A stretch of 32,183 nt of DNA from an uncultured Lachnospiraceae bacterium (GTDB taxonomy: Bacteria > Bacillota > Clostridia > Lachnospirales > Lachnospiraceae): the NCBI GenBank assembly GCA_902790935.1, contig CADATP010000024.1, positions 1 through 32,183 of the forward strand. The letters run 5' to 3'. How positions within the stretch are numbered: the first letter of the stretch is position 1; every line of letters starts with the position of its first letter. Below, piece after piece: positions 1-32,183 of this stretch. A model generated the notes under the pieces. It worked only from the letters and a program-made list of their open reading frames with translations, ran no database searches and was not told the origin of the DNA. The position numbers and the translations under genes were made by a program.

Positions 1-186
1 GCTTACGTTTTTTTCCTGCTTTTTAGCCGCGGAAGGTTGTACATATCCAAGTTCATCAGCCCTTGCGATTATCCTTTCGCGCATACTCTCGCTGACACCC
101 TTTTGTCCCGATAGAGCTTTGGAAACCGTAACAACACTGACCCCCATCTCTTTAGCTATATCTGCAAGTTTAACACTCTTTGCCAT
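1..186 (-). CDS. LacI-family transcriptional regulator, N-terminal part (cut by window edge)
   Basis: Only the first 62 codons lie in the window; the gene runs off the left edge. They form a typical LacI/GalR DNA-binding head: a helix-turn-helix beginning KLADIAKEMGVS, a recognition helix VVTVSKALSG, and the hinge-side stretch ending ADELGY. The family binds palindromic operators as dimers and usually responds to a sugar through a periplasmic-binding-protein-like C-terminal domain, which is not visible here. Its ATG shares the final A of the TAA stop of the alpha-galactosidase gene upstream (TAATG overlap), so the two are almost certainly co-transcribed and translationally coupled. I infer that it controls galactoside use, perhaps including its own operon. 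Confidence 0.9.
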   Translation of the reverse strand, partial: MAKSVKLADIAKEMGVSVVTVSKALSGQKGVSESMRERIIARADELGYVQPSAAKKQEKNVS

Positions 187-2399
187 TAAACCACCTCTGT
201 TAAATGAATAAGCTTTGACCTGTAATCTCCCCAAAGGTTAGAAACAAGGATTCCCGCCTCCATAATAGTCTTTCCGAGAAGCTCAGTCTCCTCTCCCTCG
301 ATTCGGTACTTTGCATCCGGTTTAAGGCCTGCAAGTCGTATCAGTCTGCTGTGGTAATTGGGGCGGCCAACAACCTGCACAAAAGTAAAGAGGGCCTCCG
401 ACTTATCCTTGCTTACAACGCCGTAGCAATCGTAATATCTGTTCTCTCTGTAGGAAGCTATACGGTAATAATCGCCGCTGCGTACAAGGCTGTGGTACTT
501 GTGGTACATGGCAGTCTGCTCGGGAATCATGTTCCTGTCCTCTTCCGGGATCTTTGTTATATCAAGTTCATAACCAAAGGTTCCCGCAAGGGCTACATGA
601 CCTCTTGTCTCAAAAGGTGTAACTCTTCCTACGGTATGGTTCGGGCAATCGGATACATGGGCGCCCATTGATGAAAGCGGATAAATAAGAGCCGTTCCTT
701 CCTGTATCGAAAGTCTCTCTATAGCATCCGTATCATCGGAGCACCAGATCTGTGGTCCGTAGTAAAGCATTCCCGCGTCAAATCTGGCACCGCCTCCGGA
801 GCAGTTTTCAAGAAGCAGATTCGGAAACTCGTTTACAAGCCTCTCCTGCAGTTCATATACCGCAAGGACAAATCTGTGGAATATCTCTCCCTGATTATCC
901 TTATCAAGTCCTAAGCTTCCAAGGTCGGTAAGCTGTCTGTTCATATCCCACTTAAGATACTCGATATTTGCTGAGGAAAGGACAGTTTTTATACTGTTCC
1001 AGGTGTGTTCAAGTACTTCAGGCCTCGTAAGGTCTAAAACATACTGATTCCTTGACCTTGTTCCTACTCTTCCGGGAACAGCAAAGGCCCAGTCGGGATG
1101 AGCTCTGTAAAGGTCTGAATCCGGTGATATCATCTCCGGCTCCATCCAGATACCGAACTTAAGGCCGATTTTGTTTACTTCATCCACAAGGTGCTTAAGA
1201 CCTCCGGGAAGTTTTTTCTCGTTGACATTCCAGTCACCTAAGGATGTATTGTCATCGTTTCTTACGCCAAACCAGCCGTCGTCCATTACCAGCATCTCTA
1301 TACCGGACTTCTTGGCCTGTCTTGCGATATCAAGAAGCTTTTCCGTATTGAAATCAAAATAGGTAGCTTCCCAGTTGTTGATAAGTATCGGTCTTTCCTT
1401 GTCCTTATAAGGGCTGCGGATCAAATGATTTCTGTAAAGATCATGGTAAGTACGGCTCATTTTTCCGAGTCCGCCGTCTGAATAAACCATAGCTACCTCA
1501 GGCGTCTGGAAGCTCTCTCCCGCCTTAAGTTCCCACTTAAAACCTATCGGACTGATCCCCATCAGTGCCCTTACGGAATCAAACTGGCTCTTTTCAACCT
1601 GAGCAAGGAAATTTCCGGAGTAAATAAAGCTGAATCCATAAACCCTTCCGGATTCCTGTGTTGCGCCATTCTCAACAAGTGCCATAAAGGGATGCTCCTG
1701 ATGGGAAGATTCTCCCTTGACCGAGCCTACGCTCGTCTTTCCATAGCCGATGGGCCTAAAGTCCATCTGGCGCTCTCTTGCCCAGGATCCGTGCAAAGTA
1801 AGGAGTTCAAAGTTCTCGCTGTCCATATCAAGAGAAGCACTCATCACTTTGGTAAGAAAAATATCCTTACCCGATTCGTTTAATATCTTTACGCTTCTTA
1901 TAAGCGCATCGCTGTCTTCAAATATGGTATATTTTAAAACTGCCTTTAAGCTAAGTGTTTTGTCCGATGCATATATTTCAAGGCTCTTTGCCTTTGCACC
2001 GCTTTTACCGTCAAGAGATCCCTCATTTTCAAATGTCTGCGGAAGTCCGTCTATCTTGTCCTTGCCGTCATAGATCCTGAAATCGTCGTAGGTAAAATTA
2101 ACCGCTCTGTGTCCCTCGGCGTCAATGATTTCGATAGCTCCATCTCTGTAATCGCCCAGCCCGTTTCCCGGAAATTCACAGGGAAATGTATCCATAAATG
2201 AGCCTCTGTCCCTGTTGTTCTTCGAAGGTACAAAAGGAGGCTCCGCTGTTCTCATCAGATAAAGAGGCTCTTCCTCCAGCTTTGTTCCATAATACGCATG
2301 CCCGATAAATCCCTCTTCATCGCAGATTGCTATACAGTAAGATGTATTCTCCGTGTCAAGCTTAAAGCTTCTGTTTTTCTCGTTAAAAGTAATATTCAT
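186..2399 (-). CDS. Alpha-galactosidase, glycoside hydrolase family 36
   Basis: This 737-aa protein should hydrolyse terminal alpha-1,6-galactosides (melibiose, raffinose, stachyose). Length and layout fit bacterial GH36: an N-terminal beta-sandwich (about 1-330), a TIM barrel with WEATYFDF (344-351), MDDGWFG (372-378) and GIWMEPEM (416-423), then a C-terminal beta domain. The nucleophile is the Asp of KWDMNR (about D485); CSGGGARFD (533-541) is the family substrate-pocket motif, and the acid/base lies in SDDTD (554-558). No signal peptide is seen, so it is probably cytoplasmic and works on imported oligosaccharides, although no sugar transporter lies in the window. The ATG at 2399 has a GGAGGA ribosome site 7 bases upstream. 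The gene overlaps the LacI regulator by one base. Symbols such as galA, melA, rafA or aga are all in use for this family. Confidence 0.95.
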   Translation of the reverse strand: MNITFNEKNRSFKLDTENTSYCIAICDEEGFIGHAYYGTKLEEEPLYLMRTAEPPFVPSKNNRDRGSFMDTFPCEFPGNGLGDYRDGAIEIIDAEGHRAVNFTYDDFRIYDGKDKIDGLPQTFENEGSLDGKSGAKAKSLEIYASDKTLSLKAVLKYTIFEDSDALIRSVKILNESGKDIFLTKVMSASLDMDSENFELLTLHGSWARERQMDFRPIGYGKTSVGSVKGESSHQEHPFMALVENGATQESGRVYGFSFIYSGNFLAQVEKSQFDSVRALMGISPIGFKWELKAGESFQTPEVAMVYSDGGLGKMSRTYHDLYRNHLIRSPYKDKERPILINNWEATYFDFNTEKLLDIARQAKKSGIEMLVMDDGWFGVRNDDNTSLGDWNVNEKKLPGGLKHLVDEVNKIGLKFGIWMEPEMISPDSDLYRAHPDWAFAVPGRVGTRSRNQYVLDLTRPEVLEHTWNSIKTVLSSANIEYLKWDMNRQLTDLGSLGLDKDNQGEIFHRFVLAVYELQERLVNEFPNLLLENCSGGGARFDAGMLYYGPQIWCSDDTDAIERLSIQEGTALIYPLSSMGAHVSDCPNHTVGRVTPFETRGHVALAGTFGYELDITKIPEEDRNMIPEQTAMYHKYHSLVRSGDYYRIASYRENRYYDCYGVVSKDKSEALFTFVQVVGRPNYHSRLIRLAGLKPDAKYRIEGEETELLGKTIMEAGILVSNLWGDYRSKLIHLTEVV

Positions 2400-2475
2400 T
2401 AAATAATCCTCCGGGTGATATACCTGTAATCCTATTTATTTATTGGAAAGTCCGTAATAATTCCATAAAACAAAT

Positions 2476-2502
2476 ATATCGCCATCCATAAGATGACGAT
2501 AT
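2476..2502. promoter_or_regulatory. Dyad in the galactosidase/DUF3737 intergenic region (possible operator)
   Basis: The arms ATATCG and CGATAT, with inner arms CATC and GATG, form an imperfect 27-bp inverted repeat about 77 bases before the alpha-galactosidase start. Such a position suits a repressor site, perhaps for the LacI protein encoded downstream, but the centre does not show the classic LacI-family CG step. The rest of this AT-rich 250-base gap also holds the promoter of the divergent DUF3737 gene. Confidence 0.3.
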
Positions 2503-2609
2503 ACTAAATTCCAACAATTTTTAACTTATTTTTTAGTTAAATTTACTTTATCATTTTTTCTATACAAAAAATTTATCTTATTTTAATATTATTTCCTTAT
2601 AAAATCAGA

Positions 2610-2615
2610 TATAAT
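2610..2615 (+). promoter_or_regulatory. Candidate -10 box (TATAAT) for the DUF3737 gene
   Basis: A perfect TATAAT lies 34 bases before the ATG at 2650 in very AT-rich DNA. No convincing -35 hexamer is found at 16-18 bases, so the promoter call rests on the -10 alone. Confidence 0.4.
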
Positions 2616-2649
2616 TAAATCGACTATTGAGTATTACGGAGGAAAGCCC

Positions 2650-3522
2650 ATGCAAAACGTTACCAGGGAGAATCTTTTCGGAGAAAGAGCCCTTTTTAAT
2701 TCAAATGACCTACACATAACCGAGTGCGTTTTTGACAATGGCGAAAGCCCCTTAAAAGAAAGTTCAAACATAAAAATCGACGAATGCCTTTTCCGTTGGA
2801 AGTACCCTCTTTGGTACTGTAACAATATAAAGGCAGACAGATGTACTTTTTTTGATATGGCCAGAGCCGGCATTTGGTACACCAAAAATATCGAGGTCAA
2901 AAACACCGTATATCAGGCGCCTAAAGGATTCAGGCGTTGCGATAACCTGACTTTGGAAAACATTGCCTTTACCCATGCACAGGAGACCCTTTGGTCTTGC
3001 AATGATGTAAAGATTAAAGATGTTACCGTCAAAGGCGATTATTTTGCTATGAACTGCTCCAATATGGAGATTGATAACCTTACTCTGGACGGAAACTATA
3101 GCTTCGACGGTGTAAAGAACATGACGATCCGCAATTCCCATCTTATCTCTAAGGATGCCTTTTGGAATACCGAGAACGTTACAGTCTACGACTCGTTCAT
3201 TACAGGTGAGTACTTAGGATGGAACGCTAAAAATCTCACTTTGGTAAACTGCGTGATTGAGAGCTTGCAGGGTATGTGTTATGTTGATAACCTTGTGATG
3301 AAGGATTGTAAGCTCTTTAATACAAATCTTGCTTTTGAGTACTCTAATGTTAATGCCGAGATTACCGGCGATGTTATCAGCGTACTCAATCCAAAGAGCG
3401 GAACCATTAAAGCAGAGCACATAGGAGAGCTCATCATAGAAAAAGACAAGATCGATCCTTCCGCTACCAAGATTATCTGCGACGCGATTGATAAACATTC
3501 CGACCACCCGGTTTATGATTGA
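2650..3522 (+). CDS. DUF3737-family right-handed beta-helix protein
   Basis: The 290-aa product is built from repeating short strands of the type 'N-[IVL]-x-[IVL]-x-x-x-x-[FI]', such as SSNIKIDECLF, CNNIKADRCTF, TKNIEVKNTVY and CDNLTLENIAF. This is the rung pattern of a right-handed parallel beta-helix and matches what I know of DUF3737 (PF12541). Conserved Trp/Tyr and Cys at the turns (LWYCNN, LWSCND) recur. No signal peptide or membrane segment is seen, so it is probably cytoplasmic. Function is unknown; pentapeptide-like or beta-helix folds can bind sugars or mimic nucleic acid, but nothing here decides. The ATG has GGAGGAAAG upstream. It is followed by a terminator and then the C-S lyase gene 80 bases on, in the same direction. 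Confidence 0.85.
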   Translation: MQNVTRENLFGERALFNSNDLHITECVFDNGESPLKESSNIKIDECLFRWKYPLWYCNNIKADRCTFFDMARAGIWYTKNIEVKNTVYQAPKGFRRCDNLTLENIAFTHAQETLWSCNDVKIKDVTVKGDYFAMNCSNMEIDNLTLDGNYSFDGVKNMTIRNSHLISKDAFWNTENVTVYDSFITGEYLGWNAKNLTLVNCVIESLQGMCYVDNLVMKDCKLFNTNLAFEYSNVNAEITGDVISVLNPKSGTIKAEHIGELIIEKDKIDPSATKIICDAIDKHSDHPVYD

Positions 3523-3543
3523 TTACAACCCCTTAGATTTCTT

Positions 3544-3572
3544 AAACCTCTTCAGACGCTGAAGAGGTTTTT
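3544..3572 (+). terminator. Rho-independent terminator after the DUF3737 gene
   Basis: Perfect 12-bp arms AAACCTCTTCAG and CTGAAGAGGTTT enclose an ACG loop, and a short T run follows. Only about 30 bases separate it from the next ATG, which leaves little room for a full promoter, so some read-through into the lyase gene is likely. Confidence 0.8.
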
Positions 3573-3602
3573 GATTAATTAGTTTTATAGAGAGAGAATA
3601 AA

Positions 3603-4811
3603 ATGGAATACAAGTACAATTTTGACAAAATGACGCAGCGCCGAGGAACCTCTTCTTTAAAATGGGATGACTGTGACGGAGCAAAATACCCTCTTTGGGT
3701 AGCGGATATGGACTTCGAGACAGCTCCCGCCATCAAAAAAGCCATCGAAGAAAGGACTTCCCACGGAATCTTCGGATACAATATTATTCCCGATGAATGG
3801 TATGAATCTTATATCTCCTGGTGGGACAGACGCCATAACTTTAAAATGGAAAAAGACTGGCTTGTTTTTTGTACCGGTGTTGTCCCCGCTATTTCAAGCA
3901 CAGTCCGCAAGCTTACATCCCCCGGCGATAATGTGGTAATCCTTACTCCGGTCTACAATATCTTCTTTAACAGTATTATAAATAACGGTTGCAATGTTTG
4001 TGAAGTACCGCTGATTTACAATAAAAGCCTTCTCGAAGGGGATAACCTTAGCATCAAGGATTCGGATTTAGTATCGCGTGATATTTATAAGATAGACTAT
4101 GAAAATCTTGAGGAAGCTCTCTCAGATGAAAAAACAAAGCTTCTTATCTTCTGCAATCCGCATAACCCTGTCGGTAGGATCTGGTCCAAAGAAGAGCTCG
4201 CTAAAGTAGGGGACCTCTGTGCAAAGCACGGAGTCACCGTTCTGTCCGACGAGATTCACTGCGATCTTACTGCTCCCGATAAGGAATATATACCTTTTGC
4301 CACAGCTTCCGAAACCTGTAAGAATATAAGCATTACCGCAATCGCCCCTACCAAGACCTTCAATATTGCAGGTATGCAGACAGCAGCCGTATCTATTCCG
4401 AACCCGGAGCTTAGGAAAAAGATATGGCGTGCCCTTAATACAGATGAAGTCGCCGAACCCAACAGTTTTGCCGTTCCCGTAACTATTGCGGCTTTTAATG
4501 AAGGTGAAGATTGGCTTAACGAACTTAGAAATTACATTTTCGAGAATAAGCAGCTTGTGGAAGTTTTTACCAAAAAGCATCCTTCTCTTAAGCTCATCCC
4601 TTCCGAGGCCACCTATCTTCTTTGGATCGATGTATCAGGTACCGGCATTAGCGGAGCGGAGCTCGAAAAAAAGCTTAAGTCCGAGACCGGAGTTTATCTG
4701 ACTGCCGGCGGCGAATATGGACGAAGCGGAGAAAATTTCCTGCGCATGAACATCGCCTGCCCCAAAAAGCGCCTTGAAGAAGCCTTAGCACTCATGGACA
4801 CGGTTTTGTAA
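3603..4811 (+). CDS. MalY/PatB-type pyridoxal-phosphate C-S lyase (cystathionine beta-lyase-like aminotransferase)
   Basis: This is a 402-aa fold-type I PLP enzyme. It shows the family marks: KYPLWVADMDF near the N-terminus (28-38), CNPHNPVGR (184-192), SDEIHCDL (215-222, the Asp that holds the pyridine nitrogen) and APTKTFNIAG (248-257) with the PLP lysine at about K251. These place it in the MalY/PatB branch, whose members cleave cystathionine, cysteine or related beta-C-S substrates to pyruvate, ammonia and a thiol. Some are named aminotransferases. No signal peptide is seen. It follows the DUF3737 terminator closely and may depend on read-through or on a promoter overlapping the terminator. 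Convergent with the LacI-type gene downstream. The exact substrate cannot be told from sequence. Confidence 0.9.
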   Translation: MEYKYNFDKMTQRRGTSSLKWDDCDGAKYPLWVADMDFETAPAIKKAIEERTSHGIFGYNIIPDEWYESYISWWDRRHNFKMEKDWLVFCTGVVPAISSTVRKLTSPGDNVVILTPVYNIFFNSIINNGCNVCEVPLIYNKSLLEGDNLSIKDSDLVSRDIYKIDYENLEEALSDEKTKLLIFCNPHNPVGRIWSKEELAKVGDLCAKHGVTVLSDEIHCDLTAPDKEYIPFATASETCKNISITAIAPTKTFNIAGMQTAAVSIPNPELRKKIWRALNTDEVAEPNSFAVPVTIAAFNEGEDWLNELRNYIFENKQLVEVFTKKHPSLKLIPSEATYLLWIDVSGTGISGAELEKKLKSETGVYLTAGGEYGRSGENFLRMNIACPKKRLEEALALMDTVL

Positions 4812-4840
4812 CCTGGCGATTTATTGCACCAAAAACAGCC

Positions 4841-5836
4841 TTACACGATCATATCAAGATACTCGATTCTTACAAGTTCGTGGGGTGCGACAATCTTTCT
4901 TCCCAGGCTGCCACCCATAAGTCTTGAGCACTCAGCTACAGCCTCAGCTGAAATATCGTAAAAGTTTTGCTTTACGGTATTCATCTGCTTTCCGGCATAT
5001 CCCATAAGGGAGATTCCGTCAAATCCGCAGACGGGCCTGAAGATATCCATCTCTGTCAGCGCTCTCATTGCGCCGATAGCCATCATATCCGAAGCGCAGA
5101 TAATAATATCATGCATACTTCCATACTTAAAGGTAATCTCCCTGGCCTTCTTTTCAGAGAACTCTCCGCAGTGCAGGCTTACCGCCAGCTCCAGCTCCTG
5201 GGCCAGCTCCAGCATACCCTGTAAGCGGTCGTCGGAGACATACCCGTTTTTCTTTCCGGAGATGTAAAGCACCTGACCATTAAAGGTGTTATTTTCCATA
5301 ACAGTCTTTCTTGCAACATCTTTTTGAGCCTGACGATGATCAATTCCAATATAAGAACAGCTGTCATTTATAATTGGAACGTCTATCAAAACGCATTTAA
5401 ACTGCTCTCTCGCAATTACTCTCTGGAGTACATAATCATCCTTTGACATTCCATAGATAACAAGGCCCTTGATATTTTGTGACTTAAGAAACTTCTCAGT
5501 CTCTGCCTCATCCATCCCCTCAAGCATTGAAAAGAATATGGGCACAACCTCAATATGCAGCTCCTGAGCCTTGTGCAAAGCGCCTTTAAGATACTGCATC
5601 GAAATCTCGTCTATCGCGGATGTCTGTATATCCGTATTGATAAGCAGCCCAACTCTTCCGGACTGTTTAGAGGAAAGAGAAGCCGCAACAACATTGGGAG
5701 TAAACCCCAGCTCTTCTATAGCTTTATTTACCCTGATAGCTGTTTCCTCGGAAACATTGGGATATTTATTTATTACCTTTGAAACGGTAGAAACCGCTAC
5801 TCCGGCAAGCTTTGCCACATCTCTGATGGTTGCCAT
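4841..5836 (-). CDS. LacI-family transcriptional regulator
   Basis: The full-length 331-aa protein begins with a clear LacI/GalR helix-turn-helix (TIRDVAKLAGVAVSTVSKVI, residues 3-22) and hinge helix (VAASLSSKQSGRVG), followed by the two-lobed ligand-binding domain (about 60-331) with GLVIYG, DMMAIGAMRAL and CGFDGI-type segments. It starts 42 bases after the stop of the ABC ATP-binding gene on the same strand, so it may be the last gene of that transport operon or have its own promoter in the short gap, which contains AT-rich DNA. The neighbourhood suggests control of the ABC importer, which would be odd because LacI proteins usually sense sugars or nucleosides while this importer type is known for amino acids. 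Effector unknown. Confidence 0.92.
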   Translation of the reverse strand: MATIRDVAKLAGVAVSTVSKVINKYPNVSEETAIRVNKAIEELGFTPNVVAASLSSKQSGRVGLLINTDIQTSAIDEISMQYLKGALHKAQELHIEVVPIFFSMLEGMDEAETEKFLKSQNIKGLVIYGMSKDDYVLQRVIAREQFKCVLIDVPIINDSCSYIGIDHRQAQKDVARKTVMENNTFNGQVLYISGKKNGYVSDDRLQGMLELAQELELAVSLHCGEFSEKKAREITFKYGSMHDIIICASDMMAIGAMRALTEMDIFRPVCGFDGISLMGYAGKQMNTVKQNFYDISAEAVAECSRLMGGSLGRKIVAPHELVRIEYLDMIV

Positions 5837-5878
5837 TTTAAAACCTCTTTGTATCTTTTATAGATTAAATAACATTAG

Positions 5879-6676
5879 CTATGATAACAGGATCCTATCG
5901 TTATCCAAAGCCTTTCCGGTTCCCGCCTTGAATTTCTCCAGCAGGTCTTCGATATTAAGCCCCGCTCTCTCCTCGCCCTTAACATCATATACGATATTTC
6001 CGTCCGACATAAGGAAGGTTCTGTTTCCGATTTCAAGGGCCTGCTTCATATTGTGAGTGATCATCATACAGGTTATATGATTCTCTCCCACAATCTTTCT
6101 TGTAAGCTCTATAACCTTGTCGGCTGTAGCGGGATCAAGAGCCGCTGTATGCTCGTCAAGAAGCAATATCTTAGGAGTAACCATTGTAGCCATAAGGAGC
6201 GTCAGTGCCTGCCTCTGTCCTCCGGAAAGAAGTCCTACGGGATGTCTCATCCTGTCCTCAAGTCCCATCCCCAGCATCGAGAGCTTTTCTCTGAAGAGCT
6301 TTTTATCTCTTCCGCTTATATGGCTGAAGGGTGAGGTTCCTTCCGAGGAGCGAAGGTATGCAAGGGCAAGATTTTCCTCGATGGTCATAGAGGGCGCCGT
6401 CCCCTTTAAAGGATCCTGGAACATTCTTCCGATAATACGGCTTCTTTTGTGTTCCTCTAAAAACGTAATATCCTGTCCGCCTAAAAAAATGCTTCCTTCA
6501 TCAACAAAGAAGGTTCCCGCTACCGCGTTGAAAAGCGTTGATTTTCCGGCACCGTTTGAACCGATTATCGTAACAAAGTCTCCGTCATCAAGATGAAGAG
6601 ACAGATCTGTAATAGCCTTCTTTTCATCCGGGGTTCCCGGATTAAAGGTTACACTGATATTTTTAATATCAAGCAT
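5879..6676 (-). CDS. ABC transporter ATP-binding protein (TrpXYZ/ABC_sub_bind-type importer)
   Basis: This 265-aa protein is one complete ABC nucleotide-binding domain. Walker A is GSNGAGKST (about 38-46), the signature is LSGGQRQA, Walker B is ILLLDEHTAALD, and the switch histidine lies in MMITHNMKQAL. The Q-loop sits in RMFQDPLKGTAPSM. His replaces the usual Pro after the Walker B Glu (DEHTAALD), as is common in this subfamily. Its start overlaps the permease stop by 8 bases, so translation is coupled. Together with the permease and lipoprotein it forms an importer related to S. pneumoniae TrpXYZ, where the substrate is tryptophan. Substrate here is not shown. Confidence 0.92.
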   Translation of the reverse strand: MLDIKNISVTFNPGTPDEKKAITDLSLHLDDGDFVTIIGSNGAGKSTLFNAVAGTFFVDEGSIFLGGQDITFLEEHKRSRIIGRMFQDPLKGTAPSMTIEENLALAYLRSSEGTSPFSHISGRDKKLFREKLSMLGMGLEDRMRHPVGLLSGGQRQALTLLMATMVTPKILLLDEHTAALDPATADKVIELTRKIVGENHITCMMITHNMKQALEIGNRTFLMSDGNIVYDVKGEERAGLNIEDLLEKFKAGTGKALDNDRILLS

Positions 6677-7583
6677 TCTTGTCCCCTCCCTTCATATGTA
6701 CTCTCTTTTTTTGCATAAAAGCAATGCCCTTTTTCATAGCCGGGAAAGCTATCGCTATAGCTACGATCACAGCCGTCAAAAGCTTTAAGAAGTCGACAGG
6801 GATAATCTTCGTATATAGGCAAACAGCATATATCACGCGATAAATTATAGAGCCGACAACCGCAGCGATAACACCCTTTTTGACACTCCTTCTTCCGAGT
6901 ACGGTTTCTCCGATTATAAGACATGCAAGACCGATAACCACGATTCCCGTACCGCCGTTTATATCAACGGTCTTTTGGTTTTGAGCCACCATCGCTCCGG
7001 AGAGCGCTGTCATAGCGTTAGCAAGGCAAAGTCCAACCGTAATCGTAAATGTAGGATTTACGGAAGACGCCCTTACCATATCGATATTGTCTCCGGTAGC
7101 TCTTATCGAAAGACCGAGCCTTGTTCCGAGGAAAAAGATAAGGAATACGGAAACAACGGCAACTATTATAAGGGTAAGGATTACCGAGCCCCAATCCCCG
7201 ATAAACGGTATAGCCTTAAATAAACTATAGATAGTCTGCTTTTTAAGAAGGGAAACGCTCGAACTCCATCCCATAGTCATAAGGTTTATGGTGTACAGTC
7301 CGGTATTTGTAATAATACCCGCAAGGATTGAAGGCACCTTAAGCCTCGTATGTAAAAATGCAGTCACAAAACCGGCACAGGCTCCGGCACCCATCGCAAG
7401 AGGTATACCGAGTATAGGATGTCCTATAGCGGCCATCTGAACCGATACGGCGGCGCCGAGAACAAAGCATCCGTCCGTTGTAAGGTCCGCAATATCAAGT
7501 ACCCTGTAGCTTAGAAACAACGCCATCGGAACAAGGCTGTACAAAAGTCCCAGCTCCAATGCGGTCTTTAGAATATATAGCAC
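6669..7583 (-). CDS. ABC transporter permease (branched-chain-type, TrpY-like)
   Basis: The 304-aa product is strongly hydrophobic with about eight to nine membrane spans and resembles the BPD_transp_2 class (LivH/RbsC-like), which works with ABC_sub_bind lipoproteins. Motifs include VLDIADLTTDGCFVLGAAV near the N-terminus and IRATGDNIDMVRASSVN in the middle, the cytoplasmic loop that docks the ATPase. Translation starts at a GTG (7583) behind GGAAGGG, so the first residue is encoded by a non-ATG codon. The ATPase gene overlaps its end by 8 bases. The lipoprotein gene lies 108 bases upstream beyond a terminator, so this gene is probably expressed less than the lipoprotein. Confidence 0.9.
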   Translation of the reverse strand: MLYILKTALELGLLYSLVPMALFLSYRVLDIADLTTDGCFVLGAAVSVQMAAIGHPILGIPLAMGAGACAGFVTAFLHTRLKVPSILAGIITNTGLYTINLMTMGWSSSVSLLKKQTIYSLFKAIPFIGDWGSVILTLIIVAVVSVFLIFFLGTRLGLSIRATGDNIDMVRASSVNPTFTITVGLCLANAMTALSGAMVAQNQKTVDINGGTGIVVIGLACLIIGETVLGRRSVKKGVIAAVVGSIIYRVIYAVCLYTKIIPVDFLKLLTAVIVAIAIAFPAMKKGIAFMQKKRVHMKGGDKNA

Positions 7584-7658
7584 TGCTCTACCCTTCCTTT
7601 ATATATTGATCTATTAAAGATTTTAGCAGATAAAACGTTTTCCGAAAAGTACCAAAAA

Positions 7659-7686
7659 AAAGGGGCAATATTCCTACTGCCCCTTT
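7659..7686 (-). terminator. Intra-operon terminator between the binding-protein and permease genes
   Basis: Read on the minus strand, AAAGGGGCA pairs with TGCCCCTTT around a 10-base loop and runs straight into a long T run. It begins only a few bases after the lipoprotein stop. It should end most transcripts and give excess binding protein over membrane parts, a common arrangement in ABC importers. Confidence 0.85.
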
Positions 7687-7691
7687 GATGA

Positions 7692-8711
7692 TTATTCTTC
7701 GCTGGTAACAACCTCTACAAGCTGTCCCATATCTGCAAATGCGCTGTAGTCTGCATTAGCAGCTGCAGCGGTTTCGGTGTTGACTGTGATGATACCGCCG
7801 TCCATAAGGTAATACTCCTGAAGACCGTCCATACCGTCAGTCATAGCATTGTATGCAAGCTCTGCAGTCTTTGTACCGAGGTCGGTGTAGTTTACACCGC
7901 AGGTAGCGAAGGCTCCGTTTCTTACAAAAGAGTCTGCACCGGCGTAATGAAGGATTCCGGCATTTGCAAAGTCTTCATAGATAGCGAGCTCTGCTGCCAT
8001 TACCACGTTATCGGTGGGAGTAAATACAGCCTGTACATCTGAAGCGATGAGCGTTGATGCTGCGGCAACAACTTCGTCGTTGGTATTTCCGGTAGCTTCA
8101 ACGTACTCGATTCCCTTTGAATCAAGGTAAGCCTTTGCCTCGGCTACGGGAGTAGCTGAGTTGATCTCTGAAAGAGAGTAAAGAATTCCGACTTTGTTTA
8201 AATCGGGATTCTGTGCAAACATCATGTCCATGATGAACTCAGTGTTGAGTCCGTCGCTGGTTCCGGTAACATAATCGATACCGGTAAGCTCAGCAGCCTT
8301 GGGATCTGAGATTGCTGCATATATAACGGGAGTCTTGGATTCCTCAGCGGATACGGTTGCAACCTGCGCTGCAAGAGTAGCGATGGGAATGATGGCATCT
8401 ACCTTATCGGCTACAGCCTGATCCGCAATCTGCTTGAGGACTGTCTGATCGTTCTGTCCGGAGTAAACTGTGTAGTTAATAGTAATGCCTTTCTCGGAAG
8501 CGATAGCATCAAGCTTAGCTGTAATAGCATTTGCTATCTCATCGAGTGAAGCGTGGTCGAGCTGTTTGATAACCGCAACATTATATGCTGCGCTATTTTC
8601 AGCATCGTTTTTTCCGTTTGCGGATCCGGGTGCTGTGCAGGCACAAACACCAAGAGTTAAAGCTGTGCTGAGAGCCAAAGCCATCAGCTTCTTAACAAGA
8701 CTTTTTTTCAT
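7692..8711 (-). CDS. ABC transporter substrate-binding lipoprotein (ABC_sub_bind family, TrpX-like)
   Basis: The 339-aa protein has a Lys-rich start (MKKSLVKK), a hydrophobic core and a lipobox VCAC with the lipidated Cys at 25, then a Gly/Asn/Ser-rich linker. The mature part opens with AAYNVAVIKQLDHASLDEI and contains VDAIIPIATLAAQ, TGIDYVTGTSDG and CGVNYTDLG, typical of the ABC_sub_bind (PF04392) two-lobe family that includes TrpX. It should sit on the outer face of the cytoplasmic membrane and deliver ligand to the permease. Family members bind tryptophan, tyrosine or other small ligands. Start chosen at the ATG with GAGGAG upstream. The gene is transcribed away from the 267-aa membrane protein gene; overlapping promoters lie between them. 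Confidence 0.92.
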   Translation of the reverse strand: MKKSLVKKLMALALSTALTLGVCACTAPGSANGKNDAENSAAYNVAVIKQLDHASLDEIANAITAKLDAIASEKGITINYTVYSGQNDQTVLKQIADQAVADKVDAIIPIATLAAQVATVSAEESKTPVIYAAISDPKAAELTGIDYVTGTSDGLNTEFIMDMMFAQNPDLNKVGILYSLSEINSATPVAEAKAYLDSKGIEYVEATGNTNDEVVAAASTLIASDVQAVFTPTDNVVMAAELAIYEDFANAGILHYAGADSFVRNGAFATCGVNYTDLGTKTAELAYNAMTDGMDGLQEYYLMDGGIITVNTETAAAANADYSAFADMGQLVEVVTSEE

Positions 8712-8766
8712 TTTTTCTTTTCTCCTCTTTAAGTCTGCAAGTATGAAGTGACTGAAAATATTTTAA

Positions 8767-8793
8767 GGTTATCGGGAAATATTTGCAATAACC
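8767..8793. promoter_or_regulatory. 27-bp dyad downstream of the lipoprotein promoter (possible operator)
   Basis: GGTTAT and ATAACC form 6-bp arms around a 15-base centre, between the candidate -10 box and the start codon of the ABC lipoprotein gene. The position suits a repressor road-block or leader hairpin. No T-box (no GGTGGAACCGCG-type motif) is present. Confidence 0.3.
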
Positions 8794-8808
8794 AATATTT
8801 ATTTTTTA

Positions 8809-8837
8809 TACATATTTAATTGACTTTATTTAACCAA
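8809..8837 (-). promoter_or_regulatory. Candidate promoter of the ABC lipoprotein operon
   Basis: On the minus strand, TTGGTT (8832-8837) and TATGTA (8809-8814) are spaced by 17 bases in AT-rich DNA. Each hexamer matches four of six consensus bases. It overlaps the opposite-strand promoter at 8820-8848. Confidence 0.4.
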
Positions 8838-8848
8838 AAAACTAAACT
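8820..8848 (+). promoter_or_regulatory. Candidate promoter of the 267-aa membrane protein gene
   Basis: TTGACT (8820-8825) and TAAACT (8843-8848) are spaced by exactly 17 bases, 44 bases before the ATG. The box set physically overlaps the oppositely directed lipoprotein promoter, so the two may compete for RNA polymerase. Confidence 0.5.
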
Positions 8849-8892
8849 GTTCTTGTTGCCGGATCGTAACGGCCAAAGGAGATGCATGTATT

Positions 8893-9696
8893 ATGCCTTT
8901 AATGGATGAATTCAAAAAAGAACGTGAAGATATCAAGAATCAGCCCCTGAAAAAGAGGCTCGACTACTTTTGGACTTACTATAAATGGTGGGTTATCGGC
9001 GGTATCGCTTTTATCATTATCGCCGTCAGTATTATTACAAATATCGTTAAGAGCAAGGATGAAACCGTTTATGTGGCGATGATAGATACGGGTATTAATC
9101 CCACGGGAAACTACGAGGAGAATATTACAGTACCTTTTCTTGAAGAGCACGGCTTATCCCCCAAGAAAAATACGATAAACTTTAACATGAACTTTATTTT
9201 CTCCGGACAAAAGGGCTCTGAGCTTCCGGGCTCCCCTTCCTACTCGGATACCTTAGGCTACAGCGGCCGCCAGAATCTGGCGATCTACGTATCCGCCGGT
9301 GACGTTGACGCAATAAGCGCCCCCGAGGACTGGTTTAATAATTATGCATACAGTGATTTCTTTTTAAGCCTTGATGATTACCTTTCCGCGGATGAGCTTA
9401 AAGCTTTGGAGGGCAGGATCTGTTACGCGGACAGAGCCGTTATGGAGCGGTATAAAAAGGCTCACGACGAAGATAACTACGAGTATTCCGAGGAATTCCC
9501 GGACAGCACGGACCCTTCTTCTATGGAAGATCCCGTTCCCGTCGGAATCTATATTGACGATTGCCCTTTGTTTAATGAAAACTTCGCCTGCGCCGATGAC
9601 AATTCCTCAAGGGTTGTGATCGGAATCGTCAGAAACTCCCCTGCGGTGGAAATTACAAAAGATCTTATAATATACATAACCGGCAAAGCTTATTAG
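8893..9696 (+). CDS. Single-pass membrane protein of unknown function
   Basis: The 267-aa product has a charged cytoplasmic head (MDEFKKEREDIKNQPLKKRL), a YYKWW motif, then one hydrophobic span (about 35-53, VIGGIAFIIIAVSIITNIV) and an external domain of some 210 residues. The outer part is acidic and rich in Tyr, Asp and Asn, with no catalytic motif that I recognise. The head with its Tyr-Tyr-Lys-Trp-Trp run before a single span recurs in many Lachnospiraceae hypothetical proteins, to my knowledge without an assigned role. It is a single-gene unit with its own promoter candidate and a terminator overlapping the stop codon. An extracytoplasmic binding or surface role is only a guess. Confidence 0.75.
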   Translation: MPLMDEFKKEREDIKNQPLKKRLDYFWTYYKWWVIGGIAFIIIAVSIITNIVKSKDETVYVAMIDTGINPTGNYEENITVPFLEEHGLSPKKNTINFNMNFIFSGQKGSELPGSPSYSDTLGYSGRQNLAIYVSAGDVDAISAPEDWFNNYAYSDFFLSLDDYLSADELKALEGRICYADRAVMERYKKAHDEDNYEYSEEFPDSTDPSSMEDPVPVGIYIDDCPLFNENFACADDNSSRVVIGIVRNSPAVEITKDLIIYITGKAY

Positions 9697-9713
9697 CCTT
9701 GCCGGTTATTTTT
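9678..9713 (+). terminator. Rho-independent terminator overlapping the end of the 267-aa gene
   Basis: Arms AACCGGCAA (9678-9686) and TTGCCGGTT (9699-9707) flank a 12-base loop holding the TAG stop, followed by ATTTTTTT. The left arm is coding sequence for the last residues (TGKAY). Confidence 0.85.
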
Positions 9714-9729
9714 TTACGTTGTTAATATC

Positions 9730-10509
9730 TTATTTATGCTTAGTATTCTTTTCAAAGAGGATCGTAAGCCCCTTAATCAGCAAGCTGTCATCAAGAGTGA
9801 TCTCATGTTTGCAGCAGGGAATCACTATTCCCGCAAATCCTCCGGTAGCAACTATCGCCGTCTTGTATCCGAGTTCATCCCAGATTCTGTCTATCATACC
9901 GTCAATACAGGAGGCATGTCCGTAGATGCTTCCGCTTTGCATCGCTCCGACGGTATTTCCTCCGATAAGCCTTCCCGGTACCTTTATGGCAACCTCGGGA
10001 AGATGGGCGGCCCTTCTTGCAAGCCCGGCAAGTGAAACCTCTATTCCCGGGATTATCATCCCGCCCATAAATCGCTTTTCGTTATTGATGATAGAAATTG
10101 TCGTAGCCGTTCCCATATCTATAAGGATCAGCGGCGAGCCGTAGTACGATATACCCGCAACCGCTCCCACAAGAAGATCCGCTCCAAGGGATGAGGGATC
10201 GTCAAGCTTTATATCAACTCCCGTTTTGATCCCCGGACCTACTTCTATTATCTTTTTCCCGAGAAGCTTTTCAAGTCCCCTTCTTATAGGCTCCGTAACC
10301 GGCGGAACCGATGAAGAGAGGATTCCGCCTTCTAAATCCGCAGGAGATATATTATAGAGGTCGAGGATTGATTTAGCGCTTGTTGCGTACTCCGTATCCG
10401 ATTTATGTCTGTCGGTATAGAGGCGCTCCTCGAATATTATCTTTCTGCTGCCGGGCTCGGCGCATCCGATCACAATATTTGTATTTCCAACATCAACAGT
10501 CAGTATCAT
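9730..10509 (-). CDS. coaX: Type III pantothenate kinase
   Basis: The 259-aa protein begins with MILTVDVGNTNIVIG, the phosphate-binding strand of the ASKHA fold, and carries DMGTATTISII, GGMIIPG and VATGGFAG, all typical of CoaX. It phosphorylates pantothenate with ATP in the first step of coenzyme A synthesis. Unlike CoaA it does not suffer CoA feedback inhibition and needs a monovalent cation; both are family knowledge. Length fits the usual 250-260 aa. It lies 46 bases after the stop of the DUF4153-like membrane gene on the same strand, so it could be read from the upstream operon, but functions do not obviously match. Convergent with the 267-aa gene. Confidence 0.95.
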   Translation of the reverse strand: MILTVDVGNTNIVIGCAEPGSRKIIFEERLYTDRHKSDTEYATSAKSILDLYNISPADLEGGILSSSVPPVTEPIRRGLEKLLGKKIIEVGPGIKTGVDIKLDDPSSLGADLLVGAVAGISYYGSPLILIDMGTATTISIINNEKRFMGGMIIPGIEVSLAGLARRAAHLPEVAIKVPGRLIGGNTVGAMQSGSIYGHASCIDGMIDRIWDELGYKTAIVATGGFAGIVIPCCKHEITLDDSLLIKGLTILFEKNTKHK

Positions 10510-10555
10510 GCTTAGCTCCCGAATAATTATTTATATATTATTCTACCACAAAGCC

Positions 10556-11773
10556 CTACACCAGGCAAAGTCCCGCAAGACTCAAAGCGCTTACGTAAAA
10601 CCAGATGCGGGCAGTCTTTTTTTCGGTAAGCATATTTACTCCGGCGGCTACGCAGGCAAGGAACAAAACAGTTGCCGCCCAGATAGACTCCAAACGTAGG
10701 GGAGTAAAACCGTACTGATATATGTACATAAAGATCTTTAAAAATGCGATAAGCGCGAATATCATACTCTCGGCATTAAGCACAGTGCAGGCTATCTTTA
10801 CCGGTGTTTTATATGTCTCTGCCGTACGGGTAGAGAGCCAGAGAAGGATAAAGTTTATAACCATTACCCCGCACATCTCGCCGAATCCCTTGCGGGCGTA
10901 CTCAGAGTATGTGAATCCTTCCGGAAGCTTCATTGCGAAAGCCCCCCATAAGTAGCTTCCCTGCATAAAAAAGAATATAGCATAGAACACCGAGAACAAA
11001 CCGATGAAAATGACCCAGACAAGCCCCGGTACCTTTCTTAATTTTCCTACGAACCATTTAATATTATCTCCTCTGTGTCTTACCTGTTCCTCCGTCTCCC
11101 TAAAGCATCCGCCGATAAGTCCGTAAAGCCACGTTCCGGCGAGGGCTGTAATTATAAGTTTGGGGATCAAAAGAAAATCCCAGTCAATCTTTATAACCTC
11201 TCCGATCCTTTCCATAAGAGAATTGTAATTATCATCGGCATTTCTCAGATAACTAAGAGCTATAAAGAAAAGGATGATGGCTACAAGGCTCGCAAGGAGT
11301 ACGATAGGTACTGTCTTTTTGGCTTTCGAATCCTTTTTGGTTCTGAAAATACTTCCGATAGTCCGTACGTTTAAGGGCCAGTTCTTAAAGGGCATAACGC
11401 AAAATCCCGTTATTCCATCCCAGACCATCATATGGGAAGTCTCGCCTTCCGCGAGCCTGCCCGAGCGGACAAGGATATAATACACCGCGAATAAATGTGT
11501 GAAGAATATCTTCATATAATTCTCCCAGGCCTCTCCGATATCAAAGCAGACAGACACCCCTCCAAGCACAGTCATAAGAAGCATAGCGTAAGTTTCAAAG
11601 TTCCTTTTTCGCTTCCAATATATAACCTCAACTATTATGATCATCAAAAGCGTAAAGATTCCAAACATTATACGATTGTGATTGGGATTGCTTTCAAAAA
11701 GCCACGAGGCATACAAAAATGATAAAGGGAATATCAAAATTGCAATAATCTTTTCAAATACATTTGTTTCCAT
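10556..11773 (-). CDS. Multi-spanning membrane protein (DUF4153/DUF4173-like)
   Basis: The start at 11773 (METNVFEK) was chosen because AAGGAGAG lies just upstream; a longer reading would run into the preceding HTH gene. The 405-aa product has about ten hydrophobic spans, including IIAILIFPLSFLYASWLF, IMFGIFTLLMIIIVEVIYW and WVIFIGLFSVFYAIFFFMQGSYLW. The C-terminal pattern with Arg-Thr-Ala-Glu and YQYGFTPLRLESIW resembles the end of DUF4153/DUF4173 membrane proteins, where a YG[LF]T-x-x-R motif recurs. No transporter or enzyme motif is visible. It follows the HTH gene by 11 bases, so it belongs to the DUF2975-HTH operon. The regulator-plus-membrane-protein arrangement hints at envelope stress or differentiation, but that is inference. 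Confidence 0.7.
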   Translation of the reverse strand: METNVFEKIIAILIFPLSFLYASWLFESNPNHNRIMFGIFTLLMIIIVEVIYWKRKRNFETYAMLLMTVLGGVSVCFDIGEAWENYMKIFFTHLFAVYYILVRSGRLAEGETSHMMVWDGITGFCVMPFKNWPLNVRTIGSIFRTKKDSKAKKTVPIVLLASLVAIILFFIALSYLRNADDNYNSLMERIGEVIKIDWDFLLIPKLIITALAGTWLYGLIGGCFRETEEQVRHRGDNIKWFVGKLRKVPGLVWVIFIGLFSVFYAIFFFMQGSYLWGAFAMKLPEGFTYSEYARKGFGEMCGVMVINFILLWLSTRTAETYKTPVKIACTVLNAESMIFALIAFLKIFMYIYQYGFTPLRLESIWAATVLFLACVAAGVNMLTEKKTARIWFYVSALSLAGLCLV

Positions 11774-11784
11774 AATCTCTCCTT

Positions 11785-11997
11785 TTACTCCGGATCGTCT
11801 ATAAACTCCAAAATATCTCCGGGTTGACACTTTAATTCATGGCAGATTGCCATAAGTGTTGAAAATCTGATTGCTTTTGCCTTTCCCGTCTTAAGTACGG
11901 AAAGGTTGGCCGGCGTGATCCCTACCTTTTCGGCCAGCTCATTCGATGATATCTTTCGCTTCGCCATCATGACGTCAACGTTAACAACTATCTTCAT
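11785..11997 (-). CDS. Small XRE/Cro-type transcriptional regulator (YozG-like)
   Basis: This 70-aa protein is one helix-turn-helix domain: MAKRKISSNELAEKVGITPANLSVLKTGKAKAIRFSTL with the recognition helix around ANLSVLKTGK, then the C-terminal signature CHELKCQPGDILEF common to the YozG-type small Cro/C1 regulators. In many Firmicutes such a gene is paired with a DUF2975 membrane protein (B. subtilis yoaS-yozG), exactly as here, where the DUF2975 gene lies 38 bases upstream. GAGGAGAT precedes the ATG. It probably autoregulates the operon; the membrane partner may tether or modulate it. Effector unknown. Confidence 0.9.
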   Translation of the reverse strand: MKIVVNVDVMMAKRKISSNELAEKVGITPANLSVLKTGKAKAIRFSTLMAICHELKCQPGDILEFIDDPE

Positions 11998-12035
11998 GTC
12001 CGCTATCTCCTCTTCTTAATATTCAGATCGATAAG

Positions 12036-12515
12036 TTAAATGGTCAGGTCACTGTCTTCCTGAAGCGCAGCAGCCTTTCCGACAAGATAAGAAAGAGCGG
12101 CCATGCAGACAAATATGGCAAGTCCCACAAAAACTATAAGCATCTGGATAAGCAAAAGCCCGGGATGATTGAACCCAAGAAGCGTATACACCAGGCTTCC
12201 TACTCCAAACACTATCGAATCCCCAAGAGCCAAAAGCGAGAAAAGCTTAAAAAGTCCCGCGTTTTTCATCGTAAAGCTTTTGTCCTTGCCGATATTGTCG
12301 GCAATCAGCCAGCCTGTAACAAGAGCTGCAAAGCAAGGAGCCGCGCAAACGTATATAAGCGACATCCATGGAGCTACCCAGCTTGTAAGCTCCGGGTACC
12401 ATCTCTTAAAAGCCCTGAAAAGCTCCGGTACAAGATAAGCGCAGGCGCCTATTCCGATTAAAGCCGTTCCGATAATTACTACCTTGATCCATTTAGAAAA
12501 AATATCGTGTTTCAT
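12036..12515 (-). CDS. DUF2975-family membrane protein
   Basis: The 159-aa protein has four hydrophobic spans (about 12-31, 45-68, 85-110 and 117-148), with the family-type topology of DUF2975: an N-terminal span (VVIIGTALIGIGACAYLVPEL cut by polar turns), LIYVCAAPCFAALVTGWLIA and a long last hairpin ending SYLVGKAAALQEDSDLTI. DUF2975 proteins are nearly always encoded beside a small YozG-type HTH protein, and here that gene follows at 38 bases. The role is not established; a membrane sensor partner of the HTH protein is a reasonable inference. The ATG has AAAGGAGAGG directly upstream. A strong hairpin lies 48 bases before the start. Confidence 0.85.
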   Translation of the reverse strand: MKHDIFSKWIKVVIIGTALIGIGACAYLVPELFRAFKRWYPELTSWVAPWMSLIYVCAAPCFAALVTGWLIADNIGKDKSFTMKNAGLFKLFSLLALGDSIVFGVGSLVYTLLGFNHPGLLLIQMLIVFVGLAIFVCMAALSYLVGKAAALQEDSDLTI

Positions 12516-12556
12516 TTCCTCTCCTTTACCGTCCCGCGGACGATTTTCTTTTTAAC

Positions 12557-12624
12557 AAAAAAGGTAATGTATCCGGCAAATGTATAAACAAATGTCTATA
12601 CCCTCTTGCCAAGGATACATTACC
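12557..12624 (-). terminator. Long hairpin with T tract upstream of the DUF2975 operon
   Basis: On the minus strand GGTAATGTATCC plus GGCAA pairs with TTGCC plus GGATACATTACC (17 bp with a two-base bulge) and is followed by TTTTTT. It has the form of an intrinsic terminator, though its loop is long (about 26 bases) and itself contains a TATACA-like box and a small ACA/TGT dyad. It may end the oligopeptide operon or act as a leader attenuator or operator of the DUF2975 operon, whose ATG is only 48 bases further. Confidence 0.6.
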
Positions 12625-12725
12625 ACTATAAAAATGCTATGTCAATATATTTTTACTGTTTTTCGATAATTCTTAACTAATATTCAGAAATTATATATCG
12701 AATTGTCCGTCAGAACCCGAATCAC

Positions 12726-12764
12726 TTAGTTTACGTATTCAGTATACTTATTCAGTTTACTTAT
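12726..12764. repeat. Three tandem 13-bp units next to the fused ATPase stop codon
   Basis: Units TTAGTTTACGTAT, TCAGTATACTTAT and TCAGTTTACTTAT follow each other without gaps just after the end of the oligopeptide ATPase gene. They differ by only two to three bases. No hairpin or known site is recognised in them. Confidence 0.6.
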
Positions 12765-12769
12765 TTAAA

Positions 12770-14365
12770 CTATGATTCCTCAAGGAGCTCCTTTGTATAA
12801 GGATTCTGGGGATTCTCAAAGATACTTTCCTTATCTCCTATCTCCAATATCTTTCCATCCTTCATAACCATGATCCTGTCGCTTACCCTGTAGATAACGT
12901 TGATATCATGGGAGATGAAAAGGTATGCTATCTTGTACTCCTCCTGAAGGCTCTTTAAAAGGTCAAGTACCTGATCCTGAATCGTAACATCAAGAGCGGA
13001 AACCGGCTCATCGGCAAAAATAAGCTTAGGCTTAGTAATAAGAGCCTGTGCTATACTAACGCGCTGCCTCTGGCCTCCCGAAAGCTGACTGGGCATCCTG
13101 TCGTAGTAGCTCTCGTCAAGCCCGACTCTTCTTAGCATCTCGATTGCCTGCTCTTTGCGCCAGGCTTTATTGGTCTTTATGTCCTTTTCGAGGATATCCA
13201 TGGCAAAGAGAGGTTCCTCTAACTGCCATCCTATTGTCCTTGCGGGATTTAGCGAGCTGTAGGGATCCTGAAAGACCATCTGGGGACGTACCGTACGGTT
13301 TACCACCTGCCCCGTGATGTCCTTGTTTATTCCGAGGATAGCCTTGCAAAGAGAGCTCTTTCCGCATCCGCTCTCTCCTACAAGTCCTAAAGTCTCGCCC
13401 TCGTAAATATCAAACTCAGCTCCCGAAACAACCTTTCTGTGGATACTCTTTCCAAAGAGCTTCTTGCTTCTTTCTTTGTAAAAAACATCAAGATCTTTTA
13501 CAGTCAGTATACTGGTACTATCCTTATAAGAAACCCAGGCGCCTTTTTCCTTTGTAGGGGCGCTTTTGGCCTTTTGGCTCTTCCTTCCGGGAACAGCTGC
13601 AATAAGCTTTTTCGCGTATTCCGTCTTAGGAGCGGTAAAAATACTTTCCGTCTCTCCCTGCTCGACTATACAGCCGTCCTTCATAACCAAAATCCGGTCA
13701 CAGATCCTTCTTGCGAGATTAAGGTCATGGGTAATAAAGATCATACTGTTTTTCTCGCGACCGTTTATCTCTTTTAAGAGTCTTACGATCTGGTTTTGGA
13801 TCGTAACGTCAAGAGCCGTCGTAGGCTCGTCGCAGATTATAAGCTCCGGGTGCAGGATCACAGCCATCGCGATCATAACGCGCTGCCTCATACCTCCCGA
13901 AAGCTGATGAGGATACTTGTCGTAAAGCGCCTCACAATCGTTAAGTCCTACGCTTTCAAAAGCCTCTACAACACATTTTTTCCTGTCGGCTACGGTAGGG
14001 TACTTTTCCTTGGCATGCAAAAGAAGCTGTTCCGAAACCTGATACCCAACCTTCATCGTCGGGTTAAGACTCGTCATGGGCTCCTGAAAGACCATGCTTA
14101 TCCTGCTGCCGCGATAGCTTCTAAGGAGCCTCTCGTCGGGAATCTTTCCGGCTTCAAGTAGCACTTTATCACCAAAGGTTACTTTACCCTTTAAAACCTC
14201 CGCTTCGTCGGACATAAGTCCCATAAGACTAAGGGCGGTAACGCTTTTTCCGCTTCCGCTCTCTCCTACAAGACCCAGTATCTCCCCGGGCCGGATTTCC
14301 AAAGACACATCGTTTACAGCGGTCTTTCCTAAAAATGAAATTGTCAGATTATCGATTCTGATCAA
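12770..14365 (-). CDS. Oligopeptide/dipeptide ABC transporter, fused double ATP-binding protein (DppD-DppF type)
   Basis: The 531-aa protein holds two complete ABC domains. Domain 1 (about 1-260) has Walker A GESGSGKS (34-41), signature LSGGMRQR and Walker [13 protein letters not shown]. Domain 2 (about 285-531) has [17 protein letters not shown] and [12 protein letters not shown]. Each carries the FQEP/FQDP Q-loop ([28 protein letters not shown]) typical of the Opp/Dpp family, and an EYAKKLIAA or PYTKELLEE tail. The classical system uses two separate subunits; here both are on one chain. Translation seems to begin at TTG (14365) behind GAGG, since no in-frame ATG precedes the first conserved strand. 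It lies 23 bases after the DppC-like gene and completes the importer. Confidence 0.93.
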
Positions 14366-14388
14366 TGTAAAACCTCAATATCAAAAGA

Positions 14389-15207
14389 TTAAATATTTTT
14401 CTTTTTCCTTGAAAGTCCTTCGCTTAACATAGCCGCCGAAAGAACCATCCAGACTATTGTTAGTCCCGGCGCAAGCGCGTACCACGGCGCGCTGCTAAGA
14501 TATCCCTGGGCGTCGCTTAACATACTTCCCAAAGTAGCATCAGGCGCCTGTACGCCAATACCTAAATAACTAAGGCCCGACTCGGCAAGGATTGCATTGT
14601 TAAAACCTATCATCACACTTACCCAAAAGGTAGAGAAGATATTGGGGAGTATGTGCAAAAAAAGAATACGCCTTTTTCTTGCTCCCATAAGCCTTGCCCT
14701 GACGATATAGTCGGAATCCCGCAGCCTTATGAATTCTCCTCTTACGATACGAACAAAGCTTGGCGTAAAGGCGATTCCAAGCGCCAGTACAACATTTGCC
14801 CTGGCCTTTCCCAAAATACTTATTATAACAAGAGCAAGAAGTATACTTGGAAATCCGTTTATAGCGTCAACCACGCGCATTACTACCGCATCGATAACGC
14901 CGCCGAAATATCCCGTAACAGCGCCGATAAGTATGCCCGCCACAGCAGACATCAGCACGACAAAAAGGCTGATAAGGAAGCTTGTTCCGATAGCCTTCAT
15001 AACTCTGGAGAAAATATCCCGCCCGAAATTGTCGGTACCGAAGATATGCGCAAAGCTCGGGGGCTTAAAGCGAAGAGCGGCGCTCATCTGCGTCGGGCTG
15101 TAAGGGGTCCAAAAAATAGACACCACAGACAGAAGGAGAATTATTCCTCCCATTATGGCGCCTACTAAAAGGTATGTATTAATTTTTTTCGTACTTCTTC
15201 CTGTCAA
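14389..15207 (-). CDS. Oligopeptide/dipeptide ABC transporter permease (DppC-like)
   Basis: The 272-aa protein has about six spans and the DppC/OppC marks: FGTDNFGRDIFSRVMKAI after the first periplasmic loop, and the cytoplasmic EAA-type loop RIVRGEFIRLRDSDYIVRAR split here by the docking helix RLMGARKRRILFLHILPN. The tail ILAESGLSYLGIGVQAP is also diagnostic. The start is a TTG at 15207, giving MTGRSTKKINTYLL; GGTG lies 7 bases upstream and no ATG is available before the first span. It is 19 bases from the DppB-like gene. It forms the translocation pore with that permease. Confidence 0.93.
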   Translation of the reverse strand: MTGRSTKKINTYLLVGAIMGGIILLLSVVSIFWTPYSPTQMSAALRFKPPSFAHIFGTDNFGRDIFSRVMKAIGTSFLISLFVVLMSAVAGILIGAVTGYFGGVIDAVVMRVVDAINGFPSILLALVIISILGKARANVVLALGIAFTPSFVRIVRGEFIRLRDSDYIVRARLMGARKRRILFLHILPNIFSTFWVSVMIGFNNAILAESGLSYLGIGVQAPDATLGSMLSDAQGYLSSAPWYALAPGLTIVWMVLSAAMLSEGLSRKKKNI

Positions 15208-15226
15208 TTTACAGCACCAAGCCTTA

Positions 15227-16186
15227 CTACTCTACACGGATCCTTGGATCAAGCTCCCTGTAAATAATATCAACAATAAAGTAAACAACTATGACTACCA
15301 TAGTTATATACATGATCAGTATCTCAACAACCGGAAAATCTCTTGTGGAGATTGAGCTTATAAGCAGCCTTCCGATACCAGGAAGGGAGAATACCTGTTC
15401 AACCACGATGGAACCGGCAACCGTCTCCGCGATTATCATACCTATAAAGGTTACAACCGGAAGCATTGCGTTTCGAAGTACATGCTTAAAGAGAATCGTC
15501 TTATCCTCGCAGCCCTTGCTTTTCGCCGTGCGCACATAATCCGATCTAAGCTCCGTAAGAGTGGAGTTTCTAAGAAACCTTGCGGTCATCCCGATCTTCG
15601 GGATAGCTATCGCTATAGCCGGAAAGATCATATAGCTCACAAAAGCTCCCACATCCTTTTTATAGCTGACGTAGGAACCGGGTGTAAACATTTTTAATAC
15701 TATACCGAAAAGGTATGTTACCAGGATGCCCAGGAAAAAGGCCGGGATTGCCATAGATGTCTGCGTCAGGACATTTAGCGCTCCGTCAAGGAACTTATTT
15801 TTTGTTCCTGCCCAGAGGACTCCTATGGGAATCGCAAAAAGTATCGTAAGTATCATCGCAAAAAGCGCCAAAAGCAGTGTGACCGGCAGCTTGTCTCCGA
15901 TAAGTTCCGATACCGGCATCATCTCGTTCATGTTCTTGGAATAACGATAGCTTACTCCAAGGTCTCCTCGTAACACACCGCCGGCCCATTTAATGTATCT
16001 TTGGACCGGTGGTTTATCGAGCCCCAATTCTTCTCTTAGGGCCTCTTCCCGTTCGGGGGTGGCTTCCGTTCCCAAGATGGAAGTCACCACATCTCCCGGG
16101 ATGATCTGAAAGGCGAGGAAAGCAAGTACAGACACAAGGAACAATGTAATAATGAGAGTCGCTGTTTTCTTAATAATATATGCCAT
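15227..16186 (-). CDS. Oligopeptide/dipeptide ABC transporter permease (DppB-like)
   Basis: The 319-aa protein has the typical N-terminal span (TLIITLFLVSVLAFLAFQII), the PGD motif, the DppB-like loop EALREELGLDKPPVQRYIKW, and the C-terminal cytoplasmic EAA region RNSTLTELRSDYVRTAKSKG. The final segments VVEQVFSLPGIGRLL and DFPVVEILIMY are also family features. About six spans are predicted by eye. It starts at an ATG behind GGAGGAAAAC and lies 23 bases after the binding-protein stop. It pairs with the DppC-like subunit. Confidence 0.94.
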   Translation of the reverse strand: MAYIIKKTATLIITLFLVSVLAFLAFQIIPGDVVTSILGTEATPEREEALREELGLDKPPVQRYIKWAGGVLRGDLGVSYRYSKNMNEMMPVSELIGDKLPVTLLLALFAMILTILFAIPIGVLWAGTKNKFLDGALNVLTQTSMAIPAFFLGILVTYLFGIVLKMFTPGSYVSYKKDVGAFVSYMIFPAIAIAIPKIGMTARFLRNSTLTELRSDYVRTAKSKGCEDKTILFKHVLRNAMLPVVTFIGMIIAETVAGSIVVEQVFSLPGIGRLLISSISTRDFPVVEILIMYITMVVIVVYFIVDIIYRELDPRIRVE

Positions 16187-16209
16187 ACCTGTTTTCCTCC
16201 TTTCTGGTG

Positions 16210-17742
16210 TTATTTTACGTAATAAACTGTAGACATATCCTGTACATATACAGGGTAGAACTTGTATCCGCCAAGTTCATTAGATACTGCCACCTTGTTT
16301 GCAGGTACCTGGATAAAGGCACTTCCGGCTTCGTCAGCAAGGATCTTCTGGAGTTCCTTGTAAAGGATTCCTCTCTCTCCAAGAGACTTTGCTTCAAGAA
16401 CATTTCCGTAAACAGCGTCAAAATCTGCACTGTTAAAGTTGATAAAGTTCTTCTTTGAGTCTGAAACAAAACGGTTGAGAAGATATCCGGGGGTCATATC
16501 GCTTGTGATCGCGCAGATAGTTGACTGGTAGTTTCTGTTTGTGTAAACATCCTCAAGCCAGGTATTCCAGTCAACAGCGTCAATCTTTGCATTGATTCCC
16601 GCAGCCTTAAGCTGTTCTACAACTACTTCAGCGGTATCCATATGGAACTCATAGTTTGAAGGAACTGTGATCGTAAGGTCGATTCCATCGGGATATCCTG
16701 CCTCAGCAAGAAGCTCTTTAGCCTTGTCTACATTTCCGGTAGTTCCGTAGGTATCGTTTAAATCTACATAGTAGGACTCAAGAGTAGGAAGCATAGCAGA
16801 ACTGATGATGGTTGCATCTCCGCCGGCAACAAACTCGCTGACTTCCTCGCGGTTAAGGGCATAGCAGATAGCCTGTCTAACCTTAACGTTGCTAAGAAGC
16901 TCGTCCGCATTGTTAAAGAACAGCGCCTGAACGTTAACCGATGGTGATACAAGCACCTGCATCTGGCTCTCAATCTCCGTAGCCATTGCATCAGTAAGAT
17001 AAGGATATACCTGTACAGTTCCTGCCTTGAGCTCTACAAGAGCTGTCTCAGCGCTTGTGATGATCTTGAAATCAACCTGATCAAGATAAGGAAGACCCTT
17101 CTGCCAGTAGTCCTCGTTCTTTTCGATCACGATTCCCTCCTGGGGAGTGTAAGATACGAAACGAAAAGGTCCGGTACCGATAGGATCAGCGTTCTCATCC
17201 TCGCCGCTGCCATTAGGAATAATAGCGGTTGTAAAACTGTAGATCAGCTCAGGATTGACGCTTCCCGCGGTAACACGGACCGTTTTCTCATCAACTATAT
17301 CAACTGCAGTAACGATACTTAAGGGAGAAACTAAAGGGGTACCGTCAAGTAATCCCGCTGCCCTCTCGATAGAGTATTTAACATCTTCTGCAGTTACTTC
17401 GTTTCCGTTGTGGAACTTAACGCCGGGTCTTAATGTAAATGTGTAGGTAAGTCCGTCGTCAGACAGCTCATACTTTTCAGCTACAGCGCCGATAAGATCG
17501 CCGTTTGAATCACATTTAACAAGACCTTCAAAAATATTAAAGAGGATTTCTTTAGTTCCTGCCGCCGTTACCTTGTGGGGGTCAAGACCATCAATATCCT
17601 GCTGAATGCCAACTACTACAGAACCTCCGTAGGTGGCTTCTTTAGAGGTTTTATCCTCCGAAGACGCTCCCGTACCGCCTGCGCATCCGCACAGTGCAGC
17701 CGCAATAGAAAGTGTCACAAAAAAAGTAAGCAACTTTTTCAT
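16210..17742 (-). CDS. Oligopeptide-type ABC transporter substrate-binding lipoprotein (SBP_bac_5)
   Basis: From the ATG at 17742 (GAGGAG upstream) the product is 510 aa: a signal peptide MKKLLTFFVTLSIAAA with lipobox LCGC (lipidated Cys at 20), a Ser/Thr/Lys-rich linker, and a family-5 solute-binding domain. Motifs are GLDPHKVTAAGTKEI, EGLVKCDSNGDLIGAVAE, FTLRPGVKFHNGNEVTAEDV, DPIGTGPFRF and RQAICYALNREEV. A longer reading from 17781 would add a basic stretch before the signal peptide and lacks a ribosome site. These proteins bind peptides, nickel chelates, opines or glutathione; the ligand cannot be read here. First gene of a four-gene importer operon. Confidence 0.93.
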   Translation of the reverse strand: MKKLLTFFVTLSIAAALCGCAGGTGASSEDKTSKEATYGGSVVVGIQQDIDGLDPHKVTAAGTKEILFNIFEGLVKCDSNGDLIGAVAEKYELSDDGLTYTFTLRPGVKFHNGNEVTAEDVKYSIERAAGLLDGTPLVSPLSIVTAVDIVDEKTVRVTAGSVNPELIYSFTTAIIPNGSGEDENADPIGTGPFRFVSYTPQEGIVIEKNEDYWQKGLPYLDQVDFKIITSAETALVELKAGTVQVYPYLTDAMATEIESQMQVLVSPSVNVQALFFNNADELLSNVKVRQAICYALNREEVSEFVAGGDATIISSAMLPTLESYYVDLNDTYGTTGNVDKAKELLAEAGYPDGIDLTITVPSNYEFHMDTAEVVVEQLKAAGINAKIDAVDWNTWLEDVYTNRNYQSTICAITSDMTPGYLLNRFVSDSKKNFINFNSADFDAVYGNVLEAKSLGERGILYKELQKILADEAGSAFIQVPANKVAVSNELGGYKFYPVYVQDMSTVYYVK

Positions 17743-17800
17743 AGTAAACTCCTCGACTCTTCGAAAAATTACGCCTCTCATTATTCAATTGCCTGTCAAC

Positions 17801-17828
17801 ATTTTAACACAGTTTGATTATTTAGCAA
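17801..17828 (-). promoter_or_regulatory. Candidate promoter of the oligopeptide importer operon
   Basis: On the minus strand TTGCTA (17823-17828) and TAAAAT (17801-17806) are separated by 16 bases, about 60 bases before the lipoprotein start. A second weaker pair (TTGATT, 16 bases, TATACT) lies further upstream, so two start sites are possible. Confidence 0.45.
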
Positions 17829-17911
17829 TAACTATTTCTCGGATAAGTATAATGAAACTCTGTTTTGAATCAATTTGCAATACATTTCTTTACATACAAG
17901 CGCCTCAAACC

Positions 17912-18652
17912 TTATTTTAGTTTGATCTGGCTCATAACATATCCGACTTTATCCTTAATGCAAAGATCAGCATATGAATCTCTTGAAGTCGGAGCCATAT
18001 TGATCACTACGAGCTTATCTCCGCTGAAGTAATCGATAAGTCCCGCCGCCGGATAAACAGCCAAAGAAGTTCCTGCTATGATCAGGACCTGAGCCTGAGA
18101 AATATAGCGGACCGCCTTATTTATTGTATCCTGATTCAAGCCTTCCTCGTACAGGACAACATCGGGTTTTATGGGCGCTCCGCATTCATCGCAAACCGGA
18201 TAGTCCCCTGTGCTGTTTTTTATATAATCAAAATCGAAGAATTTACCGCAATGCTCGCAGTAATTGCGAAGCGTTGAGCCGTGAAGTTCAAGTACCTCTT
18301 TGCTTCCCGCTTTCTGGTGCAGTCCGTCGATATTCTGCGTGATAACAGCCTTAAGCTTACCCGCCTTTTCAAGCTCGGCAAGTTTAAGGTGACAGGCATT
18401 TGGCTCAGCTCCCTCTATAAGCATCTTATTCTTATAGAATCTGTAGAATTCCTTGCGGTTTCTCATATAGAATGTGTGGGAAAGTATTGTCTCCGGAGGG
18501 TAATCGTACTGCTGATTATAAAGACCGTCTACGCTCCTGAAATCAGGTATCCCGCTCTCCGTTGATACACCTGCGCCGCCAAAAAACACGATATTGTCAT
18601 ATCTGTTCACTATTTCGTTTAATTCTTTGATCTTTTCAATACTGCTATCCAT
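17912..18652 (-). CDS. cobB: NAD-dependent protein deacylase, Sir2 family (sirtuin)
   Basis: The 246-aa protein is a compact bacterial sirtuin. It removes acyl groups from lysines using NAD+, giving nicotinamide and O-acyl-ADP-ribose. Visible marks: GGAGVSTESGIPDFR (25-39) for NAD binding, TQNIDGLHQKAG (105-116), the catalytic His in LELHGS (H124), four Zn cysteines at 132, 135, 154 and 157 (CEHC and CDEC), and GTSLAVYPAAGLI near the end. FYRFYKNKM after the cofactor-binding loop is typical of class U/M bacterial forms. No membrane segment is seen. It is a lone gene divergent from the riboswitch-controlled thiT. The name cobB follows common use for bacterial sirtuins; it is not evidence for a cobalamin role. 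Confidence 0.94.
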   Translation of the reverse strand: MDSSIEKIKELNEIVNRYDNIVFFGGAGVSTESGIPDFRSVDGLYNQQYDYPPETILSHTFYMRNRKEFYRFYKNKMLIEGAEPNACHLKLAELEKAGKLKAVITQNIDGLHQKAGSKEVLELHGSTLRNYCEHCGKFFDFDYIKNSTGDYPVCDECGAPIKPDVVLYEEGLNQDTINKAVRYISQAQVLIIAGTSLAVYPAAGLIDYFSGDKLVVINMAPTSRDSYADLCIKDKVGYVMSQIKLK

Positions 18653-18679
18653 CGGTTACCTCCTTTAAAAAATTCCTTC

Positions 18680-18708
18680 TTGACATATTTCAATTCAAAT
18701 ATTAATAT
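18680..18708 (+). promoter_or_regulatory. Candidate promoter of thiT
   Basis: A perfect TTGACA (18680-18685) is followed after 17 bases by TAATAT (18703-18708). Transcription from here would give a leader of about 165 bases that contains the whole TPP riboswitch. Confidence 0.6.
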
Positions 18709-18756
18709 AACTAATCGTGAAATGCAATTAGCGTTCACTCTAAAAATTCATAGCGT

Positions 18757-18875
18757 TGCCAGGGGTGCAAAGGAAATCAGATTTCCGTAACGCTGAGAAA
18801 AGGATGGTGTAAATCTATATGCACTTATCCAAAACCCTTATTACTTGATCCGGTTAATACCGGCGGAAGGAGGCA
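18757..18875 (+). ncRNA. TPP riboswitch (THI element) upstream of thiT
   Basis: The conserved core is present in order: AGGGGTGC, a P3 hairpin with GGAAAT/ATTTCC arms, CTGAGA, an optional extra stem (GGAT.../...ATCC), AACCC closing P2, and then TTGATCCGGTTAATACCGGCGGAAGG, here given in parts as TTGATCCGG, TTAATA and CCGGCGGAAGG, for P4/P5. The outer P1 can form from TGCC (18757-18760) and GGCA (18872-18875). The ribosome site AAGGAGG (18867-18873) is partly within that 3' P1 strand, so ligand binding should hide it and block translation of thiT. No terminator sits between riboswitch and ATG. Confidence 0.95.
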
Positions 18876-18879
18876 TTTA

Positions 18880-19605
18880 ATGTCATTTTTTATTACCCAC
18901 ATCCAGGATCCCGAATGGGGAGACTACTACGAACTTGCAAAGCCCGGCTACATTGCGCTGATCGCCCTTATCATCCTTGCGATCGCCGTAGCTGCCATTA
19001 TCGTAGGCCGCAAGCAGAAAACCGAACGTTTTTCATCCAAAACCTTAGCATTCGCAGGTATCGCACTTGCTCTGGCATTTGCTACTTCATTTGTCAAGCT
19101 TGAGATGCCTATGGGCGGCTCCGTAACCTTATTCTCTATGTTCTTCATCACCTACATCGGATATGTTTACGGAATCAATGTCGGACTTGTAACTGCATTC
19201 GCTTACAGCTTACTTCAGTTTATTCAGTCCGGAGGATCCTATTTCCTTTCTCCTTTCCAGACCTGCTGCGACTATTTCTTCGCATTTACCGCGCTCGGAC
19301 TTTCAGGCCTTTGGTACAAGAAAAAGAACGGCCTTATTATCGGATATATCGTAGCTTGCCTAGTACGCGGATTATTCCACACCATCGGCGGATATATGTA
19401 CTGGATGGACTATATGCCCGACTGGTTCCCCAAGAAACTTACAAATATCTACTCTATCGCTTACAACTACAGCTACATCCTTACTGAGATGGCAGTAACC
19501 GTTGGTATATACTTTATTCCTCCTGTAAGAAAAGCGATTGCCAAGGTTACCGAGATGGCACAGAGCGATACCGCTATTTCCTTCAAAAAAGAAAAAGCAA
19601 AATGA
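18880..19605 (+). CDS. thiT: Energy-coupling-factor thiamine transporter substrate component ThiT
   Basis: The 241-aa membrane protein has an N-terminal span (about 22-43), then the core of six spans typical of ThiT S-components, including TLAFAGIALALAFATSFV, the loop KLEMPMGGSVTLFSMFFI, GFVYG-like YVYGINVGLVTAF and the thiamine-pocket aromatic run GGYMYWMDYMPDWF (about 168-181). ThiT binds thiamine with high affinity and works with the shared EcfAA'T module encoded elsewhere. The TPP riboswitch in front fits this exactly. At 241 aa it is longer than the usual 180-200, because of the extra N-terminal span and a Lys-rich tail (FKKEKAK). Its TGA stop is the first three bases of a repeat unit. 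Confidence 0.93.
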   Translation: MSFFITHIQDPEWGDYYELAKPGYIALIALIILAIAVAAIIVGRKQKTERFSSKTLAFAGIALALAFATSFVKLEMPMGGSVTLFSMFFITYIGYVYGINVGLVTAFAYSLLQFIQSGGSYFLSPFQTCCDYFFAFTALGLSGLWYKKKNGLIIGYIVACLVRGLFHTIGGYMYWMDYMPDWFPKKLTNIYSIAYNYSYILTEMAVTVGIYFIPPVRKAIAKVTEMAQSDTAISFKKEKAK

Positions 19606-19676
19606 CACCCGGGGACAGGGTTGGGGGGTCATTTTTGAATGACACCCCGGGACGGGGTTGGGGGTTCATTTTTGAA
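19603..19676. repeat. Two tandem 37-bp GC-rich palindromic (REP-like) units
   Basis: Unit 1 (19603-19639) and unit 2 (19640-19676) both read TGACACCC, a GGGAC-GGG core, TTGGGGG and TCATTTTTGAA, with only a few differences. Within each, TGAC and GGTCA or similar ends can pair to form a hairpin. Cores of the GGGGAC(G/A)GG type are widely dispersed in Clostridia intergenic regions as REP-like elements. The first unit supplies the thiT stop codon. A related single core (GGGGACGGTTTC) is near 32079. Confidence 0.8.
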
Positions 19677-19689
19677 TCGGCCGGCTTAC

Positions 19690-19731
19690 AAAAAGCTTCA
19701 CTGCGCAGCACCGCGCAGTGAAGCTTTTTTT
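19690..19731 (+). terminator. Strong Rho-independent terminator after thiT
   Basis: Perfect 17-bp arms AAAAAGCTTCACTGCGC (19690-19706) and GCGCAGTGAAGCTTTTT (19713-19729) surround AGCACC, followed by further T residues. Because A and T runs flank both sides, it could work in both directions. Confidence 0.95.
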
Positions 19732-19750
19732 CTATAATTGCAAATAAAGA

Positions 19751-19779
19751 TTTGCATCAATCGAAAAATCAATTATACT
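19751..19779 (+). promoter_or_regulatory. Candidate promoter of the dihydrouridine synthase gene
   Basis: TTTGCA (19751-19756) and TATACT (19774-19779) are 17 bases apart, 37 bases before the ATG. The -10 is good and the -35 moderate. Confidence 0.45.
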
Positions 19780-19816
19780 AACTACCGTAGTCGATGAAAA
19801 AAACAGTGGATAAAAA

Positions 19817-20725
19817 ATGAGTAAGATATATTTTGCCCCCATGGAGGGGATTACAACTCCTACCTACAGAAAAGTTCATAAGAAATATTATGGAGGAATC
19901 GATAAATACTTTTCCCCCTTTATCGTAGTCACTAGCACCCATCAACTTAAAAAGAGGGAGACAAGGGAATTCGATCCCTTTGAAGAAAACCTTGTACCTC
20001 AGGTCCTTACACAACGCGGAGAGGATTTCGCCTGGGCCGCAAATATGCTCAAGGGCATGGGATACAAAGAAGTTAATTTAAACCTCGGATGTCCCGCAGC
20101 AACGGTTGTAACCAAAGGAAAAGGCTCCGGACTGTTAAGAGATAAGGACAAGCTACGAAGATTCTTTGAAGAAGTCTTTACCGAAAGCAATCTTCCCGAT
20201 ATTTCGATAAAAACAAGAAGCGGGTTTATCTATCATGAGGAGGCTGAAGAACTGGCTGAGATCTTCGCGGAATTCCCTTTCAAAGAGATCATAATTCACC
20301 CAAGAGTAAGAGAAGAATTCTATCAGGGTAGCCCCAACTTAGATTCATTTAACATCATCAAAAACAAAGCAAAATGCCCTGTTATCTATAACGGCGATAT
20401 ATTTGACATTAACAGGCTCACGGAATGCTATGACGCAGAAGGCAAAGAAGGCATAATGCTCGGAAGAGGACTACTAAGAAATCCTGCCCTTGCGGAAGAA
20501 AAAGAGTTTGATCCTGCGGATAAAAGGCTGCCGGCTTACCTTGATGAACTCTATGATTCCTACGCTGAAGTGCTAAGCGGCGACAGAGACATTCTCTTTA
20601 AGATGAAAGAACTCTGGACATACCTGATAACAGGATTTCATGATAAGAAAGAAGAATACAAAAAGCTCCTTAAGTCCACTACCGCCGCCGACTACAAAGC
20701 AGCGGTAAGAGGGATCATAGGATAA
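19817..20725 (+). CDS. dus: tRNA-dihydrouridine synthase
   Basis: The 302-aa flavoenzyme reduces specific uridines in tRNA to dihydrouridine with NADPH and FMN. The start APMEGITTPTYRKVHKKYYGG is the FMN phosphate-side strand of the TIM barrel. LNLGCPAATVVTKGKGSGLL (residues 88-107) holds the catalytic Cys at 92, and DISIKTRSGF, IIIHPRVREEFYQGSP, VIYNGDI and IMLGRGLLRNP are the expected following strands. The C-terminal helical tRNA-binding domain (about 240-302) is present. It is slightly shorter than E. coli Dus proteins, as is common in Clostridia of this branch. It has its own promoter candidate and a hairpin terminator that reaches into the phosphoesterase gene facing it. Which tRNA position is modified cannot be told. 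Confidence 0.93.
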   Translation: MSKIYFAPMEGITTPTYRKVHKKYYGGIDKYFSPFIVVTSTHQLKKRETREFDPFEENLVPQVLTQRGEDFAWAANMLKGMGYKEVNLNLGCPAATVVTKGKGSGLLRDKDKLRRFFEEVFTESNLPDISIKTRSGFIYHEEAEELAEIFAEFPFKEIIIHPRVREEFYQGSPNLDSFNIIKNKAKCPVIYNGDIFDINRLTECYDAEGKEGIMLGRGLLRNPALAEEKEFDPADKRLPAYLDELYDSYAEVLSGDRDILFKMKELWTYLITGFHDKKEEYKKLLKSTTAADYKAAVRGIIG

Positions 20726-20774
20726 GCGTGTTGGACACATTTGCTTAATTTTCTTGATACATTTGCAGTGATCC

Positions 20775-21533
20775 TTAGGAGATCCTTATCATCTGCTCGT
20801 AGATAAGGATCTCCTTTTCAGATACATTCACATTGTCGTGATAGTGTCCAAAAAACCACTTTTTATAATTAACACTGTTTTTGACAGACTCAAGAAAATC
20901 CGTTTCCCTATCTGCCTTGTACTTAGAGCTTGAGATGAAAGTCTGTGTACTCGTAGAGCAACAATGAGTGATTATGAAGTCAACCGTGTTATCATGAGCA
21001 CGCAGATTTTTTCTGCCTTCTTCCATCTCTTCTTCACTGGCAAGTTCCTGCTCCCACCAGCTGATATGATTTATCCGATATGGAACATAATCTTCTTCAA
21101 GTTGCTTCCTCTTTCTTCTATAATTCGGATCACTTGTCTCAAGTATCCCGCCACAAATATCATGACTCTTTGCCCCACCAAAAGTAAATATCTTCTTACC
21201 ATCAATTTCGAATACCTGGCCGCGCATCAAATGAAACACATGGGGGCGAATTTCATGTACTTTTCCCCCCTGCCATTCTTTAACAGGGTAAGCATTCAAC
21301 CTATCAAAGTTTTCATGATTTCCGTCAACAAACAAGAGGGTATAGGCCCGGTCTTCAAACCAATCGAGCCAATACTTTTCATTCCTGCTTTCACCTCCGG
21401 TATCCCATACCCCACCAAAATCACCGCAGATGATCACATAATCATCCTTAGTCATTTTCATCTGCTCCGGGAAATTGTCCATATTAAATCTATGTTTAAA
21501 CTCAGCATGAGTATCACCGGTAAGGTATATCAA
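20775..21533 (-). CDS. Calcineurin-like metallophosphoesterase
   Basis: The 252-aa protein shows the full metal-site set of the family: GDTH (D7, H9), CGDFGG (D38), GNHE (N72-H73), ITH (H190) and GHYH (H230, H232). It should hydrolyse phosphomonoesters or diesters with two metals; members act on proteins, nucleotides or nucleic acid. The start is a TTG at 21533, preceded by AGGAGA at good spacing; no ATG is available before the first metal motif. It is the last of ten co-directional genes, 26 bases after the 619-aa membrane gene. No PP2C-type phosphatase is encoded here, so this enzyme could be the one that removes phosphate placed by the kinases, although the fold alone does not show protein substrates. 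Confidence 0.85.
   Translation of the reverse strand: MIYLTGDTHAEFKHRFNMDNFPEQMKMTKDDYVIICGDFGGVWDTGGESRNEKYWLDWFEDRAYTLLFVDGNHENFDRLNAYPVKEWQGGKVHEIRPHVFHLMRGQVFEIDGKKIFTFGGAKSHDICGGILETSDPNYRRKRKQLEEDYVPYRINHISWWEQELASEEEMEEGRKNLRAHDNTVDFIITHCCSTSTQTFISSSKYKADRETDFLESVKNSVNYKKWFFGHYHDNVNVSEKEILIYEQMIRIS
20777..20818 (+). terminator. Terminator of dus formed from the end of the facing phosphoesterase gene
   Basis: AGGAGATCCTTATC (20777-20790) and GATAAGGATCTCCT (20802-20815) are perfect 14-bp arms around an 11-base loop, with TTTT after it on the plus strand. The whole hairpin lies in the last 13 or so codons of the minus-strand phosphoesterase gene, which end in IRIS and the TAA stop. Confidence 0.7.
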
Positions 21534-21559
21534 CGTGTGTCTCCTAAAACAAATCCTGA

Positions 21560-23383
21560 TTAATTTGAAGCGCTTTCAGCCTTCTTTTTTAACTGTTCCA
21601 AATAATATTTCTTTTGTTCTTCACAATAATTCTTAAGCCATTCTTTTATTATGAAATCCTGTGATTTCTTATTATCCTTGCTACTCATCGATTCGGACGT
21701 AATTTCAGAAAACTCATACGTATTTCTAAATGAACGCATTTCTTTTATCAAGTTTCCGTTCGTGTCCATATAATCTGATACTTCTATAAGGTATGTATAC
21801 TCATCAACAATTCCTTTATAATCCGACTCCTCCGAGCATTTAAATAAAATGTTCAAATCTTCCTTTACAGTATTTTTGCATTCCTCAAGACGTTTTTCAG
21901 CATTCTCCATTCTCTTATTCGTTTCATCTTGATCCTCACCTACATCATCTTGTAAAAAGTCCTCATAATAATCAATTTCTCCCTCATACCTATTTAATTC
22001 TTCTCTGAGTTTACCTTGTAAAAATCTTTTGAAATAATCCGGTATTTTTCCTTTTTCTAACTCCGTCCAATATTTCTTTAGGATTGGAAACAATAATGAG
22101 AACAAATCATTTTTCTCGTTTTCTTTCAAGAACGAATAATCATAGTAATATCCGTATTCATCGTGAATACACAGTGTCAATTTAGAGTACGTTCTTATAT
22201 CAAGGTATATTTTTCCATTTTCCTCTTCAGGATTCTTATATATAAACTCCGGCATTTTTGATTTTTGCAAGATATTTATCAATTTTTCAGCGTAATCAAT
22301 CCTATGTGAGCGTATTAATAAATCTTTTAGCTTGAAAAAATAATCCGTAAAGTAAAACCCGGATTTTCCTTTTTCATTGTTATAAATGCTTTCTGCAATA
22401 CCATTAAGATCTTCGTCCAACTCCCAAGGATTCTCTTCATAATCATTCTGATTATCGCTTAGAAGTTCTTTTTCCTGTTCCTCATACTTTTTATCGCACT
22501 CTTCAAGTTGTTGCTCTATATCATCCAGCAAAACATCAGCCACTTTATCTCCAAGCCAAATACGTTCCTTACTACCAATCATCTCTATGATTATTTTGTA
22601 GAATTCATCCTTTTTGTTGACCCATACTCTTTCTAAAACAGGCTCAAAAAGTAATAGTTCCGAATCATTAACATTTTTGAGCATCTTAAAAAATTCTTTT
22701 TTGCGTTTGTCCTTTTTCTCATCCTCTTTTAATGTGTTTTCAATCAAAAACTTTAAATCATCCGTTGCTCTTTCTGTATCGCCATTTTTAATGGCATCAC
22801 CAAAATTAGCAATTGTACGTACATAATACTCATATTGCTTCTCTATGGATGACTGATCATATATGTCTTTTAAATCTTTCATAACTCTGTCTCTGTTTGA
22901 AAAAACTTCTGTAGACATATGAAACAATCTAATAACAGATATCAAGCCATCTATAAAGAACATGGAAAAAGCCACATAGAATGCAGGACTGTCATAAATG
23001 ATTACTGCAATATACGAAATCAACTGTAAACCTAATGAAACATATCCTATGCGACACCATGAAATGAAATCAGGTCTGCTCTTCATCAGCCTTTCGGAAT
23101 CATTCATCCAATATACTTTCTCACTATTGTCTGTCAGCATGTTGAGCATTGATATTCCAAGAAATACTACGCTCATGGACGCGCCCATTAAGGTATGACA
23201 TACATTTAAAAATTCATTGCTGAAAATTTCATTGCTTCCCAGTGGCTCGCCCCTAATAATACCGATAATAGCAGATAACATTACCTGTACAAACACTATA
23301 ACTCCGGAAATAATAATAACTTTTCTCTTTTTCTCTCCCTCCCATTTGTTCTTACGAATCTTTTTCCCATTCTCTTTTTTCAT
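21560..23383 (-). CDS. Four-span membrane protein with a large charged cytoplasmic region, function unknown
   Basis: I chose the ATG at 23383 (MKKENGKKIRKNKWEG); a TTG at 23419 is also in frame but lacks a ribosome site. The product is about 607 aa. After a very basic head come four spans (roughly 22-44, 62-86, 111-129 and 132-152). The remaining 450 residues are highly charged, helical and coiled-coil prone (DDIEQQLEECDKKYEEQEKE, KRMENAEKRLEECKNTVKED). No enzymatic motif is recognised. The gene is clearly AT-richer than the window's metabolic genes. It lies 51 bases after the second kinase gene (15 if the TTG is used) and 26 before the phosphoesterase gene. It may be a scaffold or kinase substrate at the membrane; this is inference. 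Confidence 0.75.
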   Translation of the reverse strand: MKKENGKKIRKNKWEGEKKRKVIIISGVIVFVQVMLSAIIGIIRGEPLGSNEIFSNEFLNVCHTLMGASMSVVFLGISMLNMLTDNSEKVYWMNDSERLMKSRPDFISWCRIGYVSLGLQLISYIAVIIYDSPAFYVAFSMFFIDGLISVIRLFHMSTEVFSNRDRVMKDLKDIYDQSSIEKQYEYYVRTIANFGDAIKNGDTERATDDLKFLIENTLKEDEKKDKRKKEFFKMLKNVNDSELLLFEPVLERVWVNKKDEFYKIIIEMIGSKERIWLGDKVADVLLDDIEQQLEECDKKYEEQEKELLSDNQNDYEENPWELDEDLNGIAESIYNNEKGKSGFYFTDYFFKLKDLLIRSHRIDYAEKLINILQKSKMPEFIYKNPEEENGKIYLDIRTYSKLTLCIHDEYGYYYDYSFLKENEKNDLFSLLFPILKKYWTELEKGKIPDYFKRFLQGKLREELNRYEGEIDYYEDFLQDDVGEDQDETNKRMENAEKRLEECKNTVKEDLNILFKCSEESDYKGIVDEYTYLIEVSDYMDTNGNLIKEMRSFRNTYEFSEITSESMSSKDNKKSQDFIIKEWLKNYCEEQKKYYLEQLKKKAESASN

Positions 23384-23434
23384 TTGTCCTATAAATCCTT
23401 TCTTTAAATAATTCTTCAAATCTGATCATTGTAT

Positions 23435-25159
23435 TTATATTTCAAATTCGCTCATCGCCAGGACATTAAACCTAAATGCAAATACCATATGCACTGCGCC
23501 GCCTACAAGGCCTGCAAGCCAGATCCTGCAGTTTTGAAGCGTCGCAAAAAGAGTCTCACTTCCATGCTCTATGATCAATCTACTAAATGCCGAAGTGTCT
23601 TTATTAAGCGCAATTCCAATAATGATCATTAGTGCAAAAAGCACCACTCCCGACTTAAGCAGAATATTTCTACTGTGATAAATCCTGTTCACAGTTTCGT
23701 TTCTGAAAGAAAGGCACAGGTACTGCATTGCAAATGTAATACCTAACGCAAAAAGCATGATCGGTAACCATTCATATTTCCCTGCTCCCTGCGTTTCGCT
23801 GCTATAAACTCCTGTCAACAAGCTCATAGCCATCCCCAGATAGGCCGTTGTAAGGATCCCTCCAAAGGAGTTAAGGAAAACGACTAAAACAAGACTCACA
23901 AGCTTCCACCATGAAAATCCGCCAACAACAATACTTGCAACTGCCATGACAGCCAGCGGTATCATCATGATCCTCGAAGCTTTCTTTTTATCAAAGACAT
24001 CAAGGACAACCTTGATAATACTAAGGATCAAAATGATAGCCCAGGGCCATTCACCACCGGTTATCTGAGGAACCCTAAATGCTGAAGGCAATATCATTCC
24101 CCCTACCATGGCAAGAAACATTCCCATAACAAATGAGCCTTTTCTTTCCTTACGCCTGCTCTTTATGTTTTGACCATACCTTACGCCCTCTATCTCCCCA
24201 ACAACTTCACTCATGGTTTGATATCGGTCTTCCTGCTTAAAGCGGCACATTTTTTTGATCATGCGATAAAACCGGTTATCCGACCTTTCCGGTCTTGCAA
24301 GTTCAAACTCTTCGTTATACTGACCGGCGATGTTGACCCTGTATCTGTCCGATCCCGGAAAACATAGTTTATTTATGAGAAGATACAGTGTGATCCCAAA
24401 GGAATATACATCTGCAGTTGCATCATATTCTCCAATCCTGCTATCAACTGCCTCCGGAGCTCCATAACCGTTGGTGAAGACTGTTCGTTTATCCTCGACC
24501 CCCTCGATTTCCTCCGACGTATCAAAATCACCAAGCTTATACTTTCTTTCTCTTTTGGAATAAAAGATATTTTCAAGCTTTACATCCCTATGCATTATCC
24601 CTTTCAGATGTAAATTCTCCAAGGCTTTTCCAATTTCGAAGGCAAGCTTGTATATTTCTTTTTTTCTCTTTAGTTTTTTTACTTCAAGAACAGCCTCTCC
24701 ACCGGAAATATGTTTGATGACCGGTGTCAGCCTCTCAATAAGCATAAAATAAAGGTATATTTCATTTTCATTCTGAACTTCGTCCGTTAAAACGTCTTCA
24801 TCCAAAACTTTCTCAGCATGGATTATCTCAAGATCATCATTCAGTTTGATCCTAACACAGTTATGATCAAATACCTTTACCGTGTATTTCTCTATTCCTG
24901 CTGCAGATTCCTGATACTCTATGGTCCGTTTTATACTCTGATAGTTTTTAAACTCGGATTTAAGTCCTATGACTTTTATGGCATACCTGTTATTACGTTT
25001 TCCTTTTTTTGCAGCAAAAACATATCCGGATCCTCCGGATCCGAGACATACAGGCTTATCCTCTTCCATGCTAAAACTGTATTTCTCAAAGGGAAGACCC
25101 AAACGACCTAATTCGGCTATTATTTTAGTTATCTCTTTTTCTGTAAAACGGTTACGCAT
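23435..25159 (-). CDS. Membrane-anchored Ser/Thr protein kinase with DFD variant
   Basis: The 574-aa protein has a eukaryotic-type kinase domain at residues 35-325: glycine loop GSGGSGYVF (40-48), YAIK (K62), catalytic MHRDVKLEN (H190-R191-D192), and GYGAPE (231-236) followed by ADVYSFG. The DFG motif reads DFD (211-213): the metal-binding Asp is kept but Gly is replaced by Asp. The activation segment contains Ser/Thr (TSEE, TVFTNG). From about 340 on come seven to eight hydrophobic spans with short loops, without PASTA repeats, so it is unlike PknB/PrkC. A 25-residue insert before LKRKKEIYKL is unusual. Its ATG overlaps the first kinase gene by 8 bases, so translation is coupled. Signals may be sensed in the membrane. 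Confidence 0.92.
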   Translation of the reverse strand: MRNRFTEKEITKIIAELGRLGLPFEKYSFSMEEDKPVCLGSGGSGYVFAAKKGKRNNRYAIKVIGLKSEFKNYQSIKRTIEYQESAAGIEKYTVKVFDHNCVRIKLNDDLEIIHAEKVLDEDVLTDEVQNENEIYLYFMLIERLTPVIKHISGGEAVLEVKKLKRKKEIYKLAFEIGKALENLHLKGIMHRDVKLENIFYSKRERKYKLGDFDTSEEIEGVEDKRTVFTNGYGAPEAVDSRIGEYDATADVYSFGITLYLLINKLCFPGSDRYRVNIAGQYNEEFELARPERSDNRFYRMIKKMCRFKQEDRYQTMSEVVGEIEGVRYGQNIKSRRKERKGSFVMGMFLAMVGGMILPSAFRVPQITGGEWPWAIILILSIIKVVLDVFDKKKASRIMMIPLAVMAVASIVVGGFSWWKLVSLVLVVFLNSFGGILTTAYLGMAMSLLTGVYSSETQGAGKYEWLPIMLFALGITFAMQYLCLSFRNETVNRIYHSRNILLKSGVVLFALMIIIGIALNKDTSAFSRLIIEHGSETLFATLQNCRIWLAGLVGGAVHMVFAFRFNVLAMSEFEI

Positions 25160-26681
25160 CTTTTTCCTTCGCAGAAATATAACCTATCGATACCACGAAA
25201 AATAGTAAAAAAGTTATCAGAAATGCTACAAAGCATCCCCAGCTAAACACGTGAAATAGCTTCTCATCAAATATCCACGATATCGGAAGCAATTTCAGTA
25301 TACGCCACATGAGCATCGTCGTCGAAGCTCCCCATGATATTTCTCCCGTAAACATAAAAGCACAGAGGATGGTTAAAAATCCTTGCCATGTTGGGCCGGT
25401 ATGTATCATAGATGTTATCGCCAAACCGATGGTTACAAGAGCAAACATGTAATGATACTGCTTCAAGTATTGCATTGCTCCAAGGAATATCAGTGTCACA
25501 GGCAAAAGGATATACCAAAATGATGTCGCTAGATCACTGTTCTTTTGCAGTCCTAAAAATATAAAAAGCATTTCAACCGAAAACGCCACAGCAATATACA
25601 TATTAAAGGATTTCTTTTCTTTTACACCGAATTCTCCAAATATGGGCTTCTCAGCGCTATCCTCTTTTATCTTTTTACCCTTAGCGTTTCTTTCTATTGT
25701 CTGCTTCCTGTACTTAGTTGCTTCTACATATGCTTCAGTAGCAATATCATATTCGTCACCTTCCATACAGGTCTTTTTATTTCTGTTTTCCGTCAGTTCT
25801 GCTCTTATATCTAAAATGGCTTCCGATAAAAGAGCATATCTTTCTTCCGGGTCATATGCGCACATTTTTCGAAGCACTGCAGCGATATTATTCACAGCAT
25901 GCGCAGGTGCCGGGAACATAAATCCCCTGTTATACTGAACCTCGATATCCGGAAAATAATCTGCAGAACCCGGAAAACGAAGGTCGTTCAGCAAAAGATA
26001 TATCACCATTCCAAAAGAATAGATATCGGCATTATATGTATAATTCGGCTGCAGGTTCTTTCCTATCTCAGGAGCACCATAACCATTGGTGTAAACAATG
26101 GTATCCGTAGTATCTGCGATAAGTCTTTTTGTCACACCAAAATCGCTCAGTAAATATTTATCTTCCCTTTCATCATAAAAAATATTCTCAAGCTTTATAT
26201 CCCGGTGCATAACACTTCCGAGATGAGCTTTAATGACCGCCTCTCCGATCTCTTCTATCAGTTTCTTTATTCCCTCAAGATTGTTTAATTTCGGCACATT
26301 GATGGTAGCTTTTCCAAACTTATCTTGAGCTACTACCGGGGTATATTTGTTCATAAGGATAAAGAATGTGCTACCCACTTCGCTCTTGATCTCTTTTGTA
26401 TCCACTATATCAGCTATAAACTCGCACTCATTGGCAAGAATTCTTTGAATCATTACAGTCTCATGTACCTGTTTTAAGGCAGTATCATCGAGCCCGGGGA
26501 TTACTTTTACCGCATACCTTTTTGAGGAATCATTTTCCGAATACATCTCATAAACAAAGGATGTTTTTCCTCTCCCCTGCAAACAAAGGAAGCCATTCTC
26601 CGTAACGGGCATAACCCCGGGGAAAAGCTTCCTTTCTTCGCATAAAGACATTATATAGTTTTCAAGCATTTCTCTTTCCAA
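25152..26681 (-). CDS. Membrane-anchored Ser/Thr protein kinase
   Basis: The 509-aa protein carries an intact kinase domain (about 30-300): glycine loop GRGKTSFVYE (36-45), YAVK (K59), MHRDIKLEN (H159-R160-D161), DFG (180-182) and GYGAPE (200-205), then ADIYSFG. The activation loop ADTTDTIVYTNG is Thr-rich, suiting autophosphorylation and FHA recognition. A basic, polar linker (300-358) leads to about five to six spans (360-505). No extracellular sensor domain is seen. The window offers two starts: TTG at 26681 with GGGAGAG, or ATG four codons later (MLENYIM). It begins 18 bases after the XRE gene and overlaps the next kinase gene. It is the sister of that kinase in domain order but differs strongly in sequence. 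Confidence 0.93.
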   Translation of the reverse strand: MEREMLENYIMSLCEERKLFPGVMPVTENGFLCLQGRGKTSFVYEMYSENDSSKRYAVKVIPGLDDTALKQVHETVMIQRILANECEFIADIVDTKEIKSEVGSTFFILMNKYTPVVAQDKFGKATINVPKLNNLEGIKKLIEEIGEAVIKAHLGSVMHRDIKLENIFYDEREDKYLLSDFGVTKRLIADTTDTIVYTNGYGAPEIGKNLQPNYTYNADIYSFGMVIYLLLNDLRFPGSADYFPDIEVQYNRGFMFPAPAHAVNNIAAVLRKMCAYDPEERYALLSEAILDIRAELTENRNKKTCMEGDEYDIATEAYVEATKYRKQTIERNAKGKKIKEDSAEKPIFGEFGVKEKKSFNMYIAVAFSVEMLFIFLGLQKNSDLATSFWYILLPVTLIFLGAMQYLKQYHYMFALVTIGLAITSMIHTGPTWQGFLTILCAFMFTGEISWGASTTMLMWRILKLLPISWIFDEKLFHVFSWGCFVAFLITFLLFFVVSIGYISAKEKDA

Positions 26682-26699
26682 CTGTCAGTCTCTCCCAGT

Positions 26700-26945
26700 C
26701 TATCTGTCGCTCATATCTCTGTCCTCGGAAACGAGGATATCATCTATCCCCGTTCCGAAAAGCCTACTCAGTGCATATAGATTATCTACACTGGGAAGAC
26801 TTTCTCCCCTCTGCCATTTATAGACAGCCTGAGGAGCTTCGAAGCCCATAAACTCCATTACCTCTTCGACTGAGAGCTTATTCTCAACTCTCAGTTTTTT
26901 AATCCTCTCGCCGGTTGCTTTAAGGTCAATAATAGGATAATTCAT
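26700..26945 (-). CDS. XRE-family transcriptional regulator
   Basis: The 81-aa protein is a single Cro/C1-type HTH: GERIKKLRVENKLSVEEVMEF, then the recognition region APQAVYKWQRGESLPSVDNLYALSRLFG and a short acidic tail (DDILVSEDRDMSDR). It probably binds DNA as a dimer. AGGAGGCAGG precedes the ATG. A perfect 8-bp-arm palindrome lies 24 bases before the ATG, a likely autoregulatory site. It sits inside the kinase locus, 79 bases after the FHA gene and 18 before the first kinase gene, so it may drive a second transcript for the kinase half. The acidic Ser/Asp-containing tail could be a kinase target (inference). Confidence 0.88.
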   Translation of the reverse strand: MNYPIIDLKATGERIKKLRVENKLSVEEVMEFMGFEAPQAVYKWQRGESLPSVDNLYALSRLFGTGIDDILVSEDRDMSDR

Positions 26946-26968
26946 ATGCCTGCCTCCTAAATCTCATC

Positions 26969-26988
26969 AATCAACTGATAAGTTGATT
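26969..26988. promoter_or_regulatory. Perfect palindrome before the XRE gene (candidate operator)
   Basis: AATCAACT-GATA-AGTTGATT is a perfect inverted repeat with 8-bp arms. It lies between the FHA stop and the XRE start. Size and position fit a Cro/C1-type operator. A similar but imperfect site (ATCAAT, seven bases, GTTGAT) overlaps the candidate promoter of the whole locus at 31395-31413. Confidence 0.6.
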
Positions 26989-27024
26989 CTACAGATTCAA
27001 AAGGGGCCGTTTTTCAGCTAAAGT

Positions 27025-27390
27025 TTACACTGCTTTTTCTGTGTATTTGATCCATACCGTTTTATCATCATTCGAAGACTCGGATCTGGCTCCAAGCATC
27101 AGTACATCACCATCGTGTAGCATCACCGGTCTTGTCCGTCCGCCTATTCCGGGCTTGATCTTTCTCCCGTTATAGATGGTGGCATTGGTGCACTTCTTAT
27201 CGTAATAATACCATGTTCCCATTATATTCATAAACACACCATGCTGTCTGCTAACCGTTGGCGATCTTAAGACAATGCCTTCTCCATCTATAGAGACTCT
27301 TCCAACCGGCCAGACACTTCTCGAATCAAGGCATACTGTATTCTCTTTACCATTTTCCTGTATGATTAGATAATTCCCTGTTGATCCCAT
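27025..27390 (-). CDS. FHA-domain phosphothreonine-binding protein
   Basis: I chose the ATG at 27390 (MGSTGNYLII, GAGG upstream) over a longer reading that would overlap the preceding gene by 68 bases. The 121-aa protein is almost only an FHA domain: GR (30-31), SRQHG (47-51), a TNAT turn (68-71) and NG (74-75), which match the conserved phosphothreonine pocket G-R ... S-x-x-H ... [ST]-N-x-T ... N-G. FHA domains recognise pThr in partner proteins, often autophosphorylated kinases. No other domain is attached, so it could act as a small adaptor linking the kinases to the HTH, ClpP or ATPase proteins. It begins 10 bases after the 377-aa gene. Confidence 0.9.
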   Translation of the reverse strand: MGSTGNYLIIQENGKENTVCLDSRSVWPVGRVSIDGEGIVLRSPTVSRQHGVFMNIMGTWYYYDKKCTNATIYNGRKIKPGIGGRTRPVMLHDGDVLMLGARSESSNDDKTVWIKYTEKAV

Positions 27391-27400
27391 CCCGTTACCC

Positions 27401-28534
27401 TCATCTTTCCGCTTCAGGATCCGGTATCCTGATCTCTGAAATAAAATCCGTGATTTCCGGTATGTCAAGGTCAGCCATTATCTTGTAAGCATAGTCACAT
27501 AATCCGGTAGGGTCGTATCCGTCCTCGCCTTTTTCAAGGCCAAGATTCAGCTCCGCATCATTTAGAACATAAATCACCACACTCTCAAAAATGTTTTTTG
27601 CGCACAAGTGCTCCATATGGGCTATATCCAGCATTTCATTTATCTGATCGTAGTCCATGCTGAGATGAAAACCAATGGATATTATCTTATTTCTTGTGGG
27701 ATACCATTTGTTCTGCCTGATTGCAGAGATACACTGCCTTAATGATGAGCTCCAACCCTGAGCCTCTGCCATGGCACTTGTGGATGTATTAAGATAATCA
27801 TCCTTATTTGCCTCCAGATTGACCAGGATGTAGCTATAAAGTTTCTTAAAGCTCATGGCAAATACAGCGCTATATCTGTCCACAAAAACAGCAAGCTCAT
27901 CTTTATCTCCGACCTCTGACAGTTTTCTTTCCAAAGTTGTTGTCGCAAGGTCTTCAGCCGGACCATCATCCTCTGAAAGGATCCTTGATCTGATCTCCCC
28001 AAGGATATCCTCATAAATATCATACAAAGAGCCGCCTTCGGCAGTAAGACTTTCCGCATGTTCGATCACGAAAAAACATACCGCATCTTCAAGGCTCTTG
28101 GCATATAATCCGGGGTATCCTCCATACCTTTGAAGCAAACGATTGATCTCATCTTTGCCATATCCTGCAACAAGACCTATCCGAATGAATCTTTCACGAG
28201 AATTGGGTATTGCACCTTCCAGCCATTTATCAAGCATGACGCGACTGATACCACACTTTTTTGCAAAATCTGTCTTGGTTAATCCGGAACCGTTAAATAT
28301 GTCTCCAATTTTTTCGCGCCACTGTTCACTCTGCGTTTTGAGAAGCGGAATGATTTCTTCCTTCAGCTCTTCAATGCTTTCGCATCTGCTCTCCTTATCT
28401 TCAAGATCAAGAGTGGAGAATTCCATATCCATCTCGTCGGATGAAAGTTTTTCAAGAGCTTTCCCGTATTTATTATTTGTTTCTTTGATTGCTTCTTTGA
28501 TATCCATGTATAACCCCTTTTTTTCATTATACAT
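27401..28534 (-). CDS. HTH protein with an internal helical duplication, function unknown
   Basis: The 377-aa protein has an acidic helical head (1-80), an XRE-like HTH (about 85-110, TKTDFAKKCGISRVMLDKWL), and two related helical segments: 112-161 (RERFIRIGLVAGYGKDEINR onwards) and 281-329 (RNKIISIGFHLSMDYDQINE onwards). Both share R-x(4)-I-G-x(6)-D-x-I-N-x-x-L and then A-K-x(4)-[ED]-x-V-x(3)-V, about 15 identities over 50 residues. The second copy is preceded by a degenerate HTH-like stretch (SSSLRQCISAIRQN). So the whole HTH-helical unit may have doubled. A second start 27 bases downstream (MDIKEA, AAGGGG upstream) is possible. It lies 14 bases after clpP and 10 before the FHA gene. A DNA-binding or adaptor role is inferred. 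Confidence 0.75.
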   Translation of the reverse strand: MYNEKKGLYMDIKEAIKETNNKYGKALEKLSSDEMDMEFSTLDLEDKESRCESIEELKEEIIPLLKTQSEQWREKIGDIFNGSGLTKTDFAKKCGISRVMLDKWLEGAIPNSRERFIRIGLVAGYGKDEINRLLQRYGGYPGLYAKSLEDAVCFFVIEHAESLTAEGGSLYDIYEDILGEIRSRILSEDDGPAEDLATTTLERKLSEVGDKDELAVFVDRYSAVFAMSFKKLYSYILVNLEANKDDYLNTSTSAMAEAQGWSSSLRQCISAIRQNKWYPTRNKIISIGFHLSMDYDQINEMLDIAHMEHLCAKNIFESVVIYVLNDAELNLGLEKGEDGYDPTGLCDYAYKIMADLDIPEITDFISEIRIPDPEAER

Positions 28535-28548
28535 CGAATTCCTTTTTT

Positions 28549-29196
28549 CTAAAACAGATTCCGTATTTCATCACAGATTCCGAATTCAACAGCTTCTTCT
28601 GCGTTCATAAAGTTGTCGAATCCCGTCGCCTTATCGACTTCTTCCAAACTTTTTCCTGTATGTTTCGAAAGGATTGAATTGGTAATCTTCTTTGTCTCGA
28701 GGATTGAATCGGCGGTTTTCTTTATGGAGCTGGCGGATCCTCCCATTCCTCCTTCTATAAGAGGTTCATGGATCATCACCTTGGAATGGGGAAGAATGTA
28801 TCTTCTTCCCTTCTGTCCTCCCGCCAGGATTATCGCACCCATGCTGGCTGCCATCCCTATACAATACATATCAATGGGGAAAGGCGCCGCCTGTATCACA
28901 TCATAAATGAGAAGTCCGGCATTTACTGAGCCACCGGGGCTATTGATATAGATGGTAACAGGCTCGTCAGATTCTGCCAAATACTCTATCTCCGATACAA
29001 AATCAATTGCCATCTGGTCCGTTACTTCTCCTGTAAGGAAAAGCTTTCTTTTATCAAAATGTCTCGTCTGGAGCTCTATTTCGTGAATCCCGCTGCTTGT
29101 TTCCTCCGTAAACTGAGGAATCCACTTTCTCGTATTGTCAGCGCCTCCAGCTGCTCTAACCTGCTCGTTATTCCCAAAAACGTAATATTCCTTCAT
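28549..29196 (-). CDS. ClpP-family serine peptidase
   Basis: The 215-aa protein has the crotonase-like ClpP fold and an intact triad: Ser118 in MAASMGA, His143 in KVMIHEP and Asp194 in GFDNFM. INSPGGSVNAGLLIYDVIQ is the oxyanion-side strand. Compared with housekeeping ClpP the N-terminus is longer (about 45 residues before RKLFLTGEV) and the C-terminal tail is very short (ends EIRNLF). These differences and the setting suggest a dedicated paralogue, not the housekeeping enzyme. ClpP needs a AAA+ unfoldase such as ClpX; none is in the window, so it must borrow one or use the VirD4-like ATPase (speculative). AAAGGAG precedes the ATG. Third gene of the kinase locus. Confidence 0.9.
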   Translation of the reverse strand: MKEYYVFGNNEQVRAAGGADNTRKWIPQFTEETSSGIHEIELQTRHFDKRKLFLTGEVTDQMAIDFVSEIEYLAESDEPVTIYINSPGGSVNAGLLIYDVIQAAPFPIDMYCIGMAASMGAIILAGGQKGRRYILPHSKVMIHEPLIEGGMGGSASSIKKTADSILETKKITNSILSKHTGKSLEEVDKATGFDNFMNAEEAVEFGICDEIRNLF

Positions 29197-29257
29197 ATCC
29201 TGTATACTCCTTTATATTTTCTTTTTGTTTGTTTCTTTTTTGCCTTTCCCTTTTCTG

Positions 29258-30004
29258 TCAAGGATCCTCGTCATCGAAGGCATCAACCATATTGCATAAT
29301 TTCAAGATTTCATCCTGAGACAGCATCTCTGTAGGCGCAGGCTCATCTAAAAACTCCGCTTCATAATCATCGAGATTAGCCTCAAAGTCATCGGGCGTAA
29401 TTAAAAGCACTTTGAATACGGCAGTTCTCACTTCTTCGTCGCAATCACATATTTCATCTTCAAAACATTTGATCAAGAAGCTTATATATTCCTCAGGGCA
29501 AGCAAATTCAGGCATGCCGGCAATATCCGAGGCAGTCTTGATCATGTTCCCTTCCTTATCATAAGCAAATCTCAATACTTCCATCTCTACATATGACAAT
29601 GAATCAATAATGATCTGTGCTTCAGAAAGCATTTTTCCATAGTAAGCTGAACAAGGAACTCTAATAGCTTCTTTGAAGATTCTCATGGTCTCATCGATAA
29701 ACCACTTATCAAATCTATTTATGATCCCATCGGGATCAAGTGCTCCCTCTTTGGAAAATTTGCTAAACCAGTTGTTGTCATAGCAAGCACTCCTGTACTG
29801 CCTCTCAGCCGTCCTTATCAGTTTCTCCATCTCTTTGGGATCCTCTGCATACTTCATAGCACTTCGTATCATGAAAGGTCCACAGTCATAAAAGCGGCAC
29901 ATGGTCTCACTGATGGCAGCCTTCGCTCCCTCCTCGATCATTCCACCATATGAGCAAAGCTTTTCAAGTTCGCGTATTTCAATTTCCATCTCTATCCTTT
30001 TCAT
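29258..30004 (-). CDS. Helical protein of unknown function with a weak sigma-region-4-like stretch
   Basis: The 248-aa product is acidic and alpha-helical, without signal peptide or membrane span. Residues about 135-180 (IDSLSYVEMEVLRFAYDKEG, then TASDIAGM and a helix with FLIKCFEDEI) resemble the spacing of sigma-70 region 4 ('L-x-x-x-E-x-x-V-L-R-x-x-Y' followed by a putative HTH), but the match is weak. The N-terminal half has several Cys, Tyr and Trp (CRFYDCG, CYDNNWF). The C-terminus is very acidic (DAFDDEDP). It lies 58 bases after the VirD4-like gene and 61 before clpP. I do not recognise the family. Confidence 0.65.
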   Translation of the reverse strand: MKRIEMEIEIRELEKLCSYGGMIEEGAKAAISETMCRFYDCGPFMIRSAMKYAEDPKEMEKLIRTAERQYRSACYDNNWFSKFSKEGALDPDGIINRFDKWFIDETMRIFKEAIRVPCSAYYGKMLSEAQIIIDSLSYVEMEVLRFAYDKEGNMIKTASDIAGMPEFACPEEYISFLIKCFEDEICDCDEEVRTAVFKVLLITPDDFEANLDDYEAEFLDEPAPTEMLSQDEILKLCNMVDAFDDEDP

Positions 30005-30062
30005 GATCTATTCCTCTCTTAAAGTGCTGTATTCCTTGGGGGAGTTTTCCAAATATACCGGA

Positions 30063-31325
30063 CTATGCCAATTGCATAGCCCTAATATATTCGGGATCTT
30101 CCAAAGTACGATACCTCTTTGCAAACCTGGGCTGCATTCCCCTTCTGAATACGATTACCTGCTCCTTAGGAAGCCCTATTACCTGTTCCAGGGGTTTATT
30201 TATCTTCCGCGAAATGTTAAAGCATGTATCGTAATCCATTCCACCCATATATACATATGTATCGCAGTTATTGATGATGGTCTTTCCTCCGCTCTCCCCA
30301 TACATCGCAAAAAGCTGTGACTCGCTCTGGAGCAAAAGCGATACACTGATGCCGGCCGCCCTGAAGATACTTATATAATTCTCAAAATTTACAATTCTGC
30401 TTCCACAGGCAAAATCATCACAGATGATATGTACCGGGATTTCAAGTCTTCCATCTTCGCTTGATTCGGCAGTCTCAAATAAGCAACGGAACATATCTGA
30501 GTACATAATGTTTATAAAGTTGTACAAAGCTGTATTCATGGGGGATGTCTTTATAAACAATATGGTTTTCTTTTCGCCCAAGCTCGCGAAATCTATCTTT
30601 CTCTCTTTGGAAACAAACTTTTTTATGTTCTCCGACATAAACTTGTCCATCGCATTGTTTGCACAGCTATGGATCGTACTGGCTGTCTTTACCGGTGCGG
30701 TACTGTATGTGCGCCATAACATGCATGCCTGATTACCGGGTTTCTGTTTTTCCAGGTTTTCAAAAGCCGCATCCAATCTGGTCCTAGGGTAAGATCCTGT
30801 GTATTTGGCGTTGAGATTTCTGAAAAGCTCGACAGAATCGACAAGTGTAGCCTTCTTTCCTCCGCTTTTCTCATTTTCCCTATTTAACTGGAAAATGGAT
30901 CCCACCATGCTTTCAGCGGATTCATCCCAAAAAGGATCATAATTGCCTCCCCGGAATTCCTTACCCCCCTCTAACATGTTTTTAACCAGATGGATAACGT
31001 CCTCATCACTTTTTATGTAATCAAAGGGGTCATAACCAACGGTGCTTTTCTCGGGATTGACAAAATCAATCAGTTCCACTTCATATCCGCGCTCTTCAAA
31101 AAGCTTGCTGAATTTATTCATTATAGAACTTTTGGCGATGGGAACAACAATGCTTGAATCGTATGTATGTAAAAGTCTCGGAATACAGAGCGACATGGTC
31201 TTTCCGCATCCGGTTGAACCAACTACTATTTCATTAAGATTAATTCCTGTTTCCGATGAATCCGCCGGATATACCATATTGTCCGCCAGACAGGTCAGGT
31301 TTCTGTTTATATTTGTGATCTCCAT
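30063..31325 (-). CDS. VirD4/TraG-like ATPase without membrane domain
   Basis: The 420-aa protein belongs to the T4 coupling protein / TraG-TraD_C family: Walker A GSTGCGKT (36-43), the FVNPEKSTVGYDPFDYI strand region (88-104), the Walker B-like HIICDDF (299-305), and the C-terminal LLQSESQLFAMYGE, IINNCDTYVYMGGMD and RRGMQP signatures (330-398). It is shorter than conjugative VirD4 (about 600 aa) and has no N-terminal membrane helices. The usual Walker B Asp-Glu is Asp-Asp. Conjugative proteins pump DNA or protein through type IV secretion; no relaxase, VirB4 or channel gene is near, so its job here must differ or act in trans. First gene of the ten-gene locus, GGAGGAC before the ATG. Confidence 0.85.
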   Translation of the reverse strand: MEITNINRNLTCLADNMVYPADSSETGINLNEIVVGSTGCGKTMSLCIPRLLHTYDSSIVVPIAKSSIMNKFSKLFEERGYEVELIDFVNPEKSTVGYDPFDYIKSDEDVIHLVKNMLEGGKEFRGGNYDPFWDESAESMVGSIFQLNRENEKSGGKKATLVDSVELFRNLNAKYTGSYPRTRLDAAFENLEKQKPGNQACMLWRTYSTAPVKTASTIHSCANNAMDKFMSENIKKFVSKERKIDFASLGEKKTILFIKTSPMNTALYNFINIMYSDMFRCLFETAESSEDGRLEIPVHIICDDFACGSRIVNFENYISIFRAAGISVSLLLQSESQLFAMYGESGGKTIINNCDTYVYMGGMDYDTCFNISRKINKPLEQVIGLPKEQVIVFRRGMQPRFAKRYRTLEDPEYIRAMQLA

Positions 31326-31397
31326 AATACTGTCCTCCGCTTTCCGTTATCGATCGTTTAATCATCGATTCGTGTACTTGTTTTGCTTTCTGTAATC

Positions 31398-31426
31398 AAT
31401 ATAACGGGTTGATCATACAAAGTCAC
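31398..31426 (-). promoter_or_regulatory. Candidate promoter of the kinase/ClpP/VirD4-like locus
   Basis: On the minus strand GTGACT (31421-31426) and TATATT (31398-31403) are spaced by 17 bases, 73 bases before the first start codon. An imperfect dyad (ATCAAT, 7 bases, GTTGAT; 31395-31413) covers the -10 region and resembles the palindrome before the XRE gene. Confidence 0.5.
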
Positions 31427-31453
31427 TGAACCTGCAGTTCAAAATAATGGCAT

Positions 31454-31484
31454 AAAAAAACACCCTTACTATAAAGTAAGGGTG
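31454..31484 (-). terminator. Terminator insulating the locus from the right
   Basis: CACCCTTACT (31461-31470) and AGTAAGGGTG (31475-31484) form a perfect 10-bp stem around ATAA; on the minus strand a run of seven T residues follows. It would stop leftward transcripts just before the locus promoter. No leftward gene lies between it and the window's right end. Confidence 0.85.
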
Positions 31485-31524
31485 CTTTGACTTCTTATAC
31501 AATATTCTATTCTTCGGCATTATT

Positions 31525-32013
31525 GTGGGCATTGTTGTGGGCGTGAGCAAAAAGGATGATAAAGAAACCACCAAGGCGACTTCGACCACGGCTTCCACCA
31601 CTGCCGAAAGTACGACAGAATCCACTACCGCGACAACTTCTACCACAAAAGAGCAGAGCACGCAGGCGCAAAGCACCACGGAAGGCACGACTGCCGAGAC
31701 CACCGAGAGTGAGGATGATAAAGAATCCCGCTTTAACTATGCACTTGAGAAAGCGCGCTCACTCAGTGATTTAATGCACCTTTCCAAACAGGGCATTTAC
31801 AATGAACTGGTTTCACCCGGCGGTGAAAAGTTAAAGGCGGATGCCGCACAGTATGCGATTGACCACTTAAAAACGAATTATAAAGCAAACGCCCTTACAA
31901 AAGCACAAGAGTATTCGATGGACGGGCTTGATGAGGATGAGATTTACAATAAACTTGTAAATGAAGATTTGTTTACCGAGTCCGAAGCGGATTACGCCGT
32001 AAGCCATATGTAA
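31525..32013 (+). CDS. Thr/Ser-rich protein with Ltp-type repeats, 5' end apparently lost
   Basis: From the first possible start (GTG 31525) the product is 162 aa: a short hydrophobic start, a Thr/Ser/Glu-rich linker (about 13-65), then two copies of a helical unit (about 70-120 and 121-162; second copy NALTKAQEYSMDGLDEDEIY) typical of the Ltp family (PF07553), known from host-surface lipoproteins and the phage TP-J34 superinfection exclusion protein. The open frame continues upstream to a stop at 31477 and encodes a hydrophobic helix (FLYNILFFGIIVGIVVGV), but it has no ATG and no ribosome site. So the membrane-anchored head seems truncated, or starts at a non-standard codon. The repeats and a clear terminator after the gene are intact. 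It may be a remnant. Confidence 0.7.
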   Translation: MGIVVGVSKKDDKETTKATSTTASTTAESTTESTTATTSTTKEQSTQAQSTTEGTTAETTESEDDKESRFNYALEKARSLSDLMHLSKQGIYNELVSPGGEKLKADAAQYAIDHLKTNYKANALTKAQEYSMDGLDEDEIYNKLVNEDLFTESEADYAVSHM

Positions 32014-32039
32014 AAAATGCGCCCTTTGGGCGCATTTTT
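32013..32039 (+). terminator. Rho-independent terminator after the Ltp-repeat gene
   Basis: Perfect arms AAAAATGCGCCC and GGGCGCATTTTT enclose TTT immediately after the TAA stop. A and T runs on both sides could make it bidirectional. Confidence 0.9.
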
Positions 32040-32046
32040 GCATTCA

Positions 32047-32100
32047 GTCTTTAGTGTTTAGTGTTCAGAAGCAATAAAGGGGACGGTTTCCACGACCATT
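32047..32100. repeat. Short low-complexity repeat and REP-like core at the right edge
   Basis: Two TTTAGTG copies run in tandem (about 32051-32064), and then GGGGACGGTTTC (32079-32090) resembles the core of the 37-bp repeats behind thiT. The remaining 80 bases to the window end are A-rich with no gene visible. Confidence 0.4.
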
Positions 32101-32183
32101 AGCAAAAAAAGCATAACAAAACAAAGCCCAGTAAAAACAGAGCAAAAATAAATAATATACCCGAATCACAGCTTTTTAAAAAT

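Follow-up and report, generated by a model that had tools for sequence, protein, structure and literature searches.

A ClpP peptidase and a soluble VirD4-type ATPase form a recurring gene pair that adjoins a Ser/Thr kinase–FHA module in a Lachnospiraceae locus

The window analysed here is a stretch of 32,183 nucleotides from an uncultured Lachnospiraceae bacterium (contig CADATP010000024.1, assembly GCA_902790935.1), in which we identified ten ORFs on the minus strand, from position 31325 down to 20775. The run begins with a soluble VirD4/TraG-type ATPase (30063..31325), followed by u248 (29258..30004; no Pfam match), a ClpP peptidase (28549..29196), HTH377, an all-helical HTH-like protein with sub-threshold HTH matches only (27401..28534), an FHA protein (27025..27468; PF00498, 5e-11) and the small regulator XRE81 (26700..26945; PF01381, 3e-9). 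Two Ser/Thr kinases with C-terminal membrane segments come next, STK1 (25152..26681; PF00069, 2e-26) and STK2 (23435..25159; PF00069, 4e-31), and then two peripheral genes encoding the membrane protein mem619 (21560..23419; sub-threshold Pfam match only) and a metallophosphoesterase (20775..21533; PF00149, 6e-10). Strongly hydrophobic stretches are present in STK1, STK2 and mem619, and there are none in VirD4 or ClpP. The gaps along the ten genes are 58, 61, 14, −68, 79, 18, −8, 15 and 26 bases. The first-pass annotation had described genes on one strand, separated by at most about 80 bases and with one overlap; the former holds, but two overlaps are listed, of 68 and 8 bases. Judged from the sequence, the FHA protein probably starts at the ATG at 27390, and with this start the 68-base overlap disappears.

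The leader (31326..31484, minus strand) is a probable promoter region and contains a hairpin followed by a T-run at 31461–31484. Because these elements lie upstream of VirD4, VirD4 is probably the first gene of the run. Promoter-like matches occurred in the leader at no higher rate than in shuffled sequence. A scan of 29 window genes gave no relaxase, VirB4 or PrgI match, and VirD4 was the sole match to a conjugation family. The scanned genes likewise gave no TerD, vWA or PP2C match, in agreement with the original description of the locus as lacking the usual Ter partners and conjugation genes.

The ten genes are two recurring modules plus extras and not one fixed system. Module A, composed of HTH377, FHA and the kinases STK1 and STK2, was identified at 12 Lachnospiraceae loci. 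Module B, in which ClpP adjoins a soluble VirD4-type ATPase, was identified at 31 loci, with a small XRE regulator in some of them; XRE81 belongs with this module, and its relatives (40–71%) lie beside pairs in L045, L133, L134, L135, L136 and L140, with none found in G011. Module A occurs without ClpP or VirD4 in 8 of the 12 core kinase loci, within the available sequence (contig ends truncate 2 of these), and the cassette accompanies only 3 of the 31 pair loci within the sequence read, the other 28 being without it. The pair locus L139 contains a different kinase and not the module A cassette. As for the extras, u248 has no relative and the metallophosphoesterase no full-length relative in the other fetched loci, and the sole match for mem619 was weak, at 22%, to a 740-aa protein encoded next to the L136 pair. 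With the modules mostly separate and three genes lacking full relatives in the other fetched loci, the single ten-gene system that had been proposed was rejected.

The homologues are not, however, scattered without ever meeting. Module A adjoins module B in three species (the window, G011 and XBB2008) in three gene orders, and L049, an A locus whose contig edge carries the terminal part of a pair-type VirD4, represents a fourth, partial case. Thus the module sets recur across genomes, but in different orders and not with all ten genes. A rough estimate based on random placement, ~2800 genes and a 10-gene reach, with shared ancestry ignored, predicts ~0.007 cases of A beside B. The grouping of the kinase/FHA cassette with the ClpP/VirD4 output is more than chance, given that further species carry sets of the same genes.

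In the window, u248 separates VirD4 from ClpP, the two being 866 bases apart. A ClpP gene was adjacent to all 13 pair-type VirD4s that were fetched without a known ClpP neighbour (L148–L154, L203–L207 and L251), as compared with none of 24 conjugative or other VirD4s (0/18 and 0/6 in the two control sets), the pair type being defined post hoc by a high profile score, no membrane part and a D-D Walker B motif. The VirD4s of L148–L152, contig C22 of G153 and contig C38 of G368 were chosen for retrieval as compact proteins for which no neighbouring ClpP was listed. The 24 controls include six short VirD4 frames of other kinds (L155–L160, 373–459 aa), which are without ClpP. Overall, ClpP is the partner in 31/31 pair-type loci from several families, 15 of which were selected for adjacent ClpP and VirD4 matches. 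The tree distances of the two proteins correlate (rho 0.74, p 0.0005, 28 pairs). The window ClpP and VirD4 fall in different sub-branches of their respective trees, and the partner has therefore been swapped in this lineage. This tight pairing of VirD4 and ClpP themselves, the strongest feature of the locus, was overlooked in the first-pass annotation. YbjN/CesT-like chaperone genes are found near two pairs.

The window VirD4 carries a T4SS-DNA_transf domain (PF02534, 7e-36) and a TraG-D_C domain, with the Walker A motif GSTGCGKT and the Walker B motif DDFA. Its score against the CD1115 model, 234.6 bits, is below the cut-off of 250. No hydrophobic segment that could form an N-terminal anchor was detected in 22 of 23 paired VirD4s, including that of the window; the exception is L148, at residue 142. 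The Walker B motif is D-D in 25/25 paired VirD4s and D-E in 15/15 conjugative ones, three of the 18 controls (L159, L161 and L166) having been excluded from this alignment. A PDB sequence search with VirD4 gave no match. The AlphaFold model, built from 3 sequences, is poor (pLDDT 54), and its closest structural matches are TrwB without its first 70 residues and then Cag-beta, followed by HerA, including SIR2/HerA entries.

ClpP adopts the Clp protease fold (PF00574, 1e-53), with ~107 ClpP sequences in the PDB matching at E ≤1e-10. Its catalytic residues are Ser118, His143 and Asp194. Among the paired ClpPs, the serine and histidine are conserved in 30/30 and the aspartate in 27/30, the remaining 3 having asparagine. 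The paired enzymes differ from housekeeping ClpPs at the positions equivalent to F82 and R170, which we take to be the aromatic docking-cleft residue for the AAA+ IGF loop and the ring-contact arginine, respectively. The former position is F, Y or W in 0/30 paired ClpPs (one has histidine, and that of the window alanine) versus 16/16 housekeeping enzymes, and the latter is arginine in 0/30 versus 16/16. The 16 housekeeping rows form one clade with support of 100/100; the tree row L098_hk corresponds to the pair ClpP of G193. None of the ten locus proteins gave a Pfam match to an AAA+ Clp ATPase.

Both kinases of module A retain recognisable Hanks motifs, AVKV, HRDIKLEN and DFG in STK1 and AIKV and HRDVKLEN in STK2, where DFD replaces DFG. 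PASTA repeats were not matched in either kinase by Pfam. In PADLOC, STK1 and STK2 match only the kinase domains of mad6, MkoA, PD-T4-6 and similar entries. The model of HTH377 (pLDDT 77) had no Foldseek match below E 0.2.

The locus is best read as an acquired island made up of two modules that can occur apart. The island is missing at the same site in the nearest relative found, and the site is variable within the genus. A plasmid or phage module is not supported; all VirD4 matches there (32 phage records and 1072 plasmid records) are below 60% identity, and HTH377 had no match in plasmids. Of two VirD4 matches inspected, the Monoglobus record represents ordinary conjugation and the phage record is without annotation; the presence of the ClpP–VirD4 pair in phages is possible.

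Based on these comparisons, we hypothesise that module B is an ATP-dependent protease with a repurposed coupling ATPase as its motor and that module A controls it, a reading to which we assign a probability of roughly 0.45. The soluble VirD4-type ring ATPase would replace ClpX or ClpC and feed substrate into the ClpP dedicated to it. TrwB offers an analogy here: the VirD4 face usually turned to the membrane would instead contact the ClpP ring. Module A would sense a signal at the membrane, its kinases would phosphorylate Ser/Thr residues on targets or on HTH377, and the FHA protein would read the mark. In this locus module A may then control or target module B, much as arginine phosphorylation does for ClpC–ClpP. 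The GrpE-HSP70 or Hsp100-like genes beside other A loci, the latter an AAA_2/ClpB-D2 ATPase with PP2C, speak for this reading. We infer a physical ClpP–VirD4 complex, protein as its substrate and kinase control of module B from gene content and comparison. With A found apart from B in 8/12 loci and B apart from the cassette in 28/31, A is not a general controller of B. Against the protease reading stand the known roles of VirD4-family motors, which move DNA and secreted proteins, the poor VirD4 model and, in the window, the distance between VirD4 and ClpP and the swapped partner.

The broader proposal is that a VirD4/FtsK–HerA-class ring motor has come to drive ClpP in several families of Clostridia-like bacteria, as a new class of energy-dependent protease. 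Here and in no fewer than two further species, membrane Ser/Thr kinases together with an FHA reader would direct this protease, amounting to phospho-Ser/Thr-marked degradation. We advance this proposal tentatively, with the odds somewhat against it.

A defence role of the locus is possible and is a serious rival to the protease reading. Module B might be an anti-phage complex resembling SIR2-HerA or DUF4297-HerA. Its VirD4/HerA-superfamily ATPase would then detect foreign DNA and permit the attached ClpP effector to cut cell proteins, with the kinases as an alarm. The resemblance of the weak VirD4 model to HerA, behind TrwB and Cag-beta, fits this explanation, and so does the lack of the island in the nearest relative found. 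CRISPR-Cas genes lie near 3 of 20 scanned pair loci (type III-D in L142 and L143, type I-B in L144) and TIR proteins near two (L139 and L141), both as raw counts; such neighbours are equally compatible with defence and count against the protease reading. L142 and L143 are sister loci, however, and the remaining neighbours of the 20 loci, judged by eye, appear mostly metabolic. The PADLOC neighbour scan covered 122 of 149 listed neighbours (185 before a size limit), the 27 left out being largely short or antisense ORFs, and PADLOC 2023 models matched neither VirD4 nor ClpP (0 families). Furthermore, in a Pfam scan of flanking genes of apparent relevance, other A loci adjoin chaperones and not defence genes, namely GrpE-HSP70 or an AAA_2/ClpB-D2 ATPase with PP2C (PP2C in L216), though the A locus of G168 has methyltransferases nearby. 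On balance, we regard an anti-phage complex as rather unlikely.

Modules A and B could also be unrelated accessory modules that collect at one variable chromosomal site, ClpP and VirD4 cooperating while the kinases act on some other target. In most loci one module occurs without the other, and G153 has A on contig 27 and B apart from it on contigs 22 and 38, as this explanation would predict; the variability of the site in the genus also agrees with it. It is unlikely, given that A stands beside B in three species and a partial fourth, in differing orders and far more often than the rough expectation, and that the genes interleave in the window, with XRE81 of module B located inside module A. 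It is very improbable that VirD4 was left behind by a conjugative element with ClpP as a passenger, and this explanation was rejected: homology to CD1115-type coupling proteins is clear, but VirD4 is soluble with a conserved D-D Walker B, ClpP adjoins it in several families and none of the controls, and relaxase, VirB4 and PrgI matches are missing among the scanned window genes.

To our knowledge, the motors of energy-dependent ClpP proteolysis in bacteria are AAA+ Clp/Hsp100 unfoldases, and motors of the VirD4 type work together with secretion machines. The protease proposed here shares with ClpXP and ClpCP the ClpP fold, the catalytic residues and a ring ATPase gene adjoining the peptidase, whereas its motor is of the VirD4/TraG class and its ClpP is without the docking-cleft aromatic and ring-contact arginine. 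The resemblance to CD1115 coupling ATPases lies in the two domains and, through the weak model, in the TrwB match; the missing membrane domain, the D-D Walker B, the sub-cut-off score, the ClpP partner and the window's lack of other conjugation genes set VirD4 apart from them. According to PMC12583610, phospho-arginine activates ClpC, a case in which phosphorylation directs a ClpP protease. We propose an analogy to this McsB/ClpC–ClpP system, from which the present locus differs in having Ser/Thr kinases and an FHA protein and neither McsB nor ClpC. SIR2-HerA and HerA-DUF4297, as described in PMC12198126, pair an ATPase of the FtsK/HerA superfamily with an effector gene. The gene pair here would be a counterpart, although its putative effector is ClpP and the ATPase belongs to the VirD4 branch. 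The NTP-dependent conflict systems described in PMC7159879, such as MoxR-vWA and its relatives, similarly mix NTPase, peptidase, kinase and FHA parts, and the YbjN/CesT-like chaperone genes near two pairs are a further likeness. The window genes match none of MoxR, vWA, caspase or trypsin, however, and the terms VirD4 and TraG have 0 occurrences in that paper. We found no paper on the ClpP–VirD4 pair in the open PMC literature.

If the constant ClpP–VirD4 pair does act as a protease, FtsK/HerA-class motors would be able to drive a proteolytic chamber, and it becomes testable whether bacterial phospho-Ser/Thr marks, read by FHA, select proteins for destruction. Whatever its function, the pair clearly constitutes a gene module, recognisable by the soluble form and D-D Walker B of its ATPase. 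The tools used here annotate it as a "VirD4-like conjugal transfer protein" plus a "Clp protease".

The first-pass annotation had placed ten genes on the minus strand between 20775 and 31325 (VirD4, u248, ClpP, HTH377, FHA, XRE81, STK1, STK2, mem619 and a metallophosphoesterase; here, the island), and these open reading frames and their named domains (Pfam) were borne out at those coordinates. Intergenic gaps within the set range from -68 to 79 bases; the FHA start is more likely the ATG at 27390, which would remove the 68-base overlap. Because a hairpin with a T-run lies upstream of VirD4 on the minus strand, VirD4 is probably the first gene of the set. An Ltp-type surface lipoprotein gene (31525–32013, PF07553, 8e-25) adjoins the island on the opposite strand.

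The GC content per 1-kb window is 31–43% across 21001–31000 versus 39–48% in the remaining windows. The source genome (G000) measures 2.28 Mb and is 82.7% complete, with the window as its contig 24. Among 30 genomes of the genus, relatives of STK1 (E <= 1e-30) occur in two, G000 and its fellow member G011. HTH377 matches were identified in 7 of 143 relatives, the strong ones beside G000 being restricted to G011 (48% identity) and G059 (26%), the latter more remote. G013 is the closest relative found; it shows 96.1% identity across 10006–19743 and is without the island at the corresponding point; the dus gene at the island edge (19817–20725) is inverted there and only ~78% identical despite the 96% identical flank. 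The dus/island segment thus differs between close relatives and is variable. In G029 dus is ~85% identical. The genes that come after dus in G013 are large and were judged by eye to be AddA/AddB-like.

Profile searches with ClpP and with VirD4, each across 299 family genomes, identified a ClpP subfamily that outscores housekeeping ClpPs and directly adjoins a VirD4 of 395–506 aa. This pair (module B) was seen in 20 of 20 loci of the first set read, 15 of which were picked for adjacent ClpP and VirD4 matches and five only for a compact VirD4, as well as in L153 and L154 (picked for compact VirD4) and in the window, the G011 locus (L008) and the XBB2008 locus (L045). Outside the family, ClpP is next door to all five VirD4s that scored highly in a class search of 391 genomes and to the single one (1/1) from a phylum search of 299 genomes. 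VirD4s fetched without a known ClpP neighbour had an adjacent ClpP in 13 of 13 cases; no ClpP neighbour was found for 18 control VirD4s, conjugative or of other kind (L155–L172), or for six further controls (L208–L213). The pair loci total 31, at least 20 of the 299 family genomes carry the pair, and chance co-location is not plausible. The open-access literature searched yielded no account of the pair. At L134, a C-terminal remnant of a second VirD4 (10778–10996), which matches the window VirD4 at 57% across 54 aa, lies upstream of ClpP, with the full VirD4 downstream; this points to partner replacement.

A hydrophobic segment is absent from 22 of 23 paired VirD4s. Walker A has its Lys and Thr in 25/25 of them, and Walker B reads D-D-F-A in 25/25 versus D-E in 15/15 conjugative VirD4s; the L207 protein has DDFS. 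Among paired ClpPs, Ser and His are conserved in 30/30 and Asp in 27/30, Asn replacing the catalytic Asp in L203–L205. The F82- and R170-equivalents, which we take to be the docking-cleft aromatic and the ring-contact Arg, respectively, are found in 0/30 paired ClpPs (one has His at the former), whereas F or Y and Arg are present in 16/16 housekeeping ClpPs. In the ClpP tree the 16 housekeeping proteins form one clade and 24 paired ClpPs fall outside it. ClpP and VirD4 tree distances correlate (rho 0.74, p 0.0005, 28 pairs), but the window VirD4 and ClpP occupy different sub-branches of their respective trees. A fold search with the weak predicted VirD4 model gave as its best match TrwB lacking the first 70 residues, followed by Cag-beta and HerA in that order.

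The simplest account of module B would be a protease, in which a coupling-protein-class ring ATPase, no longer membrane-bound, would contact its own ClpP and thread substrate into it. The altered ClpP cleft and VirD4 Walker B would fit such a re-engineered partnership. The main rival is a SIR2-HerA-like defence complex: of 20 pair loci scanned, three have CRISPR-Cas genes nearby and two have TIR proteins, while PADLOC returned no match for VirD4 or ClpP.

Module A comprises HTH377, FHA and the two membrane Ser/Thr kinases. Defining a core locus as HTH377 then FHA, we found 12 distinct examples from HTH377 searches and reading of loci: the window, L008 (G011/P6A3), L045 (XBB2008, G441), L046, L047 (G363), L048, L049, L051 (G168), L054 (G218), L056 (G164), L057 (G153) and L059 (G387). 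A contig end cuts the first kinase in L047 and FHA in L048, L051 has one kinase of the module A kind, and L056 has a different kinase carrying TPR repeats; the other eight contain both STK1 and STK2. In further loci, more distant HTH377 relatives adjoin kinases. GrpE and HSP70 adjoin module A in L046 and L057, and in G218 (L054/L216) an AAA_2/ClpB_D2-small ATPase, a second FHA protein and a PP2C do so, the ATPase and phosphatase coming after the module (L216:8105–10868). As a raw count, with flanks of the remaining loci scanned in part, chaperone/Clp-like ATPase or ClpP-VirD4 neighbours occur in 6/10 loci uncut inside the module, or seven with L049.

Three of the 12 core loci also carry ClpP and VirD4, in the orders VirD4-u248-ClpP-HTH377-FHA-XRE81-STK1-STK2 (window), ClpP-VirD4-HTH377-FHA-STK1-STK2 (G011) and HTH377-FHA-STK1-STK2-XRE81-ClpP-VirD4 (XBB2008). 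L049 represents a fourth case: its contig edge opens with a VirD4 end that shares the strand of HTH377 and lies upstream of it by 1.5 kb. This end has 74% identity over 35 residues to the XBB2008 VirD4 and no match among the conjugative VirD4s of the control set. Module A is absent from the sequence read at L134 and L133, whose ClpPs are the closest relatives of those in the window and G011, respectively. Together, these loci argue for repeated joining of the modules, or joining then loss, rather than one frozen block. Because XRE81 relatives (40–71%) adjoin the pair in L045, L133, L134, L135, L136 and L140, XRE81 belongs to module B, although it sits inside module A in the window; none was found at the G011 locus.

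It is possible that the modules merely share a variable site; by a rough estimate, chance adjacency would yield 0.007 loci. In the protease account, module A would instead provide the signal input together with phospho-Ser/Thr marks that FHA reads. Such marking could be likened to phospho-arginine, which activates ClpC according to PMC12583610.

Type III-D CRISPR-Cas genes (Cas7/Cas5_IIId, Cas10d, CARF-HEPN) adjoin the ClpP-VirD4 pair at L142:1731–10224 and L143:1015–13900, both with a WYL protein of ~1000 aa directly upstream of ClpP. At L144:366–13388 the neighbourhood of the pair includes Cas5b/Cas8b genes of type I-B as well as a macro-domain/HTH protein, and a protein there looks vWA-like by eye with no Pfam match. 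YbjN/CesT-like chaperone genes, weak matches around the Pfam cut-off, directly adjoin the pair at L140:8429–9004 and L145:4353–4940 and are possible substrate adaptors. A different protein kinase gene is directly upstream at L139:7608–8783, with a TIR-LRR gene further upstream. In another family, a conserved HTH-like protein of 533–596 aa is coded upstream of the pair (L203:99–1889 and L205:4211–5812).
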